A stretch of 64,000 bases of DNA. It comes from a virus. Position numbers and translations under genes: made by a program. Below are positions 1 to 64,000 of the stretch, one piece after another. Numbering within the stretch: the stretch's first letter is position 1; each line of letters starts with the position of its first letter. The stretch is from IMG/VR virus record IMGVR_UViG_3300046648_000324, positions 1-64,000 of that record. One strand, given 5' to 3'. Under the pieces are notes generated by a model. The model saw only the letters and a list, made by a program, of their open reading frames with translations. It was not told the origin of the DNA and did not search any database.

Positions 1-124
1 ACGGCACGCAGCCCCCGGGGGGCGGGGGTCCGAAGAGACTCCTTATCGGCCCAGAGCGCAGCGAATCCGAAGTGGGGGTGGCCGCAGTCGCCGGGGTGAG
101 GAGGGACCCAGACGAGCGTGGCTG

Positions 125-245
125 AGCGTTTTTCAGAAAATTATTTTTCGGGGGAAACCACGTCCCAGCGTTTTCCAGAAAATTGGTTCCGGGAGAAAAT
201 GGGCTAGGAAAAAATTTTCAAAAAATTTCGGGAAGAATTTTTTCA
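125..245. repeat. AT-rich imperfect direct repeats
   Basis: Two copies of about 33 bases (125-157 and 167-198, 42 bases apart) share AGCGTTTT, CAGAAAATT and a C-GGG-GAAA tail; a third, weaker copy spans about 209-245. The stretch is very AT-rich against a GC-rich background and lies just before the late promoter and terminase genes, so an origin, packaging-site or protein-binding role is possible. Bases 1-124 hold nothing I can recognise. Confidence 0.5.
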
Positions 246-250
246 GCCAC

Positions 251-280
251 TTGACTTCGCGCAACCGCGCGCGCGATACT
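251..280 (+). promoter_or_regulatory. Sigma70-like promoter for the late operon
   Basis: TTGACT (251-256) and GATACT (275-280) are separated by 18 bases, about 95 bases before the first rightward gene. The -35 box matches consensus at 5/6 positions and the -10 at 4/6. It is the best host-type promoter seen upstream of the rightward genes. Confidence 0.5.
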
Positions 281-375
281 GGGCGCGCCTGGCGTAGCCC
301 TCCAACCGTCACCTCCGGTCGCCCCGGTTCTCCTGTGATGTAGCCGCGCCAGGCACCCCATCCCAAGGAGCACCC

Positions 376-594
376 ATGACCACCCAATCCTTCCCCCGCT
401 TCGAGCTCGACCTCGACAAAATCAACGCCTTGCCTGCATTCGACCCGGCCGACCACCTGGAGAGCGAGGAAATGATCGCCATCTTCCTGGCCGAGTTCGC
501 GAACAGCCCGGCCAACGAACAGGCGGCGGCGCAAGAGATCGCGGCGCGCGCCCGCGCCCGGCTCAATGACGACCAGGCCACCGAGCAACCATGA
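376..594 (+). CDS. Small acidic protein resembling an antidote N-terminus
   Basis: 72 residues starting after an AAGGAG ribosome site. Residues 22-62 (FDPADHLESEEMIAIFLAEF then AAQEIAARARAR) resemble the N-terminal region of HI1420-type addiction-module antidotes (FDPAEYLxxxEdIaaYLe...IARARG), but the protein stops before the helix-turn-helix those proteins carry. Its stop overlaps the next start (ATGA). Function unknown; the resemblance is by eye only. Confidence 0.7.
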   Translation: MTTQSFPRFELDLDKINALPAFDPADHLESEEMIAIFLAEFANSPANEQAAAQEIAARARARLNDDQATEQP

Positions 595-974
595 GCACCT
601 GCACCAAAGACGGCGGCCACTGCGGCGTCGGCGGCTACTGCGCCGATTGCCCGGCAGGCACGGCGGCCGACACCCCGCAGACCCTGACCGAACTCCACTG
701 GCACGAAGCGCTGCACACCGCCCACATCGTCGAGGAGCTGTTCGACACCCACCTGTGGGGCCATCCAGCGATCCAGCAGACCCCGGCCGTGCGCGAGCAG
801 GCGCGCGCGATCTCGATCGCGCTGTCCGAGCTGTACCAGGCGATCGGCGCCGCGCACCCCGCGATGCAGCCTACGACATGGACCGAGCCGATGCTGGACC
901 AGGTCGAGCGCGAAGCCGAGCAGATGGCAAGCAAGATCATCCCGCCGCGCATGGCCGGGGGCGACCCGGCATGA
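591..974 (+). CDS. Cys-rich small protein, copy 1
   Basis: 127 residues, translationally coupled to the preceding gene. The N-terminus holds a compact cysteine cluster (CTKDGGHCGVGGYCADCPA, four Cys) that could bind a metal; the rest is helical and acidic (HWHEALHTAHIVEELFDTHLW...). The following gene begins with a near copy of the same cluster. No family recognised. Confidence 0.7.
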   Translation: MSTCTKDGGHCGVGGYCADCPAGTAADTPQTLTELHWHEALHTAHIVEELFDTHLWGHPAIQQTPAVREQARAISIALSELYQAIGAAHPAMQPTTWTEPMLDQVEREAEQMASKIIPPRMAGGDPA

Positions 975-1186
975 GCGTGTGCACCGAAGACGGCGGCCAG
1001 TGCGGCGGCACCGGCGGCTACTGCGCCGACTGCCCGGCGCTCACCCAGCAAGCCGCGCCCGCAGCGGCGCTCGGGCATGAAGGTGTGATACGCGGCTTCC
1101 GATGCGTCATGCCACGCGCTCGAGCCTGCTTCGTCGTGGAACTGCACTTGGTAGATAGGCTGGGTAGCTGCTCCCAGGGCGACTAA
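971..1186 (+). CDS. Cys-rich small protein, copy 2, probably chimeric
   Basis: 71 residues starting at the ATGA junction. The first 23 residues (CTEDGGQCGGTGGYCADCPA) duplicate the N-terminus of the preceding protein. After that the frame looks unnatural, while the opposite strand over about 1,065-1,165 reads like real protein (PIYQVQFHDEAG...WHDASEAAYHTFMPERR). The gene therefore looks like a duplicated N-terminus joined to an inverted fragment of another gene, and may be decayed. Confidence 0.4.
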   Translation: MSVCTEDGGQCGGTGGYCADCPALTQQAAPAAALGHEGVIRGFRCVMPRARACFVVELHLVDRLGSCSQGD

Positions 1187-1240
1187 GCCCCCACCCGCGC
1201 ACTGTGCGGGATGCCCGAACGGTGATAGACTCGGCAGCAA

Positions 1241-1251
1241 TCTAACTTAGA
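1241..1251 (+). promoter_or_regulatory. TCTA-N3-TAGATCG palindrome before terS
   Basis: TCTAACTTAGA followed by TCG, 11 bases before the terS start. It contains TAACTT, which fits the TAnnnT core of a -10 box. No clear Shine-Dalgarno lies between the site and the ATG. One of about eight such sites in the window. Confidence 0.45.
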
Positions 1252-1262
1252 TCGTTGACCGA

Positions 1263-1907
1263 ATGACGGCACGGATCGACCCCGCCAAGCGCAAGCGCGC
1301 GCCCCAGGACGACATGAGCGTCAAGCCGCGCCGGCGCAACCCGGCCACCCAGGCCAAGGCGCTGGCCGCGCTCAAGGCCAAGGGCACCCCGAAATCCGGC
1401 GGCAACGTCGCCGTGCTGGCCCAACAGAACCCGGACCGCCCGCTGACCGACAAGCAGAAGCAGTTCGTCAAGGAGTGGGCGGCCGGCGAGTCGATCCTGT
1501 CGGCCAGCCTGCGCGCCGGCTACGCCGACAACGGCACCATGGGCTACCGGCTGTCCAAGGACCCGGCGATCCTGAAGGTCTACCACCGCGAAAAAGCGCT
1601 GTACGAACAGGCCTCGCAGATGACGCGCCAGAAGGTGATGGACGGCTTCCTGGAGGCGGCCGACATGGCGCGGGTCCAGGCCGACCCGGTGGCGCTGACC
1701 GGCGCCTGGCGCGAGGTGGGCAAGATGTGCGGCTACTACGAGCCGATCAAGCGCACGCTCGACATCAACCTGTCCGGCAGCGTCACCATGAAGAAGCTGG
1801 AAGCGCTGGACGACGCCGCGCTCTTGCGCCTGATCAAGGGCGGCGAAGGCGACGTGCTCGATGTCGCCTTCAACGAGATCGACGACGACGAGGGGGAGGA
1901 CGCATGA
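1263..1907 (+). CDS. terS: Terminase small subunit
   Basis: 214 residues. Recognises viral DNA and loads it onto the large terminase subunit. After a basic, disordered N-terminus (residues 1-55), LTDKQKQFVKEWAAGES...ASLRAGY (about 60-85) is the helix-turn-helix signature of Terminase_2-type small subunits; the middle is helical and the tail very acidic (FNEIDDDEGEDA). It sits directly before TerL, as expected. No good ribosome site precedes the ATG. Its stop overlaps the start of a tiny membrane peptide. Confidence 0.85.
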   Translation: MTARIDPAKRKRAPQDDMSVKPRRRNPATQAKALAALKAKGTPKSGGNVAVLAQQNPDRPLTDKQKQFVKEWAAGESILSASLRAGYADNGTMGYRLSKDPAILKVYHREKALYEQASQMTRQKVMDGFLEAADMARVQADPVALTGAWREVGKMCGYYEPIKRTLDINLSGSVTMKKLEALDDAALLRLIKGGEGDVLDVAFNEIDDDEGEDA

Positions 1908-1975
1908 GCACCATGCTGGCCGTGATCGCGATGGCGGTGATCATCATCCTGGTACTGGAGCAGTTCGATGACTGA
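1904..1975 (+). CDS. 23-residue single-TM peptide between terS and terL
   Basis: The frame reads MSTMLAVIAMAVIIIL then VLEQFDD: one hydrophobic helix with an acidic end. The start forms ATGA with the terS stop, and the stop overlaps the first 8 bases of terL, so all three cistrons are coupled. Such overlap on both sides argues for real translation, although proof needs expression data. No known family. Confidence 0.5.
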   Translation: MSTMLAVIAMAVIIILVLEQFDD

Positions 1976-3527
1976 GGCCGCCTCCGCCGCGCGCCGCGAG
2001 ATGGCGTCGCGCATCCTGGCGCGCCGGAAGCTGCTGCCGTTCATCGAGCGCATGAACCCCAAATACACGGCCGGCTGGGTGCACCAGGACATCTGCCGCC
2101 GCCTCGAGCGCTTTTCCGACGCCGCCGCCGCCGGCCTGTCGCCGCGCCTGATGCTGCTGATGCCGCCGCGCGCCGGCAAGAGCGAGATCGCCAGCAAGAC
2201 CTTTCCGGCCTGGCACCTGGGGCGCCATCCGGACCACGAGATCATCGCCTGCTCCTACAACGTCGGCCTGGCGATGGACTTTTCCAAGAAGATCAAGGCG
2301 CTGCTCGAGGACCCCGCGTTCCAGAGCGTGTTCGACATCCGGCTCGACCCCGACAACAAGTCGAGCGAGAGCTGGGGCCTGCTGCGGCAACCAGGTTCCT
2401 ACGTGGCGGCCGGCGTCGGCGGCGGCATCAACGGCAAGGGAGCTCATCTACTACTCATCGACGATCCGCTGAAGAACGCCGAGGAGGCCGACTCGGCCAC
2501 CACGAGGGAAGCGATCTGGAACTGGTACGGCTCGACCGCCTACACCCGGCTGGCCCCGGGCGGCGGCGTGTTGATCATCCAGACCTGGTGGCACGACGAC
2601 GACCTGGCCGGGCGCTTGCAGCTGGAGATGGCCAACGCCCCGTTCGACGACCCCGACGTCGACCGCTTCGAGATCGTCAAGTACCCGGCCATCGCCGAAC
2701 ACGACGAATACCTGGACCACGCCACCGACGCCATCGTCTACGACACCGCGCCGGAACAGGGCCGCCTGCTGCGCAAGAAGGGCGAGGCGCTGCACCCGGC
2801 GCGGTTCGACATCAAGAAGCTGCTCGGCATCAAGCGCACGATCCCGGCGCGGTTCTGGTCGGCGCTGTACCAGCAGAACCCGACCCCGGACGACGGCGCC
2901 TACTTCACGCGCGACCAGTTCCGGCGCGCCGCGCTGCCGCAGCGCCGCCACTGCCGGGTGTACATCGCCTGGGACTTCGCGATCTCGGAAAAGGCCCACA
3001 ACGACTACACGGTCGGCTCGGTCGCGCTGCAGGACCCGGACGACGTGCTGCACGTGGCCGAGGTGTTGCGCTTCAAATCCGGCGACGCGTTCTTCATCGT
3101 CGAGTCTATTTTAGATCTAGCGAAGAGGTGGTATCATCCGAGCTTACTGCTGGGCTTCGAGGATGGCCAGATCTACCGGGCGATCGAGGCATTGCTCAAA
3201 AAACGCATGCGCGAACTGAAATTCTACCCGTCGATCCAGGTGCTGCGCCCGATCACCGACAAGATGGCGCGCGCGCGTGCACTGCAGGGCCGCATGCAGC
3301 AGGGCAAGGTGTCGTTCGCGCAGGACGCCGACTGGGTCGACACGGTCAAGAACGAGATGCTGCGCTTCCCGGCTGGCGTGCACGACGACTGCGTCGACAG
3401 CCTGGCCTGGATGGCGCAGCTGGCGGTCGGCGCCGAGCCGCCGCGGCTGCCGGCCGCGGCCGGCCAGAAGAGCTGGAAAGACAAGCTGCACGGCAGCGCC
3501 GGCAACGCATCGCACATGGCGGCCTAG
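1968..3527 (+). CDS. terL: Terminase large subunit
   Basis: 519 residues; ATP-driven DNA packaging motor and headful/cos nuclease. Walker A PPRAGKS (66-72), Walker B LLLIDD (161-166) and a QTWWHDDD coupling motif (205-212) define the ATPase. The RNase H-like nuclease shows WDFAISEKAHNDYT (335-348), GFEDG (396-400) and HDDCVDSLAW (472-481). A GGAG lies 8 bases before the start. Odd: codons for residues 379-395 are suddenly AT-rich (att, tta, cta, agg, tat, cat), where a TCTA-N3-TAGA site is embedded. Confidence 0.95.
   Translation: MTEAASAARREMASRILARRKLLPFIERMNPKYTAGWVHQDICRRLERFSDAAAAGLSPRLMLLMPPRAGKSEIASKTFPAWHLGRHPDHEIIACSYNVGLAMDFSKKIKALLEDPAFQSVFDIRLDPDNKSSESWGLLRQPGSYVAAGVGGGINGKGAHLLLIDDPLKNAEEADSATTREAIWNWYGSTAYTRLAPGGGVLIIQTWWHDDDLAGRLQLEMANAPFDDPDVDRFEIVKYPAIAEHDEYLDHATDAIVYDTAPEQGRLLRKKGEALHPARFDIKKLLGIKRTIPARFWSALYQQNPTPDDGAYFTRDQFRRAALPQRRHCRVYIAWDFAISEKAHNDYTVGSVALQDPDDVLHVAEVLRFKSGDAFFIVESILDLAKRWYHPSLLLGFEDGQIYRAIEALLKKRMRELKFYPSIQVLRPITDKMARARALQGRMQQGKVSFAQDADWVDTVKNEMLRFPAGVHDDCVDSLAWMAQLAVGAEPPRLPAAAGQKSWKDKLHGSAGNASHMAA
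3105..3115 (+). promoter_or_regulatory. TCTA-N3-TAGA palindrome inside terL
   Basis: TCTATTTTAGA within the terL reading frame, followed by TCTAGCGAAG. Surrounding codons are AT-rich and rare for this genome, suggesting the DNA sequence itself is under selection. It would lie upstream of the portal gene if used as a promoter or operator. Confidence 0.4.
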
Positions 3528-3542
3528 CCGCGAGGAGAACCC

Positions 3543-3827
3543 ATGATTTCCGACGCCTACGGCCCGCCGCCTGGCTGCACCTGCCAGGACTCCCTGTTCA
3601 CCAGCAGCGAGCGCTGCCCGTACCACGGCAAGCTGCCCGGCGCCAAGCCGCTGGGCCCCGACCGGCCCAAGGGTCTCGACCGCAGCCTCGAGATGAAGCT
3701 CGAGATGGCGAAGCTGGCCGCGCTGGCCCCGGCCGAGAACGCCGACTACGCGCGCGGGCGCGCGGCCGGTTTCCGCGAGGGGCTGGAGCTGGCCCTGAAG
3801 TTCATGATGGCACTGGGAGCCCGCTAA
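3543..3827 (+). CDS. Conserved small late protein with CxC...CPYH motif
   Basis: 94 residues after a GAGGAGAA ribosome site. The N-terminus GCTCQDSLFTSSERCPYHG could coordinate a metal through CxC and CxxH; the C-terminal half is helical (LEMKLEMAKLAAL...GFREGLELALKFMM). The stop TAA overlaps the portal start. Its place between TerL and portal suggests a packaging or head role. Not recognised. Confidence 0.75.
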   Translation: MISDAYGPPPGCTCQDSLFTSSERCPYHGKLPGAKPLGPDRPKGLDRSLEMKLEMAKLAALAPAENADYARGRAAGFREGLELALKFMMALGAR

Positions 3828-5962
3828 TGCCGGTCAACGACGCCCTGGCCAGCCCGATCTGGTACCGTTACCAGTTCGTCCGCGACAACGGTCACAACCG
3901 CTACGTCGACAAGGCCAACATCTGCGAGGCGTTCTTCCAGGGCGACCAGTGGAGCCCGACCGACCTGGCGCGGCTGCGCGCGGCGCGGCGCCCGGCGCTG
4001 ACCATTAACAAGATCATCTCGACCATCGGCAACGTCATGGGCGAGCAGATCTACAACCGCAGCGAGATCGCGTTCCGCCCCAAGTCGGGCGCCGACCCGG
4101 CCACCGCCGACATCCTGACCAAGGTGTTCAAGCAGATCTCGGACAACAACCAGCTCGACTGGAAGCGCTCGGACATGTTCGCCGACGGCGTGATCACCTC
4201 GCGCGGCTTCCTCGACATCCGGATGGAGTTCGACCCGGCCATGCGCGGCGAGGTCCGGATCGAGAACATCAACCCCAAGAACGTCATCATCGACAACGAC
4301 GCCGAGGAGCACGACCCCGACTCGTGGTCGGAGGTGTTCCTGACCAAGTGGCTGACCGCCGACGACATCGCCGTGCTCTACAGCAAGGAGGACGCCGAGC
4401 TGCTCAGGAACCGCGAGGCCAGCTACTTCCCGTACGGGTTCGACTCGCTCGACACCCAGCGCGACCGCTTCGGGCTGCCGTTCAACGGGTCGACCGGCTC
4501 GGTCCCGACCCACGACATGAGCCCGGTCGAGCGCAGCGTGCGCGTGATCGAACGCCAGCACCGCGTGCTCGACCGCCAGCTGCAGTTCATCGACCCCCGC
4601 ACGGGTGCCCACCGCCCCGTGCCGGACGGCTGGGACCGCAACCGGATCGCGCTGGTGCGCGAGACCTTCGGCTACGAGGTGCTGCCGCGCCTGGTGCGCC
4701 GGATCCGCTGGACCGTGATCGCCGACAATGTCGTGCTGCACGACGACTGGTCACCCTACACCCACTTCACGGTGGTGCCGTATTTCCCGTATTTCCGGCG
4801 CGGCAGCACGGTCGGCCTGGTCGAGAACCTGGTCGGGCCGCAGGAACTGCTGAACAAGGTGTCGAGCCAGGAGCTGCACGCGGTCAACAGCTCGGCCAAC
4901 GGCGGCTACAAGGTCAAGAGCGGCGCGCTGGCCACGATGTCGATCGAGGAGCTCGAGCAGCGCGGGGCCGAGACCGGCCTGGTGATCGAGCTGACCGGCG
5001 CCCTCGACGAGATCGAGAAGCTGCAGCCAAACGCCACCCCGCAGGGCCTGGACCGGATCAGCTACAAGGCCGAGGAGCACATCAAGACCATCTCGGGCGT
5101 GTCCGACAGCCAGCAGGGCATGGACCGCGAGGACGTCGCCGCCAAGGCGATCCAGGCCAAGCGCCAGGCCGCCGCCACCAACCTGGCCAAGCCGCTCGAT
5201 TCCCTGGTGCGCACCGACTTCCTGATCGCCAGGAACGTGCTGGACCTGGTGCAGACCTTTTACACAGAGCAACAAGTCTTGACCATCACCCACGACAAGG
5301 ATGGCGGCGGCACCGAGGACATCACCATCAACCAGATGACCCCGGAAGGCTACGTGCTCAACGACCTGACCCTGGGCTGCTACGACGTCACCATCAGCTC
5401 GGTGCCGCAGCGCGAGACGCTCGAGGATTCGCAGTTCGAGCAGGCGGTGGCGATGAAGAAGGACCTGGGCATGGATATCCCGGACGCGTTCATCATCAAC
5501 GCCTCGCGCCTGCTCAACAAGAACGACCTGATCAAGCAGATGGCGGCGCGCACCGACTCGCCCGAAGCCAAGGCGGCCCAGGCGCTGGCGCAGCGCGGCC
5601 AGGAGGCCGAAGTGGGCAAGACCGAGGCCGAAATGGCCCAGAAACAGGCCGACGCCGGCCTGAAACGGGCAAAAACCGTCGAAACCGGGGTCGCCGCGCA
5701 AAAAGACGCCGCCACCCCGCCCGACACGCCCGAGCAGGAGACCGAAGCCGAGCGGATGAAGATCGCCAGCGAAATGGAGCTCGAACAGCGCAAATTCGAG
5801 TTCGAGAAGCAGCTGAAACTGCAGGAATTCGAGCTCAAACGCCAGGAAATGCAGGAAAAACAGGAGCTGGCGCGCCAGGCCCAGGCCGAGAAGGCCGTCA
5901 ACGACCGCATCATCGCCAACAAGCCGCAGCCCGCGGCCCCATCAGGAGCGTCCCGCCCATGA
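3827..5962 (+). CDS. Portal protein, P22-like
   Basis: 711 residues, close to the about 725 of the P22 portal. Forms the dodecameric channel at one capsid vertex that binds terminase and tail. Family features include the N-terminal RYQFVRDNGHNRYVDKANIC...FFQGDQW region, LTINKIISTIGNVMGEQ, PKNVIIDNDAEEHDPDSW and the FPYFRRG...GLVENL segment. Residues after about 590 form a long charged helix (EMELEQRKFEFEKQLKLQEF...) like the P22 barrel. GGGAG precedes the ATG. The ATG overlaps the upstream stop. Confidence 0.9.
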   Translation: MPVNDALASPIWYRYQFVRDNGHNRYVDKANICEAFFQGDQWSPTDLARLRAARRPALTINKIISTIGNVMGEQIYNRSEIAFRPKSGADPATADILTKVFKQISDNNQLDWKRSDMFADGVITSRGFLDIRMEFDPAMRGEVRIENINPKNVIIDNDAEEHDPDSWSEVFLTKWLTADDIAVLYSKEDAELLRNREASYFPYGFDSLDTQRDRFGLPFNGSTGSVPTHDMSPVERSVRVIERQHRVLDRQLQFIDPRTGAHRPVPDGWDRNRIALVRETFGYEVLPRLVRRIRWTVIADNVVLHDDWSPYTHFTVVPYFPYFRRGSTVGLVENLVGPQELLNKVSSQELHAVNSSANGGYKVKSGALATMSIEELEQRGAETGLVIELTGALDEIEKLQPNATPQGLDRISYKAEEHIKTISGVSDSQQGMDREDVAAKAIQAKRQAAATNLAKPLDSLVRTDFLIARNVLDLVQTFYTEQQVLTITHDKDGGGTEDITINQMTPEGYVLNDLTLGCYDVTISSVPQRETLEDSQFEQAVAMKKDLGMDIPDAFIINASRLLNKNDLIKQMAARTDSPEAKAAQALAQRGQEAEVGKTEAEMAQKQADAGLKRAKTVETGVAAQKDAATPPDTPEQETEAERMKIASEMELEQRKFEFEKQLKLQEFELKRQEMQEKQELARQAQAEKAVNDRIIANKPQPAAPSGASRP

Positions 5963-6027
5963 GCAAAATGCCCGCCAAACCACCGAAACCGAGCCCGAAA
6001 CCGATGCCGCCCGGCCGCAAGTGCTGA
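5959..6027 (+). CDS. 22-residue Pro/Lys-rich peptide
   Basis: Encodes MSKMPAKPPKPSPKPMPPGR plus KC, starting at the ATGA overlap with the portal stop and preceded by AGGAG. Basic and proline-rich; no fold expected. It may be a real micro-protein or only a coupling device for the next gene. Confidence 0.4.
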   Translation: MSKMPAKPPKPSPKPMPPGRKC

Positions 6028-6068
6028 CAGCACGGCCATTCCCCTCAACCCACCGTTTGGAGAACGAC

Positions 6069-6251
6069 ATGACTACCCGAGTGATCATCCTGTGCCCTGA
6101 AAACAACCACCTGGACGTCGAGGTCAAGGTCCTCAACGCCCATGGCGTGGGCGCCGTGCACCACCTGACCCACGGCCAGAGCAAAGAGCTGATCGTGTAT
6201 GACCAACAGCGCCTGGAAGTGGCCGAAACGGCGCGCAAGGTGGCCCCATGA
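6069..6251 (+). CDS. Small conserved late protein
   Basis: 60 residues (MTTRVIILCPENNHLDVEVK...). I chose the ATG at 6,069 because TTTGGAGA lies 6-12 bases upstream; an earlier in-frame start at 6,021 lacks a site and overlaps the preceding peptide. Predicted compact alpha/beta protein of unknown function. ATGA overlap with the next gene. Confidence 0.75.
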   Translation: MTTRVIILCPENNHLDVEVKVLNAHGVGAVHHLTHGQSKELIVYDQQRLEVAETARKVAP

Positions 6252-7198
6252 GCGGCGAGGGCGAGGTCGTCGAGGACCGCGGCGACACCCTGGCCGACGG
6301 CGCCCCGGCGCTGGTCGACGCGCCGCTGGCCGACCCGCTGGCCGACGACAAGGACGAACCCAAGGACGAGCCCAAGGGCGACGACGACGAGGACGACGCC
6401 GACGGCGACGCCAAGGAAGACCCCAAGTCCAGGAAAAAGGACAGCCGGATCCCGCTGGCGCGCCACAAGGAAATGCTGGACAAGGCGCGCGGCGAGCGCG
6501 AGGCCCTGGCCGCCGAGAACGCGCGCCTGAAGGCGGCCGCCGCCGGCCAGGCCGTCGCGGCCGACCTCGACAAGATCGAGACGCGCTTGATCGCGATGGA
6601 GACCGAGTACAGCAAGCTCTTGGCCGACGGCGAGATCGACAAGGCGACCGCCAAGATGGCCGAGATCCGGCGCCTGGAGCGCTCGATCGGCGAGCAGAAG
6701 GCCACCCTCCAGGCCGAACAGGCCGAGGCCCGCGCGGTCGAGCGGGTGCGCTACGACACCGTGGTCGAGCGGGTCGAGCAGGCCTACCCGGCGATGAACC
6801 CGGACCACGAGGAGTTCGACGCCGACGCCGTGGCCGAGGTGCTGGACGTCAAGGGCGCGTTCGAGGCCAAGGGCGCGACCCCGTCGGCGGCGCTGCAGCG
6901 CGCCGTCAAGTACGTGCTGGGCGCGGCCAGCGCGCGCGAAAGGACCGCGGTCGAGGTCACCCCGCGGGTCGACAAGGACGCCGCCGTCAGCGCCGCCGCC
7001 GAGCAGCGCAAGGGCGAGGCCCTCAAGCGCAACATCGCCGCCGCCAAGGCTACCCCGGCCGCGCTGGGCAAGGTCGGGGTCAACTCGGACGAGAAGGGCG
7101 GTTCGCTGACGTCGGAGACGGCGATGAAGATGAGCCAGGACGAGTTCGCCAAGCTGGACGAGAAGACGCTGGCGCGGCTGCGCGGGGACGAGCTGTGA
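6248..7198 (+). CDS. Scaffolding-like protein
   Basis: 316 residues. Residues 1-60 are extremely acidic (DDKDEPKDEPKGDDDEDDAD), followed by a long coiled coil (about 70-165, with AMETEYSKLLADGEIDKATA) and a helical C-terminus. Composition, size and position between portal and capsid match head scaffolding proteins, which assemble inside the procapsid and leave on maturation. Sequence homology to a named scaffold is not visible, so the role is inferred. Confidence 0.7.
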   Translation: MSGEGEVVEDRGDTLADGAPALVDAPLADPLADDKDEPKDEPKGDDDEDDADGDAKEDPKSRKKDSRIPLARHKEMLDKARGEREALAAENARLKAAAAGQAVAADLDKIETRLIAMETEYSKLLADGEIDKATAKMAEIRRLERSIGEQKATLQAEQAEARAVERVRYDTVVERVEQAYPAMNPDHEEFDADAVAEVLDVKGAFEAKGATPSAALQRAVKYVLGAASARERTAVEVTPRVDKDAAVSAAAEQRKGEALKRNIAAAKATPAALGKVGVNSDEKGGSLTSETAMKMSQDEFAKLDEKTLARLRGDEL

Positions 7199-7275
7199 TC
7201 AGCCCGTTCGCGATGTGGCTGATCCTGTTCAGCCCGCCACCACCACCACCACCACCACCGAAAGAGACCCCATGA
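7195..7275 (+). CDS. Possible 26-residue hydrophobic/polyproline peptide
   Basis: A GTG start overlapping the scaffold stop gives ISPFAMWLILF followed by a nine-proline run from a CCA trinucleotide repeat (about 7,236-7,260). The stop forms ATGA with the next gene. It is as likely to be a linker carrying the next gene's weak ribosome site as a real gene. Confidence 0.25.
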   Translation: MISPFAMWLILFSPPPPPPPPPKETP

Positions 7276-7460
7276 CCAAAGCCGTCCGCATCGAAAACGC
7301 CGACACCGCCGCCTACAAGGTGGTGGTCGAGGTCTACGAAAAATCCCACATCGAGGGCATCCCCGACACGCTGGTCACCTCCAGCGGCCTGGACTTCCCG
7401 ACCGCGATGCTCAACACCTGTATCACCAGCACCCGCTACCTGGTCGTCAGAGAAGCCTGA
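7272..7460 (+). CDS. Small late protein
   Basis: 62 residues (MTKAVRIENADTAAYKVVVE...). I chose the start at 7,272, after GAAAGAG; the longer frame from 7,215 would read through the CCA repeat. Predicted beta-rich; function unknown. Overlaps the next start as TGATG. Confidence 0.65.
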   Translation: MTKAVRIENADTAAYKVVVEVYEKSHIEGIPDTLVTSSGLDFPTAMLNTCITSTRYLVVREA

Positions 7461-7570
7461 TGTACGGCGACGACGCCTGGGGCCTGGCCGCGCTCGGCCT
7501 GGGCGTGCTGCTGGTGGTGTTCGGCGCACTGTGCCTCGGGCTCGGCTACCTGGTCGGCTGCCTGGTCTGA
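7460..7570 (+). CDS. 36-residue single-TM peptide before the capsid gene
   Basis: MYGDDAWGLAALGLGVLLVV followed by FGALCLGLGYLVGCLV: a short acidic N-terminus and one long Gly/Leu membrane helix. Start overlaps the previous stop (TGATG). Last gene of this transcription block before a 310-base gap. Confidence 0.5.
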   Translation: MYGDDAWGLAALGLGVLLVVFGALCLGLGYLVGCLV

Positions 7571-7880
7571 ACACTGGTGGAGGATACGGGGCTACGTAGT
7601 TACCCGCACGGCAAGGCTGGTGTCGCTACATGCCTAGATTGACGATTCTTTAATCCCCCGCCAGCTTTATACCAGCCAGCACCGAGCCCTGTAAAGGGGT
7701 GGCTCTACACTCTAAAATAGATCGCTTGCGCGGTCTATTTTTTTGTCTTAGAATCACTTTACGTCCGGGCACGATACGCCCGCCAGGCCCGTCCAGGGCC
7801 CCTTCGTACGATCGAACGACACTCGATTAGAGCTAGTACCCAGTCTTTTCCTTAACCGTCTACGTGCGAAGGATGCCGCC
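7571..7880 (+). other. Structured 310-base gap before the capsid gene
   Basis: No gene seen. It contains a palindromic CTACGTAG near 7,590, a long-range 7-base pairing (GGCTGGT with ACCAGCC), a hairpin at 7,684-7,705 (GAGCCCT-gtaa-AGGGGTGGCTC), the terminator at 7,714-7,744 and then about 130 bases of leader ending in AAGGA before the capsid ATG. A capsid-specific promoter probably lies here, but I find no convincing -35/-10 pair. Confidence 0.5.
7714..7744 (+). terminator. Rho-independent terminator before the capsid gene
   Basis: AAAATAGATCGC (7,714-7,725), loop TTGC and GCGGTCTATTTT (7,730-7,741) form a 12-base-pair stem with one T-G wobble, followed by more T residues. The left arm coincides with a TCTA-N3-TAGATCG site (7,711-7,721), so the same bases may serve as protein site and terminator. 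Confidence 0.75.
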
Positions 7881-8993
7881 ATGGCACTCACCAATTTTGG
7901 TCTGCTGACCAACGAACAAAAAACCGTCTGGTCGCGCGACCTGTGGAAGAACGCCCGCAACCAGTCGTTCGTCGGCAAATTCCTGGGCAGCGGCCCGGGG
8001 TCGATGATCCAGCACATCACCGAGCTGAAGAAATCCGAGAAGGGCGCGCGCGCCGTCATCACCCTGCTGGCCGACCTGACCGGCGACGGCATCGCGGGCG
8101 ACCGCACGCTGGAAGGCAACGAAGAGCAGCTGCAGACCTTCGACCAGGTGATCCGGATCGACCAGCTGCGCCACGCCAACCGCCACGAAGGCAAGATGGC
8201 CGACCAGAAGTCGATCGTCGAATTCCGCGGCAACAGCCGCAACGTGCTGTCCTACTGGCTGGCTGACCGCATCGACCAGATGGCGTTCCTGACCATGGCC
8301 GGCATCGCCTACACCAAGAAGCCGAACGGCGCGACCCGGGTCGGCTCCGACCTGCCGTACCTGGAATTCGCCGCCGACGTCACGGCGCCGTCCAACGGCC
8401 GCCGCTTCCGCTACGACAACACCGCCAAGGGCGTGGTTGCCGCCGGCGCCTCCAACGCCGTCACCGCCACCGACACCGTGGCCTGGGAGATGTTCGTCGC
8501 GCTCAAGGCCGCCGCCAAGGACCGCTACATGCGCGGCGTGATGGAAGGGTCGGAAGAGACCTACCACGCGTTCCTGACCCCGACCGCGATGGCCAACCTG
8601 AAGCTCGACCCGACCTACCTGCTGAACCTGCGCCACTCACAGAACGCCGGCAAGAACGACACCTTGTTCACCGGCAGCTCGGTCAAGATCGACGGCATCT
8701 ACCTGCACGAGTTCCGCCACGTGCCCAACACCTCGGGCGCCGCCTCCGGCGCCAAGTACGGCGCGGCCGGCACCGTCGACGGCTGCCAGGTGCTGTTCTG
8801 CGGCGCCCAGGCGCTCGGCATGGCCGACATCGGCGCCCCGGACTGGGAAGAAAAGGGCTTCGACTACGAGAACTCGCAAGGCATCAGCGTCGGCAAGATC
8901 CTCGGCTTCCTGAAACCGAAATTCGGCTCGATCTACGAGAACGGCTCGGTCGAGGACTTCGGCGTGATCAGCTGCTACGTCGCCACGAAATAA
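7881..8993 (+). CDS. Major capsid protein, N4 gp56 family
   Basis: 370 residues; forms the icosahedral shell. The sequence has the N4 gp56-type pattern: TVWSRDLWKNARNQSFVGKF near the N-terminus, then ITELKKSEKGARAVITLLADL, GDGIAGDRTLEGNEE, and IRIDQLRHANRHEG. AAGGA precedes the ATG. The gene stands alone between a terminator upstream and a strong hairpin downstream, which would allow separate, high expression. Confidence 0.92.
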   Translation: MALTNFGLLTNEQKTVWSRDLWKNARNQSFVGKFLGSGPGSMIQHITELKKSEKGARAVITLLADLTGDGIAGDRTLEGNEEQLQTFDQVIRIDQLRHANRHEGKMADQKSIVEFRGNSRNVLSYWLADRIDQMAFLTMAGIAYTKKPNGATRVGSDLPYLEFAADVTAPSNGRRFRYDNTAKGVVAAGASNAVTATDTVAWEMFVALKAAAKDRYMRGVMEGSEETYHAFLTPTAMANLKLDPTYLLNLRHSQNAGKNDTLFTGSSVKIDGIYLHEFRHVPNTSGAASGAKYGAAGTVDGCQVLFCGAQALGMADIGAPDWEEKGFDYENSQGISVGKILGFLKPKFGSIYENGSVEDFGVISCYVATK

Positions 8994-9000
8994 GCCTGCC

Positions 9001-9023
9001 GCGCCGCCCTGAGCGGGCGGCGC
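9001..9023 (+). terminator. Strong hairpin after the capsid gene
   Basis: GCGCCGCCC (9,001-9,009) pairs perfectly with GGGCGGCGC (9,015-9,023) around a 5-base loop, 7 bases after the capsid stop. No T-run follows, so it may attenuate transcription or stabilise the capsid mRNA 3-prime end rather than terminate fully. Confidence 0.5.
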
Positions 9024-9045
9024 GCACCTCGCACAAGGAACCGCC

Positions 9046-9540
9046 ATGAAACTGCTCGCCTCGCGCACCGCCCAGTACCCACTGACCTCGAACTTCACGT
9101 TCAACTACAACAACTGGGTCGTCGATTCGGTCGACCTGACCGCCAAGACGCTCGGCTCGACCACCGCGGCCGCCACCGACCCGGCCCAGGCCGGGCTGAC
9201 CGGCCCGGTCGCCAACACCATCGTGTTCGACGCCATCCCGATGCCGGTCGGCGCCGTGATCACCGGCGGCGAGGTGATCGTCGAGACCGCGTACGCGGGA
9301 TCGACCGCCGCCACGCTGTCGCTGGGGATCGCCGGCACCACCACCGCGCTCGCTTCCGCGGTCGACCTGAAAACGGCCGCCCGCACCGCGCTGACCCTGA
9401 CCACGCCGCTGCTGGCCAACGCCGGCCAGAACCTGCGCGCCACCATCGCCTACACGGTGGCCAACGCCACCGCCGGCAAGGTGCGCGTGAACCTGCAGTA
9501 CCTGGTCGACGGCCGCAGCCAGGAAGTGCAGATCGTCTGA
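9046..9540 (+). CDS. Probable head decoration protein
   Basis: 164 residues, Ala/Thr-rich and beta-rich (ANTIVFDAIPMPVGAVITGG, then ETAYAGSTAATLSLGIAGTT and VNLQYLVDGRSQEVQIV). AAGGAA precedes the ATG. Small beta proteins directly after N4-type capsid genes are usually capsid decoration proteins; the assignment rests on position and composition. Bounded by hairpins on both sides. Confidence 0.6.
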   Translation: MKLLASRTAQYPLTSNFTFNYNNWVVDSVDLTAKTLGSTTAAATDPAQAGLTGPVANTIVFDAIPMPVGAVITGGEVIVETAYAGSTAATLSLGIAGTTTALASAVDLKTAARTALTLTTPLLANAGQNLRATIAYTVANATAGKVRVNLQYLVDGRSQEVQIV

Positions 9541-9548
9541 CGCCGCCA

Positions 9549-9574
9549 GGGCGGCGCCCCGGCGCCGCCCTTTT
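9549..9574 (+). terminator. Rho-independent terminator after decoration gene
   Basis: GGGCGGCGCC (9,549-9,558) and GGCGCCGCCC (9,561-9,570) form a perfect GC stem followed by TTTT. It lies 9 bases after the stop codon. Confidence 0.8.
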
Positions 9575-9600
9575 CCCCACCTGACTGATTGGAGCAGTGC

Positions 9601-9978
9601 ATGAAATTCACCCTTAACCGCGACAAGGTCATCTGCTCCACGACGGGGCATGCGATCGCCTTCGCCAAGAATGTCGCCACCCACGTGCCACCGGCGCTGT
9701 GGAACGAAGTGCTGGCCGCCGGCGGCGTGCCGGAAGACGAGCTGCCGGCCGAAAAACGCGCCGACACGCGCGAACCGGAAGACCCGGTGGCGCGCCGCGC
9801 CGTCATCACCACCGCCTTCGAGCAGCTGGTCCTGGGCGCCAGGCGCGAGGACTTCACCGCCACCGGCGCCCCGCACGTCAAGGCCCTGACCGCCCAGATG
9901 GGGTTCGCGCTCGACGTCAAGGAACGCGACCTGCTGTGGCAGGAATTCAAGCTGAACGCGGCCACCACCAGCGCGTGA
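9601..9978 (+). CDS. Conserved virion-region protein
   Basis: 125 residues (MKFTLNRDKVICSTTGHAIA...). TTGGAG lies 6-12 bases upstream of the ATG at 9,601; the TTG at 9,589 is less likely. The motif HVPPALWNEVLAAGGVPEDE is typical of a conserved protein placed between capsid and adaptor genes in podovirus late operons. Exact role unknown. Confidence 0.75.
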   Translation: MKFTLNRDKVICSTTGHAIAFAKNVATHVPPALWNEVLAAGGVPEDELPAEKRADTREPEDPVARRAVITTAFEQLVLGARREDFTATGAPHVKALTAQMGFALDVKERDLLWQEFKLNAATTSA

Positions 9979-9982
9979 GCCG

Positions 9983-10633
9983 ATGGACTCGACCACCCTG
10001 CACGACCAGTTCCGGCGCGACGTCGACGACCGCGTCGCGCCCTACCTGTGGTCGAGCGACGAGGTGTTCGGCTACCTCGACGACGCCCAGAAACTGTTCT
10101 GCCGCCTGACCGGCGGCATCGGCGACGCCAGTACCAGCCTGACCCTGCTGTCCTACACCGCCGGCGCCGCCACCCTGGCCTGCTCGCCGCTGATCCTGAA
10201 GATCCGCGCCGCCTATGACGAGGCCACCGGCACGCCGGTCGAGATCGTCAACATCGAGGACATGGCCGCGCGTGGCATGCGCTTCGACGGCCGCAGCGGC
10301 CCGCTGCGGGCGCTGGTGGCCGGGATGGAACCGGCCAGCCTGCATACCTGGCCGCTGCCGGCTGCCAGTGGCGGCGTGCGCCTGGTGGTCGAGCGGCTGC
10401 CGCTGGCCACCATCAGCGACTTCGACCAGACGCTGGAAGTGGCCGACCACCACCAGCACGGCCTGAGCCTGTGGATGCGCGCGCGCGCCTACACCAAGCA
10501 GGACGCCGACACCCTCGACGCGCGCCGCGCCGACAACTTCAACACCCAGTTCCGCGCCTATTGCGACGCCGCCCGCCGCGAGAAGGACACCGTGCGCCAC
10601 AAGCCGCGCGTGGTGGCCTACGGCGGCATCTAG
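9983..10633 (+). CDS. Head-tail adaptor/connector protein
   Basis: 216 residues. The N-terminus (LHDQFRRDVDDRVAPYLWSS...VFGYLDDAQKLFCRLTGGI) matches phage adaptor proteins (gp6/DUF6682-like) that attach beneath the portal ring and begin the tail channel. The C-terminus DADTLDARRADNFNTQFRAY is also typical. Position three genes after the capsid fits. Confidence in the exact family is moderate. Confidence 0.75.
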   Translation: MDSTTLHDQFRRDVDDRVAPYLWSSDEVFGYLDDAQKLFCRLTGGIGDASTSLTLLSYTAGAATLACSPLILKIRAAYDEATGTPVEIVNIEDMAARGMRFDGRSGPLRALVAGMEPASLHTWPLPAASGGVRLVVERLPLATISDFDQTLEVADHHQHGLSLWMRARAYTKQDADTLDARRADNFNTQFRAYCDAARREKDTVRHKPRVVAYGGI

Positions 10634-10654
10634 CCCTTTAAAGGAGCCCGTACC

Positions 10655-11059
10655 ATGGCCATCCAGCTGTCTGTCGCCGCCCGCAACGCGCGCCTCGACG
10701 CCATCGAAACCACCGCCGGCACCTCGGCCAAGCTGCGCCTGCTCTCGGGCAGCGCCCCGGCCGACTGCGCCACCGCGCAATCGGGCACCTTGCTGTGCGA
10801 GATCGCGCTGCCGTCCGACTACCTGGCCGCCGCTTCCGGAGGCAACAAGGCAAAAACCGGCACCTGGTCGGGCAGCGGCGCCGCCGCCGGCAACGCCGGC
10901 TACTTCCGCATCGTCGACAACGCCGGCACCACCTGCCACATCCAGGGCACGGTAACGGCCACCGGCGGCGGCGGCGACATGACGCTCGACAATATCAACA
11001 TCGCGGTGGCGCAGGTCGTGACGGTGGTGACCTATACCCTGACCGACGCCAACGCGTAA
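10655..11059 (+). CDS. Small virion protein, possible fibre/baseplate component
   Basis: 134 residues after AAAGGAGCC. Beta-rich with QSGTLLCEIALPSD, KTGTWSGSG and NAGYFRIVDNAG. The same framework (SGTLL...TWSG...GWFRFV) recurs in the protein at 16,656-17,429, which has an additional inserted domain, so the two are distant paralogues. Role in the virion is inferred from position. Confidence 0.65.
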   Translation: MAIQLSVAARNARLDAIETTAGTSAKLRLLSGSAPADCATAQSGTLLCEIALPSDYLAAASGGNKAKTGTWSGSGAAAGNAGYFRIVDNAGTTCHIQGTVTATGGGGDMTLDNINIAVAQVVTVVTYTLTDANA

Positions 11060-11064
11060 CGGCC

Positions 11065-12024
11065 ATGACGCTCAAACACACCAAGGTCTCCGCGGCCGGC
11101 GCCAGCGCCGACCCGGCCAAGGTCGGCGGCGACGACTGGAACGCGGACCACCAGGCCGACACCGACGGCCTGCTGATGGCGGTCGCCAGCAGCACCCCCA
11201 GCACCCCCAGCGCCGGCACCGGCAAGGTGTATGCGACCGACCTGGTGGCGGGGCGCGCGCTACCGGCCTGGCTCGGGCCGGAAGGGGGCGCGCGCACGCC
11301 GCTGCAGCCGTTCCTGGGGCGCTGCAAGGTCGGCATCTACCAGGCGATTGGCGAAGCGACCGGCACCCAACTGTACGGCGTGTCGAGCTCCTCGAACGGC
11401 GGGGTCTCCGGTGGCCGCACCATCACCAACACCAACCTGTTCACGGCGGTGCGGCGCTCGGTGTTCCCTTCGAGCGGCAGCGCGGCCGGCATCAGTTGCG
11501 GGGCGCGCTTCAACTCCACCACGTCGTGCTGGATGCGCGGCACCGTCGCCGGCACCGGCGGCTTTACCAATGTGTGGCGCTTCGGCGTGTCGGATGCGGC
11601 GGCGGTGAGCGACGCGCGCCTGTTCTGCGGGCTGGTTGGCACAACCGCCGCGCTCGGCAACGTCAACCCGTCGACCCAGCTCAACATCATCGGGGTCGGC
11701 GCCGATTCGGGCGAGAGCACGCTGTCGATGATGTCCAACGACGCCAGCGGCACCGCCACCAAGGTCGCGCTGGGCGCCAACTTCCCGGCCAACACCCTCA
11801 GTACCGACCTGTACGAACTGGCGCTGTTCAGCGCGCCCTGTGGCAGCACCGTGTACTACCGGGTCGAGCGCCTGAACACCGGCGATGTCGCCACCGGCAG
11901 CCTGACCACCGACCTGCCGGCCGCCGGCCAGTTGTTGTCGCTGCAGCTGTGGCGCAACAACGGCACCACGGCGCTGGCCGTCGCGGTCGACCTGGTTTCG
12001 ATGTACATCGAAACCGATTACTGA
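11065..12024 (+). CDS. Tail fibre-like structural protein
   Basis: 319 residues from the ATG at 11,065, six bases after the previous stop. MTLKHTKVSAAGASADPAKV and GGDDWNADH form the short N-terminal module common at the start of phage fibre-type proteins; the rest is Ser/Thr/Gly-rich and beta-rich, ending VAVDLVSMYIETDY. Probably a receptor-facing appendage; no enzymatic motif. Confidence 0.65.
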   Translation: MTLKHTKVSAAGASADPAKVGGDDWNADHQADTDGLLMAVASSTPSTPSAGTGKVYATDLVAGRALPAWLGPEGGARTPLQPFLGRCKVGIYQAIGEATGTQLYGVSSSSNGGVSGGRTITNTNLFTAVRRSVFPSSGSAAGISCGARFNSTTSCWMRGTVAGTGGFTNVWRFGVSDAAAVSDARLFCGLVGTTAALGNVNPSTQLNIIGVGADSGESTLSMMSNDASGTATKVALGANFPANTLSTDLYELALFSAPCGSTVYYRVERLNTGDVATGSLTTDLPAAGQLLSLQLWRNNGTTALAVAVDLVSMYIETDY

Positions 12025-12040
12025 CCCCCAGGAGCCCCGC

Positions 12041-12478
12041 ATGGCCGACTACTCGATTTCCTCCCCCAGCGGCACCATCCGCCTGACCGCCACCGGCGAG
12101 ATCGTGCCGCAGGACGACACCACGCTGGCGTTCCAGACCTATTGGGCCTGGGTGCTGGCCGGCGGCACCCCCGACCAGTTGACCGACCCGCCGGTGCAGT
12201 ACCCGCGCATCACCGTGACCGCGTTCCAGATGCTGCAGGTGCTGATCAACCAGGGGCTGGACGAGCAGGTCGAGTATGCGGTGATGAACAGCGGCGACAA
12301 GCTGCTGACCGCGGCCTACCGTTTCGCCAATGTGTGGGCCTCGGACTGCGCGCCGCTGCAGGCCAACCTGTACCAGATCAGCATGGACGAAGCGGGCGCC
12401 TACGCGCTGTTCCAGGCGGCGGCCGGGATGCCGGTGCTGGCCGACGAGACCGCCATGCAGGCAACGGCAGTGCTGTAA
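12041..12478 (+). CDS. Conserved structural-region protein
   Basis: 145 residues after CAGGAGCC (MADYSISSPSGTIRLTATGE...). Mixed alpha/beta with a helical C-terminal half (LLTAAYRFANVWASDCAPLQ...). Lies between two fibre-like genes. No family recognised. Confidence 0.65.
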   Translation: MADYSISSPSGTIRLTATGEIVPQDDTTLAFQTYWAWVLAGGTPDQLTDPPVQYPRITVTAFQMLQVLINQGLDEQVEYAVMNSGDKLLTAAYRFANVWASDCAPLQANLYQISMDEAGAYALFQAAAGMPVLADETAMQATAVL

Positions 12479-13717
12479 ATGACGGCGGCGTTTGACAGCG
12501 GCGCGTTCGACGCCGGCGCATTCGATGTGCCGGCCGTCGTCGCTGCTGTCAGCGCCACGCTGGGGGCCGCCAGCGTAGGGGGCAGCGCCGCCGTCGCAAC
12601 GGCGGCCGCGCTGACCAAAACGTTAGGCGGGCTGACCACCAGCGCCGCCGCCACGCTGGCCACCAGTGCTGCGCTGGCGAGCACCTTGGGTGCGGTCAGC
12701 ACGAGCAGCGCAGCCGCCGTGGCCGTGGCCGCCAGCAGCAGCGCCACGCTGGGCGACCTGGCGCTGGCCAGTGCCGCCAGCGGGGAAGTGGCGGCGACGG
12801 TCAGACGGACCCTTGACGTGCTGACACTGGTCGCCAGCAGCGGCATTGCGCGCACGGCCGATGCCGCGCTGCTGCTGGCCCCGGCCACCATGACCGCCAG
12901 TGGCGCGCTGCCGGTGGCGGCAGCGGCCAGCGACACCCTCGGCGCCGCGCAGGTCGCTGCCAGCGGCGGCGTTCCGATCGACGCCAGCACCAGCCGCACC
13001 CTCGGCGTGCTCGCCGCCAGCGCCGCCGGCGCCGTCGGCAGCAGCAGCGCCCTGACAACCAGCCTGACGCCGGCCACCGGCGCCGCCACCGGCGCCGTAC
13101 CGGTTGCCGCCAGCAGCACCAGCACCCTCGGCGCCCTGACGGTAGTCGCCGCCGGCGCCGCCGCGCGCACGGCCGCAGCCTCGCCGCTGCTGGCCCCGGC
13201 CACGCTGGCGGCGGCGGCGGCCGCACCGGTGGCGGCCAGCGCCGCGCCCCCGCTCGGCGTGGCGCAAGCGACAGCCAGTGCCGCCGTTCAGCTCGCCGCG
13301 GCCGCGGCCGCGGCGCTGGCGCCACTGGCGCTGACCAGCAATGCCGGCGCCGGCACCGGCGCCGCGCTGGCGCAACCGCTGGCGCCGCTGGCAGGGGCTG
13401 CGGCGGGCGCCGTGGCCACCGCCGCCAGCGGCGTGCGCGCGCTGGATGCGCTGACGCTCGACGCCCAGGCGGCGCTGCACGCGCCGTCCACGCCGTCGGC
13501 GCTGCGCTCCGTGCACGTCGGCGCCAACGCCCGCGCCATCCCCATCGCCGCCAACGCCCGCGCCATCGCCATCGGCGCGGCCGTGCGCGGCGTGCGGCCC
13601 GGCGCCGGCGTGCGCGTGCTGCACATCGGCGCCAGCGCCCGCCGCGTGCGCCCCGGTGCCATCACGCGCGTGCTGCAGGTCGACACCACCATGCTTGCCA
13701 AAGGACCAACGCCATGA
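12479..13717 (+). CDS. Ala-rich protein of 21-residue repeats
   Basis: 412 residues starting immediately after the previous stop. From about residue 27 to 330 it is built of consecutive 21-residue units of the type TLGxLTxxAAAxVAxSAAxxx, about 14-15 copies with no insertions or deletions. The C-terminal 90 residues switch to short Ala/Arg repeats (GANARAIPIAANARAIAIGA). The regular period suggests an extended fibre or beta-solenoid. Likely virion fibre; very GC-rich. Confidence 0.7.
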   Translation: MTAAFDSGAFDAGAFDVPAVVAAVSATLGAASVGGSAAVATAAALTKTLGGLTTSAAATLATSAALASTLGAVSTSSAAAVAVAASSSATLGDLALASAASGEVAATVRRTLDVLTLVASSGIARTADAALLLAPATMTASGALPVAAAASDTLGAAQVAASGGVPIDASTSRTLGVLAASAAGAVGSSSALTTSLTPATGAATGAVPVAASSTSTLGALTVVAAGAAARTAAASPLLAPATLAAAAAAPVAASAAPPLGVAQATASAAVQLAAAAAAALAPLALTSNAGAGTGAALAQPLAPLAGAAAGAVATAASGVRALDALTLDAQAALHAPSTPSALRSVHVGANARAIPIAANARAIAIGAAVRGVRPGAGVRVLHIGASARRVRPGAITRVLQVDTTMLAKGPTP

Positions 13718-14034
13718 GCACCAGCACCTACTACCTCGACGCCCGTGGCCGCCTGACGATCGACAAGGACCCCGGCGCGACGCTCGACTACCCGTTCGAC
13801 TGGTCCGATTTCCTGACCCCGCTGGCCGACAGCATCGCCTCCGCCAGCGCCAGCGCGGTCGGGGTGACGCTGGTCGGCACCCCCGCCGTCAGCGGCAACG
13901 TGGTCACCATCTGGGCCCAGGGCGGCAGCGTCGGCCAGGCCGCCGCGATCACCTGCACCATCACCACCGCCTCGGCACCGGCGCGCATCGAGCCGATGAC
14001 GATCCAGCTGAAGATCACGCCGAAAGTGGCATGA
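13714..14034 (+). CDS. Fibre-tail adaptor / cement-like protein
   Basis: 106 residues, ATGA-coupled to the repeat protein. DPGATLDYPFDWSDFLTPLA, VTIWAQGGSVGQAAAITCTI and MTIQLKI match the small beta-sandwich family annotated as phage cement or fibre-tail adaptor proteins, which link fibres to the capsid or tail. Coupling to the repeat protein suggests the two assemble together. Confidence 0.65.
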   Translation: MSTSTYYLDARGRLTIDKDPGATLDYPFDWSDFLTPLADSIASASASAVGVTLVGTPAVSGNVVTIWAQGGSVGQAAAITCTITTASAPARIEPMTIQLKITPKVA

Positions 14035-14051
14035 GCACCCAGGAGAAGCGC

Positions 14052-14381
14052 ATGGAAAACCGAATGATCGCCCCGCCGCCCGACGCCGGCAGCCCCGAAC
14101 CGGATTGGCACGACTATGTACGGATCAACTTCAGTGAGCACGCCGAGCGCCTGGCGGAGTTCGAGAAAAAGCTCGACGCCAACAGCGCGGCCACCGCCCG
14201 CGTCGAATCGTCGACCCGCGACATCGTCGAGATGATGGAGAGCTGGAAGGGCGCGATGAAGACGATCGGCGCGGTCGGCACCGCACTGCGCCCGCTGACC
14301 TGGATCCTGGCGTTCTGCACCGCGCTGCTGGGGCTGTGGGCGGCGGTCAAGCAGGTGTGGGGCGGTGGGGGCGGCAAATGA
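14052..14381 (+). CDS. Single-TM protein of the lysis cassette
   Basis: 109 residues from ATG 14,052, chosen for the AGGAG 7 bases upstream; ATG 14,031 (ATGA overlap) is the alternative. Residues about 30-70 are a charged helix (HAERLAEFEKKLDANSAATA) and about 80-103 a membrane helix (TWILAFCTALLGLWAAV). Similar small proteins sit before endolysins; it could be a holin partner, antiholin or i-spanin-like protein. No lipobox seen. Confidence 0.65.
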   Translation: MENRMIAPPPDAGSPEPDWHDYVRINFSEHAERLAEFEKKLDANSAATARVESSTRDIVEMMESWKGAMKTIGAVGTALRPLTWILAFCTALLGLWAAVKQVWGGGGGK

Positions 14382-14857
14382 GCTTCGACGCCGCGTTCGC
14401 GGCGCTGCTGGGCAACGAAGGCGGCTACGCCGACCACCCGGACGACCCCGGCGGCGCCACCATGTGGGGCGTCACCGAGCGCGTCGCGCGCCGCCACGGC
14501 TACCAGGGCGCGATGCGCGAGCTGCCGCTGGCGCAGGCCAAGGCGATCGCGCGCGCCGAATACTGGGATATGTACCTGTGCGACCAGTTCGACGCGCGCA
14601 TCGCGTTCGCCCTGTTCGACGCCGCCTACCACGGCGGCCCGGCCGCGCGCTGGCTGCAGCAGGCGCTTGGCGTGGCCCAGGACGGCGTGATCGGCGCCAA
14701 GACCATCGGCGCGGCGCGCGCGGCCGACCCGCTGGCCGTGGTCCAGCGCCTGGCCGCCTACCGCCTGCAGTACCTGACCGGCCTGCCCGGCTGGGTCACG
14801 TTCGGGCGCGGCTGGGCGCGCCGCATCGCCAACAACCTGTTGCAAGGAGCAGCGTAA
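14378..14857 (+). CDS. Endolysin, GH108-type muramidase
   Basis: 159 residues. Cleaves the glycan chain of peptidoglycan at lysis. NEGGYADHPDDPGGATMWGV (residues 13-32) carries the catalytic Glu14 and the DDPGG signature of glycoside hydrolase family 108; ALFDAAYHGG and QALGVAQDGVIGAKT follow as in the family, with the C-terminal peptidoglycan-binding subdomain. No signal peptide, so release needs a holin. ATGA overlap upstream and TAATG downstream. Confidence 0.9.
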   Translation: MSFDAAFAALLGNEGGYADHPDDPGGATMWGVTERVARRHGYQGAMRELPLAQAKAIARAEYWDMYLCDQFDARIAFALFDAAYHGGPAARWLQQALGVAQDGVIGAKTIGAARAADPLAVVQRLAAYRLQYLTGLPGWVTFGRGWARRIANNLLQGAA

Positions 14858-15279
14858 TGGATATCACCGGCATCGGTTCGCTGCTCGACATCGGCGGCAA
14901 GATCATCGACCGCGTGTGGCCCGACCCGGCCACCCGCGACGCCGCCAAGCTCGAGCTGTTCAAGGCCCAGCAGGCGGGCGAATTCAAGGAAACGGAGCTG
15001 GCGGTCGCGCTGGCCCAGGCCCAGATCGGCGTCAACGCGGCCGAAGCGACCAGTGCGTCGCTCTGGGTCAGCGGCTGGCGCCCGTTCATCGGCTGGACCT
15101 GCGGCGCCGCCTTCGCGTTCAAGTTCGTTGTCGGCCCGCTGGCGGCCGTGCTGATGGCCGTGGCGGGGCACCCGATCACCTTGCCGGTGTTCGACTTCAG
15201 CGAAATGAGCACCGTGCTGCTGGGAATGCTGGGCCTGGGCGCCATGCGCTCGGTCGAGAAGATCAAGAAAGTCGCTTAG
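14857..15279 (+). CDS. Holin, 3-TM family
   Basis: 140 residues after AAGGAG. Permeabilises the inner membrane to release the endolysin. IGSLLDIGGKIIDRVWPDPA then RDAAKLELFKAQQAGE and WRPFIGWTCGAAFAFKFVVG match the Holin_3TMs family (gene-transfer-agent type); membrane segments at about 75-107 and 115-130. Placed right after the endolysin and just before a terminator. Confidence 0.85.
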   Translation: MDITGIGSLLDIGGKIIDRVWPDPATRDAAKLELFKAQQAGEFKETELAVALAQAQIGVNAAEATSASLWVSGWRPFIGWTCGAAFAFKFVVGPLAAVLMAVAGHPITLPVFDFSEMSTVLLGMLGLGAMRSVEKIKKVA

Positions 15280-15348
15280 GTCGCAACAGCCCCAGCGGGG
15301 GTGGGTCGCGAGCGGTTCCATGCCACCGCAAAACCCCCGATGAGGTCG

Positions 15349-15385
15349 CCACGGCGCTCCAACGCCGTGGCGGCCCACCTTTTTT
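15349..15385 (+). terminator. Terminator after the lysis cassette
   Basis: CCACGGCG (15,349-15,356), loop ctccaa, CGCCGTGG (15,363-15,370), then nine bases and TTTTTT (15,380-15,385). A smaller CCCC-AGC-GGGG hairpin precedes it near 15,291. It probably reduces read-through into the next gene, 22 bases downstream. Confidence 0.65.
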
Positions 15386-15406
15386 GACCACCCTACCGGA
15401 GCTCCC

Positions 15407-16624
15407 ATGAGCAACCCGACCTTCTACGCCTTCGCCGGCATCCGCACCACGCTCGCCCCCGAACGGCTGGGGCGCGCGGTGCGCCAGGGCGGCGGCATCG
15501 ACCAGCGCACCGACCTGGTCGAGGCCACCAACATCGACCTCGACGACAGCGGCCGCGCCAGCCGCCGCGCCGGCCAGACCCGGGTCGTGGCCGGCGCCAG
15601 CCACTCGCTGTTCGCCGCCGCCGGCACCTGCCTGTTCGTGCAGGACGGCGCGCTCAGGCAGCTGAACCCGGACTACAGCAGCAGCGTGCTGGCGACCGGC
15701 CTGGCCGACGCCCCGCTGCGCTACACCGAGGTCGACGGCAGCATCTACTGGAGCGACGCCAGCCGCAGCGGCGTGGTGGTGGCCGGCGTCGCCCAGTCGT
15801 GGGGCCTGCCGCTGCCGCCGGCCCAGCCGGACGCCGCGCTGGTGGCCGGCGCGCTGGGCGCCGGCAGCTACCAGTACGCGCTGACCTGGCTGACCGCCGA
15901 CGGCCAGGAATCGGGCACCGGGCTGGCCGCGCGCGTGCAGCTGCCCGCCGGCGCCGGGCTGGCCTTCAGCTGGCCGGCGCCGGCCGACCCGCGCATCACC
16001 CAGGCGGCGCTGTACCTGAGCGAGCCGGACGGCGGGGTGCTGTACCAGGCGCTGGTGGTCGACGCCCGGGCCGGCAGCGCCACGTTCCGCGGCGGCGCGC
16101 TGGCGCTGCCGCTGGCGACCCAGTGGCTGGACCCGCCGCCGCCCGGCCAGGACCTGGCCTACCACCGCGGCCGGATCTGGATCGCGGCCGGCGCCCACCT
16201 GTTCGCCACCGCCGCGCTCGGTTACGGCTACTGCGACCTGCGCGACTACCTGGCCCTCGACGGCAGCTTGATCCGCTTCGTGGTCGGGCTCGAGCACGGC
16301 CTGTACGTCGGCACCGAGCGCGCCGTCTACTTCGTCAAGGGCGACAGCTTCGCCGAGATGACGCTGGAGCCGGTGGTGGACGGCTACGGCGTGGCCGGCT
16401 CGGCCATCGTGGTGGACGGCTTCGCCGCCACCGCCAGGCCACAGCTGGCCGGCGTGCACTGCGCGCTGTTCGCCTGCGCGCGCGGGGTGTGCCTGGGCAC
16501 GCCGGATGGCGGCGTCACCAATTTGACTTTAGATCGGTACCAATCTAAGATAGATCTAAATGGGTCTGCCGTGCTTCGCGAGAGTGCAACGCTGACCCAG
16601 TACCTGCTGGCGATGCACGATTGA
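15407..16624 (+). CDS. Virion beta-propeller-like protein
   Basis: 405 residues. Opens with FAGIRTTLAPERLGRAV, then VEATNIDLDDSGRASRRAGQ and a series of blade-like repeats (SHSLFAAAGTCLFVQDGALR, DGSIYWSDASRSGVVVAGVA, RGRIWIAAGAHLFATAALGY). It resembles packaged-DNA stabilisation/tail-plug proteins of the P22 gp10 type, which close the portal. The last 30 codons become AT-rich where a promoter-like site is embedded. Confidence 0.65.
   Translation: MSNPTFYAFAGIRTTLAPERLGRAVRQGGGIDQRTDLVEATNIDLDDSGRASRRAGQTRVVAGASHSLFAAAGTCLFVQDGALRQLNPDYSSSVLATGLADAPLRYTEVDGSIYWSDASRSGVVVAGVAQSWGLPLPPAQPDAALVAGALGAGSYQYALTWLTADGQESGTGLAARVQLPAGAGLAFSWPAPADPRITQAALYLSEPDGGVLYQALVVDARAGSATFRGGALALPLATQWLDPPPPGQDLAYHRGRIWIAAGAHLFATAALGYGYCDLRDYLALDGSLIRFVVGLEHGLYVGTERAVYFVKGDSFAEMTLEPVVDGYGVAGSAIVVDGFAATARPQLAGVHCALFACARGVCLGTPDGGVTNLTLDRYQSKIDLNGSAVLRESATLTQYLLAMHD
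16523..16554 (+). promoter_or_regulatory. Intragenic sigma70-like promoter with TCTA-N3-TAGA site
   Basis: TTGACT (16,523-16,528), 17-base spacer, TAAGAT (16,546-16,551). The -10 box lies within TCTAAGATAGA (16,544-16,554), and a TTTAGATCGG half-site lies in the spacer. It sits inside the end of the preceding gene and would drive the fibre/internal-protein genes from 16,656 on. Good spacing makes it the clearest promoter of this motif family. Confidence 0.6.
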
Positions 16625-16632
16625 GCCCAACA

Positions 16633-16643
16633 TCTAAATTAGA
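16633..16643 (+). promoter_or_regulatory. TCTA-N3-TAGATCG palindrome before 16,656 gene
   Basis: TCTAAATTAGA followed by TCGG, 12 bases before the next ATG, with TAAATT as possible -10. A perfect 11-base hyphenated palindrome. Second full site within 100 bases. Confidence 0.45.
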
Positions 16644-16655
16644 TCGGATAGCGAC

Positions 16656-17429
16656 ATGACCCTCAGACTGAGCGCTGGCCTGCGCAACTTCGTCAACCAG
16701 AACGGCAGCATCCGCGATGCGCTGGCCGGTGGCGAGATCCAGATCTACAGCGGCGCCCAGCCGGCCACCGCCGAAACGGCGCCGTCCGGCACGCTGCTGG
16801 CCACGATCACCGCCGCCTCGGCCGCGCGCACCGCCGAGGTGCTGGCCACCGGCACCGTGACCCTGACCGGCGGCGCGGCCGGCTCGGTCAACACCCTGAC
16901 CGTCAACAGCATCTCGATCATCGACAGCGCGGTCCCGTTCAACACCTCGCTGGCGCAGACCGCGACCGACCTGGCGGCGATGATCAACAACAGCGCCTCC
17001 TCGCCCGAGTACACCGCCAGCGCCGCCGGCGCGGTGGTGACGATCAGCGCGCGGCGCGGTTCGGGCGCCGGGCCGAACGGCTTCGCGGTGGCCTCGACCG
17101 TGACCACCCTGACCAAGACCGATGCCAACCTGGCCGGCGGCGTCAGCGCCGCCAGCGGCCTGCTGTTCGGCACCTCGGCCGCCGGGGTGCTGGCCAAGCG
17201 CGCCAGCCAGACCTGGTCCGGGGTGGCGGTGGCCACCGGCACCGCCGGCTGGTTCCGCTTCGTCGGCGCGGTGGCCGACCCCGGCACGCTCGACACCAGC
17301 GAGGCGACGGTGCGCATGGACGGCGCGGTCAGCACCTCCGGCGCCCAGCTCAACATGTCCTCGACCTCGATCACCAGCGGCGCGACCCAGACCATCGCCT
17401 CGTTCCCGATCACGCTGCCGACCTCGTAA
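16656..17429 (+). CDS. Virion protein with inserted adhesion-like domain
   Basis: 257 residues. The outer framework (RLSAGLRNFVNQNGSIRDAL, GTLLATIT, SQTWSGVAVATGTAGWFRFV) parallels the 134-residue protein at 10,655. Residues about 57-165 form an inserted beta domain (VNTLTVNSISIIDSAVPFNT...AMINNSASSPEYTASAAGAV) of a type common in phage fibres. Probable surface or tail component. No good ribosome site (GGA only). Confidence 0.65.
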   Translation: MTLRLSAGLRNFVNQNGSIRDALAGGEIQIYSGAQPATAETAPSGTLLATITAASAARTAEVLATGTVTLTGGAAGSVNTLTVNSISIIDSAVPFNTSLAQTATDLAAMINNSASSPEYTASAAGAVVTISARRGSGAGPNGFAVASTVTTLTKTDANLAGGVSAASGLLFGTSAAGVLAKRASQTWSGVAVATGTAGWFRFVGAVADPGTLDTSEATVRMDGAVSTSGAQLNMSSTSITSGATQTIASFPITLPTS

Positions 17430-17452
17430 GGTCCGGCTAACCGGGGGAAGCC

Positions 17453-18775
17453 ATGGCGATTGACGGCAGCGTCACTCTCGGCGTTGCCGACGGAGCCTAC
17501 CCGGCGCTCGGCGCCGACGGCCTGACCGGCACCGCCAGCAACGCCAGCGTCTCGCTGACCGGCGCGTCGCTGTTCCCGAGCGCCAGCGCGAGCGGCCTGG
17601 CCGGCACCATCGGCGACGGCGACAGCCGCCCTGGCGACCCCGACAACATCCCGCAGGACCTCACCCCGCTGACGCTCGACGGCGTGCTGGCCGGCGAACA
17701 CCTGTTCAGCGGCGTGGCCACGCTGCCGGTCTACCGGCTCGACGACGCCAGTCTCGAGCCGCCACCGCTGCTGCCGACCTACGACCTCAGCGCCGACGGC
17801 GTGTCCGGCACGCTGGGCGTCGGCACCGCCACGCCCCCGCCCTGGGCGCTGGCGGCGGCGCTGCTGGCCGGCGGCGCCGGCGCCGGCGCCGCGCAGCTGC
17901 CGCTGCCCGCGGTCGCGGGCGACACCGGGCCCGGCGCCGACATCACGCTGGCGCCGTTCACGCTCGGCACCGCGCTGCTGGCCGGCACCGTGGCCGGCGC
18001 CAGCGTGCTGCTGGACGCGCCCCAGCTGGCCGCCAGCGCGCTGCAGCACGGCCTGGGCGCCGGCGCCGCCGTGCTGGACCTGCCGACCCTGGTCGCCACC
18101 ACCGGCGCTGCCAGCGCCCGCTACGACGGCGCCGCCCAGCTCGAGCACGCGCTGCTGGCCGCCAGCGGCCTGGCCGGCGCCAGCGCCAGCGGCGCCGCGC
18201 AGCTGGCGGCGTGGCTGGCGGCCGGCGTCGCGCTGGCCAGCAACAGCGGCGCCGGCAGCATCCACCTGGCCCCGCCCGCGGTCGACGGCGCCCAGGCCGC
18301 GCGCGCCCAGGCCGCGCTGTACCGGATGCTGGCGATCAACACCCGCACCAACGCCGTCACCGAATACAGCAACATGGCGTTCAACAGCTTCGCCACCTTC
18401 AACGGCGTGGTGCTGGGGGCCTCGGCCGACGGCATCATGGCGCTGCAGGGCGACACCGACAGCGGCGCCCCGATCGCGGCCAGCATGACCAGCGGCCAGC
18501 TCGACTTCGACAGCGCCCAGCACAAGCGCGTCAGCGCCGGCTATGTCGGCTACCGCGCCGACGGCGTCCTGACCCTGGCCCTGGCGGTCGACGGCGTGCC
18601 CGCCACCAGCAACACGCTGGCGCCGCGCGCGGCCGGCCTGCACCCGAGCCGCACGCCGTTCGGGCGCGGCGCGCGCGGGCGCTACTGGCAGTGGCAGCTG
18701 GCCAACAGCGGCGGCGCCGGGTTCACCCTCGACGCGCTCGCGTTCGACGTCGACGTGCTGGCGCGGCGGGTCTGA
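17453..18775 (+). CDS. Large fibre/tail surface protein
   Basis: 440 residues. N-terminal half Gly/Ala-rich with loose repeats (LPLPAVAGDTGPGADITLAP, FTLGTALLAGTVAGASVLLD). The C-terminal domain from about residue 295 (MLAINTRTNAVTEYSNMAFN, then SFATFNGVVLGASADGIMAL, and GFTLDALAFDVDVLARRV at the end) is conserved in phage tail-associated proteins of unknown exact role. Preceded by GGGGGAAG. Overlaps the next start as TGATG. Confidence 0.65.
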   Translation: MAIDGSVTLGVADGAYPALGADGLTGTASNASVSLTGASLFPSASASGLAGTIGDGDSRPGDPDNIPQDLTPLTLDGVLAGEHLFSGVATLPVYRLDDASLEPPPLLPTYDLSADGVSGTLGVGTATPPPWALAAALLAGGAGAGAAQLPLPAVAGDTGPGADITLAPFTLGTALLAGTVAGASVLLDAPQLAASALQHGLGAGAAVLDLPTLVATTGAASARYDGAAQLEHALLAASGLAGASASGAAQLAAWLAAGVALASNSGAGSIHLAPPAVDGAQAARAQAALYRMLAINTRTNAVTEYSNMAFNSFATFNGVVLGASADGIMALQGDTDSGAPIAASMTSGQLDFDSAQHKRVSAGYVGYRADGVLTLALAVDGVPATSNTLAPRAAGLHPSRTPFGRGARGRYWQWQLANSGGAGFTLDALAFDVDVLARRV

Positions 18776-20130
18776 TGGCGCGCCCCGAACTGGTGTTCAA
18801 CGAGCCGGTCGCCACCGGCGCGGTGCGCGTCGAGCTGTACGGCGACGCCGCCCGCGCCGGCCACCACCTGAACACCGCGCGCGGCGTGCTGGGCATGCTG
18901 CGCTGCATGTATGGCGTCAACGAGCGCATCGCCGCCGGCGAGCCGGGCGGGTTCTATGTGCACCGGGTGCTGCTGGCCGATGGCACCCAGATCGAGGCGC
19001 TGACCAACAACGGCCTGGACATCGTGCGGATCCACGCCGCGCCGCCGCCCGCGCCGGCCCGGCGCCGCGCCCCCGCACCGCCGCGCCGCCAGGTCATCCG
19101 GCGCGCGCTGGCCTGCGGCTCGCTGTCGGTGCGCGACGCGTTTCTCTGGCGCGAGGGTGACGAGCGCGGGGTCCTCCCCCTGCCAGCCCCGGACGGCGGT
19201 TTCGGCGAACTGCAATCCAACCATCCGACCGGCGTGTCGGCCAACGGCGAGGTCAGCGGCTTTTGCCTGTACACCACCGCGACGACTTCCACCGGTTTGC
19301 CGTACCGCTGGAGCGAAGCGCGCGGTTACCTGATGCTGGACCCCGGCGCCGACCAGGCGGCACAGGCCTACGCGATCGCCGCCGACGGCACCGCCGTGGT
19401 CGGCGCCGCCGACGCCCAGCCCTGCTACTGGACGGCGGCCGGCGCGCTGGTCCCGCTGGCGGCGGCGGCGGTCGTGGGCGAAGCCCGCGCCGTCTCGGCG
19501 AACGGCGCGCGGATCGGCGGCCAGGCGCACACCGGCGGCGACGACAGCGGGGCGCGCACCTACCACCTGCTGCTGTGGACGGGCGGAGAGCTGACCGAGC
19601 TCGCCAGCGTGACCAACCAGACCGGCTGGATATCGTTCGGCTACGTCGCCATGCACATGGCGGCCGACGGCTCGACGCTGGCGTGGACCGAGATGGTGTC
19701 CGGCAGCTGGCAAGCGGCCTGCTGGACCGAGCACAACGGCATCACCACGATCGGCGCCGCCGGCGAGTTCCTGACCGTGGTCGGGGTGTCGGCCACCGGC
19801 ACCGTGGTCTACGTGTACGACGAAGCCGCCAGGGTCGGTCGGCGCTGGGACATGGCGCAGCAGCGCTTCCGCGACGACGACGCGCCGGCTGGCGCCACCG
19901 ATGGTGCCGGCGGCCGGGCGCTGGGGATGCTGGCGGGCGAGCCGCAACAGCGCGCGCCGGGGGCCGAGGAGGACGCCCCCCTCGAACTGTTTTCTACCCA
20001 GAACACCGCGAACCTGACCCTGGTGCGCGGCGGCACGACCACGGTCCAGGCGCTGGGCGGCGCGGGTGTGAGCATCACCGGGATCGCCATCGCCACCCCC
20101 ATTGTCGACATCACCGAAAGCCTACCATGA
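18775..20130 (+). CDS. HAF-repeat-like propeller protein
   Basis: 451 residues. Residues 1-90 are a small module (PELVFNEPVATGAVRVELYG...VHRVLLADGTQIEALTNNGL), followed by a Pro/Arg linker. About 110-370 contains repeats such as DAFLWREGDERGVLPLPAPD, AYAIAADGTAVVGAADAQPC and ARAVSANGARIGGQAHTGGD, resembling extracellular HAF repeats. Likely a surface-exposed receptor-binding or decoration protein. TGATG and ATGA couplings at both ends. Confidence 0.6.
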   Translation: MARPELVFNEPVATGAVRVELYGDAARAGHHLNTARGVLGMLRCMYGVNERIAAGEPGGFYVHRVLLADGTQIEALTNNGLDIVRIHAAPPPAPARRRAPAPPRRQVIRRALACGSLSVRDAFLWREGDERGVLPLPAPDGGFGELQSNHPTGVSANGEVSGFCLYTTATTSTGLPYRWSEARGYLMLDPGADQAAQAYAIAADGTAVVGAADAQPCYWTAAGALVPLAAAAVVGEARAVSANGARIGGQAHTGGDDSGARTYHLLLWTGGELTELASVTNQTGWISFGYVAMHMAADGSTLAWTEMVSGSWQAACWTEHNGITTIGAAGEFLTVVGVSATGTVVYVYDEAARVGRRWDMAQQRFRDDDAPAGATDGAGGRALGMLAGEPQQRAPGAEEDAPLELFSTQNTANLTLVRGGTTTVQALGGAGVSITGIAIATPIVDITESLP

Positions 20131-22070
20131 GCTTCCAAACCGCCGCCGCGCTGGGCTCGCCCCTCGTCTCGTCCAACCAGGACCGCGCCGGCCCGCTGGT
20201 CACCTCCGTCATGGCCCAGGCCGGCGCGCTGGCGCAGCAGGCCCAGACCACGGCGCTGAGCGCGATCGGCGCGCTCGGCGCGTTCAACATGACGCTGACG
20301 CCGCTCGCCGCGCCGGCCGCGCCGACCCCGCAGGTGGCGGTGCCGCCGCTGGGCGCCGCGCCGGCCGACCTCGACTTCGCCGACCGCTTCCCGAGCGCGC
20401 CGGCATCGCCGCTGCTGGTGCCGGTCGGCAGCTTCGCGCTGGACGCGCCGCCCGAGTACGACGTGGCGCGGCCGCTGCTGGTCGACATCCCGCTGCCGGA
20501 CCCGCTGGACGTGCTGGTGCCGGCGGCGCCGGTGCTGGGCGCGATCGCCATCCCGGTCGAGCCCAGCTTCATGCTGCCGCTGGTGCCGACGCTGCTCGCG
20601 CTGAACCTGCCGGACGCGCCGACGCTCGAGCTGCCCGCCTTCACCGACCAGCTGGGCGCGGCGCCGGACGCGCCGGCGGCCAGCTTCAGCTACGCCGAGC
20701 TGGCCTACGACTCGGCGCTGCTGGGCCAGCTCAACGGCCGGCTGGCCGCGCTGGTGGGCGGCGCCAGCACCGGGCTCGCCCCGGCGGTCGAGCAGGCCCT
20801 GTGGCAGCGCGGGCGCGAGCGCGAGGACCTGCTGGCGCAGGGCGCGGTGGCCGAGGCGACCCGGATGTTCGCCGCGCGCGGCTTCTCGATGCCGTCCGGC
20901 ACCCTGGCGCGGCTGGTCCAGCAGGCCTTGCAGGACGCGGCCGGGCGCGACGCCGCGCTGTCGCGCGAGATCATGATCAAGCAGGCCGACCTGGAGCAGT
21001 CGAATTTCCAGTTCGCCTTCAATGCCGCGATGGCGCTCGAGACCCAGCTGATTGGCCACTTCGACGCGGTCCAGAGCCGCGCGCTGGAGGCGGCCAAGTT
21101 CACGTTCGAGGCGGTGCTGCAGCTGTTCCAGGCCCGGGTCGCGCTGTACCAGGCCGACGCCCAGGCGTTCGCCGCCAAGGCCGAGGTGTACAAGACCCGG
21201 CTGCAGGGGGCGCTGGCGCGGCTCGAGGTCTACAAGGCCGAGCTGGAAGGGCAGCAGCTGGTCGGCACGCTGAACCTGCAGCTGGTGCAGCAGTACACCG
21301 CCCAGCTGGAGGGGGTCAAGACCACCGCCGAGGTGTACCGGACCCGGGTCGAGGCGGCCCAGGCCCAAGTCGAGGCCCAGAAGCAGCAGGTCGGCATCTT
21401 CGTCGCCCAGCTGCAGGGCTACGACAGCCAGGTCAAGGCCAAGGCCACCGAATACGAGGGCTACGCGACCCGCGTGCACGCCGAGCTGACCAAGGTGCAG
21501 GCCTTCGGCGAGCAGGTCAGCGCCTACAAGAGCCGGACCGAGGCCTACGGCACCCTGGTCAACGCCAAGCTGGGCGCCCAGGCGATGGACTTCAAGCAGC
21601 TGCAGGAGTTCCCGCTCGAGATGTACCGGCAGCGGGTGACCGCCTACCAGGTCGCCGTCTCGGCCGAGGCCGAGCGGCTGCGCGCCGAGGTCGGCGCGTT
21701 CGAGGGCCGGGTGCGCGCGTTCGCCTCGACCGAGACGGCCAAGGCGGCCCAGGTCGGGGCCCAGGTCGACGTCGCCCGGCTGCAGACCCAAGTCTACACC
21801 AGCAGCGCCCAGCTGCAGCTGCAGGCCGGCGAATCGAACCTGAAGCTGGCGGTGTCGTCGGCCGAGACGGCGCAGGCCTCGCTGCGCGCCGCCGCCCAGG
21901 TGGCGGGCCAGCTGGCCGCCGCCGCGCTGGCCGCGCGCAACGTGCACGCCTCGATCCAGACCACCGATTCGATCAGCACCTCGAACAGCGCGTCGATCAG
22001 CAACACCAACATCGCGTCGAACTCGGGCAGCAGCAGCGAGAGCGAGATCACCAGCAAGAGCGGCTCGTAA
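20127..22070 (+). CDS. Coiled-coil virion protein
   Basis: 647 residues. N-terminal 200 residues Pro/Leu-rich; residues about 235-600 form one very long alpha-helical coiled coil (AKFTFEAVLQLFQARVALYQ, QLVQQYTAQLEGVKTTAEVY, YDSQVKAKATEYEGYATRVH), ending in a Ser/Asn-rich tail (TSNSASISNTNIASNSGSSS). The form suits an internal or tail virion protein upstream of the ejected proteins. Function not established. Confidence 0.65.
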   Translation: MSFQTAAALGSPLVSSNQDRAGPLVTSVMAQAGALAQQAQTTALSAIGALGAFNMTLTPLAAPAAPTPQVAVPPLGAAPADLDFADRFPSAPASPLLVPVGSFALDAPPEYDVARPLLVDIPLPDPLDVLVPAAPVLGAIAIPVEPSFMLPLVPTLLALNLPDAPTLELPAFTDQLGAAPDAPAASFSYAELAYDSALLGQLNGRLAALVGGASTGLAPAVEQALWQRGREREDLLAQGAVAEATRMFAARGFSMPSGTLARLVQQALQDAAGRDAALSREIMIKQADLEQSNFQFAFNAAMALETQLIGHFDAVQSRALEAAKFTFEAVLQLFQARVALYQADAQAFAAKAEVYKTRLQGALARLEVYKAELEGQQLVGTLNLQLVQQYTAQLEGVKTTAEVYRTRVEAAQAQVEAQKQQVGIFVAQLQGYDSQVKAKATEYEGYATRVHAELTKVQAFGEQVSAYKSRTEAYGTLVNAKLGAQAMDFKQLQEFPLEMYRQRVTAYQVAVSAEAERLRAEVGAFEGRVRAFASTETAKAAQVGAQVDVARLQTQVYTSSAQLQLQAGESNLKLAVSSAETAQASLRAAAQVAGQLAAAALAARNVHASIQTTDSISTSNSASISNTNIASNSGSSSESEITSKSGS

Positions 22071-22088
22071 AACTTAAAGGAACACGAC

Positions 22089-24965
22089 ATGGCAGACATC
22101 AACCTGCGCGCGGCAGCCAAGAGCATCCGGGACCGGTTCAGCCGCACCCCGCCGGCGGCGGCCGCCCCCGTCGAGCCCGCTCCAGCCCCGGCGCCGGCGC
22201 CCGCCCCAGCGGCGACCCCGGCGGCGTCCGGGCCGATCGCGCGCCCGCCCGGCCTGCGCCCGCCCAACCCGAACGCATTCGAGCTGCCGGCCGAGCCCGC
22301 CGGCCCGGCCGGCCAGGGCACCTTGCGCCCGAACGGCGGCTTCGGCAAGCCGCCCGCGCCCAATGTCTGGAGCCCGCGTCCGGCCAGCCCGACCGTTACC
22401 GCGGCGCCGGAGGTGTGGAGCCCGCGCCCGGCGGCCCCGGCGGGCAACGTGTGGCGCTACCCGAACGCCCCTGACACGCCGTTCCCGGCGCAGCAGCGCC
22501 TGCCCGCCCCGGCCGCGCCGGCAGCAGCTGCCCCGCCGTTCGAGGCCGCGCCCGAGTCGCCGATCAAGGTCGGCCAGATGTCGCCCCAGGCCGAGGCCCA
22601 CTACGCCAGCCTGCGCGCCGCCCCCGGCGCACCGGGCGCCGGGCTGCAGCCGGGCGACTGGGTCAAGCCGGGCAGCCCGTTGCCCAAGGCCCCGCCCGCC
22701 CCACCCGGCGCGCTGAGCCGGGTGGGCTCGGCCGTCGCCAACTCCAAACTGGTCAGGTACGGCCTGAAGCCGGCCGCCGCGATCTCGGGCGCGGTCGAGA
22801 CCGTGCAGGGCCTGCGCGCCGGCGACGCCGGCCAGACCGCGTGGGGCGTGGCCGACACCGCCGCCGGGCTCGGCCTGTATGCGCCTTCGGCGCCGGTGAA
22901 GGCGGCCGCCGGCACCTACCTGGGCATCCGCGCCGGCTACGGTGCCGGCCAGGCGCTGCCCGAGGGCGTGCGCGACGGCATCGGCTCGGCCGTCAACCAG
23001 GGCGTGCGCGGGCTGGGCCACCTGTTCGGCCAGGACTGGGGCGTGTCGGAGAAGGATGCGGCCACGTTCGCCGCCAACCGGGCGCTGCCGGATGCGCCCA
23101 AGCCTCCGGTAAGTACCGCCGTACCGGCGCCGGCCAGTACCGCCGTACCGGCGGAGCCGGTGCGCGGCGTGCCGGGGGCCGACGACGGCAGCCTCGCGCC
23201 GCAGGAAGCGGCCCCGAGCTATGCCGCACCGGCGCCACAGGAGGAAGCGGCGCCAGCGGCGCCCGCGCCGCAGAGCGACGCCGACCGCGACCTGCTGCGC
23301 CGGGTCAGCGTGGTCGATGCCACCGGCCACCCGCAGGGCACCACGTTCGAGCAGGACGGCAAGCAGTACGCGGTGCAGCCGTACGGCACCGATGCCACCG
23401 GCCAGACCCCGCTGCGCGGGCTGTCGATCGACGGCCGCGCCGGCTTCGGCGTCGCGCCGAACCAGACCATCAGCCAGTACGACGCCGCCCAGGCGCGTGC
23501 CAATGCGCCTGGCGCGCCCGCCAGCGCCGGGCTGCGCGCCCAGGACACGGCCCCGGCCGCGCAGGCAGCCGCCGCCCCGGCCAACCCGGCCGTCGCCGGC
23601 TTCGCCCAGCAATACGGTGCCGCCGCCGAGCGCGCCGGCCGGGCGCTGGGGGTCGAACCGCAGCTGCTGCTGGCTCAGTGGGGCAACGAGACCGGCTGGG
23701 GCAAGAGTGTGATCCCCGGCACCAACAACCTGGGCAACATCAAGGATGTCAGCGGCCGCGGCGCGCGCGCCACCGACAACGCCACCGGTTCGCGGGACGC
23801 CTACCTGCAGTTTGCCTCGCCCGACGCGTTCGCCGACCACTATGTCGGGATGATCCAGCGCAAGTACCCGGGCGTGGTCGGCGCCGGTACCGACGCCGCC
23901 AAGTTCACCGCCGGGCTCAAAGGCTACGCCGAAGACCCGCAGTACGCCCAGAAGGTGCAGGCCGCCCGCGCGATGCTGGGGGGCGCCGGCCAGCAGCCGG
24001 CGGGTCTGCCGTCCGCGCCTGGCCAGCCACTCCCGCCAAGCCTGCGCGCGCCGGGTCTGCCGTCCGCGCCCGGCCAGCCACTCCCGCCAAGCCTGCGCCC
24101 ACCGCAGCAAGGGCAAGCGGGCAGCGCCCCGGGCGTGGTCCACATGATCGAGGGCACCACCCAGTCGGTGGCGGTGCAGCAGCCCGACGGCAGTTTCGCC
24201 AAGGTGCCGCTGGCCACCTACCAGGCCGGGCTGGCTGCCGGCGCCCCCGATGGCGGCGCCAAGAAATTCCTGGCCAACCAGGCCGAGGGCATCGCCGACA
24301 CGGTCGACCCGAAGCGCGTCGAACGCCAGAAGGCCGCGGCCGAGATGGAGCTGGCCCGCGCCACGCGCGAAGCCGCCATCGCCAACACGAACCGCGACAA
24401 CGTCCGCGCCGACCTGGCCCAGCGCGAGGCGTCCGACAAGCACCTGCACGAGTTCCTGTCGGGCCTGCTGGTCAAGCAAGACGACAAGGGCGCCACCATT
24501 CCCGACCTCGACCGGGTGGCCGAGGCCGGCCGCCTGATGCACAACGAGGTGGGCGAGAAGATCCGCCAGCTGCAGCAGGATTTCCCGCAAGGCCACCCGA
24601 AGCGCGCCGCCGCGCTCAGGATGATCGACGAGCTCGAGACCAAGGGAGTGGGCGCCTTCACCGACGCCGACCGCCAGGTGATGGCGTCGCAGTACCAGAT
24701 CATGGACCGCGTGCGCGAGAACCACGGGCCGTGGACGCCGGGCGGCTCCGAGTTCGTGCAGGGCCCGCTGTCGGGCTACGCGATCGACGACGACGCCACC
24801 AAGGCGCATGGCGGCAAACTGATTGGCAGCGACATGGCGGTGCTCAAGAACGGCGCCCGGATCCGCAAAAACGACCTGCGCTACGACAAGACCAGCAACC
24901 GCTTCTTCGTCGACGTCGGCAAGGCGCCGACGCGCAACTTTGACGCTGGCCTGAGGGGGTACTGA
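22089..24965 (+). CDS. Internal virion protein with GH73-type muramidase domain
   Basis: 958 residues after AAAGGAA. The first 280 residues are Pro/Ala-rich and flexible. About residues 500-635 form a glucosaminidase/lysozyme-like domain (FAQQYGAAAERAGRALGVEP, LAQWGNETGWGKS with catalytic Glu near 534, NNLGNIKDVSGRG, YLQFASPDAFADHYVGM), which would locally open peptidoglycan during DNA ejection. The C-terminus is helical and charged. Contains a 17-residue tandem duplication and a dispersed GTACC element in linker regions. Confidence 0.8.
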   Translation: MADINLRAAAKSIRDRFSRTPPAAAAPVEPAPAPAPAPAPAATPAASGPIARPPGLRPPNPNAFELPAEPAGPAGQGTLRPNGGFGKPPAPNVWSPRPASPTVTAAPEVWSPRPAAPAGNVWRYPNAPDTPFPAQQRLPAPAAPAAAAPPFEAAPESPIKVGQMSPQAEAHYASLRAAPGAPGAGLQPGDWVKPGSPLPKAPPAPPGALSRVGSAVANSKLVRYGLKPAAAISGAVETVQGLRAGDAGQTAWGVADTAAGLGLYAPSAPVKAAAGTYLGIRAGYGAGQALPEGVRDGIGSAVNQGVRGLGHLFGQDWGVSEKDAATFAANRALPDAPKPPVSTAVPAPASTAVPAEPVRGVPGADDGSLAPQEAAPSYAAPAPQEEAAPAAPAPQSDADRDLLRRVSVVDATGHPQGTTFEQDGKQYAVQPYGTDATGQTPLRGLSIDGRAGFGVAPNQTISQYDAAQARANAPGAPASAGLRAQDTAPAAQAAAAPANPAVAGFAQQYGAAAERAGRALGVEPQLLLAQWGNETGWGKSVIPGTNNLGNIKDVSGRGARATDNATGSRDAYLQFASPDAFADHYVGMIQRKYPGVVGAGTDAAKFTAGLKGYAEDPQYAQKVQAARAMLGGAGQQPAGLPSAPGQPLPPSLRAPGLPSAPGQPLPPSLRPPQQGQAGSAPGVVHMIEGTTQSVAVQQPDGSFAKVPLATYQAGLAAGAPDGGAKKFLANQAEGIADTVDPKRVERQKAAAEMELARATREAAIANTNRDNVRADLAQREASDKHLHEFLSGLLVKQDDKGATIPDLDRVAEAGRLMHNEVGEKIRQLQQDFPQGHPKRAAALRMIDELETKGVGAFTDADRQVMASQYQIMDRVRENHGPWTPGGSEFVQGPLSGYAIDDDATKAHGGKLIGSDMAVLKNGARIRKNDLRYDKTSNRFFVDVGKAPTRNFDAGLRGY
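23107..23153 (+). repeat. GTACCGCCGTACCGGCG element, two tandem copies
   Basis: GTACCGCCGTACCGGCG occurs exactly at 23,113-23,129 and 23,137-23,153, encoding STAVPAPASTAVPAEP in a linker. The same 17-mer occurs inverted at 47,637-47,653 in the DNA polymerase N-terminus, again encoding TAVPA. Related elements lie in intergenic gaps of the leftward genes. Confidence 0.7.
24002..24103 (+). repeat. 51-base tandem duplication
   Basis: Two near-identical 51-base units (24,002-24,052 and 24,053-24,103) encode GLPSAPGQPLPPSLRAP and GLPSAPGQPLPPSLRPP. They lengthen the Pro-rich linker after the muramidase domain in frame. Confidence 0.85.
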
Positions 24966-27900
24966 TGGGAATCCTGGCCGACATCGACGCCCTGTACGCC
25001 GGCGCGCCCGCCAAACCGGCCGCCCCGCTCGCCCCCGCGCAGCCGTCCGCCTTCAGCCGCGGCCTGCGCGCCGGCGGCGCCGACCTGGCTGGCCAGGCCC
25101 GCGCGCTGCTGGGCCAGGGCGCGGAGCTGCTCGGCGCCGACCAACTCGCCGCCGAGCAGCGCGCGGCATCGGTGGCCGCGCAGCAAGAGGGCGCCAGCAT
25201 CATGGAAGGGCTGCCGCAGAGCTACCACGACGTGCACGGCCTGCGCGATGCCTGGGACTATGCCACCGGCCTGGTCGGCCGCGCCGGTCCGGGGCTGGTG
25301 CCGATGGCCGCCGGCGCCGCCGTCGGCGGCATTCCCGGCATGATCGCGGCCACCATGCCGTCGACCATCGGCGCCCAGTTCGAGGCGCAGCAGGAAGACC
25401 CGGTGGCGGCCGCCAAGCCGGTTGGCGAACGGACCCTGACCGGCGCCGTGGCCGGCGGCGCCGAGGCGGCCGTGATGGGGGTGGTGCCGGGGGTCATGGG
25501 CGGCAAGCTGTTTGCCAAGGCAGCGACCGGGGCCGCGCGCGTGCCGCTGGGCCAGGCGGTGGCCACCAACCTGGGCGAGGCGGTGGTCGGCAATGCGGTG
25601 GCCGGCAACGTCGCGGCGCGCATCGGCCAGGGTGCGGCCGGCGCGCTGAACCCGGCGCGCGACACCAGCCAGGACGAAGCGCAGCAGATGGAAGCCACCG
25701 TCGGCGGCGCCGTGATGGGCGCGCCGTTCGCGGCACTGGGGGTGGCCGGTTCGCGCCGCGCGCCCAAGGCGCCGAAGGAACCCGCGCCGGCCAAGCCGGG
25801 CGCCGCCACGCCGGATGCGCCGGCCACGTTCGAGCAGCAGCTGGCCGGCCTGTCCGCGGCGCTGACGCCGGACCACGTCACCGGGCGCGAGCATGCTGAC
25901 GCCGCGATCGACGGCACCGAGACGCCGGCCACGATGGCCGGGCGCGACGCCGCCGGCGAAGACCAGGCGCGCACCAAGGCCCAGGCCAAGGTCGCCAAGC
26001 TGCTGGCCGACCCCGAGGCGGCGCACCTGCACGCCGAGCTGAACCAGCTGGACCCGGTCACCACCAGCGGCCAGCAGCGCATTGGCGAACTGAACGTGCA
26101 GCACTTCACGGCCCAGAAGCGCAAGGCCGACCTGGCCGCCGACAATGCCACGCTCGACGCCGCTTTGAGGTCCGCGCCGGAGGAAGCGGGGGAGGCGGCC
26201 AAGGACTACTCGGGCGCCGAGGCCAAGGTGTACGACCTGATGGACGGCCCCGAGTGGGCCGACTTCAGCGCCGAAGACAAGCAGGCAGCGGTAGCGCTGC
26301 TGCGCAAGGCGGTCGAGACCGGCGAGCGCACCGGCGAGATCCCGATGCTGCGCGCGGCGCGCACCGTGATGCGCGGCCAGGACCTGGCCGATCGCCTGCT
26401 GCGTGTCTACCACGTGCTCGGTTCGAGCGACCCGGCGCGGCGCGAGCAGTTCTTCGCCGCGTTCGCCAAGATGAACGCGCACATCAAGCGCGACGATGGC
26501 CTGCGCTACGCGGTCAAGAGCGCGCTGCCCCAACACCTGCGCGGGATCGGCGACGATCAGGTCGACGCGTTCATCGACGGCATGAAGGCGGTCTCGGGCG
26601 AAAACCTGAGCAAGTCGATGGGCGCCAACGAGATGAAGGTGGCCAAGACCCGCATCGACGACCACCTGTTCGACATCTTCGGTGACAAGGCCGAGGGCCT
26701 GATCGGGGCGTTCGCCAAGCACGCCCAGGACAGCGAGGAACTGGTGCCCGCGGGGCTGGAGGAAAAGGCCAAGCTCAAGTCGGCCGCCGACGAACACGCC
26801 GAGGGCGACGAGGCGAACCCCGCAGTCGAGGGCTCCGGCGAGGGCGCCGCCCCACGGCGCGAGGGGGTCGAAGCCGACACCGACAACGGCGACGTGCACA
26901 TCTACTACGGGCGCAAGCCGGACGCCAAGGACCGCTCGCCGTTCGTGCTGAACGACGCGGCGCACGCCAAGCTGTACCCGCACGACAGCGACGCGACGCG
27001 CCCGCAGAGCAAGCGCATGGCCAGGGCGGCGGCCGAGAACCCGGTGCCGCCCGACCCGTACGCCGAAGACCCGGGCGCGCCGCCGCGCAACGTGCGCTGG
27101 ATGGGCGCGCGCGAGTTCGCCGAGCTGCACGGGATGGATCAGGAGCAACTGGCGCGCCACACCGGCGGCAAGCCGGACGACTACGGGCTGGCCGTGGTGC
27201 GCGTGCCCAAGCAGGACGAGTTCAGCTTGTCCGACGCCGACCTCGACGGCATGCGCTTCGGCCGCCACACCATGGCGACCGACCCGGTCACCGGCAAGCA
27301 GGTCGAGAAGCACACGGCCCCGGCGTCGGGCTGGCTCAAGAGCGAAAAGGCGCGCGAGACCGCGTTCGAGGTGGGCGAGCACCTGTTCGATGCCACCCGC
27401 GTGGCGTCGTACATGGCGCGCTCGGATGGCCACGGCAAGGGCATCGCGTTTTCCGCCGCCGACGACGCGCACGGCAAGACCTACCGCACCGCGCGCGCGT
27501 TCGCCGAGGGCATCGCGGCGCTGTCGATCAAGCTGGGGCGCCAGATCGAGGTGCCCGAGCACGTGATCGTGGAGCGCGCCAAGGGCGGCCGCCCGGCGCT
27601 GACCTGGGGCGACCTGCAGGACGTGCTGAAGGACGGCACGGCCAGCGCCGCGCGCGCGCTGGCGCCGCTGCGCAACGAGCGCGACAGCCTGTACGCCGAC
27701 CGCGCCAAGGCGGTGGGCGACAAGGCGCAGGCCGCGTTCGCCGACGCGATCGAGGACGTCAACGCGCGCATCGCGCAGGTGCGCAAGGCGCACGGCATGG
27801 ACCGCGAAGCGTTCGATGGCAGCGACAGCACCACCGCCGAGCTGCAAGCCAAGCTGTCGGACCGGCAGGTCGAACTCGAGCGCTCGCAGGAGGCGCAGGC

Positions 27901-30900
27901 CCGGCTCGAGGCGAAGGCCTCGCGCAGCAAGCAGGAAGAGAAAAACCTGGCCTACCACCGCCGCCAGGTCGCGTTCCTGCAGCCGATGGTCGCCTCGCTC
28001 ACCCACACGCTCGAGCAGCGCGCCAACGCCGCCACCTTCAACGAGGCCAAGCTCGGCAGCGAGCACGGCACCGGGCGCGACATCGGCGAGGGGATCGACC
28101 TGCGCCGCGAACAGCTGCGCGCGGCCGAAGCGGGCGCGGCGCAGTACCAGCACCTGCTCGAGCAGCTCAACGCCCACAAGCCCGGCTCGCCCGGCGAGGG
28201 CGCGGTCTGGGCCCGCGAGCGCGAGCGGGTCAAGGCCCAGATCAAGACCAGCTTCAGCCGGACCCCGCGCGACGAGGTCATGGCCAGCAAGCCGTACCGC
28301 CGGATGGAAGGCTACCTGCGCATCGTCGAGAAGCGCGACCGCGCCCAGATCGAGGCGCTGCGCGAGCGCGCGCTGGCCGCCGCCGACGCCAGCGGCAAGA
28401 CGTTCGAGACAGTCGACGGCAAGCCGGTGGTGGCGGCGGCGCGCCGCGGCGAGGACGCCGCCGGCAACCAGGCCCCCGCGCTCGACGCCAGCGGCAAACC
28501 AGTGACCGCTGAAAAACGCCGCGAGACCACCTGGCGCAAGGCGGTCGGTGGCGACGACAGCGGGCTCGGCATCTCCGAAGCCGACCCGCTGGGCAACGTG
28601 CACCACGCCGCAGCCGAGCACGGCACCGAGGACAACCCCGACGCGCTGGGCGAGGTGGCGAGCAAGGTGCGCCAGAAGGCCGGCGAATACACCGAGCCGA
28701 CCGAGCCGCGCGACCTGGCGCCGGTCCTCCCCGAGGCGCGCTGGGCAGCGCTGAACGCGCTGCCCGCCACGCTGCCGAAGAACCTGGGCGCGGCGCTGCG
28801 CGCGCTGATCGACAACGCCGGGATCCTGAGCAAGGCGCACCGCAAGGAATTCGACAAGCTGATCGGCGACGACGGCAAGCCGCGCGACCAGGCCGCGCTG
28901 CGCGCCACCGTCAAGGACCTGGTCGGCAAGTACCGCACCAGCCCGTCCTGGTCGAGCACGGGCGAGCACGCGTTCGCCAATATCGCCAGCGAGGGCGGGC
29001 CGGTGCACGCGGCGATCCTGAAGAAGGTGGCCAAGAGCGAGGATGCGCGCGAGCTGCACACGGCGCTGCTGGACCTGCTGGGGAGCAAGAACCCGAACGA
29101 GCACAAGGCCAGGGTGATCGACGCCATGACCGCCCGCATCGGCGAGCTGATGGCCGAGTACCCAGACACCGGCTATGCGCTGCAGCTGAAGAGCGCGCAG
29201 GAAACCGGCGGCATGCTGACCCCGGCCCAGCAGGCGTTCGCCGACAAGGTGGGCAAGGGCGGGGTGACCTCCAGGCGCACCGTCGACGGCATGCGCACCA
29301 GCGACGACGTGGCAGCGCTGCAGCGGGCCCAGCGCGCGCTGGCCGGCGCCGACCCCGACAACGTGCACGTGGCGCGCGCGCTGGGCGTGATCGAAGACCG
29401 GCTGGCGGCGCTGGAGGGGAAGACCGCGGCCAAGCCGGCCACGGCCAAGCCCGAGCCCGAGGGCACCATGTACAGCCTGGAGTCGACCCGCGTGCATGAC
29501 GAGCTGGAGCGCGACGGCTTCGCCGCCACCCACGACTCGCCGATCCGCCACGATGGCACGTTCAACTGGCGCGCGCACGAGGGCAACGGCGAAGGCAACG
29601 ACGTGTACGGCGCCGGCACCTACCTGTCCACCGCGGAGGAGGTGCATCAGGGCTACAAGAAGCAGTTCACGCGCGCCATCAAGGGCGACGGCTTGATCAA
29701 TAACCCGCACTATCGGGGGCTGCAGGAGCAGCTGGCCGCGCTGCGCTGGGAAGACAAGACCCCGGCCAACGAGCGCAAGGCCGCCGCGCTGCGGGCGGAG
29801 ATGAAGGCGTTCGAGGACCGCTACAAGATCAGCGGGCTGAACGCCGACAAGTCGCCCACCTACCACGTCTCGGTCGACGTCCCGAGGGAGCATCTGATGA
29901 GCTGGGACTATCCGATCTCGAGGCAGAGCGCGTATGTGCAGCAGGCGCTCGCGCGGGGCGCCAAAATGCTCGACGACCCGGACCAGTACCCGCTGCCGAA
30001 GGGCATGCAATTGCGTTCGTTCGATGGCAAGCCGGGCGACGCGCTGCGCAACCGTTTCGGTGCCGAGGTGTACCGCGACCTGGCCATGCTGCTCGGCTCG
30101 AACCGCGACGCGTCCGAGTACCTGCAGTCGCTCGGCATTCCCGGCCACGAATACGCGTCCGACGGCGGCGCCGACTTGGATAGGCCGAACTTCGTCATCT
30201 ACGACGACAGCAGGATCCGCACCAACTACACCGAGCTCTCGCGCGAGCGCCAGGGCACGGCCGCATCAAGCGCCGCCGCCCAGCAGGCGGTGCACGACTA
30301 CGTCAACCGGGTCACCGGCGGCGCGGTCGACGTCAACGCCGCCGCCCAGCTGCTGTACGCCGGCTCCTACCTGAAGGGCGGCAAGGACGCCGCCGGGGTC
30401 GACTACCGGCCGGTGATCAACGTCTCGGTGCATGCGCTCAACCCGCTGTCGACCGCCTACCACGAGTCGCTGCACTGGTTCGCCGACCACCTGCGCCAGC
30501 ACGGCGAGCCGGCGGTGATGGCGGCGCTGACCCGCGCGGCCGACTCGGCCTACGTGCGCAACTTCCTGCGCAACAAGTTCCGCGACCAGCCCGACGCCTT
30601 GAAGCAGGTCGAGGGCGCCAGCGAGGAGCGGGTCGCCTACATGTACCAGTTCCACCGCAACGGCGAGCTGCAGCTGGGCACGCGCGCCAAGACCATCCTC
30701 GACCGCATCGGCGAGCTGGTCAACCGGGTGCTGGGGGTGTGGAGCAACGACGCGCGCGCGCTGCACATCATGGACTACTTCGGCTCCGGCCAGTACGCGC
30801 GCGAGTTCGGCGGCGGCCCGGTGCGCCCCGGCGCGGCGGCAGCGGCGCACAAGGCGATGATGGAAGTCGGGCGCAACAAGACGCTGGACCGGCTGCACGC

Positions 30901-32986
30901 GAATTTCAAGCCGCTGCTCGACGTCGCCACCGCGGCCGCCGGGATCGGCTCGGCGCGGATCCGCGACATGGGGATCCCGGCGCTGACCAAGATCGCCGAC
31001 CTGGTGCGCCTGCACGACACCAAGGAAGGGGTCGACCCCGGCTACCTGCCGGCGGCCGGCATCGCGCGCCGCGCCTTCGGCCAGCAGCTGGTCAAGGCGA
31101 TGGGCGACTTCACCGCCGAGCAGGCCAACGCGGCGATGGCCGCGATCGCGCAGGACCTGACGCCGGTCGACGCCCACCAGGCGCGCCTGATGAGCGCGAT
31201 GCGGCGCACCATGGGCGACGTCCACGCCTACATGCGCGAGGCCGGGGTGCGCATCGGCGCGCGCGGCCTGAACGGCATCAACGGCAGCAGCTACGCGCCG
31301 CGGGTGTGGGACCCGGGCGCGATCGCCGGCCACCAGGACGCGTTCCGCGCGATGATCCAGAAGTACATCGACAGCGGCGACTTCATCGGCTCGGCCGACG
31401 CCCTGATGACGCGCCTGATGCGCGACGAGGGCACCGAGATCGAGCCGGGCACGGTGGCCGGCCCCGGCGACCAGCACGCCAAGACGCGCGAACTGCACTT
31501 CATCACGGCCGCCGACGCGGCGCCGTTTGTCGAGAAGGACGCGCTGCGGATCCTGACCTCGTACATCGCCCAGGGCACCCGGCGCGCCGAGTGGTCGCGC
31601 CGGTTCGAGGCGATGAGCGCGGCCGAGCGGCGCCACTTCGAGACCTTGACCCCGTACGCGCAGCGCCAGTTCGAGCTCGAGCGCGAGCGGCCGCTGGCCA
31701 TGCTCAAGCGCAACGCGGTCGAGCAGGGCGCGACCCCCGACCAGATCAAGCAGCTGGACCGCTACCTGGAGGGCGTCACCGGCCAGCTGGGGCGCGACGT
31801 CAGGCCGGCCACGCGCCGCCTGTTCGCCCAGGTGATGGTGTACCAGAACCTGCGCCTGCTGCCGCTGGGGTTCTTCTCGACCCTGATCGACCCGGTCGGG
31901 GTCAAGGTGCGCGGCGGCACCCTGGGCGACGTGTTCAACAATTTCAAGCGCGGCATCCTGGAAATCCCGCGCGGCTTCCAGAACAACCCGAAGAGCGACG
32001 CCGGCTACCGCTTCGCCGAGGACCTGGGCGTCATCGACTCGGCCGTGCTGCAGCACGTGATGGGCGCCTCGTACGGCCTGGGCGCGGCCGGCAACCGCAC
32101 CCGCGCGCTGAACGAGGCGGTGTTCAAGTGGAACCTGATGGACCAGATGAACACGTCGCAGCGGGTCGGCGCCACCGAGGCCGCGCTGCGCTTCCTGCTG
32201 CGCCACCGCGACGGCGACGCCAGCGAGCACTCGTTGCGCTACCTGGGCGAGCTGGGCCTGAAGCCGGCCGACATCAAGGTCGTTGGCAGCGGGCGCGACG
32301 CCCGGGTCGCGGTGCGCCCCGAGGACTTCAGCGCGGCCGGCTACACCGAGGCGGCCGCGCTGGCCGCGCACCTGAAGATGCGCCAGGCCGTCAACCGCTG
32401 GGTCGACGGCGCGATCCTGCGCCCCGACCAGAGCAACAAGGCGATCTGGATGAACGACCCGATGTACGCGCTGGTCGCGCACATGAAGCAGTTCTCGTTC
32501 GCGTTCCAGGACACGATCCTGAAACGCGTGCTGCACGAGGCGCGCCACGGCAACTACCAGCCGGCGGCGGCGCTGGCCGGCTACATCCCGGTGATGCTGG
32601 CGGCCGACCTGGCGCGCGGCGCGATCCAGGGCGGCGGTTCGCAGCCGGACTGGAAGCAGGGCTGGGACCTGGGCGACTATCTGGCCAACGCAATCCAGCG
32701 CGCCGGCCTGTTCGGGGTCGGCCAGTTCGCGCTGGACGCGGTCAAGGAAGTGCGCCACGGCCACACCGGGATCGGCGCGCTGGGCGGGCCGACGGTGGCG
32801 CAGCTGGCCCAGGTCGTGGCCACCGTCGGCGGCCAGCGCAGTCTGGCGGCGACCACGATCGACGCGATGCCGGCCAACGCGCTGTGGAGCGGCTACCTGC
32901 CCGGCACCACCCGCAGCCACAGCCTGGGCCATGACGGCGACTCGACCGAGTACAGCCCGACCGAGCCGATGCAGATCGACGACTGA
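24965..32986 (+). CDS. Giant polyvalent ejected protein (ART-like and HExxH segments)
   Basis: 2,673 residues. Residues about 95-260 contain Gly/Ala hydrophobic stretches (GLVPMAAGAAVGGIPGMIAA) like those of membrane-active ejected proteins. About 880-1,100 is coiled coil. About 1,500-1,760 resembles the ADP-ribosyltransferase-like domain of phage polyvalent proteins (VYGAGTYLS, YHVSVDVPREHLMSWDYPIS, SLGIPGHEYASDGG, NFVIYDDSRIRTN). HESLHWFADH (His1833) is an HExxH metallopeptidase-like motif. The remaining C-terminus is helical. No RNA polymerase motifs found. Probably packaged and injected; activities are inferred. Confidence 0.8.
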   Translation: MGILADIDALYAGAPAKPAAPLAPAQPSAFSRGLRAGGADLAGQARALLGQGAELLGADQLAAEQRAASVAAQQEGASIMEGLPQSYHDVHGLRDAWDYATGLVGRAGPGLVPMAAGAAVGGIPGMIAATMPSTIGAQFEAQQEDPVAAAKPVGERTLTGAVAGGAEAAVMGVVPGVMGGKLFAKAATGAARVPLGQAVATNLGEAVVGNAVAGNVAARIGQGAAGALNPARDTSQDEAQQMEATVGGAVMGAPFAALGVAGSRRAPKAPKEPAPAKPGAATPDAPATFEQQLAGLSAALTPDHVTGREHADAAIDGTETPATMAGRDAAGEDQARTKAQAKVAKLLADPEAAHLHAELNQLDPVTTSGQQRIGELNVQHFTAQKRKADLAADNATLDAALRSAPEEAGEAAKDYSGAEAKVYDLMDGPEWADFSAEDKQAAVALLRKAVETGERTGEIPMLRAARTVMRGQDLADRLLRVYHVLGSSDPARREQFFAAFAKMNAHIKRDDGLRYAVKSALPQHLRGIGDDQVDAFIDGMKAVSGENLSKSMGANEMKVAKTRIDDHLFDIFGDKAEGLIGAFAKHAQDSEELVPAGLEEKAKLKSAADEHAEGDEANPAVEGSGEGAAPRREGVEADTDNGDVHIYYGRKPDAKDRSPFVLNDAAHAKLYPHDSDATRPQSKRMARAAAENPVPPDPYAEDPGAPPRNVRWMGAREFAELHGMDQEQLARHTGGKPDDYGLAVVRVPKQDEFSLSDADLDGMRFGRHTMATDPVTGKQVEKHTAPASGWLKSEKARETAFEVGEHLFDATRVASYMARSDGHGKGIAFSAADDAHGKTYRTARAFAEGIAALSIKLGRQIEVPEHVIVERAKGGRPALTWGDLQDVLKDGTASAARALAPLRNERDSLYADRAKAVGDKAQAAFADAIEDVNARIAQVRKAHGMDREAFDGSDSTTAELQAKLSDRQVELERSQEAQARLEAKASRSKQEEKNLAYHRRQVAFLQPMVASLTHTLEQRANAATFNEAKLGSEHGTGRDIGEGIDLRREQLRAAEAGAAQYQHLLEQLNAHKPGSPGEGAVWARERERVKAQIKTSFSRTPRDEVMASKPYRRMEGYLRIVEKRDRAQIEALRERALAAADASGKTFETVDGKPVVAAARRGEDAAGNQAPALDASGKPVTAEKRRETTWRKAVGGDDSGLGISEADPLGNVHHAAAEHGTEDNPDALGEVASKVRQKAGEYTEPTEPRDLAPVLPEARWAALNALPATLPKNLGAALRALIDNAGILSKAHRKEFDKLIGDDGKPRDQAALRATVKDLVGKYRTSPSWSSTGEHAFANIASEGGPVHAAILKKVAKSEDARELHTALLDLLGSKNPNEHKARVIDAMTARIGELMAEYPDTGYALQLKSAQETGGMLTPAQQAFADKVGKGGVTSRRTVDGMRTSDDVAALQRAQRALAGADPDNVHVARALGVIEDRLAALEGKTAAKPATAKPEPEGTMYSLESTRVHDELERDGFAATHDSPIRHDGTFNWRAHEGNGEGNDVYGAGTYLSTAEEVHQGYKKQFTRAIKGDGLINNPHYRGLQEQLAALRWEDKTPANERKAAALRAEMKAFEDRYKISGLNADKSPTYHVSVDVPREHLMSWDYPISRQSAYVQQALARGAKMLDDPDQYPLPKGMQLRSFDGKPGDALRNRFGAEVYRDLAMLLGSNRDASEYLQSLGIPGHEYASDGGADLDRPNFVIYDDSRIRTNYTELSRERQGTAASSAAAQQAVHDYVNRVTGGAVDVNAAAQLLYAGSYLKGGKDAAGVDYRPVINVSVHALNPLSTAYHESLHWFADHLRQHGEPAVMAALTRAADSAYVRNFLRNKFRDQPDALKQVEGASEERVAYMYQFHRNGELQLGTRAKTILDRIGELVNRVLGVWSNDARALHIMDYFGSGQYAREFGGGPVRPGAAAAAHKAMMEVGRNKTLDRLHANFKPLLDVATAAAGIGSARIRDMGIPALTKIADLVRLHDTKEGVDPGYLPAAGIARRAFGQQLVKAMGDFTAEQANAAMAAIAQDLTPVDAHQARLMSAMRRTMGDVHAYMREAGVRIGARGLNGINGSSYAPRVWDPGAIAGHQDAFRAMIQKYIDSGDFIGSADALMTRLMRDEGTEIEPGTVAGPGDQHAKTRELHFITAADAAPFVEKDALRILTSYIAQGTRRAEWSRRFEAMSAAERRHFETLTPYAQRQFELERERPLAMLKRNAVEQGATPDQIKQLDRYLEGVTGQLGRDVRPATRRLFAQVMVYQNLRLLPLGFFSTLIDPVGVKVRGGTLGDVFNNFKRGILEIPRGFQNNPKSDAGYRFAEDLGVIDSAVLQHVMGASYGLGAAGNRTRALNEAVFKWNLMDQMNTSQRVGATEAALRFLLRHRDGDASEHSLRYLGELGLKPADIKVVGSGRDARVAVRPEDFSAAGYTEAAALAAHLKMRQAVNRWVDGAILRPDQSNKAIWMNDPMYALVAHMKQFSFAFQDTILKRVLHEARHGNYQPAAALAGYIPVMLAADLARGAIQGGGSQPDWKQGWDLGDYLANAIQRAGLFGVGQFALDAVKEVRHGHTGIGALGGPTVAQLAQVVATVGGQRSLAATTIDAMPANALWSGYLPGTTRSHSLGHDGDSTEYSPTEPMQIDD

Positions 32987-32997
32987 CGCGTATTCAT

Positions 32998-33045
32998 CCG
33001 GCCCGGCCCGGCAAAAAAGGGGCATCACGCCCCGGGCCGGGCCGG
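32998..33045. terminator. Bidirectional terminator between late and control regions
   Basis: An outer 12-base perfect inverted repeat (32,998-33,009 with 33,034-33,045) encloses GGGGC-atcac-GCCCC (33,019-33,033). On the minus strand the inner hairpin is followed by TTTTTT, a classic rho-independent terminator for leftward transcripts; the outer GC stem can also stop rightward late transcripts. It overlaps the end of the leftward 55-residue gene. Confidence 0.8.
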
Positions 33046-33192
33046 CGGGATGCGCCAGCTCGCCACCACCAGCATGACGATCAGCGCCGCTGCTGCCCAG
33101 CCATAATCGCCATCGCTGGCCCAGCGCCAGAAATCCACGCCATTGGCCAGCCCGAGCGCCCACTGCAGGCACAGCAGTTGGCGGCGCGACAT
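33025..33192 (-). CDS. 55-residue membrane protein
   Basis: The frame begins MSRRQLLCLQWALGLANGVD and contains a membrane helix (AAAALIVMLVVASW, about residues 33-46), then a short basic tail. Its start forms ATGA with the XRE regulator stop. The stop codon lies inside the terminator hairpin, so translation to the end would interfere with hairpin folding. No family recognised. Confidence 0.55.
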   Translation of the reverse strand: MSRRQLLCLQWALGLANGVDFWRWASDGDYGWAAAALIVMLVVASWRIPPARPGA

Positions 33193-33413
33193 CAGGACGG
33201 CTCCGCGTCGAACTTCTCGAACTTCACCACGATCCGATAGCCCAGGATTTCCGCTATCTCCGTCGCCAGCACGTCTGTCAGGGATTGGTTCTGCTTCTCG
33301 ATATTGGTGATGCTGGTGCGCGTCAAGCCCACCGACTCGGCCAGCGCGCCCTGTGTCATGCCCTTCATTTTGCGCAGCGCCCTGATCGTCGGGCCGAGTG
33401 TATTCTTCTTCAT
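33192..33413 (-). CDS. XRE-family DNA-binding regulator
   Basis: 73 residues. One helix-turn-helix domain: LGPTIRALRKMKGMTQGALA then ESVGLTRTSITNIEKQNQ, with a short C-terminal extension (LGYRIVVKFEKFDAEPS). Start at 33,413 chosen because it forms ATGA with the upstream stop; a longer in-frame start at 33,440 would overlap that gene. Candidate lysogeny or copy-control repressor by size and place near RepL, but its targets are unknown. Confidence 0.85.
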   Translation of the reverse strand: MKKNTLGPTIRALRKMKGMTQGALAESVGLTRTSITNIEKQNQSLTDVLATEIAEILGYRIVVKFEKFDAEPS

Positions 33414-33673
33414 CAGGATGGCTCCGCCTCGACCGGCCACAGGCGCTGGAAACCGTCGCTGCGGCGGTAGGCCTTGGCGGTCAGGTCATACACCATGTTG
33501 CCCGGCGCCAGCGCCAGGTAGGTGCGGATGTCGAGCGACGCCTGCGGCATCGACAGCGCGAAGTAATCCATGATCGTGGCCCGGTTGATGTGGCCGTAGT
33601 TGGCCAGCAGGCACTCGATGAATTGCAGGCGCTGTAGCAGCGCCGGGCGCAGGGTGGATAGGTCGGGGGTCAC
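33413..33673 (-). CDS. Small winged-helix protein, paralogue 1
   Basis: 86 residues from a GTG start in a GTGA overlap. LLQRLQFIECLLANYGHINR, TIMDYFALSMPQASLDIRTY and APGNMVYDLTAKAYRR form an HTH domain like the N-terminus of WYL/DeoR-type regulators. The rightward gene at 36,854 encodes a clear paralogue (LLDYYGSVARAEVMDFCGIG...APGNMWLDHATKRYLR). Probable DNA-binding regulator or partition accessory. Confidence 0.75.
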   Translation of the reverse strand: MTPDLSTLRPALLQRLQFIECLLANYGHINRATIMDYFALSMPQASLDIRTYLALAPGNMVYDLTAKAYRRSDGFQRLWPVEAEPS

Positions 33674-33882
33674 GGGGACGCTCTCACAGGGGTTGGCAAC
33701 GGCGCCATGCGCGCGATGAAGTCGGCCACGGTGCGGTAGTACAGCACGCCGCTGTGGATGTCGCGGTACACCAGCAGCGCCTCGGCGTCCCGTGAGGTGC
33801 CGGCGCCCAGCGCCGAGCCGAGCAGCTCGTAGGCGCCGCCCTTGCCGCTGCAGGTCCAGTGGGTGATCGGGGGCAGGCTCAT
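33670..33882 (-). CDS. DUF1653-like small protein
   Basis: 70 residues. CSGKGGAYELLGSALGAGTS, ALLVYRDIHSGVLYYRTVAD and FIARM resemble the DUF1653 beta fold (KGGxYEVLG...VYRxxxG). Start chosen at the ATGA overlap; a longer frame from 33,939 would overlap the previous gene. Function unknown. Confidence 0.7.
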   Translation of the reverse strand: MSLPPITHWTCSGKGGAYELLGSALGAGTSRDAEALLVYRDIHSGVLYYRTVADFIARMAPLPTPVRASP

Positions 33883-34139
33883 GGGGTGGGCTCCGCGCTG
33901 CGCGGCTGCGATTCGATGTCGATCAGGTGCCGGATCCACTGCTGGGCGCCGGCCTTGGTCAGGTGGGCGCTATCGGGGTCGCGCGCGACCCAGTCTGGCC
34001 AGCAGCCGTGCCAGCCGCTCAGCTGCATGTAGGCGCGCATGGCGCCGACCGACTTGTCGCCGCCGTTCTGGTAGTACAGCAGGAATGCGCGCAGTGCGCG
34101 GTTCTCGCCGTCGTCGTCGAGCAGGTCGCGGGGGCTCAT
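33879..34139 (-). CDS. Conserved small phage protein
   Basis: 86 residues (MSPRDLLDDDGENRALRAFL...MQLSGWHGCWPDWV...HLTKAGAQQWIRHLIDIE). Helical, Trp-rich centre. Coupled by ATGA to RepL upstream and to the DUF1653-like gene downstream, so it belongs to the repL operon. Not recognised. Confidence 0.7.
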   Translation of the reverse strand: MSPRDLLDDDGENRALRAFLLYYQNGGDKSVGAMRAYMQLSGWHGCWPDWVARDPDSAHLTKAGAQQWIRHLIDIESQPRSAEPTP

Positions 34140-34663
34140 TTGAACATCCGTTCCTGGCCGGCCACCTCGAGCAGCTCGCGCGATTTCTGGTCGGCGCCGC
34201 CCTCGAGCACCTGCAGTTCGACCTGGCGCCCGCCGTCGGCCGAGTATTGGGTGACCATGCGGAACACCGCGCGCCGTTCGCGGATCTGCTTCCACTCGCC
34301 CTTGGCGAACAGGAACGGGTCGAGCTCGTAGTCGCCGCGCCCCAGCTTCTTCAGCAGCCCGGCCTTGACGCAGGCGCCGATCGCGTTCTCGACGCTCTTG
34401 GGCTGCTGGCCGACGGTGGCCGCGATGCGCTGCTTGCGGCCCGAGGTCAGGCTGACGATCCCCTCGTAGTCGACGCTGGCCGCGATGTACAGCAGGATTT
34501 CCTGGTGCCCGGCCTGGATGTTGAAAAAGCGCGCGACGTCCTGCACGTACAGCTTGATGTACTCGGGCTCCCTGGCCATCGGCTTTAAGGCCGGGTCGCC
34601 GATGTCGAGCGGTTTGCCGGTGGCGATATCGGTGACGCTGCTCTTGCGGACGGCCTTGCTCAT
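34136..34663 (-). CDS. repL: RepL-type replication protein
   Basis: 175 residues after GAGGAAC. The pattern KLYVQDVARFFNIQAGHQEI, LLYIAASVDYEGIVSLTSGR, RIAATVGQQPKSVENAIGAC and LKKLGRGDYELDPFLFAKGE matches RepL plasmid/phage replication initiators: a winged helix followed by the family's LxPxLFxKGxW motif. Probably starts replication at DNA within or next to its gene. Lies downstream of a hairpin-rich leader (34,700-34,900). Leads the operon ending in the XRE regulator. Confidence 0.8.
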   Translation of the reverse strand: MSKAVRKSSVTDIATGKPLDIGDPALKPMAREPEYIKLYVQDVARFFNIQAGHQEILLYIAASVDYEGIVSLTSGRKQRIAATVGQQPKSVENAIGACVKAGLLKKLGRGDYELDPFLFAKGEWKQIRERRAVFRMVTQYSADGGRQVELQVLEGGADQKSRELLEVAGQERMFK

Positions 34664-34735
34664 CGGGGTTCCTCGCAGGTGTGGTGACGGCTGTCAATAT
34701 TATCACCGAGTAATCCCCCAACGCTAGGGGGGTGA

Positions 34736-34886
34736 CCCCCTGCAGCCAGGGGGTGTTTTTTAACAGAATTGTGAAAATCCACGTCAAATGCCCCCTGTTT
34801 CCAGGGGGCGACCTAGCCCTGGAATAATGGGTGTTGTCGGGAATCCCGACCCCCTGGATTGGGGAAGGAAACCCCCCAATCCAGGG
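34736..34886. repeat. Three CCCCCTG/CAGGGGG-type inverted repeats upstream of repL
   Basis: Perfect inverted repeats: 34,736-34,742 with 34,747-34,753; 34,790-34,797 with 34,802-34,809; and a 13-base one, 34,852-34,864 with 34,874-34,886. All contain CCCTG or CCCTGG and pair with CAGGG. A G-run at 34,727-34,732 could pair alternatively with the first arm. On the plus strand the first hairpin is followed by TTTTTT (34,756-34,761), a terminator. Iterons, operators or a RepL leader attenuator are possible. Confidence 0.7.
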
Positions 34887-34998
34887 AAGAAATCGGGCAT
34901 ACGCCCTTATACTTACTGGGCTCCTGACATCTCTTCTATACACGTTAACTATGCTATATCTCAGGGCTGTTTCCGTGGCTCGCGGCCTGACGCGCTTG

Positions 34999-35053
34999 CG
35001 CTTGTCGGCTCACCGATTTGCTGCGCAAACCGGCAAGCGGCGTTTTTTTTTTT
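34999..35053 (+). terminator. Rightward terminator with 11-T tract, no gene upstream
   Basis: CGCTTGTCGG (34,999-35,008) pairs with CCGGCAAGCG (35,030-35,039; one T-G wobble), enclosing TTTGC-tgc-GCAAA; GCG and eleven T residues follow. No rightward gene precedes it, so it may end a small RNA that starts in the AT-rich island at about 34,900-34,960. Confidence 0.55.
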
Positions 35054-35315
35054 ATTTACCAGCTGTCGCTTTTTGGCACAAGGCCCTCGGCCTGCAGGCA
35101 ACGGCAACGCGTGCAGACCTGCGGGGACGCGCCAGCGCGCCGGTTTCTCGCTTTAGCGGCGTGGCCCGTCCAGGGCCATCCCCGGCCTGCGCGGCGGTCC
35201 TCCAGACCGGCCGCCCCGCGGCGCCGAGGTTCCACGGACACCTTCTCCCTATGGGCGCAGCCCATCACTTCATGCTCGCCCTCATCCTATGGGCGCGCGC
35301 CCATCACTTTTTGGG
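35054..35315. other. Gene-free gap with two ATGGGCGC palindromes
   Basis: I see no convincing gene. Near the end lie ATGGGCGCAGCCCAT (35,251-35,265) and ATGGGCGCGCGCCCAT (35,289-35,304), each preceded by CT and followed by CACTT, a direct repeat of palindromes. They lie just downstream of the leftward gene ending at 35,316, so they may act as terminators or protein sites. Confidence 0.5.
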
Positions 35316-35636
35316 TCAGGGGTCGACCGTCTCGCTGCCGTCCGGCGCGCGCCGGCGCCCGGTCATCGGGTCCTTGTGCCAGCCCTGCGGCTCGGTGCCG
35401 GCGGCGCCGTCCCACGCGTCGAGCGCCGCCTTGGCGGCCGCGTAGTCGTGGTAGCACCAGCGCCGCGCGTAGCCGAGCGGCTCCATGTCGGCCAGGATCG
35501 CGTGGGTGAACAGGAAGCGGGCGATGCCGCAGATGCCGGCGTCGCCCTTGGGCGCGACGTCGTGGTAGAGGCCCTCGCCGCGCTCGACGATCAGGGCGAT
35601 CAGGGCGGCGGTGGCGGGGTCGGTGGGGGTGCTCAT
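35316..35636 (-). CDS. Conserved phage protein (ArgArgTrp-CysTyrHis type)
   Basis: 106 residues. LGYARRWCYHDYAAAKAALD, WDGAAGTEPQGWHKDPMTGR and RRAPDG form a signature seen in many phage proteins of unknown function. Start at 35,636 follows GGAG; the longer frame from 35,669 lacks a site. Last gene of a short leftward unit. Confidence 0.75.
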   Translation of the reverse strand: MSTPTDPATAALIALIVERGEGLYHDVAPKGDAGICGIARFLFTHAILADMEPLGYARRWCYHDYAAAKAALDAWDGAAGTEPQGWHKDPMTGRRRAPDGSETVDP

Positions 35637-35679
35637 GGCGGGGCTCCTTGAAACGGCGCAGGGTAGCACGGCGCTGCGC

Positions 35680-35925
35680 TCAGGCGCGCGCCGCAGCCAG
35701 CCGGCTGGCGAACACCAGCCGCAGCGCCTGCGCGCACAGCTCGTCGCGGGCGGCGGCCTGGGCCCGTGCCAGCACGAATGCGCGCGCGGCGGCGTCGGTG
35801 GTGAAGATGTTGGAAGCGTCGTCGCGCAGGACCTCGAGCAGCAGCCGGCCGTCCCACACCTCGGCCAGCAGCCAGCCCTGGCCCCGTGCTTTTTTTGCCT
35901 GCTCCGCGTTCCAGTCCTGTATCAT
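35680..35925 (-). CDS. Small protein divergent from the par cluster
   Basis: 81 residues (MIQDWNAEQAKKARGQGWLL...EVWDGRLLLEVLRDDASNIF). GGAGGCGCC precedes the ATG. Divergently oriented from the rightward par-like cluster, sharing its 72-base promoter region. Helical C-terminus rich in Ala/Arg. Not recognised. Confidence 0.7.
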   Translation of the reverse strand: MIQDWNAEQAKKARGQGWLLAEVWDGRLLLEVLRDDASNIFTTDAAARAFVLARAQAAARDELCAQALRLVFASRLAAARA

Positions 35926-35941
35926 GGCGCCTCCGTGTGAT

Positions 35942-35993
35942 GGTATGCAGCAGCATACCGCATCCGGTACCCCGATACATACCTGACTACCAA
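35942..35993 (+). promoter_or_regulatory. TACC-rich operator/centromere candidate before the par cluster
   Basis: GGTATGC-agca-GCATACC is a perfect 7-base inverted repeat (35,942-35,959), followed by CCGGTACC, CATACC and CTACC units. The site lies between divergent genes and just upstream of parA, where type Ib par loci keep the operator/centromere bound by their RHH protein. It shares its GTACC/TACC core with the dispersed elements elsewhere. Confidence 0.45.
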
Positions 35994-35997
35994 CGAC

Positions 35998-36192
35998 ATG
36001 AACTTCTCACTCGAACTGACCTGTGACAACGCGGCGTTCGGCCCCACCTTCGAGGATGCGACGGCCGAGATCGCGCGGATCCTGCGCCTGGCCGCGGTCG
36101 CGGTGGACGCTGCCAACGTGCCGCAGCGGCGCACCGCCTACAACCTGCGCGACATCAACGGCCACATCGTCGGCACCTGGAGCCTGGCGTGA
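35998..36192 (+). CDS. Small protein, paralogue of 56,946-57,161 product
   Basis: 64 residues (MNFSLELTCDNAAFGPTFED...YNLRDINGHIVGTWSLA). The C-terminal DINGHIVGTWSL and the IARIL helix recur in the leftward protein at 56,946-57,161 (DINGQVAGGWSLT). No Shine-Dalgarno is visible. Its end overlaps the parA start. Function unknown. Confidence 0.65.
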   Translation: MNFSLELTCDNAAFGPTFEDATAEIARILRLAAVAVDAANVPQRRTAYNLRDINGHIVGTWSLA

Positions 36193-36857
36193 TCTACCTG
36201 GTGGGGTCGTCGAAAGGGGGCGCCGGCAAGTCGACCGTGGCGGTCAACCTGGCCGCGCTGCTGGCGTCCCTGCGCGGGCGCGACGTGCTGCTGGTCGACA
36301 CCGACCAGGCCCAGCCCAGCTCGTCCCTGTGGGCCAGCCTGCGCGCGGCGCGGCCGGCGGCGCCGCCGCTGTCGTGCGTGGCGTTCGGCGCGGCCAGCCT
36401 GGGCCACGAAGTGCGGCGCGCGCTGCGCAAGTACGACGACATCGTGCTCGACGCCGGCGGCCACGATTCGGCCGAGCTGCGCGCGGCGCTGCTGGTGGCC
36501 GACGTGGTCTTGATGCCGGTGGCGCCGGCGCTGTTCGACATCGCGGCGATGGCCACCGACAGCAAGCTGCTCGACTTCGCGCGCCAGTTCAACCCGGCGC
36601 TGCGGGCCTTCATCGTGATCAACAACGCCTCGACCCATTCGTTTGAATCGGGCACGCGCGACACGCGCGAGCAGGCGCGCCAGCTGGCGCCGAACTACGC
36701 GATGCTGGACACCGTGCTGCGCCGCCGCGCGACCTATGACAGCGCCAAGCTGGCCGGTCTCGGCGTGGTCGAGCTCGGGGCGCGCGACAAGGCGGCGGAA
36801 CTGGAAATGCGCGCGCTGTTCAACGAGCTAGCGATGGCGCTGCCGGAGGGCGCATGA
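36189..36857 (+). CDS. parA: ParA-family partition ATPase
   Basis: 222 residues, the size of small (type Ib, ParF-like) ParA proteins. Deviant Walker A SKGGAGKST with signature Lys9 and Lys14; LLVDTDQAQPSSS (35-47) is the A-prime motif and DDIVLDAGG (83-91) the Walker B. Would move DNA on the nucleoid with a centromere-binding partner. It lacks an N-terminal HTH, so autoregulation should come from the small DNA-binding proteins encoded next to it. Confidence 0.88.
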   Translation: MIYLVGSSKGGAGKSTVAVNLAALLASLRGRDVLLVDTDQAQPSSSLWASLRAARPAAPPLSCVAFGAASLGHEVRRALRKYDDIVLDAGGHDSAELRAALLVADVVLMPVAPALFDIAAMATDSKLLDFARQFNPALRAFIVINNASTHSFESGTRDTREQARQLAPNYAMLDTVLRRRATYDSAKLAGLGVVELGARDKAAELEMRALFNELAMALPEGA

Positions 36858-37075
36858 ACGGCGCGTTACAGGCGCGGCTGCGCCTGATCGATTTCCTGCT
36901 CGACTACTACGGCTCGGTGGCGCGCGCCGAGGTCATGGACTTCTGCGGCATCGGGCCGGCCCAGGCCTCGCGCGACCTGGCGCTGTACCTGGAACAGGCA
37001 CCGGGCAACATGTGGCTCGACCACGCCACCAAGCGCTATCTGCGCAGCTCCTTCTTCGAGAGGCAATTTCCATGA
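36854..37075 (+). CDS. Small winged-helix protein, paralogue 2
   Basis: 73 residues, ATGA-coupled to parA. LRLIDFLLDYYGSVARAEVM, DFCGIGPAQASRDLALYL and APGNMWLDHATKRYLR align with the leftward protein at 33,413-33,673. A DNA-binding protein within the par-like cluster; it could regulate the cluster or bind partition sites. Confidence 0.75.
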   Translation: MNGALQARLRLIDFLLDYYGSVARAEVMDFCGIGPAQASRDLALYLEQAPGNMWLDHATKRYLRSSFFERQFP

Positions 37076-37299
37076 GCACCAAGCCGAACAAGTTCGCCGC
37101 CGCCGCCGACTTCATCCGCGCCGCGCCGACCGAGGCCGCCAGCGGCGGTGGACGGCGCCCGCCAGCGGCGGACTCGCGCCTGACGGTCAACATCGACCGC
37201 GCGCTGCACCTGCGGGTCAAGCTGTACGCGGTGGCCAACTACACCTCGATCGGCGAACTGATCGAGGAGTGGATCGAGCAGCACGTGCCGCCGGGCTAG
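37072..37299 (+). CDS. Ribbon-helix-helix protein, probable ParG-like partner
   Basis: 75 residues, the same size as ParG. A flexible basic N-terminus (residues 1-38) precedes a ribbon-helix-helix domain: SRLTVNIDRALHLRVKLYAV then ANYTSIGELIEEWIEQHV. That architecture and its place downstream of a ParF-size ParA match centromere-binding/repressor partners of type Ib partition systems. ATGA overlap with the previous gene. Partner role is inferred. Confidence 0.75.
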   Translation: MSTKPNKFAAAADFIRAAPTEAASGGGRRPPAADSRLTVNIDRALHLRVKLYAVANYTSIGELIEEWIEQHVPPG

Positions 37300-37311
37300 T
37301 CCGGCTCGCCG

Positions 37312-37617
37312 CTATTCTTCGCGGTCGAGCACGGAACGCACGTGGTGTGCGATCAGGCCGCCCACGGTCAGCGCGGGGTCGAGCGGATCGAACGGCACCC
37401 CGGCCGCGGCGCAGCGCGCCTCGATTTCGTCGCGCCAGACGTCGGGGAGCGGGCCGTACTGGCACTTTTCATACTCCTCGATGATCAGGGCCAGCAGGTG
37501 CAGCTGGTCGGCCTCGGGGGTGCCGAGCGCCGGGTCGAGTTTGATCAGTTCCTGCACGGCCGCCATCGCCAGCATATAGGCGTCGGCGTCGCGGATCGGC
37601 TTGATCAGGTTGATCAT
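37312..37617 (-). CDS. HigA-like N-terminal protein without HTH
   Basis: 101 residues after AGGAGC. IKPIRDADAYMLAMAAVQEL and GTPEADQLHLLALIIEEYEK resemble the N-terminal half of COG5499 HigA-type antitoxins (PIxxxxDYxxALxxIxxL...GTPExDxLxxLxxLIExYE), but no helix-turn-helix follows. It is the last gene of the leftward early operon and converges with the par cluster. Function unknown. Confidence 0.7.
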   Translation of the reverse strand: MINLIKPIRDADAYMLAMAAVQELIKLDPALGTPEADQLHLLALIIEEYEKCQYGPLPDVWRDEIEARCAAAGVPFDPLDPALTVGGLIAHHVRSVLDREE

Positions 37618-37620
37618 GGG

Positions 37621-37836
37621 TCAGCTCCTTTTTACCTTGACGGCTTCCAGCACCTGCCCGAGGTGCCGGTAGGCGGTCAACGTCGCGACATAGGAAAAAT
37701 TCCCTGCCGGCGATTCGGCCAGCATGGCGATCAAGCCTTCCCTGACACCGGGGCGGCTCAATGCGCCGCCGATCATGCCAAGGTGGAGGGCCAGCTCGGA
37801 CAACAGCGTCTGGTCGTGTTGGTCTTGGGCGCTCAT
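37621..37836 (-). CDS. Small helical phage protein
   Basis: 71 residues (MSAQDQHDQTLLSELALHLG...FSYVATLTAYRHLGQVLEAV). Start at the ATGA overlap with the gene at 37,833. Mostly helical; not recognised. Confidence 0.65.
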   Translation of the reverse strand: MSAQDQHDQTLLSELALHLGMIGGALSRPGVREGLIAMLAESPAGNFSYVATLTAYRHLGQVLEAVKVKRS

Positions 37837-38126
37837 GCCGCTTCCGGCTCCTGGTCGCCGATGCGGTGGGTGGTGACGCCGGTGATCCCGCTTGGGAGCG
37901 CCGGCTTCCCCGGGACCGGCGCGGCGTCGAGCACCTCGCCCATGAAGCCGGTCCCCTTGACCTTGCCCTGGGTCGCCTTGACCAGTTCGACTTCGACCTT
38001 GGCGCTGTTGATGATGACCTGGCCGAGGTTGCCGATCACGGTGGCGTTTTCGACCGGCACGGTCTTGTTGCGCACGCCTTCGATGGTCTGGAAGATCGCC
38101 TCGCGCAAGTCCTGGATGGTGTTCAT
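37833..38126 (-). CDS. Conserved small phage protein
   Basis: 97 residues (MNTIQDLREAIFQTIEGVRN...GQVIINSAKVEVELVKATQG). The combination of an N-terminal helix and INSAKVEV is common in early regions of Burkholderiales phages, without known function. GAGGAAC precedes the ATG, which overlaps the HNH stop. Confidence 0.7.
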   Translation of the reverse strand: MNTIQDLREAIFQTIEGVRNKTVPVENATVIGNLGQVIINSAKVEVELVKATQGKVKGTGFMGEVLDAAPVPGKPALPSGITGVTTHRIGDQEPEAA

Positions 38127-38620
38127 GGTTCCTCTTTGTGTCGTTGGTTGATTTCACGCGTGAGCACGGCTTTGAGCCGGATCAGGCTGGCCAGTTCGGG
38201 CGGCAAGGTGCTCTCCGGGTGGTAGCGCATGATCCAGTCGGCCTTGGCCACCAGCTCCAGGTTGGCCAGGCCGGTGTGCGCCGGGTTGCCGTCGCGGAAG
38301 GTCAGTATGTGGTCGTCGGGCAGCGGGCCGTGCGCCGCCTCCCACACCGTGTGGTGCAGCAGGCGCCACGCTTGCGGCCAGCCGCCTTCGGCCACCTTCA
38401 GGTACTGGTAGCCCTTGGTGCCGTACACCCGCACGCTGCCGGGCGGCAGCGTGTTGTGCGGCGGCCCCTTCGGCTTGGCCAGGCCGAGTGCGCGGGCGCG
38501 GGCGCGCACCGCGTCCGCACTGCGCTCCAGGGCCGCCGCCACCGCGCCCCACGCCAGCGCCGGGACCAGCGCGGCCAGCGCCAAGTCGTCGTCCGCCGAC
38601 CATGGCCTGCGCTGCTTCAT
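38123..38620 (-). CDS. HNH endonuclease with N-terminal HTH
   Basis: 165 residues. Residues 5-47 (SADDDLALAALVPALAWGAV...SADAVRARARALGL) form a SANT/HTH-like segment. RLLHHTVWEAAHGPLPDDHI, LTFRDGNPAHTGLANLEL is the HNH_3 nuclease core with His89-His90, His104 and Asn119. Could be a free-standing homing-type nuclease or part of phage DNA processing. Neighbours give no further clue. Confidence 0.85.
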   Translation of the reverse strand: MKQRRPWSADDDLALAALVPALAWGAVAAALERSADAVRARARALGLAKPKGPPHNTLPPGSVRVYGTKGYQYLKVAEGGWPQAWRLLHHTVWEAAHGPLPDDHILTFRDGNPAHTGLANLELVAKADWIMRYHPESTLPPELASLIRLKAVLTREINQRHKEEP

Positions 38621-38627
38621 CGCCTGC

Positions 38628-38960
38628 TCAAGGCTGGTCGCCGGCCAGCGCCTCGTAGGCCGGCATCGCCAGCAGCCAGCCGCGCTCCTGGAATTCCTTG
38701 AACGCGGCGTCGGCCACGCGGCTGGCGAAGCTGGCGATTTCAGCCGGTTCGCGCAGGCGCATCGCCTGGCGTCCGGCCGAATCCTCGCCATCCGGGGTGG
38801 CGGCGATCAGCGCGAAGCGCTCGATGATCTGCATGGCAAAGCCGGCGCGCGGGTCGGGCTGGAACGCCGCATGGGCGACCACGCCGCCTTCGCGCGCGTA
38901 GCGATCCTTTACCGGGACCACGTGCAGGCTCATCATGTCGTTGCTGGCTACTTGGGTCAT
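38628..38960 (-). CDS. Early phage protein
   Basis: 110 residues after AAGGAGA (MTQVASNDMMSLHVVPVKDR...FAMQIIERFALIAATPDGED). Mixed alpha/beta with a helical end. Not recognised. Confidence 0.65.
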   Translation of the reverse strand: MTQVASNDMMSLHVVPVKDRYAREGGVVAHAAFQPDPRAGFAMQIIERFALIAATPDGEDSAGRQAMRLREPAEIASFASRVADAAFKEFQERGWLLAMPAYEALAGDQP

Positions 38961-38984
38961 GCGTGTTCTCCTTGGGGGTGGGGG

Positions 38985-39281
38985 TCAGTGGCGCACGCCG
39001 GGCGCGGCCGGCGGCGCGGCGGTGTCGGTGGCTTGCACGACTTCGACCGTCTGCACCCCCATGCCGGTGGCGAACAGCTGGAAGTAGGTGCCGACCACTT
39101 CCTCGGTCGGGTTGCCCTGGTTGACCGCGTGCTGCACCAGCCCGCCCGCGATGGTGCCGAACAGGTAGGCGGCGCGCCCGAACGCGACGCGCTCGTCCTT
39201 GAGCTGGGTGACGATGCGGTCGCGCAGGGCTTGCTCGGCCTCGGTCAGGGGGCCGGTCAGGTGGGAGGTGTCGGGGGTCAT
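38985..39281 (-). CDS. Early phage protein
   Basis: 98 residues after AAGGAG (MTPDTSHLTGPLTEAEQALR...AYLFGTIAGGLVQHAVNQGN). One amphipathic to hydrophobic stretch near the middle; possible weak membrane contact. Not recognised. Confidence 0.65.
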   Translation of the reverse strand: MTPDTSHLTGPLTEAEQALRDRIVTQLKDERVAFGRAAYLFGTIAGGLVQHAVNQGNPTEEVVGTYFQLFATGMGVQTVEVVQATDTAAPPAAPGVRH

Positions 39282-39339
39282 GGGGTGCTCCTTGCAATGG
39301 GGGGTATTGTAGCCGATTGCGCGTGCGCAAACGCAATTT

Positions 39340-39735
39340 TTACCCCGGGCGCTGCCTGACCGTGATGGCGAACCCGGGCAGCTCGATGGTGATCACGTCG
39401 TGTTCGGACGTGATCAGGATGTTGGGCTTGTCGACCAGGGTGGTGCGCGCGCCATACACCTGCGGCGTGGCGCCGGCCCCGTGCACCGGCGCCGGGCCCG
39501 GTTCGCGCCAGACGTAGGCCCAGCGCGAACTGTCGCGCGCGTTCTTGGCCGCCGCGACCCGGGTGGCGTGGCCTTTGCGCCACAGCCCCCCCAGGTAGTC
39601 CGACACCCGGTTGGCCGAGTGCGCCAGCGCGCGGACGTCGGCCCGCTCGTACAGCTCGACGCAGGTCAGCGGGTGGTCGGCCGCCTTCAGCAGCTCGCTC
39701 AGCAGCTGGTACAGGCCGGACTCCATCTTGCTCAT
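39340..39735 (-). CDS. Winged-helix-like early protein
   Basis: 131 residues. Residues 1-65 (LYQLLSELLKAADHPLTCVE then LYERADVRALAHSANRVSDY, GGLWRKGHATRV) look like a winged helix with a positively charged wing; the C-terminus is beta-rich. A TCTA-N3-TAGA site lies about 35 bases upstream. Candidate regulator. Confidence 0.65.
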   Translation of the reverse strand: MSKMESGLYQLLSELLKAADHPLTCVELYERADVRALAHSANRVSDYLGGLWRKGHATRVAAAKNARDSSRWAYVWREPGPAPVHGAGATPQVYGARTTLVDKPNILITSEHDVITIELPGFAITVRQRPG

Positions 39736-39750
39736 GGTGAACTTTCGTTT

Positions 39751-39879
39751 CTATTGAAGATGCGTGATTCTATAATAGATCGGACGAAAGGCTTGCACGA
39801 TTTCATGCAAAACCAGCAAACCGGTGATGATGGCGGCGGCCAGCCGCGCCAGCAGGTCGGCCAGGGTGAGCAGGATCAT
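39751..39879 (-). CDS. 42-residue membrane peptide
   Basis: MILLTLADLLARLAAAIITG followed by LLVLHEIVQAFRPIYYRITH: one amphipathic membrane helix and a basic aromatic tail. TTTGGAGCCC gives a good ribosome site. It contains the TCTA-N3-TAGA site near its 3-prime end. A small membrane protein of unknown role. Confidence 0.6.
   Translation of the reverse strand: MILLTLADLLARLAAAIITGLLVLHEIVQAFRPIYYRITHLQ
39769..39779 (-). promoter_or_regulatory. TCTA-N3-TAGA palindrome before 39,735 gene
   Basis: TCTATAATAGA with GATCGG on its right side; read leftward it is CCGATCTATTATAGA. TATTAT could be a -10 box. No matching -35 found. Confidence 0.4.
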
Positions 39880-39897
39880 GATGGGCTCCAAAGAAAG

Positions 39898-39920
39898 AAA
39901 GCCGGCACGCGGCCGGCTTT
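39898..39920 (-). terminator. Leftward terminator after the nuclease gene
   Basis: AAAGCCGGC (39,898-39,906) and GCCGGCTTT (39,912-39,920) form a perfect 9-base stem with a 5-base loop. Read leftward it ends in TTTCTTTCTTT. It follows the VRR-NUC-like gene (stop 39,939). Confidence 0.7.
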
Positions 39921-39938
39921 GGGAAGGGATCGGGGTGC

Positions 39939-40328
39939 TCAGCTGGTGGCGGCCACCAGCGCCGCCGCCAGCGCCGGGCGCGTCAGCAGGCGCGCGCGGA
40001 ACGCGGCGCAGGTCAGCGCCTGCTCCCACGCCAGGTCGCGCAGCAGCACCCCGCCCTCGCGGCAGCCGACGATCACCGCCAGGTTGCGCCCCTCGGCGTA
40101 GCGGGCCCGGCCCCACTCCAGCTGCAGCGCCGACAGCGCGATTGGCACCAGGGTGGCGGGCCGGACCGGCAGCAGCACGTGCTTGTACTCGACCCACAGG
40201 TCGCGCGCGCCCGAGTACCAGACATCCCAGGTGCCGCCGTGGTACGGGTTGTGCATCTTTTCATGATACAGCCCGCGCGGCAGGTGGCGGTGCAGCGCCT
40301 GGTAAAAGCTGGTCTCGGGCTTGCTCAC
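39939..40328 (-). CDS. VRR-NUC/PD-(D/E)XK-like nuclease
   Basis: 129 residues from a GTG start in a GTGA overlap. ETSFYQALHRHLPRGLYHEK, GGTWDVWYSGARDLWVEYKH contains the catalytic pattern D...ExK (Asp in WDVW, Glu-Tyr-Lys), as in VRR-NUC and related phage endonucleases acting on branched or ends-bearing DNA. Possible role in recombination or host DNA degradation. Followed by a terminator. Confidence 0.7.
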   Translation of the reverse strand: MSKPETSFYQALHRHLPRGLYHEKMHNPYHGGTWDVWYSGARDLWVEYKHVLLPVRPATLVPIALSALQLEWGRARYAEGRNLAVIVGCREGGVLLRDLAWEQALTCAAFRARLLTRPALAAALVAATS

Positions 40329-40570
40329 GGCGCCGCGCGCAGGCGCGCGATCAGCGGCGCCAGCGCCGGGTCGCATAGCGCCTCGGCCGCCAGCAGGCCG
40401 CCGCTGGCCGCGTCCAGCTTGAGCGCGGACAGCACGCTGCAGGGCGCCTTGCCGTTGGCCAGCCGGCTGATCAGCGAGGGCGGCAGGCCGCTGGCGGCGG
40501 CCAGCTGCTGCTGCTTGACGCCGGGGCGCGCCAGGTAGTCGGCCAGGGTCAGCGTCAGCGCCGGGTTCAT
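40325..40570 (-). CDS. Cro/YdaS-like HTH regulator
   Basis: 81 residues. TLADYLARPGVKQQQLAAAS, GLPPSLISRLANGKAPCSV is a compact helix-turn-helix of the Cro/YdaS type. Overlaps both neighbours (ATGA/GTGA), so it is co-expressed with the exonuclease and nuclease. Targets unknown. Confidence 0.8.
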   Translation of the reverse strand: MNPALTLTLADYLARPGVKQQQLAAASGLPPSLISRLANGKAPCSVLSALKLDAASGGLLAAEALCDPALAPLIARLRAAP

Positions 40571-41163
40571 GCGGCCTCCGCGACCTGGCAGCCGACCCGG
40601 TCGGCGCCGCTCAGCGCGCGCAGGCAGCGCTGCAGGCGGCGCGCCTGGTGCACGGCGTCGGAGGCGGCGTGGTGCAGGTCGGGGTTGGACCCGGCCAGCG
40701 CCAGGTCGCGCAGCGCCGGCAGCTTGGTGATGGTGCGCAGGCAGTTGGTGTTGCGGTACTGCCACGGCACCTCGTAGCCGAAGCTGCGGTAGGCGTGCGC
40801 CAACAGCGGCAGGTCGAAGTCGGCGCCGAAGCTCCACACCTGGGTGGCATCAAGGCCGCGCGGCGCCAGGTAGTCGGCCAGCGCTTCGAGCGCGCAGCGC
40901 AGGGTGGTCTTCGGTTCATGGAACACGCGCTGGGCCTGGTCGCTCTGGTTGAGCCACCAGAGCAGGGTGTCCTCGTCCAGGTGGCGCTGGCCGGCCTCGT
41001 GGTTGGAGTCGATCGAGACCGACAGGTAGAACGGCTGCGGGTCGAGCGCCGCGCCGTACGGGTCGAAGCGCACCGCGCCGATCGACAGGATCACGCTGTC
41101 GGCGCGCGTGCCCAGGGTTTCGGTGTCGAGCATGGTATGGGTCAGATGCGGGGTCAGGTGCAT
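40567..41163 (-). CDS. DEDD 3'-5' exonuclease
   Basis: 198 residues from ATG 41,163 after GAGAAGG. MLDTETLGTRADSVILSIGA carries Exo I (DxE); ADFDLPLLAHAYRSFG is Exo II; HHAASDAVHQARRLQ is Exo III with the final Asp. Resembles DUF5051/Rv2179c-type RNase T-like exonucleases common in phages. Likely RNA or DNA 3-prime trimming during replication. Confidence 0.85.
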   Translation of the reverse strand: MHLTPHLTHTMLDTETLGTRADSVILSIGAVRFDPYGAALDPQPFYLSVSIDSNHEAGQRHLDEDTLLWWLNQSDQAQRVFHEPKTTLRCALEALADYLAPRGLDATQVWSFGADFDLPLLAHAYRSFGYEVPWQYRNTNCLRTITKLPALRDLALAGSNPDLHHAASDAVHQARRLQRCLRALSGADRVGCQVAEAA

Positions 41164-41191
41164 GGCTGCCTTCTCTTTCAGGAGGGAGGAA

Positions 41192-41229
41192 GGCGCGGCC
41201 GCCGGGTCTGCGCCCGGCAGGGCCGCGCC
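41192..41229 (-). terminator. Long GC hairpin in front of the exonuclease gene
   Basis: GGCGCGGCC (41,192-41,200) pairs with GGCCGCGCC (41,221-41,229), and GCCGGG with CCCGGC inside. Read leftward, a pyrimidine run TTCCTCCCTCC follows. It lies between the Ala-rich gene and the exonuclease start, so it may attenuate rather than terminate. Confidence 0.5.
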
Positions 41230-41234
41230 GCGCA

Positions 41235-41498
41235 TCAGGCCGCCTTGGCCGGCATCGCCTTCTCGGCCGCCGCCAGGGTCTTGGCGGCCGCCGCCAGGGT
41301 CTTGTTCAAGCCTTTGAGCTCGTCGGCGTGCGCGCGCGCCAGCGCCTTGGCCGCCGCCGCGTGGGCCTTGGCGGCCGCGTTGACGGCGCCGCTGGCGGCC
41401 TTGTGGACGCCCTTGGCGTCCTTCAGCGCGGCGCTCGCGGCGCGGGTGACGTCGGCCAGTTCGGCAGTGGACAAAATCTTGGAGGGGATGCGTGCCAT
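41235..41498 (-). CDS. Ala/Lys-rich helical protein
   Basis: 87 residues after AAAGGAG. Almost entirely helical (SAALKDAKGVHKAASGAVNA...HADELKGLNKTLAAAAKTLA), histone H1-like in composition. Could bind DNA or membranes; no family recognised. Confidence 0.65.
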   Translation of the reverse strand: MARIPSKILSTAELADVTRAASAALKDAKGVHKAASGAVNAAAKAHAAAAKALARAHADELKGLNKTLAAAAKTLAAAEKAMPAKAA

Positions 41499-41535
41499 GG
41501 TACTCCTTTAGTGTGGATGGGTGGGTGCTGCTGCT

Positions 41536-41778
41536 TTATGCCTGGCCGGCGCGCGCGCCGGGGTGGCGGTACCTGGCGTCCAGCTCGGCGCCGTAGGCCA
41601 GTTCGTTGAGCCGGACCGCGCGCGCGATCAGGCGGTCGATGGTCGACTTGCGCCGGGTCGACTGCGATTCCAGTTCCAGGACGGCGACGATCTCGTCGAG
41701 CGTCAGGTCGGGCAGCACTGCGGTCAGTTGGGTAAACGCGCCGAGGGCTTGCTGCATGTGCCATTTTCTGACAGCCAT
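41536..41778 (-). CDS. Early phage protein
   Basis: 80 residues (MAVRKWHMQQALGAFTQLTA...DEIVAVLELESQSTRRKSTI). Helical and basic in the centre. An inverted repeat CAGCGGG/CCCGCTG (41,850-41,873) lies in its 106-base leader. Not recognised. Confidence 0.65.
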   Translation of the reverse strand: MAVRKWHMQQALGAFTQLTAVLPDLTLDEIVAVLELESQSTRRKSTIDRLIARAVRLNELAYGAELDARYRHPGARAGQA

Positions 41779-41884
41779 CTTTTCACCTTGGAATCAATTG
41801 TGCGCCGTTTTTCATGGATTTTGCTAGCATTCCACGATTTTTTCTTGAACAGCGGGCGCCGGCCCTCCCGCTGTGGTATTTATG

Positions 41885-42643
41885 TCAAGCCCGGCGCCGC
41901 GGCGGCGCCGCCTTCTTGGCCGGCGCCTCGTAGCCGGACACGTCCGGTTCGGTCAGCAGCCGCTCCATCGCTTCCTTGCGCCGGCCGAAGCACAGCGCCA
42001 GGTCCTCGTTGGGCGCCGGGTTGCCGAAGCGCAGCGACGGGTAGGTGCTGGCCGGGTCGAACGACAGCTCGGTGACCACCCCGACCGGCGCCACCTCGAA
42101 CGTGGTGGCGACCGACTTGACGTAGGCGTCGAACGCCTTCACCGCGGTCGGGCTGGTCTTCATCAGCCACAGCGGGGTGTCGGCGGTGGCGCCCGGCGGC
42201 AGCACGGCCAGGATCCGGGTGTTCTTGCAGGCCTTGCCGTTGCCGTCCGAGCCGAACTGGTTCATCGGGCACACGGCGCAGGTGGCGGCCTGCTGCAGCG
42301 GACTGTTCTTCGACGGCACCAGCTCGCTCGGGTTGAGGCCGAGCGCGAAGCAGGCCGGCGGCGTCACGTTGTTGGGGTCGTACACGCTGTCGTAGAAGCT
42401 GTTGCCGGCGATGAAGTCGACGATCACCAGGTTGATCGGGCCGGCGTGCTTGGTGCCGTCCGGGAACTGGAAGAACTTGTCCTGGGTGATCTTGATGACG
42501 TCGCCGCCGGGCGCGCCCACGCGGTTGGCCAGCTGCTGCACTTCGGCCTTCATCTGGGCGCGCAGGTCGACCAGCGCGCTGCCGCCGCCGCTGGTGGTGG
42601 CGATGTCGGCGCCGCGCGCGGCGGTGGATTTCTTGGTTGCCAT
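41885..42643 (-). CDS. Conserved Cys-cluster early protein
   Basis: 252 residues after AAGGAG. Residues 60-100 are beta-rich (GPINLVIVDFIAGNSFYDSV); CAVCPMNQFGS...GKACKNTRILAVL (about 121-146) is a zinc-ribbon-like CxxC...C motif found in a phage protein family near replication genes. The basic Pro/Ala tail resembles the tails of some DNA-binding proteins. A single-stranded-DNA-binding role is a guess. Confidence 0.7.
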   Translation of the reverse strand: MATKKSTAARGADIATTSGGGSALVDLRAQMKAEVQQLANRVGAPGGDVIKITQDKFFQFPDGTKHAGPINLVIVDFIAGNSFYDSVYDPNNVTPPACFALGLNPSELVPSKNSPLQQAATCAVCPMNQFGSDGNGKACKNTRILAVLPPGATADTPLWLMKTSPTAVKAFDAYVKSVATTFEVAPVGVVTELSFDPASTYPSLRFGNPAPNEDLALCFGRRKEAMERLLTEPDVSGYEAPAKKAAPPRRRA

Positions 42644-42661
42644 GATGCTCTCCTTGAAAAA

Positions 42662-43057
42662 TTACTGCAGGCTGCGCAGGTTGATCCGGCGCCGCGTGAA
42701 TGGTGTCAGTCCCGGCACCACCCGGTTACCCTGGTACAGCTCGTGCACGGCGAGGTCGGCCACGCGGCGCTGGAACAGGTGAAAATAGTTATGCCGCCGT
42801 ACGAACTTGGCGAACAGCTCGAAGTCGGTGATCGTGAAGCACACGCTCTGGCCGATCGCGGCGGTCGCCTTCTTGCCGCGCCCGCTGTCGATGTCGTCGG
42901 CGTCGAAGCGCGCCAGCAGCTGGGCCTCGAGGGCGTCGAGCTGCGCCTCGAGCGCGCCGATCTCGGCGGCCTTGGCGCGCTTGGCTTCGCGCAGCGCCCA
43001 CATCTGGTCAATCAGGCGCCCCAGCGATGGCGGGCGCGGTGGTAGATCGTCGGGCAT
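42662..43057 (-). CDS. Gp157-like coiled-coil early protein
   Basis: 131 residues after AGGAGG. A coiled coil (AKAAEIGALEAQLDALEAQL, about 27-50) precedes a conserved domain (SVCFTITDFELFAKFVRRHN, LFQRRVADLAVHELY, GLTPFTRRRINLRSL). Similar layouts occur in Gp157-type phage proteins implicated in resistance or DNA metabolism; the specific role is unknown. Confidence 0.7.
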   Translation of the reverse strand: MPDDLPPRPPSLGRLIDQMWALREAKRAKAAEIGALEAQLDALEAQLLARFDADDIDSGRGKKATAAIGQSVCFTITDFELFAKFVRRHNYFHLFQRRVADLAVHELYQGNRVVPGLTPFTRRRINLRSLQ

Positions 43058-43081
43058 GACCGATCCTCCTATCTTGTACGA

Positions 43082-43092
43082 TCTATTTTAGA
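43082..43092 (-). promoter_or_regulatory. Extended palindrome CGATCTA-N3-TAGATCG
   Basis: TCTATTTTAGA within the 17-base perfect hyphenated palindrome CGATCTATTTTAGATCG, 25 bases before the gene at 43,057. Read leftward the core contains TAAAAT. It is the most symmetric member of the family. A GC stem-loop spans about 43,111-43,155 next to it. Confidence 0.5.
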
Positions 43093-43157
43093 TCGGACGA
43101 TGGATCGTAATCCCGCGCGCGATGCCGGTCAAGCAGTTTCGGCGTGCGCGCGGGGGC

Positions 43158-43349
43158 TCAGGATGAATCGCGCGTTTCGCGGATCCACCATTGGGGCTGG
43201 GCCAGCGGGTTGCCGGTCAGCGGGTGCTCGTCGATGACCATCGCCTCGGCGTCCCAGCCCGCCGGCGCCCGGTAGCCGCGCACGTCGCCGGGGTCGGTGT
43301 AGCGGCGCCAGCGTTGGGTGCCGGGCGGGTATTGATAGGCGCTTTTCAT
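43158..43349 (-). CDS. Small early protein
   Basis: 63 residues (MKSAYQYPPGTQRWRRYTDP...LAQPQWWIRETRDSS). Trp/Arg-rich; ATGA-coupled to the zinc-ribbon gene upstream. Not recognised. Confidence 0.65.
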   Translation of the reverse strand: MKSAYQYPPGTQRWRRYTDPGDVRGYRAPAGWDAEAMVIDEHPLTGNPLAQPQWWIRETRDSS

Positions 43350-43639
43350 GGCCGGCCGAGGAAACGGCGGGTGGCCGCCATCACGTCGCCGGCGGCGGGA
43401 ACGTCCACCGTGCCCGACGCCTGCACCGCCCAGCCGCGCGTGCGCATGATGCGCGCCACGTCATTCAGCACGTAGACGGGGATGTCGGCGTCGGGCAGCT
43501 CGACCAGCGCGCCGCACTCGGGGCATTCGCCGGCCGGCATCAGTTCGCCGGGGTTGACGCGGTCGAAGAGGTCGTCGACGCCGTCCAGCTCGGTGCCGCG
43601 CCAGGTGCAGTTGGGGCAGTCGTAGATCGTGTCGCTCAT
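43346..43639 (-). CDS. Zinc-ribbon early protein
   Basis: 97 residues after AAGGAGG. YDCPNCTWRGTELDGV and PAGECPECGALV provide two CxxC knuckles of a zinc ribbon. The C-terminal half (VYVLNDVARIMRTRGWAVQA) is alpha/beta. Possible DNA/RNA or protein adaptor. Confidence 0.75.
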   Translation of the reverse strand: MSDTIYDCPNCTWRGTELDGVDDLFDRVNPGELMPAGECPECGALVELPDADIPVYVLNDVARIMRTRGWAVQASGTVDVPAAGDVMAATRRFLGRP

Positions 43640-43655
43640 GATTCCTCCTTGGGTT

Positions 43656-43685
43656 GGGTACTGCGGTACATACCGGCTTACCACC
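43656..43685. repeat. Dispersed GTAC/TACCGG element
   Basis: Contains GGTACTGCGGTACATACCGG and CTTACCACC. Lies in the gap between two leftward genes. Same family as the elements at 44,789, 45,189, 47,643, 59,623 and 61,897. Confidence 0.55.
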
Positions 43686-44007
43686 ACGGCTGCCGGGGAT
43701 CGTCCAGCTCGTAGTCGCGCGCGAAGCCGTCGACGAAGCTGGCCGGAGTGTCGCCGGGGCGCCAGTAGCGTTCGACCAGCTCGCCCAGGCAGGCTTCGTC
43801 GTCCCAGCACCAGCGCTCGCGCGCGTGGGCGAACACGGCGGCCAGGCGCGCGCAGCAGTCCGGGCAGCGGTACAAGGTCAGGCCCGGTACCGGATGGATT
43901 TCGGTCATCTGCGCCAGCGGCAGCCCGGCCAGGCACAGGTGGCAGACCCTGCTGTCGCCGGCGGCGTGCGGGCTGATGTCGCTGGCCACGTAGCGGTCGG
44001 CGCTCAT
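43678..44007 (-). CDS. Zinc-binding early protein
   Basis: 109 residues. CHLCLAGLPL and YRCPDCCARL supply a CxxC...CxxC zinc-binding pair; the C-terminus is acidic and Trp-rich (ERWCWDDEACLGELVERYWR). The stop codon lies within the dispersed element. ATGA overlap with the upstream gene. Confidence 0.65.
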   Translation of the reverse strand: MSADRYVASDISPHAAGDSRVCHLCLAGLPLAQMTEIHPVPGLTLYRCPDCCARLAAVFAHARERWCWDDEACLGELVERYWRPGDTPASFVDGFARDYELDDPRQPWW

Positions 44008-44372
44008 GGCGTCACCCCGTACCGCGCCAGCAGGCGCAGGATGGTGTCGTAGTCGGCTTGCGCGGCCGCGCTCATCTGGCGCAGCGGGCCGGCCAGCAGA
44101 TCGTGGATGGTCGACGCCAGGCCATCGGCCACCCGTTCGGCGGCGTAGACGCCGGCGTCGTCGATCCGCTCGGCGATGAAGGCGGCGCGCTCGGCCTTGC
44201 TGTCGAACACGATCTCGCCGCTGTCGGCCATTTCCACGGCCACCGCGCGGATCGCGTCGGCGTCGTCGGTGGCCCAGACCAGGATGCAGTAATCGCCCTG
44301 CTCGTCGTCGTCGGTGGCCCAGTCCAGCGTGACGCGGTACAGCTGGAGCGGGGGTGCGGGTTTCTTGCTCAT
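44004..44372 (-). CDS. Early phage protein
   Basis: 122 residues from the ATGA overlap. LYRVTLDWATDDDEQGDYCI, LVWATDDADAIRAVAVEMAD suggests a small alpha/beta domain; a long helix follows. Not recognised. Confidence 0.65.
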   Translation of the reverse strand: MSKKPAPPLQLYRVTLDWATDDDEQGDYCILVWATDDADAIRAVAVEMADSGEIVFDSKAERAAFIAERIDDAGVYAAERVADGLASTIHDLLAGPLRQMSAAAQADYDTILRLLARYGVTP

Positions 44373-44758
44373 GTGTGGATGCTCCATTGGTGTTCGACGC
44401 CGGTCGGCTCCAGGCTGACCGTGAACGCGGGCGCCGAGCCGTCCAGCGGCTGGCCCGGGCCCGAGTAGATCAGGCCGCCGTTGAACCAGTTGGCGCCGTC
44501 GGCACGCTTCATCAGGAACTGGAAACTGTGCGCCGCGTAATCCTTGTAGAGCTCGCACACGGCGCTGGCCGGGTTGCGGTGGACCAGCGCCCAGCCCAGC
44601 TTGTCGGCGTCGGCTAGGCCGTCGTAGCCGGGGCGCTCCGGCTCGTTGCCATAGTTGGACAGGTAGGCCAGCTTGTCGGCCAGCAGGCCGAGCACGCCGT
44701 GGTCGCGGGCGAAGCCGACGACATCCTGGAAGTGGTCGGGGTTGTTGATGTGTAGCAT
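44369..44758 (-). CDS. DUF4120-like protein
   Basis: 129 residues after AAGGAGCC. VCELYKDYAAHSFQFLMKRA, NWFNGGLIYSGPGQPLDGSA and PAFTVSLEP...WSIHT match the DUF4120 pattern (CxLYxDFxPxSFxF...WFNGGLIYxGP...FSVSL). Function of the family unknown. Confidence 0.75.
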   Translation of the reverse strand: MLHINNPDHFQDVVGFARDHGVLGLLADKLAYLSNYGNEPERPGYDGLADADKLGWALVHRNPASAVCELYKDYAAHSFQFLMKRADGANWFNGGLIYSGPGQPLDGSAPAFTVSLEPTGVEHQWSIHT

Positions 44759-44788
44759 GGTGGCTCCTTGGATGGAGGGATCGATGAG

Positions 44789-44815
44789 CCGGTACATACC
44801 GCTGTACCGGCGCGG
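44789..44815. repeat. Dispersed GTAC/TACCGG element
   Basis: CCGGTACATACCGCTGTACC then GGCGCGG; differs by one base from the TACCGCCGTACCGGCG core found at 23,113. Intergenic. Confidence 0.6.
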
Positions 44816-44816
44816 T

Positions 44817-44891
44817 TCAGCGCGCGCTGTCGTCGAGGCAGCACAGTGCCTCGACGATGATCCACGCGCAGACAATCTCGAGCAGCAGCAT
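44817..44891 (-). CDS. 24-residue hydrophobic Cys peptide
   Basis: MLLLEIVCAWIIVEALCCLD followed by DSAR. AAGGATG precedes the ATG at a good distance. Mostly one hydrophobic helix with three Cys. Too short for reliable prediction, but the spacing and the next gene's placement fit a real cistron. Confidence 0.4.
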   Translation of the reverse strand: MLLLEIVCAWIIVEALCCLDDSAR

Positions 44892-44903
44892 GATTGCATC
44901 CTT

Positions 44904-45122
44904 TCAGTGGCCGCCGAACACATAGCCGCTGTAGACGATGAAGTGGACCAGGTATTCGTGGGCGCCGTGCAGCACGGCCGGGTGCAGCACCCAGACCGCC
45001 CAGTGGTGCTGGCCGAGGCGTTCGATCCAGACCAGCACCCGCGGGTGGGCGTCGACCCAGTGCGGCAGCTGCTTGGCCAGGTACTCGAGGCCGACGAACA
45101 CTACGAAGATGAGCATTTCCAT
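44904..45122 (-). CDS. Small membrane-associated protein
   Basis: 72 residues (MEMLIFVVFVGLEYLAKQLP...LVHFIVYSGYVFGGH). Hydrophobic at both ends with His/Trp-rich middle. No clear Shine-Dalgarno of its own; its start lies within the short frame 45,101-45,157, suggesting translational coupling. Confidence 0.55.
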   Translation of the reverse strand: MEMLIFVVFVGLEYLAKQLPHWVDAHPRVLVWIERLGQHHWAVWVLHPAVLHGAHEYLVHFIVYSGYVFGGH

Positions 45123-45157
45123 GATGGCGCTCGTCCGGGTGACAACGAAAACGGCAT
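45101..45157 (-). CDS. Possible 18-residue leader peptide
   Basis: MPFSLSPGRAPSWKCSSS, preceded by AAGGAGAATCGCC, the strongest ribosome site locally. It overlaps the start of the 72-residue membrane protein in another frame. It may only serve to deliver ribosomes to that gene. Confidence 0.3.
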   Translation of the reverse strand: MPFSLSPGRAPSWKCSSS

Positions 45158-45188
45158 GGCGATTCTCCTTGATAGGGGCGTAAAAAAG

Positions 45189-45210
45189 CCGGTACGGGGA
45201 TGCGTACCGG
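45189..45210. repeat. Dispersed CCGGTAC...GTACCGG element
   Basis: CCGGTAC and GTACCGG form a perfect 7-base inverted repeat around GGGGATGC. Nearly the same sequence (CGGTACGGGGATACGTATCC) occurs at 61,897-61,916. Confidence 0.65.
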
Positions 45211-45232
45211 CGGCGGGGCGGGGCAGGCGCGG

Positions 45233-45571
45233 CTATGCGAGCGGCTTGAAATGCAGCGCGCGCGGGTCGTCGATCATCGCGCCCCAGTCGAGCCCGCCCA
45301 TGGTGCTGGGCGGCACCGGCGCGATGTAGGTGGGCAGCTCGTCGTCATCGAGCTGGTAATGGCGGCGCCATTCGGCCAGGGCCCCGGCCCGCTCGCCGCG
45401 CAGCAGCAGGTCGTGGTCGCCGTCGGCGTCGCGCACGTACCACAGCGGCGCCGGGGCGGGCGCCGGCTGGGCCTTGAGCCAGTTCCAGAAGCGGGCCAGC
45501 ACCACCTGTTCGGCCTCGGGCAGGCCTTCGGTGTACTGGTCCAGCAGGACCCACAGTTCATTGATCGTCAT
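45233..45571 (-). CDS. Early protein downstream of DNA polymerase
   Basis: 112 residues after AGGGAGGATC (MTINELWVLLDQYTEGLPEA...LWYVRDADGDHDLLLRGERA). A helical N-terminus and a beta-rich region with DADGDHD. First gene after the polymerase. Not recognised. Confidence 0.65.
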   Translation of the reverse strand: MTINELWVLLDQYTEGLPEAEQVVLARFWNWLKAQPAPAPAPLWYVRDADGDHDLLLRGERAGALAEWRRHYQLDDDELPTYIAPVPPSTMGGLDWGAMIDDPRALHFKPLA

Positions 45572-45581
45572 GCGATCCTCC

Positions 45582-47720
45582 CTATTTCGAGTAGTTCGCC
45601 GCGAATCCCCCTTCGGCATTGAGCGGCAGGTCCGGGCACCAGGCCAGCGGCGTCCTCAGCGCGCCCAGCAATTGTTTGAGCGCGGCGGCGCCGGACGCCT
45701 TCTTCACGCACAAGACGCCCTCGTCGTGGGTGATCATCACCAGCCGCCGCGCCGGGCCGTTGCGCCCCTGGGTGACCAGCAGCAGCTGCTCGGCGACGAT
45801 GATGCGCGCCAGCGCCTGCACGATATTCTCGCACAGCAAGCCGCCATAGATCTTCTTGCGCATCCCGTTGCGCCCGGCGTAGCTCCATTCGGGCCAGCCC
45901 TGCTCGCCGATGTGCTGGGCCAGGCCCGGGTAGTGCAGCGCCATGCCGTTGGGCAGCCAGATCTTGCCGGCTTCCCAGCGGATGCAGGACCAGCGCCCGC
46001 TGCGCCCGGCCGCCATGTCCTCGATGATCCGGCTGCAGCGCTCCCAGCCGTGGGCGATCTGGGCGTTCTTGCGGCGGTAGGCGTTGACGATGCCCTTGCA
46101 GCGCTCGAGGTCGAAGTACACGGGCGGGCCGCCCAGCGCGCCCTTGGCCAGCGTCATCTGGAACTTTGGCGGCCCCATCTGGAAACCGAGCCCGAGCACG
46201 CCGACCTTGGCCACGAAGCGCTCGACCTTGTCGTCCCTGGTGATGGTGCGGCCGTAGATGGTGTCGCCGAAGTTGCAGTAGGCGTCGCGCCCGAGCCCGG
46301 CGTCGGCGGCGCGGAACGCGGCCAAGAGGTCGCTTTGCCCCCACAGCCAGGCGTTGACGCGGCACTCGATCTGGCCCGAGTCGCCCACCACCAGCAGGTG
46401 CCCGGGCGGGGCCAGGATCGACAGCCGCAGCGCGCCGCCGCGGGTCAGGTTCTGCAGGTTCATCTTGTTGGTGCCGCCCCAGCGCCCGGTGTGGGCGCGG
46501 TAGTAGGCGTAGCCGGCCGGCAGCGCGGCGCCACCGGCGCCGGCGGTCAGGAAGCGCTGCGCGCGCGTGACCGTGGTCGTGCTCTTGACCGCGAGCCGGA
46601 CCTCGACCAGCTGCTGTAGACGCGCTGCGCGCGCCGCCAGTTTTTCGACATCAGCAGCACGACCAAGATCGAGATCGGCTGACCACGCTTCAGGGCGGTG
46701 CGGCAGTTCGGTGAAGTCGAGGTCGTCCTTGGCGAACGCGTACGCCCATTTATCCTCGTCACGACGCGCTGCCGCTGGCCTTTTAAGCCAGGCCGGGCTG
46801 ATCTTGACAGGTGGCGTAGCGCCACACGCACGTACCAGGTCGCTGAACGCGTCGTTGCTGCCGACAATCTTCTTGGCGATGAGGAGCTGTTTTTCATGGG
46901 CGGGCAGGGCGCGTTCGGCCTTGGTCAGTTTCTTGTCGTCGAAGCCGGCCGTGTCGATCGAGCGCAGCAGCGCTGCGCGCTCGCCCAGCTCGCGCGCCAG
47001 TTCGGCGGTGACACGGGGCAGGTCGACCCGCAGCACCGGGTCGCAGAACATGCGGACGGTGGCGTCGACCAGGTCGAGCTCGACGGCGGGGAACTGGGCG
47101 TGCATGCGCCTGAACACGGCCAGGGTCAGGTCGACGTCGACCGCGCAGTAGGCGGCGGTGGCGGCGTACAGCGCCGGCGGCAGCTCGCGCACGCCCCTGG
47201 TCTGCTCGAGCACGTTGGGCACCTTGTTGCCGACGCCGTAATGGCGCGCCACCTCGTCCAGGCCGGCGCCGATGTCGCTGCTGTGCAGGCCGCGCGCCAT
47301 CGACAGGGTGTCGTAGTAGCGGCGCGGACGAATGCCATAGCGGTCGGCCAGGATGAAGCCGTCGAACGCCGTGTTGTGGCACAGCAGGTCGTGGACCCGC
47401 CAGTCGAGCGCGGCCAGGGTGGCGGCCAGCGCGGCGCCCGGCACCACCACGGTCGGCGCCGCGCCGACCTTGAGCCCGGCCATGTGGGCGCAAAAGCGCG
47501 GGTCGCGCACGTACTCCGAGGTCGACAGCTTGGTCAGCGTGTAGTCGGCGTCATAGTAGGTCTCGAAGTCGAGCACCACCAGGTGGTCCCAGTCGACCAC
47601 GCCCGGGGTGAACGGGGGGCGGACACTGGTATCCTGCGCCGGTACGGCGGTACGTACCGCCGTATTGACCGATGACCCGAGCGCGCGCGCCCAGGCGCCG
47701 TGCGGAGCCGGGCCGCTCAC
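45582..47720 (-). CDS. DNA polymerase I-type (family A) with exonuclease domain
   Basis: 712 residues from a GTG start in a GTGA overlap. 3'-5' exonuclease: VVLDFETYYD (Asp51, Glu53), CHNTAFDGF (Asp120), AYCAVDVD (Tyr191, Asp195). Polymerase: motif A VVGDSGQIECR (Asp447-Glu452), motif B around RFVAKVGVLGLGFQMG (501-516), motif C ITHDEGV (His665-Asp-Glu667). Replicates the phage DNA. The N-terminal linker NTAVRTAVPA is encoded by a dispersed GTACC element. Confidence 0.95.
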   Translation of the reverse strand: MSGPAPHGAWARALGSSVNTAVRTAVPAQDTSVRPPFTPGVVDWDHLVVLDFETYYDADYTLTKLSTSEYVRDPRFCAHMAGLKVGAAPTVVVPGAALAATLAALDWRVHDLLCHNTAFDGFILADRYGIRPRRYYDTLSMARGLHSSDIGAGLDEVARHYGVGNKVPNVLEQTRGVRELPPALYAATAAYCAVDVDLTLAVFRRMHAQFPAVELDLVDATVRMFCDPVLRVDLPRVTAELARELGERAALLRSIDTAGFDDKKLTKAERALPAHEKQLLIAKKIVGSNDAFSDLVRACGATPPVKISPAWLKRPAAARRDEDKWAYAFAKDDLDFTELPHRPEAWSADLDLGRAADVEKLAARAARLQQLVEVRLAVKSTTTVTRAQRFLTAGAGGAALPAGYAYYRAHTGRWGGTNKMNLQNLTRGGALRLSILAPPGHLLVVGDSGQIECRVNAWLWGQSDLLAAFRAADAGLGRDAYCNFGDTIYGRTITRDDKVERFVAKVGVLGLGFQMGPPKFQMTLAKGALGGPPVYFDLERCKGIVNAYRRKNAQIAHGWERCSRIIEDMAAGRSGRWSCIRWEAGKIWLPNGMALHYPGLAQHIGEQGWPEWSYAGRNGMRKKIYGGLLCENIVQALARIIVAEQLLLVTQGRNGPARRLVMITHDEGVLCVKKASGAAALKQLLGALRTPLAWCPDLPLNAEGGFAANYSK
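47637..47667. repeat. Dispersed element, 22-base perfect palindrome
   Basis: TACGGCGGTAC and its exact complement meet at 47,653/47,654 (47,643-47,664). The left part is the inverted 17-mer GTACCGCCGTACCGGCG. It is located inside the polymerase N-terminal linker. Confidence 0.7.
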
Positions 47721-48010
47721 GGGCGCGCCCCGCGCGCTTCCTGGTCCAGTTCGTCGACGAAGCACTGCTGGGCCGCGAACAGCAGCGGCTCGGCCTCGCC
47801 CAGGTTGGCCGCGTGCGCCAGGTGCAGCAGGTCGACCACCAGGTCGGCGACGTCGGACAGGGTCGGCTGGGCGTACTGGCCCAGGCCCAGCGCGTGGTGG
47901 GCGCGCCCGGCGCGCGCCGGGTTCGGCACCGCGGCGCGCGGCCGGCCAGGGGGCCACGGCCAGGCCAGTGCCGCGTACAGCGGCAGCTGGGTGTAAGCCG
48001 GGGCGCTCAT
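47717..48010 (-). CDS. Small protein between helicase and polymerase
   Basis: 97 residues. Pro/Ala-rich N-terminus, then HHALGLGQYAQPTLSDVADL and LLFAAQQCFVDELDQEARG helices. ATGA-coupled to the helicase and GTGA-coupled to the polymerase, so it probably works with replication. Family not recognised. Confidence 0.7.
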   Translation of the reverse strand: MSAPAYTQLPLYAALAWPWPPGRPRAAVPNPARAGRAHHALGLGQYAQPTLSDVADLVVDLLHLAHAANLGEAEPLLFAAQQCFVDELDQEARGARP

Positions 48011-49425
48011 ACGAACAGCCCCAAGAGGTTGTCCATGCGCGCGTGCTTGACCAGCAGGCGCGCATACACGCGCTCGTCGATGGTGCCGGCCGCCAGCACG
48101 TTGATGACCTCGGTCTTGGCGGTCTGGCCGTTCCGGGCCTGGCGCCGGTTGCCCTGCAGGTACCACTCGAGGTCGTAGGTGGGCGAGGCCCAGATCACCG
48201 ACGAGCCGCGGGTCAGGGTCAGCCCGTGCGCCGCGCTCTTCGGGTGGGCGAACATCACGTCGTACCAGCCGGCCTGGTACGCATGCACCATCGCGTTGCG
48301 CTCGGCGTCGGTGGCGGCGCCGTCCAGCACGCAGTAGCGCAGGTTGCGCGCCTCGGCCGCGGCGACCAGCTGGTCGCGCTGGTGCTTCCACAGGAAGAAC
48401 ACCAGCGGGTGGTGGCGCTCGGCGGCCAGTTCGAGCACCAGCTCGTAGCGCCCGGCGTCGAGCACGTGGTAGGTGTCCGGATTTTCGTAGACGGCGCCGC
48501 TGGCGATCTGCAGCAGCTTGGTGGTGACCGCGGCGGCGCTGCTGGCGACCACGGTGGCGCTGGCCGCGCCGCCGCGCGCCAGCGCAGTGAGCTGGGCGAT
48601 CTGGTCGCGCTCCATCGCCAGGTAGGCGGCGTGCTGCGTTGCCGATAAGTGATACGCGGTGCTCCAGATGTGGGTCGGCGGGATGTCGACGCAGTCGTCG
48701 AAGCGGTGGCGCACGCTGATGTCGTGGATCAGGCCATACACCACTTCCTCGGCGCCGTCCTTGTCGGCCCAGGCCAGCATGTTGGCGCCCTGGCCCTGCT
48801 GGGTGGGGCTGCAGACGGCGGCGCGAAAGCCGAAGAACTGCTTGCCCAGGCGGCGGCCGTCGTCCAGGATCCGCACCGGGTTCCACAGGTCGCAGATGGT
48901 GTTGCTGTTGGGCGTGCCCGACAGCACCGAGCGGTACGGGAAGTAGCGCTTGATGTGTTCGAGCGCGCGCGAACGGTTGCTGGCGTGGTGCTTGTAGGCC
49001 GACACCTCGTCGACGATCAGGGTGTCGAAGCGGGCGAAGAACGTGGGTGGTTGCTTGGTCAGCCAGGTGACGGCGTCGGTGTTGGTGATGTAGACGTCGG
49101 CGTCCTGGGCGAAGGCGCGCACCCGGTGCGCGGCGTCGGCCACCGCCACCGTCAGCCCGGGCGCGAACTTGGCGAAGTCGTCGGCCCAGGCGCTCCTGAG
49201 CAGCGACTTGGGCGCGATCACCAGCGCGCACTTGCCGGGTTTCTTTTTCGCCAGGCGGCGCCGCGCGAACGCCCAGATCTGGACCGCGGTCTTGCCGGTG
49301 CCGGGGTCGCTCATGTCGAACAGGATCGGGCTGCTGGCCATCAGCGCCAGGGTGGCGGCCTGGTGCTTCATCGGCGCGTAGCGCGGCGCCGCCGGCGCCA
49401 TGGAGGGGGCGAGGGAATTAACCAC
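48007..49425 (-). CDS. SNF2-like DNA helicase
   Basis: 472 residues from a GTG preceded by AAGGAGAACGGCC. Superfamily 2 motifs: MKHQAATLALM (Q-like), Walker A DPGTGKTA (40-47), ALVIAPKSLL (Ia), DEVSAYK (139-145, DExx), LSGTPNSN (168-175, motif III), and QGNRRQARNGQT near the end (motif VI, arginine finger). Short SNF2-type helicases of this kind are frequent in phage replication modules. Likely unwinds or remodels DNA during replication. Confidence 0.9.
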   Translation of the reverse strand: MVNSLAPSMAPAAPRYAPMKHQAATLALMASSPILFDMSDPGTGKTAVQIWAFARRRLAKKKPGKCALVIAPKSLLRSAWADDFAKFAPGLTVAVADAAHRVRAFAQDADVYITNTDAVTWLTKQPPTFFARFDTLIVDEVSAYKHHASNRSRALEHIKRYFPYRSVLSGTPNSNTICDLWNPVRILDDGRRLGKQFFGFRAAVCSPTQQGQGANMLAWADKDGAEEVVYGLIHDISVRHRFDDCVDIPPTHIWSTAYHLSATQHAAYLAMERDQIAQLTALARGGAASATVVASSAAAVTTKLLQIASGAVYENPDTYHVLDAGRYELVLELAAERHHPLVFFLWKHQRDQLVAAAEARNLRYCVLDGAATDAERNAMVHAYQAGWYDVMFAHPKSAAHGLTLTRGSSVIWASPTYDLEWYLQGNRRQARNGQTAKTEVINVLAAGTIDERVYARLLVKHARMDNLLGLFV

Positions 49426-49567
49426 GGCCGTTCTCCTTCACTTCGTCGGCGTAGATCGGGGTGCCGTTGATGTCGTGGTCGACCACGCGCCGTTCGAGCG
49501 GCGGGATGGCGCGGTCGACCAGCTGGCGCAGCAGGTCGTCGAGGTTTGGCTTGGCGGGCTGTTCCAT
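49418..49567 (-). CDS. 49-residue early protein
   Basis: MEQPAKPNLDDLLRQLVDRA followed by IPPLERRVVDHDINGTPIYA and DEVKENGRG. TAGGAG precedes the ATG, and its end overlaps the helicase start. Short helix plus beta hairpin predicted. Coupled to the helicase; function unknown. Confidence 0.6.
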   Translation of the reverse strand: MEQPAKPNLDDLLRQLVDRAIPPLERRVVDHDINGTPIYADEVKENGRG

Positions 49568-49568
49568 G

Positions 49569-50312
49569 TCAGACTCCTACGCTGCAGTGGCCGGTGCCCT
49601 TGGGGCCGTACGGGCACCAGCGGCAGTTGAACACGTTGGGGCTGGGCGGGAACTGCGTGCATTCGGTCACGCTGTGGCCGAGGCGGTCGAAGCGGGCCTT
49701 GAAGCGCAGGCCCTGGGCGCGGGTGAAGCTGGCCTGGCTGATCGCCTCGTCCGGCTGGTCCAGGTACCACAGCTCGGTGTGGATGAACTCGAGCGCCGGG
49801 TAGCGCAGGAACGCCACCAGCGCGTAGAGCTGGGTCTGCTCGGCGTGGGCCAGCTCGTTGCCGAACTTGCGCCCGCTCTTGTAGTCGGTGACCACCGCCT
49901 CGACGGTGGACAGGTGCACCATCGCGTCCAGCTTCAGGCGCAGCCAGGCGTCGCGGCTGTCCCACGGCACCGGCTCCCAGGCCCGGTCCATCGCCCACTC
50001 GCCCTCGAGCGACACACGGCCCTCCTGGTACAGGGTGCGCAGCGACCCGAATTCGGGGGCGAAACGCACCAGTTCCGGGTCGAGGTCGGGCCGGCGCCCG
50101 GCCACGTAGTCCTCGGCCGCCAGGTGCAGGCGGGTGCCGCGGTCGTTCGCATGTTCGAGCTTGCCGGGCGGCAGCGGGCGCTCCGGCTGCGGGATCTTCT
50201 GGCCATACTGCAGCTGGGCGCGCAGCTTGCATTCCTGGAACACCTTGGCCTTGGAGATCGACCACTGGGTGATCGGCACGATCGGGATCACCGGATGGGG
50301 GTGGGCGGCCAT
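49569..50312 (-). CDS. PD-(D/E)XK nuclease with Fe-S-type cysteines
   Basis: 247 residues. ITQWSISKAKVFQECKLRAQ and RGTRLHLAAEDYV resemble RecB/Cas4-type nucleases; KLDAMVH (Asp129) and VTDYKSGRK (Asp143, Lys145) are the catalytic core; AEQTQLYALV is motif III. Cys28 with Cys230, Cys233 and Cys243 could hold an iron-sulfur cluster. Probably a single-strand exonuclease in recombination or replication. Head of an operon with its own promoter. Confidence 0.88.
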   Translation of the reverse strand: MAAHPHPVIPIVPITQWSISKAKVFQECKLRAQLQYGQKIPQPERPLPPGKLEHANDRGTRLHLAAEDYVAGRRPDLDPELVRFAPEFGSLRTLYQEGRVSLEGEWAMDRAWEPVPWDSRDAWLRLKLDAMVHLSTVEAVVTDYKSGRKFGNELAHAEQTQLYALVAFLRYPALEFIHTELWYLDQPDEAISQASFTRAQGLRFKARFDRLGHSVTECTQFPPSPNVFNCRWCPYGPKGTGHCSVGV

Positions 50313-50322
50313 GGTCTACCTC

Positions 50323-50333
50323 TCTAAGTTGGA
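50323..50333 (-). promoter_or_regulatory. Degenerate TCTA-N3-TGGATCG site
   Basis: TCTAAGTTGGATCG, one mismatch from the palindrome family, 11 bases before the nuclease start on the leftward strand. Confidence 0.35.
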
Positions 50334-50343
50334 TCGAGGCTAG

Positions 50344-50373
50344 ATAGTAGACTTGAACGGGGCAAAAAGTAAA
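50344..50373 (-). promoter_or_regulatory. Leftward sigma70-like promoter
   Basis: Read leftward: TTTACT (50,373-50,368), 18 bases, TACTAT (50,349-50,344). Both boxes match 4/6. It would drive the nuclease-helicase-polymerase genes. It lies in the 78-base gap before the nuclease gene. Confidence 0.45.
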
Positions 50374-50390
50374 CGCCTAAATGGGTCCGT

Positions 50391-51122
50391 TCACCAGGGG
50401 TCGCCGTGTTCGTCGAACTCGCATTCGCTTGTGCGGAGCTCGTCGTCGACATGCTCGTCGCTGTTGAGGTACTCGTCCTCGGCCTCGAGCGCGGCGGCGA
50501 GCCAGCCGGCGAAATCCTCGACGTAGTCGTTCAAGGCGCAGACGACCAGGTCGTCGGTGTCGTCGTCGCGGCTGAGCCGGCAGGTGTAGTGGCGTTCGTT
50601 GGCGATGATGTCGATGCGCTCGTCGGGGTTGATCTCGTCGAGACCGGCCCAGCCGTCGTCGTCGTCGGCCACCCCCAGCAGGCGCCGGGTCAGGTGGCGC
50701 AGCGCGATCTGGTCGTACAGCGCCTGGCCGCGCGCGGCCAGCGCGTGCAGCACGTCGTCGTTGCCGACGTGGGTGGCCAGGCGCGCCGGCGCGCCATTGA
50801 GCAGCGCGATGTCCAGCGTGCCGGAGAAGCAGGCGCCGCCGCCCTGGCAGTACAGCGAGAAGTTGATGTCGGGCTCGGGCAGCGGGGTGCCGCCCACCGA
50901 CTTGTAGGTACGGGTGCCGATCGCGATCCCGATCAGCGCGCCGACCGTGACCGCGTCTTCATAGACAGCATCCCACCAGTCGTCGTCGGCCCCGGCGCGG
51001 CGCCAGGCCGCGCGCGCCACCTCCTTGGCACGAGCGTCGAGCTGGTCGAACGTGTATGGGGGCGGGTCCGCGGCGGTGTCTTCGGCCGGGCCGTGCGCCG
51101 GTACGACTGCGCTGGTGCTCAT
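50391..51122 (-). CDS. Conserved phage protein (antitoxin-stability-like annotation family)
   Basis: 243 residues from ATG 51,122. YTFDQLDARAKEVARAAWRR, DDDWWDAVYEDAVTVGALIG, PDINFSLYCQGGGACFSGTL match a widespread phage family often named antitoxin of a toxin-antitoxin stability system, though evidence for that name is thin. The acidic C-terminus ends SECEFDEHGDPW. No partner toxin is visible nearby. Confidence 0.75.
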   Translation of the reverse strand: MSTSAVVPAHGPAEDTAADPPPYTFDQLDARAKEVARAAWRRAGADDDWWDAVYEDAVTVGALIGIAIGTRTYKSVGGTPLPEPDINFSLYCQGGGACFSGTLDIALLNGAPARLATHVGNDDVLHALAARGQALYDQIALRHLTRRLLGVADDDDGWAGLDEINPDERIDIIANERHYTCRLSRDDDTDDLVVCALNDYVEDFAGWLAAALEAEDEYLNSDEHVDDELRTSECEFDEHGDPW

Positions 51123-51123
51123 C

Positions 51124-51513
51124 TCAGGCCCCTTTCTCATCCATCAGGAACGCCAGGATTCGTTCGGTGCCCTTGGGCGAGACCACGTGGTCGCCGTAGT
51201 AGCGGACCAGGTCGTGCCGGACCAGGTGCTGGATAGTCCGGGCAAACTCCTGGTCGTCCCGGTACTGGCCGGCGCGGACCCGGTCGTCGAACTGGCCGCG
51301 ATAGATGTCGAGCAGGTACATCAGCTGGCCGGGGGTGCTGAGCGGGTGTTCCCCCGGCCTGGCCGGGTCGGCCAGGCTGGGCGCGCACATGCTCAGCTCG
51401 AGGGTCGTGCCGGGCGGCCGCGGCCGCAGCAGCGCGATCAGCGCGTTCTCGGCCGCGTCCGGGGTCTCGATGGCCGGGCCGCTGATGCTGCCGACGAACT
51501 TGAATTGTTTCAT
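51124..51513 (-). CDS. Early phage protein
   Basis: 129 residues after AAGGAGACC. MKQFKFVGSISGPAIETPDA, then a region like a C-terminal winged helix (EFARTIQHLVRHDLVRYYGD, SPKGTERILAFLMDEKG). Could be a small DNA-binding protein. Not recognised. Confidence 0.65.
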   Translation of the reverse strand: MKQFKFVGSISGPAIETPDAAENALIALLRPRPPGTTLELSMCAPSLADPARPGEHPLSTPGQLMYLLDIYRGQFDDRVRAGQYRDDQEFARTIQHLVRHDLVRYYGDHVVSPKGTERILAFLMDEKGA

Positions 51514-51782
51514 GGGGTCTCCTTGGGTGGTGGTGGATCGAATGCGGCGATCAGCAGCACCGGATGGTCGGCGCGGTGGAACGTCATCCCCATGTCGAGG
51601 TAGGCGCCGGGGTCGCACGAATACACGTGCCAGTAGGGTGGGCTGGCTTCGCCGCCTGCCACGCGCAGAGCGTGCTTGGCTGCGGCGATGTCGGGGCCCT
51701 TGCCCCAGCAGCCGTCGGCGGTGGTGATCAACAGCCAGTCGCCTGCGCGGCACGGCAGCAGGGTGGTGGGAATGGCGGGCAT
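51510..51782 (-). CDS. Early phage protein
   Basis: 90 residues (LLPCRAGDWLLITTADGCWG...YWHVYSCDPGAYLDMGMTFH). Alternating beta/alpha. Its last codons PPPPKETP arise from the ribosome site of the next gene. Not recognised. Confidence 0.65.
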   Translation of the reverse strand: MPAIPTTLLPCRAGDWLLITTADGCWGKGPDIAAAKHALRVAGGEASPPYWHVYSCDPGAYLDMGMTFHRADHPVLLIAAFDPPPPKETP

Positions 51783-51784
51783 GG

Positions 51785-51973
51785 TCAGCTCCTGGTGCGC
51801 AGCGGCTCCGGCTCGCCGCAGTCGACGCTGACCGGCTCGTGCCAGATGCCGGAGTCGCGCGCGTCCTCGATGCTGCCGGCCAGCTCTTCGCGCACGGCGT
51901 CCGCTTCGTCGGGGGTGGCGTCATAGATGTTGACGGTGATCTGATAGTCCTGGCGGGTGGGGGTGGTGCTCAT
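51785..51973 (-). CDS. Small acidic early protein
   Basis: 62 residues after AAGGAGACC (DYQITVNIYDATPDEADAVR...GIWHEPVSVDCGEPEPL). Ferredoxin-like strand-helix pattern possible. Not recognised. Confidence 0.65.
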   Translation of the reverse strand: MSTTPTRQDYQITVNIYDATPDEADAVREELAGSIEDARDSGIWHEPVSVDCGEPEPLRTRS

Positions 51974-52007
51974 GGGGTCTCCTTGGGTGAGTGCTGCAGC
52001 GCGCAGT

Positions 52008-52493
52008 TTAGCGCACCGGGTCGTCGAGGAAGCTGGCCGGCGGCGGCTCGACCCGGATCACTTCCAGCGCGCCGCAGCGGCGGGCCTGGCCGCGGGTTTC
52101 GATCGGGGCCCGCCCGCGCCAGCAGCCGGCGCGGGTCTGGACATTGACCATCAGCACGTCGAGCTTGCCGGGGTAGTCGCCGATCGAGCCGTACTGGTCG
52201 ATGATCTCCCGGTAGCGCGGGCTGTCGGCGGATGACAGCGACCAGGCTTCCGACACCGCGATCGTCATGTCGGCATGGATCGTGGTCGCGGTCCAGCGCA
52301 CCATGGCGCCGGCGATGTCGGTGGCGATTTTTGCCGGCATGTGCTGCTCGACCGGCACCAGGAGCTGCTCCTTGGAGTCGATCACGTAGGTGACCGGGGT
52401 CACCGCCCCTTCGGTCAGCTGTTCGCGGCAGATCGCCATGATCCGCTCGACCAGCGGCGCGACGTCGGGCGGGAAGGTGGTGGGGGTGTTCAT
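52008..52493 (-). CDS. Paralogue A flanking the lone rightward gene
   Basis: 161 residues after GAGGACCC. The central part (AVSEAWSLSSADSPRYREII, DQYGSIGDYPGKLDVLMVNV, QTRAGCWRGRAPIETRGQAR) aligns clearly with the protein encoded at 54,189-54,977. Between them lies the only rightward early gene. Function unknown; the shared domain is likely a small alpha/beta enzyme-like fold. Confidence 0.7.
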   Translation of the reverse strand: MNTPTTFPPDVAPLVERIMAICREQLTEGAVTPVTYVIDSKEQLLVPVEQHMPAKIATDIAGAMVRWTATTIHADMTIAVSEAWSLSSADSPRYREIIDQYGSIGDYPGKLDVLMVNVQTRAGCWRGRAPIETRGQARRCGALEVIRVEPPPASFLDDPVR

Positions 52494-52523
52494 CGGGTCC
52501 TCCATCATTGTTCATCAATAAAC

Positions 52524-52552
52524 TTGACACTTGGTAGCTTCTCTCCTACAGT
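52524..52552 (+). promoter_or_regulatory. Strong sigma70 promoter for the lone rightward gene
   Basis: TTGACA (52,524-52,529), 17-base spacer, TACAGT (52,547-52,552). The -35 is consensus. CATCA(A/T)T motifs flank it at about 52,503, 52,513 and 52,569 and might be operator sites for autoregulation or for the divergent leftward promoter. Confidence 0.65.
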
Positions 52553-52594
52553 GGGTCCGGGATGCTCCATCAATGAGATAAACGGGGAACAGCA

Positions 52595-54160
52595 ATGAGC
52601 GATGGGGAACGCAGTGGCCGTGTCTATTGGAGTGAGGAAGAATACCTGGCATTGGCGCGGGCGCTGATTGGCCAGGTCGCGGAGTTTGCCAATGCGCGCA
52701 CCGAGCATGATTTGAACGCGCTGGGGCTGGGGATGTCGCTGTTCAAGAGTACGATGGAGCAGGCGTTGGCGCCGGAACGCCGGCGCGACCTGCGCCACCT
52801 GCGCGGGGTGCGCGCGCCGCTGGTGGCGGCATTTGGCGCGCTGCGCGGCGAGCGCGCGATGACCCCGCGCAAGGTGGCGGTGGCGGTGTCCAAGCCGCCG
52901 GCCGAGCCGGTGCACTGGACCGAGCGCGAATGGGAGCAGTTTGCCACCAAGGTCGCCGCGCTGCAGCCGGAGCTGGACCGCACCACGCTGGCCGGCCTGT
53001 CGCTGCGCGCGCTCAACGCGGCCGGGGCCGCGATGGGGCGCCGCCGCGAGTTCCGCGCGCTCGGGCTGGCCAGGAAGGGGCTGCTGCCGGCGTTCGCGCG
53101 GCTGGCGGCGCCGGCGCGCTTCCAGCGGGCGCCGGCGCCGGCAGAACCGGTGCTGTATGTCAAGCCGGAAGCCCCGGCAGCTGAAGCGGAGGAAGCGGCG
53201 GCACCGGAAGCGGGGCCGGACGCGGCGCCAGGCGCGCCGGCCGCCGACGCCAAGCCGAACCTGTGGGCGCGCATCACCTGGAGCCGCGACGAGTGGCTGG
53301 TCGTGGCGGCCGAGCTGCACCGGATGTTCCCGGCCCAGAACTACCCGGCGCGCGAACAGCTGGTCGGGATCAACAGCCAGGACGTGGCGTTCGCCCAGCG
53401 CGTGCTGCCGCTGGCGCGCCAGCGGCGGGCGCTGAAGCTGGTGTCGATGACCCAGATGCGGCCGCAGCTGCAGCAGGCATTCCGCACGCTGGCGGCGCAC
53501 CTGGCGGCCGACGCCGCCCATGCGGCCGAGGCGGCGGCAGCGCCGGCCCCGCCGGTGGCAGGGGCAGCGCCGGCGCCGGCGGCCGAAGCGGCGCCCGCCG
53601 CATTCCCAACCTATATTCCCAGCGAGCCGGGCGCCGCGCCCGACCCGTACCGGGCCGCGTTCGCGCCGCTGGTGGCGCTGCTGGCGGGCGCGGTCGGCGA
53701 CCAGGTGGTCGACCGGTTGAAACCGCTGATTACCCAGCTGCTGGCCGAGGCGCTGGGGGCGCCGGCCGCTGGTGCACTGGGCGCGGGGCAGGCGACGCTG
53801 GCGCCGGCCAGCCTGGCGGCGAGCGCGGTGGCCGGGCCGGCGCCCGCGCCCGAACGGCGCGCGGCGCCCAGGAAGCCGAGCGTCGGCGTGTTCACCAACC
53901 GGCTCGACCCGTGGCGCCAGGAATTGCCGGTGGCGTTCCCGGGGATCGAGTTCACCGTGATCGACACCCCCAAGAAGATCGACGCCATCGCCCGCTGCGA
54001 CAAGGTGGTGGCGATGACCCGCTTCGTCGGCCATGCCGGTTTCGACAAGGCCAAGCGCGCCGGCGGCGAGCGGTTCGTGCCGTGCGACGGCGCCATGACC
54101 GAACTGAAGCGCCTGATCGGGCTTTTGGTGACCAGCGGCGCGCTGGCGGCGGCGGCTTAG
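52595..54160 (+). CDS. Three-repeat protein with DUF2325-like C-terminal domain
   Basis: 521 residues after GGGGAACAG. Three related helical repeats: 10-83 (VYWSEEEYLALARAL...), 106-170 (VHWTEREWEQFATKV...) and 227-301 (ITWSRDEWLVVAAEL...), each starting W[ST]xxEa and ending with xxAFxxL. Pro/Ala linkers separate them. Residues 428-512 (SVGVFTNRLDPWRQELPVAF, IDAIARCDKVVAMTRFVGHA, ERFVPCDGAMTELKRLIGLL) resemble a DUF2325-type domain. Sole rightward gene in the early region, with its own promoter. Perhaps a regulator or moron; function unknown. Confidence 0.75.
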   Translation: MSDGERSGRVYWSEEEYLALARALIGQVAEFANARTEHDLNALGLGMSLFKSTMEQALAPERRRDLRHLRGVRAPLVAAFGALRGERAMTPRKVAVAVSKPPAEPVHWTEREWEQFATKVAALQPELDRTTLAGLSLRALNAAGAAMGRRREFRALGLARKGLLPAFARLAAPARFQRAPAPAEPVLYVKPEAPAAEAEEAAAPEAGPDAAPGAPAADAKPNLWARITWSRDEWLVVAAELHRMFPAQNYPAREQLVGINSQDVAFAQRVLPLARQRRALKLVSMTQMRPQLQQAFRTLAAHLAADAAHAAEAAAAPAPPVAGAAPAPAAEAAPAAFPTYIPSEPGAAPDPYRAAFAPLVALLAGAVGDQVVDRLKPLITQLLAEALGAPAAGALGAGQATLAPASLAASAVAGPAPAPERRAAPRKPSVGVFTNRLDPWRQELPVAFPGIEFTVIDTPKKIDAIARCDKVVAMTRFVGHAGFDKAKRAGGERFVPCDGAMTELKRLIGLLVTSGALAAAA

Positions 54161-54188
54161 CGTCGGCCTAGCGGGTCTAGTGTCGGTC

Positions 54189-54977
54189 CTAGTGCCGGGT
54201 GACCGGTGCGCACGTCTCGGCGTAGCGCGCCAGCTGGGCGCGCAGGAACGCCAGCAGCAGCTCCTGGGTCGGGTAGCTGGCCTTGATCATGTCCAGCAGC
54301 GCGGCCTGGGCCTCGGCGGTGGGGGTGGCCCCGAGCCGGGCGAAGCCGTCGCGCATCGCCGCCAGCAGGTCGTCATGGGTGACGCTGCCGTCGTTGATGC
54401 GGCGCGCAAAGTCGGGGTTCAGGAACGTCATGCCGGTGGCGCCGAAGTCGTCCGAGACGGGGGCGCCGGGGGCGGCCAGGAAGCCGGTGTAGCGGCCGCG
54501 GGTTGCCGTGTCCGGACTGAGCGCCGTGTACACGACCGGGCCCAGGGTGCGGCTGCGCGCCTTGCGCTCGATCGGGGCCTGGCCCGACCAGGTGCCGGCG
54601 CGGGTCTCGACCGACAGCGACACGATCTCGGTGTGGCCGGGGTAGGCCGCCAGCGAACCGTACTGGTCGAGGATCGCCTCGTAGCGCGGCAGGTCGGCCG
54701 GGGTCAGCGACCAGGCCTCCGACAGCAGGATCACGACGTCGGCGGCGGCCGCCTGCGCGACCTGGCGCACCAGCGCGGCCGAGGCGTCCTTGGCGGCGTC
54801 GTCCTCCTGGTCCAGGATCACGGTGTCATAGGTCTTGTCGCGCGTGTTGAGCACGAACGCGGTGCCGGTCAGCTCCTCGTTATCTAGCAGCTTGCTGCGC
54901 GCCTGGCGCAGCAGGTTGTCGCAAAATTTATTCAGCTCGGCCGGCATGGCCGGCGCACTGGTGGTGTCGCTCATCAT
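54189..54977 (-). CDS. Paralogue B flanking the lone rightward gene
   Basis: 262 residues after GAGGAGAACC (ATG 54,974 is equally possible). Shares LLSEAWSLTPADLPRYEAIL, DQYGSLAAYPGHTEIVSLSV and ETRAGTWSGQAPIERKA with the protein at 52,008-52,493, plus a helical C-terminal extension (LLAAMRDGFARLGATPTAEA). Converges with the rightward gene across a 28-base gap. Function unknown. Confidence 0.7.
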   Translation of the reverse strand: MMSDTTSAPAMPAELNKFCDNLLRQARSKLLDNEELTGTAFVLNTRDKTYDTVILDQEDDAAKDASAALVRQVAQAAAADVVILLSEAWSLTPADLPRYEAILDQYGSLAAYPGHTEIVSLSVETRAGTWSGQAPIERKARSRTLGPVVYTALSPDTATRGRYTGFLAAPGAPVSDDFGATGMTFLNPDFARRINDGSVTHDDLLAAMRDGFARLGATPTAEAQAALLDMIKASYPTQELLLAFLRAQLARYAETCAPVTRH

Positions 54978-55047
54978 GGTTCTCCTCGGGGGTTGGCGGC
55001 GCCGCTGCCGGCGCGCCGCGATGATAGCGCATCCCCGCCGGCGGGGG

Positions 55048-56196
55048 CTAGATCACGATGCGCAAGGTCTCGCCCCAGGGCGCGACCTTGGCGTTGGTGC
55101 TGCACCACAGCACCGGGTACGGCGGCGGCGCGAACCCGAGCGGCCCTTCGAGGTCGGTCAGGTACACCAGCGCCGCCGGCGCCGGTTCGCCCTGCTCCTC
55201 GCGCGCCGCGACCCAGTCGAACACCGGGGCGAACGCGGTGCCGCCGCCGCCCTTGGCGCGGAAGTGGAACGGCATGCCGGGCTCGATGAGGTCGACGCGG
55301 CGCACCGCGCAATCGCAGTAGAGCACGCGCACCCGGCGCGGGCGCACCTCGGCCACGATCGCCTCGAGCTCGGCCGCCATGGCGTCCAGGGTCGGCCGGT
55401 CCCACATCGAGCCGGAGGTGTCGACCGCGACGTCGAGCGCACCCAGCGCCTCCGTGTGCAGGCTGGGCAGGTACAGGCCGTGCACCAGCATCCGCTTGTT
55501 GGGCCGGGTCCAGCTGTAGTCCTCGGCGCAGCGCTCGGTGGCGAAGCGGCGCAGCAGGGTGCGCCAGTCGACCTGCGGGTCCTTGACCTGCTCGGCCAGC
55601 GCCTCCAGGTGGCTGGGCAGCTTGCCGGCCGCCTTCGCCGCGCTGGCGGCCTGGATCGTCGCCACGGTCCACTCGCGCGCCAGCACCGCGCGCGCGGCGG
55701 CGTCGGCCGCGCCGCCGCCGGGCGTGGGCGGCGCGCGCAGCTCGTCGAGCGCGCCGCCGTCGGCGCCGGGGCCGGGCGCGCCGCCCTGGGGCGGGTCGTC
55801 GGGCAGCAGCGTGTAGATGTGCTCGGCGCTCATGCCGGCGTAGCGTGCATCGCACAGCCAGCCGTCGATCGGGCTGAAGCCGGACGCGGCCAAGAGCAGG
55901 TTGGCGGCGTGGTCGGCGGCGCGGCCCCAGCGCGCCGGCGCGCGCCCGCCGCAGCGCCCGATGTGGTCGAGCACGCAGTGCATGACCTCGTGCGCCACCA
56001 GGGTCAGGCGCTGCGGCGCTGGCAGCCCCAGCAGGAAGGCCGGGTTGTAGAACAGGGTGCGGCCGTCGACCGCGGCGGTCGGGATCCGTTCGTCCTCGGC
56101 CAGCGCCAGGCGCAGCGCCAGGGTGCCGAAGAACGGCTGGTCCAGGATCAGCACGGCGCGGGCGCGGGTCAGCGCCTGGCGGGCTTGCTCATTCAT
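55048..56196 (-). CDS. VWA-domain protein with metallopeptidase-like HExxH (DUF2201-like)
   Basis: 382 residues. VAHEVMHCVLDHIG holds HExxH (69-73), as in the COG3864/DUF2201 predicted metallopeptidases. The C-terminal VWA domain shows the MIDAS motif DVAVDTSGSMW (Asp259, Ser261, Ser263), GGGGT (Thr320) and TDLEG (Asp348). Such proteins work with MoxR-type AAA ATPases as chaperone-like pairs; a MoxR gene lies 4.6 kb upstream in the same orientation. Target unknown. Confidence 0.85.
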   Translation of the reverse strand: MNEQARQALTRARAVLILDQPFFGTLALRLALAEDERIPTAAVDGRTLFYNPAFLLGLPAPQRLTLVAHEVMHCVLDHIGRCGGRAPARWGRAADHAANLLLAASGFSPIDGWLCDARYAGMSAEHIYTLLPDDPPQGGAPGPGADGGALDELRAPPTPGGGAADAAARAVLAREWTVATIQAASAAKAAGKLPSHLEALAEQVKDPQVDWRTLLRRFATERCAEDYSWTRPNKRMLVHGLYLPSLHTEALGALDVAVDTSGSMWDRPTLDAMAAELEAIVAEVRPRRVRVLYCDCAVRRVDLIEPGMPFHFRAKGGGGTAFAPVFDWVAAREEQGEPAPAALVYLTDLEGPLGFAPPPYPVLWCSTNAKVAPWGETLRIVI

Positions 56197-56389
56197 CGCG
56201 GGTCTCCTTGTCGGTCAGGTCGTCGATCAGCTGGTTGAGCGCGGCGCGCGCGGCAAAATGGCCGCGCAGCGTGGCGGCCAGCGTTTCGCCGGGCGCGCCC
56301 TTGCCGGCCCGGTTCAGGTGGTAGCGCACGGCGCGGGTGCGCGCGACCCCGATCAGCGCCTTGAGCTCGTTCGCCTGGGCCTGGTTCAT
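56189..56389 (-). CDS. Small helical protein
   Basis: 66 residues (MNQAQANELKALIGVARTRA...HFAARAALNQLIDDLTDKET). Helical, coupled on both sides by overlaps to the VWA gene and the zinc-ribbon gene. Not recognised. Confidence 0.65.
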   Translation of the reverse strand: MNQAQANELKALIGVARTRAVRYHLNRAGKGAPGETLAATLRGHFAARAALNQLIDDLTDKETRDE

Positions 56390-56949
56390 GGCGGGTCTCC
56401 TTCGACGCTGGTGTGGGAATACACGATCTCGGTGCCGTTGACGCGCACATTGTGAATCTTGTTGGCGACCATGAACGCGATCGCCCTGGCGCTGGCCTCG
56501 GAGACCACGCAGGTGGCACAGGTCACGCTGGCGCCGTCCCAGGCGACGTCGTGGCCCCAGATTTGGTAGTGCGCGATGCGGCGCGGCGCCGGATCGAGCT
56601 GGGCGCCGCGCACGGTGCCGCTCCAGCCGCAGGCGGCGCACAGACAGGGGTCGTCGTCGTCCCACTCGTGGCTGCCGTTGTCGCTGGCGTCGGCGTCGGT
56701 GCCGTCCGCCGTCAGCCGCACCCAGACGTGGGCGTTGACGTCGAGCTGGTCGCTGCGGCGGCAGTGCGGACAGGCCATCTCCCAGGTGGCGGCGACAGCG
56801 CGGCTGGCCGCCGGTGGCGGGTCGGCGTCCTCGGAACGGTAGGGTGTGATTTCCTTGCCACACACCGGACAGTCGTCGTCGCATTCGGCGTTCCAGACGT
56901 CGGTCCATTCCTTGCCGCAGTGGCGGTAGTAGTTGCGGAACCAGTTCAT
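56386..56949 (-). CDS. Multi-zinc-ribbon protein
   Basis: 187 residues. Cysteine pairs recur along the chain: CDDDCPVCGKE, MACPHCRRSDQ, DPCLCAACGWSG and VTCATCVVSE, giving up to three zinc ribbons. The C-terminal segment SARAIAFMVANKIHNVRVNG resembles a short helix-beta module. Probably a nucleic-acid or protein adaptor; no family name recognised. Confidence 0.7.
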   Translation of the reverse strand: MNWFRNYYRHCGKEWTDVWNAECDDDCPVCGKEITPYRSEDADPPPAASRAVAATWEMACPHCRRSDQLDVNAHVWVRLTADGTDADASDNGSHEWDDDDPCLCAACGWSGTVRGAQLDPAPRRIAHYQIWGHDVAWDGASVTCATCVVSEASARAIAFMVANKIHNVRVNGTEIVYSHTSVEGDPP

Positions 56950-57161
56950 GTCAGGCTCCAGCCGCCGGCCACCTGGCCGTTGATGTCGTGCACGGTCTGC
57001 ACGACCTGGGCGACGCCGGCATAGCTGTCGTGCCCGTAGTCGAGCTGGTCGGCGATGGCCTGCAGGATGCGCGCGACCTCGTTGAGCTGGTCGTGGGCGT
57101 TGCCGCCGCTGATGGTAAATTCGGTGCGGAACGTGGTGCTGCGGAACGTGGTGCTGGTCAT
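56946..57161 (-). CDS. Small protein, paralogue of 35,998-36,192 product
   Basis: 71 residues after GGAGGACCC. LNEVARILQAIADQLDYGHD and VHDINGQVAGGWSLT parallel the protein before parA. The N-terminus STTFRSTTFR comes from an exact 15-base tandem duplication (57,126-57,155). Function unknown. Confidence 0.7.
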   Translation of the reverse strand: MTSTTFRSTTFRTEFTISGGNAHDQLNEVARILQAIADQLDYGHDSYAGVAQVVQTVHDINGQVAGGWSLT

Positions 57162-57249
57162 GGGTCCTCCGGGGAAAAAGGCGATTGTGTGGCGGCCGGG
57201 GTTCTGGCACAATGACCGGACCGTTCCTCACAAGTTCCGGTATTGTCCC

Positions 57250-57278
57250 AGCCCCGCGCACCCCGCGGGGCTTTTTTT
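57250..57278 (+). terminator. Rightward terminator inside the leftward region
   Basis: AGCCCCGCG (57,250-57,258), loop CACCC, CGCGGGGCT (57,264-57,272), then T-run to 57,278. It works only for rightward transcripts. A possible promoter TTGTGT-N17-CACAAT lies just upstream (about 57,184-57,212), so it may end a short RNA of about 60 bases. It overlaps the stop codon of the leftward gene at 57,277. Confidence 0.6.
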
Positions 57279-58011
57279 ACGCCGGCTGCGGCCTGACCAC
57301 CCCGGCTGCCTGGTACAGCGCGGCGCGGTTCTGGGCCAGGTAGGTTTTCAGCGCGTCGGGATAGATCGCCGGCAGCGCCACGCCCAGGCCATGCAGCCTG
57401 CGGCGCAGCTCGCCGCGCTGCATGGTCAGCGGGATCGCGGCCAGCACGCTGGTCGTGTCGGCGTGCAGGGCGGCGATGAAGTGGGCCGGGCTGCGCGCGT
57501 GCTGCGGCGGGCGCGGCAGGTTGTCGAGGGTGAAGCCGGCCACCCGCAGGTAGCCCTGCACCTGCACGGTCTTGCTCTTGATCAGGGCCAGCAGCGCGTC
57601 GCGCGCGGTGGCATCGACCGCCAGCGCGGCGGCCGGCGCCACGGCGCCCAGTACCGCGCCGCTGGCCAGGTCGGCCTGCAGCCCGGGTGCGTAGGGCCAG
57701 CTCTGGCCGCCCAGCCAGAACAGCAGGCGCGCGATGGTGCCGCGGTGGTTGGCGATCGCGCCCAGCCCCAGCTGGCCGAACACCACGTTGGCGCCCTGGT
57801 CGGCTTCGGTCAGGCAGTAGGTGGCGTGGTTGTCGGGCGTGACCCGCACCGCCAGCCAGCCGTCGCAGCCGCTGCACCTGAGGCGGGCGGGCCAGGCGCC
57901 CAGCGACAGCTCGAGCGCGCCGCCGGGGCACAGCTGCAGCAGCGCGCCACGGCCGGGGCACGGGCGCGGGTCGGTGCGCGCCAGCGCGCACAGGTTGGCG
58001 TAGACGTCCAT
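57277..58011 (-). CDS. Early phage protein with CxxC
   Basis: 244 residues from ATG 58,011 (GTG 58,014 also possible). RLRCSGCDGWLAVRVTPDNH has a CxxC; the remainder is largely helical (DATARDALLALIKSKTVQVQ, MQRGELRRRLHGLGVALPAI). The stop TAA lies within the T-run of an opposing terminator. Not recognised. Confidence 0.65.
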   Translation of the reverse strand: MDVYANLCALARTDPRPCPGRGALLQLCPGGALELSLGAWPARLRCSGCDGWLAVRVTPDNHATYCLTEADQGANVVFGQLGLGAIANHRGTIARLLFWLGGQSWPYAPGLQADLASGAVLGAVAPAAALAVDATARDALLALIKSKTVQVQGYLRVAGFTLDNLPRPPQHARSPAHFIAALHADTTSVLAAIPLTMQRGELRRRLHGLGVALPAIYPDALKTYLAQNRAALYQAAGVVRPQPA

Positions 58012-58211
58012 CACAGTTCCTGCACGCTGGGGGCGATCACGACGATGTAGGCGTCGGTGTGCTTGGTCAGCCAGCGCCGCGTCATCAGGCGGCGCGGCAG
58101 GTCGAGCAGGTTGTCGTGCAGGATCCGGGCGGTGCCGGCTTCGGCCTCGGCATCGGGTTCGTTGGTCTCGTAGGTGACGTCCAGCACCAGGCGGAAAGTC
58201 TTGCGGCTCAT
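58011..58211 (-). CDS. Small early protein
   Basis: 66 residues after AGGAGCC (MSRKTFRLVLDVTYETNEPD...TKHTDAYIVVIAPSVQEL). Beta-alpha-beta pattern. Overlaps the next start. Not recognised. Confidence 0.65.
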   Translation of the reverse strand: MSRKTFRLVLDVTYETNEPDAEAEAGTARILHDNLLDLPRRLMTRRWLTKHTDAYIVVIAPSVQEL

Positions 58212-58221
58212 GATGGCTCCT

Positions 58222-58413
58222 TTACAGGCGTTTGAAAAAGGCAGCGTCGGTGGTGCTGCACACCAGCTCGCTGTGGTGGCGCCCCCAGCGCGGGCCGAGC
58301 GCGGCCAGCACCTCGGCTTCGGCCGCGTCGGGATCGGCTGCGGTCAGCAGGTAGCGGTCGTACTGGTTGTCGATGAAGTGGTAGACCACGACGTAATAGA
58401 CCCAACGGTTCAT
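58222..58413 (-). CDS. Small early protein
   Basis: 63 residues (MNRWVYYVVVYHFIDNQYDR...RWGRHHSELVCSTTDAAFFK). Aromatic, strand-rich N-terminus. ATGA overlap with the upstream gene. Not recognised. Confidence 0.65.
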   Translation of the reverse strand: MNRWVYYVVVYHFIDNQYDRYLLTAADPDAAEAEVLAALGPRWGRHHSELVCSTTDAAFFKRL

Positions 58414-58733
58414 GATGTCATCCTCAGGGTGAGTACCGCCAGGTACAGGGTGCGCGCCAGCGGCAGCAGTGGCGGCTCGGCGGTGGCGTGGCGCTCGATA
58501 TAGGCGATCCAGCGCAGGCGGCGGGCGTCATCCCATTTCAGGAAGCGCTGGTAGTTGGCGCGCCAGGCGCGCCAGTGTTCGCCCTGCGCCAGGTCGCGCA
58601 GCGCGGCCAGGTACAGGTCCAGGCGCGGGTCGGGCGGCGGCCGGGTGTCCGGCGGCGCCAGGTCCGGGCGCAGCGGGCTCGGGTCGGGCCCGCGCAGGCG
58701 CTGCGCGGCCCATGGCGGCAGGGGCTTGGTCAT
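58410..58733 (-). CDS. Early phage protein
   Basis: 107 residues after AAGGAGCCC. Pro-rich first third, then LDLYLAALRDLAQGEHWRAW, RANYQRFLKWDDARRLRWIA, a Trp/Arg-rich helical domain. Not recognised. Confidence 0.65.
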   Translation of the reverse strand: MTKPLPPWAAQRLRGPDPSPLRPDLAPPDTRPPPDPRLDLYLAALRDLAQGEHWRAWRANYQRFLKWDDARRLRWIAYIERHATAEPPLLPLARTLYLAVLTLRMTS

Positions 58734-58752
58734 GCAAGGGCTCCTTGGCTGG

Positions 58753-59592
58753 TTATGCGTGCGGCGCGATGCGCAGCAGGTAGTCGGTGGCGCGTTCCAG
58801 GGTCTCGGCGCGCAGCGCGGGATCGCGGCGCAGGTCGGCCGGCGTCACGCGCGCGGCCAGGAAGCGCGCGATGTCGGCGCACAGCGTGTCGAGCGCGGCG
58901 TCGTCCATCACGTTGAGCTTGGGCAGCAGCTCGACCAGCTCGGCCAGGTTGCCGACCAGGCTGTCGCGGAAGATCGGCTTGTCCTTGGCCATCGCCGCCG
59001 CCAGGTGGCCGACCGTCTCCTGCAGCCGCAGCCAGCACTCGCGCCCGGCCGCGGCCTGGCGCTCCTTGACCGTGTCGAGGATGCTGTCGCGGATCTCGTC
59101 GACCGCGGCCGCGGTCAGGTCGACCCGGAAGTCGGCGGCGTCGGGCACCGGCAGGAAGTCGACCTGGACCGCGAAGCGGCCGCTGATCTCGGCTGGCTGC
59201 GGGTAGTCGCGCGGGTCGTACATCGTGCCCAGGTGGCTCTTGGCGGCCGCCACCAGGCGCGGGTAGTCGGCCACGAAGGCGGCGGTCAGGCGCTCGGCCT
59301 CGTCGCGCAGGCCGCGCAGGGTGGCGGTGTAGTCCTGGTACTGGCGCGCCGGCAGCAGGCGGTCGCCGTTGTCGCCCCACGGCAGGGTCATGCGGTAGTG
59401 GTAGTCGCGGATCTTGCCGGCGTGTTTTGTTAATGGATCGAGCGCGGCCTTGTCGACCAAGAGCTTGCTGTAGCGCCCGGCCGCGTGGGCCTGGTGCAGC
59501 GTGTCGACCTCGTGGGTGACGGCCTTGTCGAAGCGGCGCGCGGTCCAGGAACGGATTTGCAGGTTGGCGATCATCGCCTGGTGGTGCAGCAT
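58753..59592 (-). CDS. Conserved early protein near the MoxR gene
   Basis: 279 residues after GGAGGACACC. MIANLQIRSWTARRFDKAVT, KIRDYHYRMTLPWGDNGDRL, LGTMYDPRDYP and VPDAADFRVDL are conserved in a phage family often found near MoxR-like ATPases; its helical first half recalls DUF3150, a known MoxR neighbour. It may be a third component of the MoxR/VWA set. Assignment tentative. Confidence 0.7.
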   Translation of the reverse strand: MLHHQAMIANLQIRSWTARRFDKAVTHEVDTLHQAHAAGRYSKLLVDKAALDPLTKHAGKIRDYHYRMTLPWGDNGDRLLPARQYQDYTATLRGLRDEAERLTAAFVADYPRLVAAAKSHLGTMYDPRDYPQPAEISGRFAVQVDFLPVPDAADFRVDLTAAAVDEIRDSILDTVKERQAAAGRECWLRLQETVGHLAAAMAKDKPIFRDSLVGNLAELVELLPKLNVMDDAALDTLCADIARFLAARVTPADLRRDPALRAETLERATDYLLRIAPHA

Positions 59593-59622
59593 GGTGTCCT
59601 CCAAAACGGTGGGTGGATAGGG

Positions 59623-59665
59623 TGGTACGTACCGGCGTACCGGGGTATGCGGATACCGGCTTACG
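59623..59665. repeat. Dispersed GTACC element, longest array
   Basis: GTGGTACGTACCGGCGTACC is followed by GGGGTATGCGGATACCGG and CTTACGG: about five imperfect 8-base GTACCGGC-type units in a row. Intergenic, in the 68 bases between two leftward genes. Confidence 0.65.
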
Positions 59666-60050
59666 GCAGGCTGGTGACGTAGGCGCGGTCGAGCGCGGCC
59701 AGCAGGTCCTCGAGCTGGCCCTGGGCGGTGGCCACGCGCGCGCACGCGGTCTCCAGGCTGTCGCAGTCCTCGGCATCGGACAATTCGAGGAACAGGAACA
59801 GGAACAGGGTGTCGCCGGCGTCACGCACCTGTTGCAAGGTTTCGACGTGGGCGAATTCGCCGTTGGCGTAGGTGCCGAGCAGCACGCGCTGGCTCGGGTT
59901 GATCACGGGGGGTGTGGCGTCAGACATGGGGTCCTCCATACTTAAATGATCGTCGGGGTGGCAGTAGTCGGGCGGCGCGCTCTGGTCGATCGGCTCGAAC
60001 GCGGACGGCGCGCCGCAGAAGCGGCAGGTGTAGGGTTGCGATGACAGCAT
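59661..60050 (-). CDS. Possibly fused early protein with two starts
   Basis: 129 residues from ATG 60,050 (GAGGAGAAGACG). Residues 1-40 form a small zinc-binding-like piece (YTCRFCGAPSAFE...CHPDDH). An internal ATG at 59,928 (MSDATPPVINPSQRVLLGTY) has an equally strong site, GGAGGACCCC, so two products may be made, or two genes became fused by loss of a stop. Not recognised. Confidence 0.55.
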   Translation of the reverse strand: MLSSQPYTCRFCGAPSAFEPIDQSAPPDYCHPDDHLSMEDPMSDATPPVINPSQRVLLGTYANGEFAHVETLQQVRDAGDTLFLFLFLELSDAEDCDSLETACARVATAQGQLEDLLAALDRAYVTSLP

Positions 60051-60060
60051 CGTCTTCTCC

Positions 60061-60282
60061 TCAGTAGCCGTCGATGTGCTTGGTGGTGAACCGTGCGCCG
60101 GCGGCGTCGAACAGGCGCAGTTCGTTGTAGTCCGGGCCGGGGTCGTTCATGCTACTGGACCACATCTCGGCCTTGGCGCAGCGCGCCAGTTCGTCGTCGG
60201 TCAGGGACACCCTGAGCAGGCGCAGGGTGAGTTGCAGCGCGGCGATCTCCGCCGCGTTGGCGGCGGTCAGTGACAGGTACAT
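60061..60282 (-). CDS. Small early protein
   Basis: 73 residues after AAGGAGCACC (MYLSLTAANAAEIAALQLTL...DYNELRLFDAAGARFTTKHI). Helical first half, strand-rich second half. Not recognised. Confidence 0.65.
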   Translation of the reverse strand: MYLSLTAANAAEIAALQLTLRLLRVSLTDDELARCAKAEMWSSSMNDPGPDYNELRLFDAAGARFTTKHIDGY

Positions 60283-60307
60283 GGCGGTGCTCCTTCGGGG
60301 TGGATGG

Positions 60308-60577
60308 TCAGCGTGCGGTCAGGCGCAGCGTCAGCCAGGCGGCCAGCGCGCGCCGGGAATGCGGGTTGCCGCGTTCGGCGTTGCGCGCCAGGCGCGCGAT
60401 GCCGGCGGCGTCGGTGGTGTAGACGCAGCCGTCGCCGGGGCGCAGCAGCGGGTCCGCGCCGAGCAGCCAGGCGATCCTGGCGGTGTCGCCGGGGCGCGGT
60501 GCGCCGGGCGGGATGCCCAGCCAGGCGCGCAGGCCGCCGTTGATGAACGCGGCGGTGGTCATGGTGGTAGTGCGCAT
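60308..60577 (-). CDS. Small early protein
   Basis: 89 residues after GAGGAGCACACC (MRTTTMTTAAFINGGLRAWL...ADPLLRPGDGCVYTTDAAGI). Start chosen by that site; the longer frame from 60,667 has none. Not recognised. Confidence 0.65.
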   Translation of the reverse strand: MRTTTMTTAAFINGGLRAWLGIPPGAPRPGDTARIAWLLGADPLLRPGDGCVYTTDAAGIARLARNAERGNPHSRRALAAWLTLRLTAR

Positions 60578-60587
60578 GGTGTGCTCC

Positions 60588-60797
60588 TCAGTCGCCCAGT
60601 TTTGCCCGCTCGGCCTTGCTGTTGTAGCGCTGGCGGGTGTGATGTACCGGAAACGGCTGGTGCGCACGGCGCGACGCTTCGGCCCAGGCCACGTTGCTGT
60701 CTACGCGGTTCAGTTCAACCCACAGCGGGCGCGCACTGCGCAGGTGGCGCCCGCGGCAGGTGCCGAGGTAGCGCCCTTCGCGTACGCGCCGGCTCAC
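60588..60797 (-). CDS. Small basic protein downstream of MoxR
   Basis: 69 residues from GTG in a GTGA overlap with the MoxR stop. Very basic (RRVREGRYLGTCRGRHLRSA...HHTRQRYNSKAERAKLGD). Coupled to the MoxR gene, so perhaps a partner or nucleic-acid-binding protein. Not recognised. Confidence 0.6.
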   Translation of the reverse strand: MSRRVREGRYLGTCRGRHLRSARPLWVELNRVDSNVAWAEASRRAHQPFPVHHTRQRYNSKAERAKLGD

Positions 60798-61774
60798 ATC
60801 GTCACCGCGGCGTTGGCGATGCCCCAGCGCACGTAGCCGGCGGTGTCGGCCACGGCCGGCTCGGCGCGCAGGGCGTCGCGCACGGTGACGATCTGGTACT
60901 CGACCGGCATGCGCTCGATGAACGGCAGCAGCTTGTCGAACTGCTTCTTGCCGGTGCGCGCGCCCAGCATCGTGGCCAGCGCGTACAGGGTGGCCATGTT
61001 GGCCGGCACCGGCACCGTGCTCGGGGCCGCGCTGATCTGCTCGAAGGTGGGCAGCTCGCGGTACACCTGCAGGTAGGCGGTCAGCTCGCCCGCGTGGCCG
61101 GCGCCGGTGGTGCCCTTGAGCAGCTCGTACTGCAGCTCGCCGTCGAGCCCGGCCTTGACGATCTCGTCGGCGAAGACGTTGGTGCGCGGGGTCGGGAACG
61201 CGCGCTCGGCGTAGTTGGGCGCGTGCAGCAGCTCGGGCCGGAAGCGCAGGAACGCCACCAGCAGCGGCGACACGCCGTTGGCCAGCGCCCACGCGGTCCA
61301 GTCGTCGTGGCTGACCTCGTAGTCGACGTGGATGAAGCGGTTGGCCAGCGCGGCCGGCATCCGGTTGACCACCGAGCGGTCGGTCTCGCGGTTGCCGGCC
61401 GCCACGATCGACCAGCCGGGCGGCAATACATAGTCGCCGATCTTGCCGGTCAGGGTCAGCTGCATGCCGGCGGCCTGGGTCGCCGGCGCCGCGCTGTTCA
61501 ATTCATCCATGAACAGGATGCCGTCGCCGCCGGTGGGCAGTTCGGCGTCGCGCAGGAACTCCATGGTCTTCATCTTCAGGTTCGGGATCGGGAAGCCCTT
61601 GATGTCGGTCGGGTCGCGCAGCGCCATCCGGAAGTCGACCAGGCGCAGCTTGTCTTCCTGGGCGATCTGGTCGACCACCTCGCTCTTGCCGACCCCGGGC
61701 GGGCCCCAGATGAACACGGCGCGGCGGTGCGCGCGCGCATAGCGCAGCGCGGGCTTGATCATGCTTGGTTTCAT
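60794..61774 (-). CDS. MoxR-like AAA+ ATPase
   Basis: 326 residues from ATG 61,774 after GGAGGGAACAAC. Walker A GPPGVGKS (24-31), Walker B GILFMDELN (85-93), sensor 1 AAGN (125-128) and NRF near Arg146 as arginine finger. Members remodel protein partners together with VWA-domain proteins; here the VWA gene lies at 55,048-56,196. A structured 150-base leader precedes it. Confidence 0.9.
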   Translation of the reverse strand: MKPSMIKPALRYARAHRRAVFIWGPPGVGKSEVVDQIAQEDKLRLVDFRMALRDPTDIKGFPIPNLKMKTMEFLRDAELPTGGDGILFMDELNSAAPATQAAGMQLTLTGKIGDYVLPPGWSIVAAGNRETDRSVVNRMPAALANRFIHVDYEVSHDDWTAWALANGVSPLLVAFLRFRPELLHAPNYAERAFPTPRTNVFADEIVKAGLDGELQYELLKGTTGAGHAGELTAYLQVYRELPTFEQISAAPSTVPVPANMATLYALATMLGARTGKKQFDKLLPFIERMPVEYQIVTVRDALRAEPAVADTAGYVRWGIANAAVTM

Positions 61775-61810
61775 GTTGTTCCCTCCAAGGAACGGTTGGT
61801 CAAACAGCGA

Positions 61811-61841
61811 CGCCGCCACGCTACCACGTGGCGGCGTTTTT
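61811..61841 (+). terminator. Rightward terminator-like hairpin in the MoxR leader
   Basis: CGCCGCCACG (61,811-61,820), loop CTACCA, CGTGGCGGCG (61,827-61,836), TTTTT (61,837-61,841). T-run suits rightward RNA only; in the leftward MoxR mRNA it is a stable hairpin about 40-65 bases before the start. Confidence 0.6.
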
Positions 61842-61892
61842 CACTGGCGCCGCGCATTTCAACAAATGCTGAAACGCCGCTAGCCAGTGAAA
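61839..61892 (-). promoter_or_regulatory. Nested inverted repeats in the MoxR leader
   Basis: TTTCACTGGC (61,839-61,848) pairs with GCCAGTGAAA (61,883-61,892), enclosing GCATTT-caac-AAATGC (61,854-61,869). Together with the adjacent hairpin and the dispersed element at 61,897-61,916 (CGGTACGGGGATACGTATCC), this fills the 147-base gap. Could be an RNA control element or an operator. Confidence 0.5.
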
Positions 61893-61921
61893 TCGACGGT
61901 ACGGGGATACGTATCCTGTGC

Positions 61922-62092
61922 TCAGCCCCGGCGCAGCAGCGCCCAGGCCAGCGCGCGCGCGCGCACCTTGGCGCGCCGGCGCGCGTGCAGCGCGGCCAGC
62001 AGCGCCTGGGTCTCGGCCCACACCACATCCTCGGCGTGCGCCAGGCGGCGCCGCAGCGCCCAGCGGCGCAGCGCGCGCAGCGCGGCGTTCAT
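61922..62092 (-). CDS. 56-residue Arg/Ala helical protein
   Basis: MNAALRALRRWALRRRLAHA, then EDVVWAETQALLAALHARRR and AKVRARALAWALLRRG. A highly basic single helix; ATGA-coupled to the upstream gene. DNA/RNA binding is possible; family unknown. Confidence 0.55.
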   Translation of the reverse strand: MNAALRALRRWALRRRLAHAEDVVWAETQALLAALHARRRAKVRARALAWALLRRG

Positions 62093-62700
62093 GCCGCGCT
62101 CCAGTCGATGCGGCCGCCGTGCCAGGGGCCGGGCGGCGGCGCGGATGGCGCCGGTGCCGGGTCCGGTTGCTCGTCCGCGGCCGGCGCGCGCGGCGTGCCC
62201 AGCCCGGCCTCGCCGAACAGCGCCGCCACCAGCGGGTCGCGCCGCGCCGGGCCGTCGGGCAGGCGCTTGGGGCGGAACGGGATGTCGTCGGCGATCAGGT
62301 GCACGCCGTCCGGCAGGGCGGCGCCGCGCTGGGTGCTGCGGCCGCCGTCGCGGCGCACCCCGCGCCGGCGGCCGTTGGCGCTCTGGGCGCGCGCGTGCGC
62401 CAGCCAGGCCAGGGCCAGCTCCAGGCTGTCGACCTGGAACCGGCGCGAACCGCTGGCGTCGCCGCCGTGCAGGGTGCGCACCACGCCGTGGCTGACCAAG
62501 AGCCGCGTGTACTTGCGCCCGCCCGAGGGCGAGAACGCCAGGAAGTGGGCGACCTCGAGCTGGTCCATCGGGCCCTCGGCCAGGCGCCGCAGCAGGCGCT
62601 CGGCGGCGGCCAGGGTGCCCGGGGTCAGCGCGCCCAGCGCCGGCGGCGCCTTGGGCGGTGCGGTCATCAGCTTGATGCTGCGGATTGGCGTGGGCATCAT
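62089..62700 (-). CDS. HTH-like protein downstream of primase
   Basis: 203 residues from the ATGA overlap with the primase stop (ATG 62,697 also possible). AAERLLRRLAEGPMDQLEVA, HFLAFSPSGGRKYTRLLVSH, GVVRTLHGG resembles a winged helix; the C-terminal 100 residues are Pro/Arg-rich and flexible. Possible replication accessory or regulator. Confidence 0.65.
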   Translation of the reverse strand: MMPTPIRSIKLMTAPPKAPPALGALTPGTLAAAERLLRRLAEGPMDQLEVAHFLAFSPSGGRKYTRLLVSHGVVRTLHGGDASGSRRFQVDSLELALAWLAHARAQSANGRRRGVRRDGGRSTQRGAALPDGVHLIADDIPFRPKRLPDGPARRDPLVAALFGEAGLGTPRAPAADEQPDPAPAPSAPPPGPWHGGRIDWSAA

Positions 62701-64000
62701 TTCACCGCTTTCAGGGAAGGGACGGCCGCGCTGGGGGCCGGGGCCAGCGCCGCGGCGTAGCCGGGGAAGGCGCCGACGTCGCGCCAGGTGGTCTGCAGCC
62801 CGTACACCGCCTTGTTGTCGACCCACACCTTGGTGGTGTGGATCCGGTGGTGCTTGAGCAGCGAGGTGAACTTGTTGGGGCTGTCCGGGATGTTGCCGAT
62901 CGCGTACTGGAACAGGGTGCGCAGCTCGTCGCGCGAGATGTTGCAGGCGCCGTCGGCGCGGGTCCGTGCCAGCAGGCTGGCCAGCACCTCGCTGTAGGCC
63001 TCGACCTTGTTGTACTCGAGCGCGTTGCTCTGGTAGGCGCGGGTGGTCGGCAGCAGGTCCACGAAGAACTCGAAGTTGCCTTTTAATAGCTGGCTGCCGA
63101 CGGTGTCGAGCGACGACTGGCTCAGTGAAATCATCTGGCTGCGCTCGAGCGACTCGGCCGGGGTGGTGGCGCGCGCGGCGTCGACCGGGTAGGCGGCCAG
63201 GTAGTCGTGGAACCGCTGCAGCTCGGCCGGGATGAGGCGCTCGATCTCGTCGCTGGTGATGACCAGCTTGTGTTCCTGGTAGCGCCCGGTGTTGAAGCGG
63301 CGGTCGTCGGGGTCGATCGCGACCGGGCTGGCCTGGTTCGACGCGAACAGCCACGAACTGTGGTTGCGCACTTCGCGCGCCGCCGCGTACATCGCGCGCA
63401 CCGTGATGTATTCCTCGGTGATGAAGTTCTTCAGGTTGGCCATCACGCCGCGTTCGTTGACCAGCGCGCGCGGCTCGATCTCGTCGACGAACACCAGGAA
63501 GCAGCGCTCGAGGTAGGCGTTGTACGGCTCGTTGAGGTCCTCGGCGCGGCGCGCCGCGGTTTGCTGGTGGCCGAACAGCGGGCGCAGCACCTTGTTCATC
63601 AGGATCCCCTTGCCGGTGCCGGGCACCCCGTGCAGGATCCAGGCGGTGCGCGCGCGGTCGCGCGTCTGCAAAATAAAGGCTAACCAGTTCACGAAGCGCT
63701 CGGTGGTGGCCGCGTCGCTGCCCAGCACATGGTGCAGCAGGCGGCCGATGGTGGGCGGGCAGGCGCTCACCGGCTTGGGCGGCTTCGGGGTCTGCATGTA
63801 GACGCTGGGCTGGAACAGGTTGACCAGGCGCTGGGCCGGGTCGACCCGCACCGTGGCCTGGGGGTCGAACAGCAAGTCCCATTCGGGGATGAAGTCGCCC
63901 AGCGGCATGCCGTGCTGCTTGGCGAAGTGGCGCACCTGGGTCTCGTTCCGGGCCAGGTACAGGTCGAGGTAGTCGTCGGCGGCGTCGTAGGTGCCGCGCC
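62697..64000 (-). CDS. Primase-helicase (DUF5906/D5-like), partial
   Basis: At least 434 residues; the frame is open to the window edge (RGTYDAADDYLDLYLARNET before the part shown), so the N-terminus is missing. SF3-type ATPase: HGVPGTGKGILMNKVL (Walker A), CFLVFVDEIEPRAL (Walker B), WLFASNQASPVAIDPDDRRF (motif C and arginine region). It resembles phage primase-helicase proteins that unwind DNA at the fork. A primase part would lie beyond the window. Confidence 0.88.
   Translation of the reverse strand, partial: RGTYDAADDYLDLYLARNETQVRHFAKQHGMPLGDFIPEWDLLFDPQATVRVDPAQRLVNLFQPSVYMQTPKPPKPVSACPPTIGRLLHHVLGSDAATTERFVNWLAFILQTRDRARTAWILHGVPGTGKGILMNKVLRPLFGHQQTAARRAEDLNEPYNAYLERCFLVFVDEIEPRALVNERGVMANLKNFITEEYITVRAMYAAAREVRNHSSWLFASNQASPVAIDPDDRRFNTGRYQEHKLVITSDEIERLIPAELQRFHDYLAAYPVDAARATTPAESLERSQMISLSQSSLDTVGSQLLKGNFEFFVDLLPTTRAYQSNALEYNKVEAYSEVLASLLARTRADGACNISRDELRTLFQYAIGNIPDSPNKFTSLLKHHRIHTTKVWVDNKAVYGLQTTWRDVGAFPGYAAALAPAPSAAVPSLKAVK

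Follow-up and report, generated by a model that had tools for sequence, protein, structure and literature searches.

A phage-plasmid is a temperate dsDNA phage, typically without an integrase, that replicates episomally (PMC12977533). Among known systems, one close comparison for the locus discussed here is with Burkholderia phage KS14, a temperate phage of the Burkholderiales whose prophage was demonstrated by experiment to be a plasmid (PMC3091744). The two are alike in having a ParF-size ParA (38% identical) with an initiator gene nearby, but in KS14 the virion genes are P2-like, the initiator is of RepB type, a serine recombinase gene is present and no CapW-type winged helix is annotated beside parA. 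In the P1-like Escherichia phage D6 there is likewise a small gene after that for a ParA-like protein (31% identical), but D6 has a P1-type backbone with adjoining StbA-type partition genes and a circular genome of 91 kb. Homologues of the RepL protein described below, at 27-37% identity, are found in Sodalis phage phiSG1, where no ParA is annotated over the region examined, and in small enterobacterial and Aeromonas plasmids, for which no partition genes are listed.

The partition genes themselves are like those of the ParF-ParG type Ib systems in that there is a ParF-type ATPase, a small downstream ribbon-helix-helix (RHH) gene and a candidate site upstream. They differ in having an extra winged-helix gene between ParA and RHH, and in that the RHH protein is weakly ParG-like. 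The candidates for type Ib centromere repeats are one conserved 18-bp palindrome upstream of parA, and tandem hairpins farther upstream. The extra gene shares its winged-helix domain, with the DNA-contact positions conserved, with the CapW and BrxR regulators, but is in a plasmid maintenance operon and not in a defence island.

The DNA is a viral contig of 70.4 kb, and by the window we mean its first 64,000 nucleotides, which had been the subject of a sequence-only reading. That reading proposed a RepL-type initiator, a ParA, a winged-helix protein, an RHH protein and an XRE regulator, all of which are present where it placed them, and codon composition is coding-like for every ORF that it named. 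Its word "prophage" was not an observation. The ends of the record overlap by 149 bp, giving a circle that is unbroken at the rep/par locus; such an overlap is also compatible with circularly permuted or terminally redundant virion DNA. There are packaging and structural genes (terminases, major head protein, head closure and virion proteins), and for many of the small genes no family was identified. No close terminase relative (at least 60% identity) was found in PLSDB. The virus is probably a temperate podovirus and its host probably one of the Oxalobacteraceae.

The putative par operon starts with a 64-aa ORF (35998-36192, plus strand), followed on the same strand by parA (36189-36857, GTG start), a 73-aa winged-helix protein (36854-37075) and the RHH protein (37072-37299). 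Each gene overlaps the next by 4 nt, which indicates that the four are one operon. ParA has 222 aa with no N-terminal HTH, matches PHROG 164 ("ParA-like partition protein") with an E value of 1e-36 and, with a ParA alignment as query, has as its best solved relative ParF (4dzz), in a full-length match (E 4e-31). It groups with partition ATPases and with the ParAs of known phage-plasmids, KS14 and D6 being among its closest phage relatives, so the suggestion that it is a ParF-size partition ATPase holds, with no sign of clustering in a non-partition family. For the RHH gene the proposed position stands but assignment to ParG remains weak, with E values of 0.014 for PF09274, below the cut-off, and 0.25 for 1p94; the protein is best seen as a candidate centromere-binding, ParG-like protein, and its AlphaFold model (pLDDT 63) was too poor for a fold search. 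Upstream of the operon is the 18-bp palindrome (35942-35959), GGTATGC-AGCA-GCATACC, a candidate operator or centromere. The closest relative with a par operon, contig G001, has GGTACGC-ATCC-GCGTACC in the same place with the same arm and spacer sizes; a palindrome of this kind occurs in about 2-4% of shuffles. Gene order, overlaps and upstream palindrome are all kept in G001, where the 64-aa ORF is 56%, the winged-helix protein 61-62% and the RHH protein 69% identical, and conservation of the operon at 56-69% protein identity implies that it is under selection.

The RepL-side cluster lies to the left and is on the minus strand. It comprises an XRE/HTH_3 regulator (33192-33440; PF01381, E 3e-10), a second winged-helix protein (33413-33673), a small protein of phrog_12584 (33670-33939; E 3e-15) and the RepL-type initiator (34136-34663). 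Relatives of the XRE regulator, 56-58% identical, are found in contigs L144 and L147, both of which also have RepL and the structured element discussed below. The RepL claim was borne out by homology to plasmid RepL proteins (alignment A7), with 37% identity over 82% of the length (E 2e-28) to RepL-annotated proteins of 3.4-5-kb plasmids, but not by profile comparison with PF05732, where the score of 14.3 bits is under the Pfam curated cut-off of 20.3. PF05732 was also silent in the search of the genome itself, and the identity of RepL thus rests on its plasmid relatives. A single-sequence AlphaFold model of RepL (pLDDT 49) was too poor for a fold search. On the repL 5' side there is an A+T-richer and hairpin-rich intergenic stretch (34690-34900, with inverted repeats I1, I4 and I7), which is a candidate origin region.

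RepL is absent from every other record of the 34-record lineage and was not found in G001, although that record is incomplete, and a peptide-pattern search of viral contigs gave no RepL relatives. With the metagenomic source of the contig, the lack of a lineage counterpart is what might suggest an assembly chimera of plasmid and phage. We consider this extremely improbable, as the genes on both flanks are syntenic with those of relatives, and G001 has the same operon in the same place.

With regard to integration, the sequence-only reading had found no integrase in the window and advised a search of the rest of the genome. We found no tyrosine integrase or serine recombinase (resolvase) in the whole record, including the 6.4 kb beyond the window, and a PHROGs scan of the predicted proteins gave no integrase and no transposase. 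No tRNA genes were found. Some elements without an integrase, CTX phage for example, integrate through the recombinase of the host, and with so many small genes of no family one could suppose an integrating prophage that uses host XerCD or an unrecognised recombinase, with ParA as an accessory. This is very unlikely, as there is no dif-like site within 3 mismatches of the dif consensus in the first 64 kb, no tyrosine or serine recombinase and no attachment core like that of an integrated relative, and the record is uninterrupted at the locus.

The comparison with relatives in the lineage is the strongest evidence for a plasmid state, since it tests the proposal independently and might have gone against it. 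A tyrosine integrase is present in 16 of the 34 lineage records and ParA in 4, with none having both; this mutual exclusivity is only modestly significant (one-sided Fisher test, P 0.043 for the 18 records of at least 58 kb and 0.066 for all 34, the records being related). Synteny shows that integrase and par cassettes share one interval, between the giant virion gene and the point, near the 39340-39735 homologue, where the replication block begins. Integrase-bearing relatives are integrated in host contigs of 136.6 and 144 kb (Herminiimonas and Janthinobacterium), flanked by direct repeats of 15 and 14 bp with the integrase at one end, and their attachment site is at the position taken by the par operon in the present genome. 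A small gene (35680-35925, minus strand) has homologues next to the right attachment repeat in these prophages, on its inner side (52% identity in Herminiimonas and 48% in Janthinobacterium). In G031 and G032 a second, distant ParA cassette is found in the same interval, of ParA-RHH-HTH type in G031.

These data also bear on whether the phage could be strictly virulent, with RepL as a lytic initiator and ParA, RHH and winged-helix proteins as acquired regulators or passengers. The closest cultured relatives by terminase (45% identity) are the KPP25-like Pseudomonas phages KPP25 and phiR18 (Kochitakasuvirus), at least one relative among them being described as lytic (PMC13340246). The genome encodes its own polymerase, helicase and primase, and integrase and ParA are both missing from four lineage members that are near-complete, so that a virulent life is possible in the lineage. 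However, selection on the par operon, its location at the site of the lysogeny cassette of relatives and the appearance of a second par cassette at that same locus make a virulent life an unlikely explanation here.

We conclude that this is very probably a temperate podovirus that persists in the host cell as a circular plasmid of low copy number, that is a phage-plasmid, as the sequence-only reading had suggested. It combines phage structural and packaging genes with plasmid replication and partition genes and has no integrase, and the RepL and ParA homologies and the replacement of integrase by par point the same way. In the proposed mechanism RepL would fire an origin within the intergenic region on its 5' side, and ParA would distribute copies to daughter cells together with the RHH protein, its partner that binds the centromere. 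The integrase and attachment site that most of the lineage has in this interval have here given way to the plasmid maintenance kit.

The winged helix between ParA and RHH had been flagged as unusual, and can now be identified as a stand-alone DNA-binding domain of CapW/BrxR type. It is 45% identical to the 86-aa copy beside the XRE regulator. A profile of alignment A1, which includes that copy, matches CapW/BrxR (7tb5/7tb6) with an E value of 4e-18, and the positions equivalent to CapW Arg32 and Ser47, both required for DNA binding by CapW, are invariant among the aligned winged-helix proteins. Both proteins lack the WYL and WCX domains, and by domain content they are relatives of CapW/BrxR and not CapW/BrxR proper. 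Most likely the copy in the par operon binds the 18-bp palindrome and represses the operon.

Between repL and parA there are two conserved elements, both on the plus strand. The first is a hairpin block (ACCGATTTGCTGCGCAAACCGGCA, 34987-35038), 89% identical to that in L147 and also present in L144, L146, L148 and plasmid 2b (L153). The second is a structured noncoding element of about 200 nt (35114-35316; 170 bits with covariance model R1), comprising a junction and two tandem hairpins, CTATGGGC..GCCCATCACTT twice, 38 bp apart (35249-35309). Compensatory changes affect 11 of 46 pairs among 5 sequences and 20 of 46 among 10, and there is no match in Rfam. It recurs elsewhere: beside rep/par genes of further contigs, near inovirus-like prophage genes, and on a plasmid of Massilia. 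A plain terminator is a weakened reading of the tandem hairpins, because their flanks (CTAT...CACTT) are conserved and T-runs are missing in several copies. Three further matches were set aside: that in L151 is a chance pattern match to coding sequence, that in plasmid 2b falls short of significance (E 0.19), and that in G248/L156 is weak and resembles coding sequence. A distant DNA search of phage records for the element gave none; a covariance search of 399 Burkholderiales genomes also gave nothing, but with 5 candidates scored per genome and no positive control it carries little weight. We tentatively suggest, at somewhat less than even probability, that the element represents a type of structured nucleic acid not described before, which serves extrachromosomal replication or copy control and moves with the stand-alone CapW-type winged helices, within the Oxalobacteraceae, between phage-plasmids, plasmids and filamentous phages. 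It might be a regulatory RNA, or it might form hairpins in single-stranded DNA at which priming or strand initiation takes place.

The locus reveals a structured element outside all Rfam families, and connects the DNA-binding domain of the defence regulators CapW and BrxR with plasmid maintenance. Within this one phage lineage the choice between integration and a plasmid state appears to be set by the occupant of a single interval of a few kb. The closely related integrating members, with TerL 81-82% identical, are natural controls, and a switch between chromosomal and plasmid lysogeny is directly testable by cassette exchange.

The window covers bases 1-64000 of a viral contig 70,400 bases long. 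Head, packaging and virion genes of a phage occupy the plus strand of this record at 1.2-33 kb; the minus strand has a replication block at 39-69 kb that includes DNA polymerase, helicase, exonucleases and primase. Judged by terminase, the cultured phages closest to it are the KPP25-like Pseudomonas podoviruses (45% identity). The RepL/ParA stretch sits between the two blocks. Its minus-strand genes are for an XRE regulator, a small winged-helix protein, a small unknown protein and RepL, and on the plus strand there is a four-gene operon for a 64-aa ORF, ParA, a second winged helix and a ribbon-helix-helix (RHH) protein, with a 4-nt overlap at each junction. The sequence-only reading had proposed a phage-plasmid from this cluster and the lack of an integrase; every ORF that it named at the locus was confirmed, and the RepL and par cluster is as it described. 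The two ends of the record overlap by 149 bp, the 4 mismatches lying close to one tip; the contig can therefore be closed to a length of about 70.25 kb, with the lifestyle locus internal and intact. This overlap fits a plasmid circle, and also permuted or terminally redundant virion DNA. Elsewhere, 52505-54160 has a pair of long ORFs (509 and 521 aa) that overlap on opposite strands and match none of the families searched; the minus-strand ORF was not found in the ten relatives compared.

By homology RepL is a predicted plasmid-type initiator: in a tblastn search of plasmids, 82% of the protein aligned at 37% identity (E 2e-28) with RepL-type proteins encoded on 3.4-5-kb plasmids from Aeromonas, Arsenophonus and Klebsiella. 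There are weaker phage matches, for example to Sodalis phiSG1. The name RepL is thus upheld by homology to the plasmid proteins, although the score against the Pfam RepL profile is under the cut-off. RepL is absent as assembled from G001, the closest relative with the par operon, the record of which is incomplete. ParA matches PHROG 164 (E 1e-36) and an NCBI partition ATPase model (E 1e-39, yet below the model's strict cut-off), and its full-length alignment with ParF 4dzz (E 4e-31) bears out the ParF type first suggested from its size. Its best phage relatives are in Dfl-JY14, KS14, FLC5 and D6, and for KS14 plasmid preparations from lysogens have demonstrated that the prophage is a plasmid (PMC3091744). 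For the proposed ParG-type partner the RHH gene is indeed present, but its product has weak likeness to ParG.

The terminase scan gave 80 loci of this lineage, and whole-record gene searches covered 33 of them and the present record. Among these 34 records a tyrosine integrase was found in 16 and ParA in four (the present record, G001, G031 and G032), never both, and none had a serine recombinase. The present record, a ParA carrier, has no integrase over its whole length, as had been claimed for the window. The significance of this exclusivity is modest (one-sided Fisher P 0.043 among the 18 records that reach 58 kb, 0.066 for all 34), and the records are related to one another. Four near-complete members have neither gene and may be virulent. 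The principle of integrase or par is already known, as glacier phage groups are reported to have integrase in some members and ParA/ParB in others (PMC4490671).

The position of the cassettes says more than the co-occurrence count. In the relatives compared, the giant virion gene (24965-32986 here) closes the conserved structural genes, and the replication block begins at the homologue of 39340-39735, or of 39939-40376 if the former was not found. Between these borders lies an integrase in four relatives (G010, G027, G006 and G016) and a par cassette in the present record, G001 and G031. The 2673-residue product of the giant gene has no Pfam match, and its likeness to phage virion families is confined to the C-terminal third. 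The G031 cassette (L104 5037-6402), with a ParA 27% identical, a 67-aa RHH-like protein and a 173-aa HTH_36 protein, was probably acquired separately at the same locus. Contigs of 136.6 and 144 kb, from Herminiimonas sp. CN and a Janthinobacterium MAG, contain integrated relatives whose terminase identity is 81-82%. These prophages are bounded by direct repeats of 15 bp (46,017 and 112,967) and 14 bp (43,313 and 110,713), which by themselves are near chance length yet coincide with the limits of the phage genes; in Herminiimonas a tRNA-Thr adjoins the right repeat. At the left end is the integrase and just within the right end the homologue of 35680-35925, and thus on a circular map attachment site and integrase occupy the place of the par operon, which here adjoins 35680-35925. 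With the par cassette at the integrase locus of its relatives, we consider it very probable that this is a phage-plasmid; an Oxalobacteraceae host is inferred from the relatives only.

The 73-aa winged helix of the operon corresponds to the N-terminal domain of CapW/BrxR (E 4e-18) but lacks the WYL and WCX domains of those regulators; a second copy is on the RepL side. Equivalents of CapW Arg32 and Ser47 are invariant in four relatives, three of which also retain Gln45, and mutating Arg32, or Ser47 within a triple mutant, abolishes DNA binding by CapW (PMC9122588). In their own promoters CapW and BrxR bind palindromic sites some 20 bp long. A palindrome, GGTATGC-AGCA-GCATACC, lies 38 bp upstream of the par operon, and G001 has GGTACGC-ATCC-GCGTACC at the same position, a compensated change. 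The winged helix may therefore repress its own operon through this candidate site, although the RHH protein could be what binds there instead. Single-domain genes of this type recur in contigs bearing the element described below, with two in tandem at L147 2232-2686, and Stenotrophomonas phage Sonora encodes a protein, annotated as hypothetical (L002 7986-8213), that has about 50% identity to the stand-alone winged helix of the window.

Between repL and the par operon is an undescribed structured element (35114-35316, plus strand), noncoding, covarying and with no match in Rfam, accompanied by a further block at 34987-35038. G001 has it too, and the nine other relatives compared do not; copies outside the window are at L102 2436-2641 and in L144, L147, L148 and L152. 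The fold from five sequences has 46 pairs, 11 with both sides changed, against a shuffle mean of 6.2 (0 of 500 shuffles reaching 11) and 0-3 for a slid partner strand. With ten sequences there are 20 such pairs, in an alignment made to the model and hence biased towards it. A scan for the tandem hairpins (CTATGGGC..GCCCATCACTT) found four contigs besides the present record and G001, namely G331-G334, all labelled viral in IMG/VR. Three encode ParA, three have stand-alone CapW-type winged helices, and directly upstream of the element is a RepL-like protein in two and another initiator-like protein in one. None of the four matches Terminase_6N, so some may be plasmids, possibly including G332 (L146, 101 kb), where what look by eye like genes for an ABC exporter of the peptidase type and a membrane-fusion partner adjoin ParA. 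The first part of the element, with the tandem hairpins missing, is present in two copies on a Massilia putida plasmid of 78 kb. In two Oxalobacteraceae genomes (L157, about 8400-8635, and L158) it lies downstream of genes resembling Zot and secretin, which marks the surroundings as inovirus-like prophages; the family search covered one of the two genomes. One of these two genomic copies is near the apparent 3' end of a tRNA gene. Being spread over plasmids, phage-plasmids and filamentous phages, the element may act in replication of extrachromosomal DNA, for example as a single-strand initiation site or copy-control RNA.

Phage-plasmids are a known kind of system, and what is new here is the lineage, the par operon with a winged-helix gene and the structured element.

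Follow-up and report, generated by a model that had tools for sequence, protein, structure and literature searches.

Gene g, on a virus record of 70,400 bp, has three known relatives, and the four make up a protein family not described before, carried by phages that appear to persist as plasmids. We put at roughly 50% the probability that its product acts in a dormant plasmid state as a basic DNA-binding regulator or maintenance factor, encoded in a cassette with SEAW-family genes that moved from a maintenance module. The window, i.e., the whole stretch of DNA that was analyzed, comprises bases 1-64000 of the record (G000) and has a GC content of 70%. The former orphan is now a family in context, with four members, a fixed layout, and relatives located by repL and near parA; the choice of a phage-plasmid between silence and killing the host can rest with genes like this. 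The features of the locus are as follows.

52008..52508, minus strand: paralogue a of the SEAW family, 166 aa
52524..52552, plus strand: putative sigma-70-like promoter of g, TTGACA-N17-TACAGT, 10 of 12 consensus bases, in the AT-rich gap 52509-52594
52595..54160, plus strand: gene g, with three basic, predicted helical repeats, linkers rich in Ala and Pro, a putative helical segment, and, at the C-terminus, a Rossmann-like domain; three full-length homologues
52616..52852, plus strand: repeat R1 of g, residues 8-86, opens with WSEEEY
52904..53113, plus strand: repeat R2 of g, residues 104-173, opens with WTEREW
53267..53500, plus strand: repeat R3 of g, residues 225-302, opens with WSRDEW; four predicted helices, pLDDT 83
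53645..53758, plus strand: putative helical segment flanked by linkers, residues 351-388 or thereabouts, alignable across the four homologues; helicity suggested by the sequence
53867..54145, plus strand: DUF2325-like C-terminal domain of g, predicted alternating strands and helices, pLDDT 83
54189..54977, minus strand: paralogue b of the SEAW family, 262 aa

The reading frame of g (ATG at 52595, stop at 54160) specifies a protein of 521 aa with a pI of 9.8, and its codon-position GC (0.77/0.56/0.90) indicates that it is coding. The same measure resolved the layout of the record into late genes running rightward to about 33 kb, a mixed stretch from 33 to 37.3 kb, and leftward genes to 70.2 kb, with g as the one clear exception. 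Between 37312 and 70245, all other well-supported genes point leftward by codon-position periodicity, and the few further rightward ORFs that passed the filter each overlap leftward genes; the description of g as the sole rightward gene of the early region in the first-pass annotation is thus borne out over 37.3-70.2 kb. The near-consensus promoter claimed there is present as a site and is the only one of its kind in 45-60 kb, but chance would yield 0.6 per scan, and the motif alone is therefore not significant. What backs the putative promoter is its position in a divergent, AT-rich gap of 86 bp (47% GC versus 70% in the window). RNA folding of the promoter region revealed nothing notable (z 0.62), and direct repeats around it were discarded as short and unconvincing.

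Single-sequence searches with g or its domains against phages, plasmids, viral contigs, and genome contigs returned no relatives. No g-type protein was matched in 50,697 phage and 72,556 plasmid records, the homologues of g used as queries found nothing in phages and plasmids, and a two-sequence profile found nothing in genome contigs. The relatives were reached only by scans with repeat and SEAW profiles. A profile of the three repeats of g led to a full-length, collinear homologue in contig G017 (29% identity, E 3e-32), which scored 155 bits compared with at most 36 over 300 shuffles, and a search with a combined a/b profile brought up G020 and G021, each with one more full-length, collinear homologue. 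The three relatives, which match at E 1e-30 to 1e-50, reside in viral contigs of about 100 kb that share tail genes with the window phage. All four members have the same layout of three repeats, linkers, helical segment, and C-terminal domain; G020 and G021, which count as two of the four, are close relatives of each other, and their homologue pair is under purifying selection (dN/dS 0.31).

The three diverged repeats proposed from the sequence of g were recovered with a profile built from the repeats of a relative, which matched residues 9-88, 106-170, and 225-300 with E values of 6e-12, 1e-8, and 2e-12, respectively (30-42 bits; the top score among 500 locally shuffled copies was 8.4 bits). 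In all four members the repeats open with W-[S/T/D]-x-x-E-[W/Y/F], and all are basic (12/12, pI 8.5-11.6), as are the whole proteins (pI 9.8-10.0). In a tree of the repeats, repeats 2 cluster together and repeats 3 cluster together, which indicates that the triple layout is old, has been kept, and predates the divergence of the family. Foldseek comparison of the predicted R3 structure with the PDB and with BFVD/predicted viral proteins gave no confident match to any known fold (best E 0.39), and a solved structure could therefore reveal a new fold. Sequence searches of the PDB with the repeat and C-terminal profiles yielded nothing meaningful, and a PHROG match of g to a "transposase" (E 0.03) was taken as chance.

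The genome itself carries a block of maintenance genes at 33192-37299, composed of XRE-like, winged-helix-like, RepL, ParA, winged-helix-like, and ParG-like genes, while its replication genes elsewhere are KPP25-like. Elements of this block, together with the LuxR-type genes found beside two of the homologues, are as follows.

33192..33440, minus strand: XRE-type regulator, 55-58% identical to XRE-like proteins adjoining the SEAW gene in G020 and G021
34136..34663, minus strand: RepL-type plasmid replication protein, 37% identity over 143 aa to plasmid RepL, E 2e-28
35250..35310, plus strand: hairpin element TATGGGC..GCCCATCACTT, two copies starting at 35250 and 35288, upstream of repL
36189..36857, plus strand: ParA-type ATPase, AAA_31 E 1.1e-11; CbiA and MipZ above cut-offs
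36854..37075, plus strand: small, putatively winged-helix-like protein, start overlapping the end of parA; homologues in G017, G018, G020, and G021
37072..37299, plus strand: ribbon-helix-helix, ParG-like protein, sub-threshold Pfam matches; 67% homologue in G018
G020 74831-75559 and G021 31973-32701: LuxR-type genes that overlap the g homologue and encode an autoinducer-binding domain

The window thus holds both a plasmid-type initiator (RepL) and a partition gene (ParA, above cut-offs), by which phage-plasmids are recognized, as well as virion genes, e.g., 16656-17429, which matches a structural protein of Pseudomonas phage KPP25 (40% over 85 aa), and tail-region genes common to G017-G021. 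Judged by its gene content, i.e., RepL, ParA, and the weakly matched ParG-like protein, the window phage is probably a phage-plasmid. It resembles phage-plasmids in joining tailed-phage genes with a plasmid RepL, ParA, and a likely partner protein; it differs from them in that it matched no typed group, has a replication core related to that of KPP25, and has a putative extrachromosomal state. No plasmid maintenance module is annotated in the examined region of KPP25, and a literature search for KfrA in connection with phage-plasmids found no paper. The hairpin recurs in G017 (33668, once before repL), G018 (42578, once before parA), and G020 (73080 and 73123, twice between repL and g), and may belong to an origin or a terminator. 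Near its ends, the record contains a 126-bp exact repeat (24-149 and 70275-70400) that is offset by 23 bases, and the 23 bases preceding it are imperfectly similar. This would fit a circular genome as well as a genuine repeat; in G020 and G021, exact repeats of 127 bp are terminal.

In all three relatives, a RepL-like gene adjoins the g homologue at a distance of 0.5-0.9 kb and parA lies within 10 kb. The G017 RepL exceeds the Pfam cut-off and matches plasmid RepL, and the RepL-like genes of G020 and G021 match more weakly (E 0.03 and 0.01). The order along transcription in G017 is parA, a 200-aa gene, repL, and the g homologue, with an XRE-type gene downstream; in G020 and G021, the homologue and the RepL-like gene point away from each other, about 0.9 kb apart. 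In G020, the next gene downstream, which shares a stop/start overlap with the homologue, is of the LuxR type (autoinducer-binding domain, E 4e-11; LuxR HTH, E 1e-9), and the arrangement in G021 is the same. Two further observations on the 101-kb, phage-plasmid-like contig G017 are a 7,099-codon open frame downstream of the tail-region genes (2848-24147) and a group of HlyD-like and peptidase-containing ABC exporter genes that enclose a small one (36501-40618), which, as read from the sequences, resembles a bacteriocin export set.

The flanking genes a and b are paralogues, as the first-pass annotation had stated: they share 34% identity over 160 aa (E 3e-25) and all five named segments, SEAWSL, DQYGS, YPG, TRAG, and APIE. 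The C-terminal third of b matches a separate 93-aa gene in G017. SEAW genes also occur near parA in three contigs, directly after it and followed by an XRE-like gene in G020 and G021, and at the contig end in G019. From this gene arrangement, the a-g-b cassette seems to be a relocated fragment of a maintenance module. The further proposal that the duplication accompanied the acquisition of g is not supported. In the tree, a branches with its G018 counterpart (support 0.98), separately from b; the duplication hence seems to predate the divergence from G018, which speaks against the arrival of g as its cause, and G018 has no g at that place. This contig is the nearest relative: many of its genes are 70-90% identical, and it retains counterparts of ParA (67%), the ParG-like protein (67%), and the small winged-helix-like gene (62%). 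Directly upstream of its a gene there is another leftward gene and no g; the contig ends at this point, and g may still be present in the missing stretch of roughly 10 kb.

According to the reading that we prefer, g would be transcribed in the dormant plasmid state, from a promoter of its own, and its product would work there with RepL and ParA. The three repeats probably bind DNA, as their charge and context suggest, and the small Rossmann-like C-terminal domain is probably a sensing or protein-contact module. The role might be replication or copy-number control, stable inheritance, or regulation of the exit from the plasmid state, and g and the SEAW genes would have moved from the maintenance module to the replication-gene region at 52-55 kb. 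This reading is supported by the existence of the family and its fixed architecture, the position of its other members beside repL and near parA, the RepL and ParA encoded by the window, the purifying selection on the G020/G021 pair, and the lack of g in the core relatives. Against it, g is at least 15 kb from repL and parA in the window, the repeat has no confident Foldseek match, and the case for DNA binding is drawn from charge and context. RepL-type proteins can serve lytic replication too, as is established for phage P1, and no lysogeny repressor or integrase was proven among the window genes scanned. That g belongs to the lysogenic state, as originally suggested, gains support for the plasmid state, since the core relatives lack g and its own relatives are located by repL and near parA; the defense role that was part of the same suggestion does not. 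The alternative suggestion of a master regulator is plausible as far as a regulatory role is concerned, given the basic repeats and the overlapping LuxR gene in two relatives.

A more specific version of regulation is that g controls a plasmid prophage/lysis switch via a sensing pathway, with the LuxR-type receptor as partner in G020 and G021 and XRE-type regulators in G017 and the window. Lysis of plasmid-like phages is known to be governed by transcription-factor modules that they carry, LuxR plus XRE among them (PMC10432266; also PMC6456758). These precedents make the LuxR-linked explanation a serious rival, and the setting is alike, i.e., plasmid-like phages with LuxR- or XRE-type regulators beside the gene in the g relatives: the stop/start overlap with the autoinducer-binding LuxR gene in G020 and likewise G021, and the XRE-type gene downstream of the homologue in G017. 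However, the known modules pair a regulator with a small lysis-inducing protein and not with a repeat protein of 460-520 aa, and a LuxR gene adjoins g neither in the window nor in G017, and we regard the switch as possible, though less likely than the favored explanation. It is likewise a tentative thought that the family represents a new class of plasmid-state control protein, in which three copies of an unseen DNA-binding fold and a small sensor domain would set the replication or exit of the dormant state, some members being controlled by quorum sensing.

It is unlikely that g is a moron for defense or superinfection exclusion. A single gene in reverse orientation, with a promoter-like site of its own, and its absence from that place in G018 would suit such a role, but beyond this gene position nothing supports it: PADLOC models gave no match at E values up to 1 for seven proteins, including g, its three homologues, and the flanking genes, no recognized nuclease or other effector domain was found, and the relatives of g sit by repL and parA.

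The resemblance of the C-terminal domain to DUF2325 (PF10087), claimed from the start, was seen in three of the four members, in each case below the Pfam gathering cut-off of 33.6 bits. The whole g protein scored 12.8 bits (E 0.14) and its domain alone 16.6 bits (E 0.0091); two relatives reached 19.5 and 19.0 bits (E 0.0011 and 0.0017), and no match was found in the third, G017. Since the matches fall on the same stretch, "DUF2325-like" is a fair label for a domain whose scores never reach the level of membership and which is fused to three helical repeats; the predicted alternation of strands and helices is a further likeness. Its predicted model is Rossmann-like, with generic receiver-like folds as PDB matches (E about 0.01), among which no DUF2325 structure was identified. 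Immediately before parA, G020 and G021 carry another gene whose product ends in a similar domain. No established function of DUF2325 is given in the literature consulted. For Cj1384, a 104-aa DUF2325 protein of unknown function with seven cysteines, a role in oxidative stress has been suggested (PMC9426514). That g is simply a DUF2325 protein with a function of this kind would explain the shared stretch, but it is very improbable in view of the scores, the missing match in G017, and the single cysteine of this domain that is invariant over the aligned set. PMBT54 ORF9, annotated as DUF2325, was set aside because it looks like a virion-module protein.

The DNA polymerase, helicase, RecB-type exonuclease, and DUF2201-type gene of the record are collinear with viral contigs L005, L007, L023, and others, and the first three are adjacent in the same order in KPP25. 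In the interval from the DUF2201-type gene to the exonuclease block, different genes or hardly any are found in these contigs, and g is in none of them. The location of g within the replication-gene region notwithstanding, its absence from KPP25, from the related contigs searched, and from the same place in G018, together with its opposite orientation and own promoter-like site, makes a core structural or replication protein scarcely credible. Beside a DUF5906 helicase-like gene of this 70% GC genome, the GC content falls to 29% at G000 65058-65411 (L002), a candidate origin.
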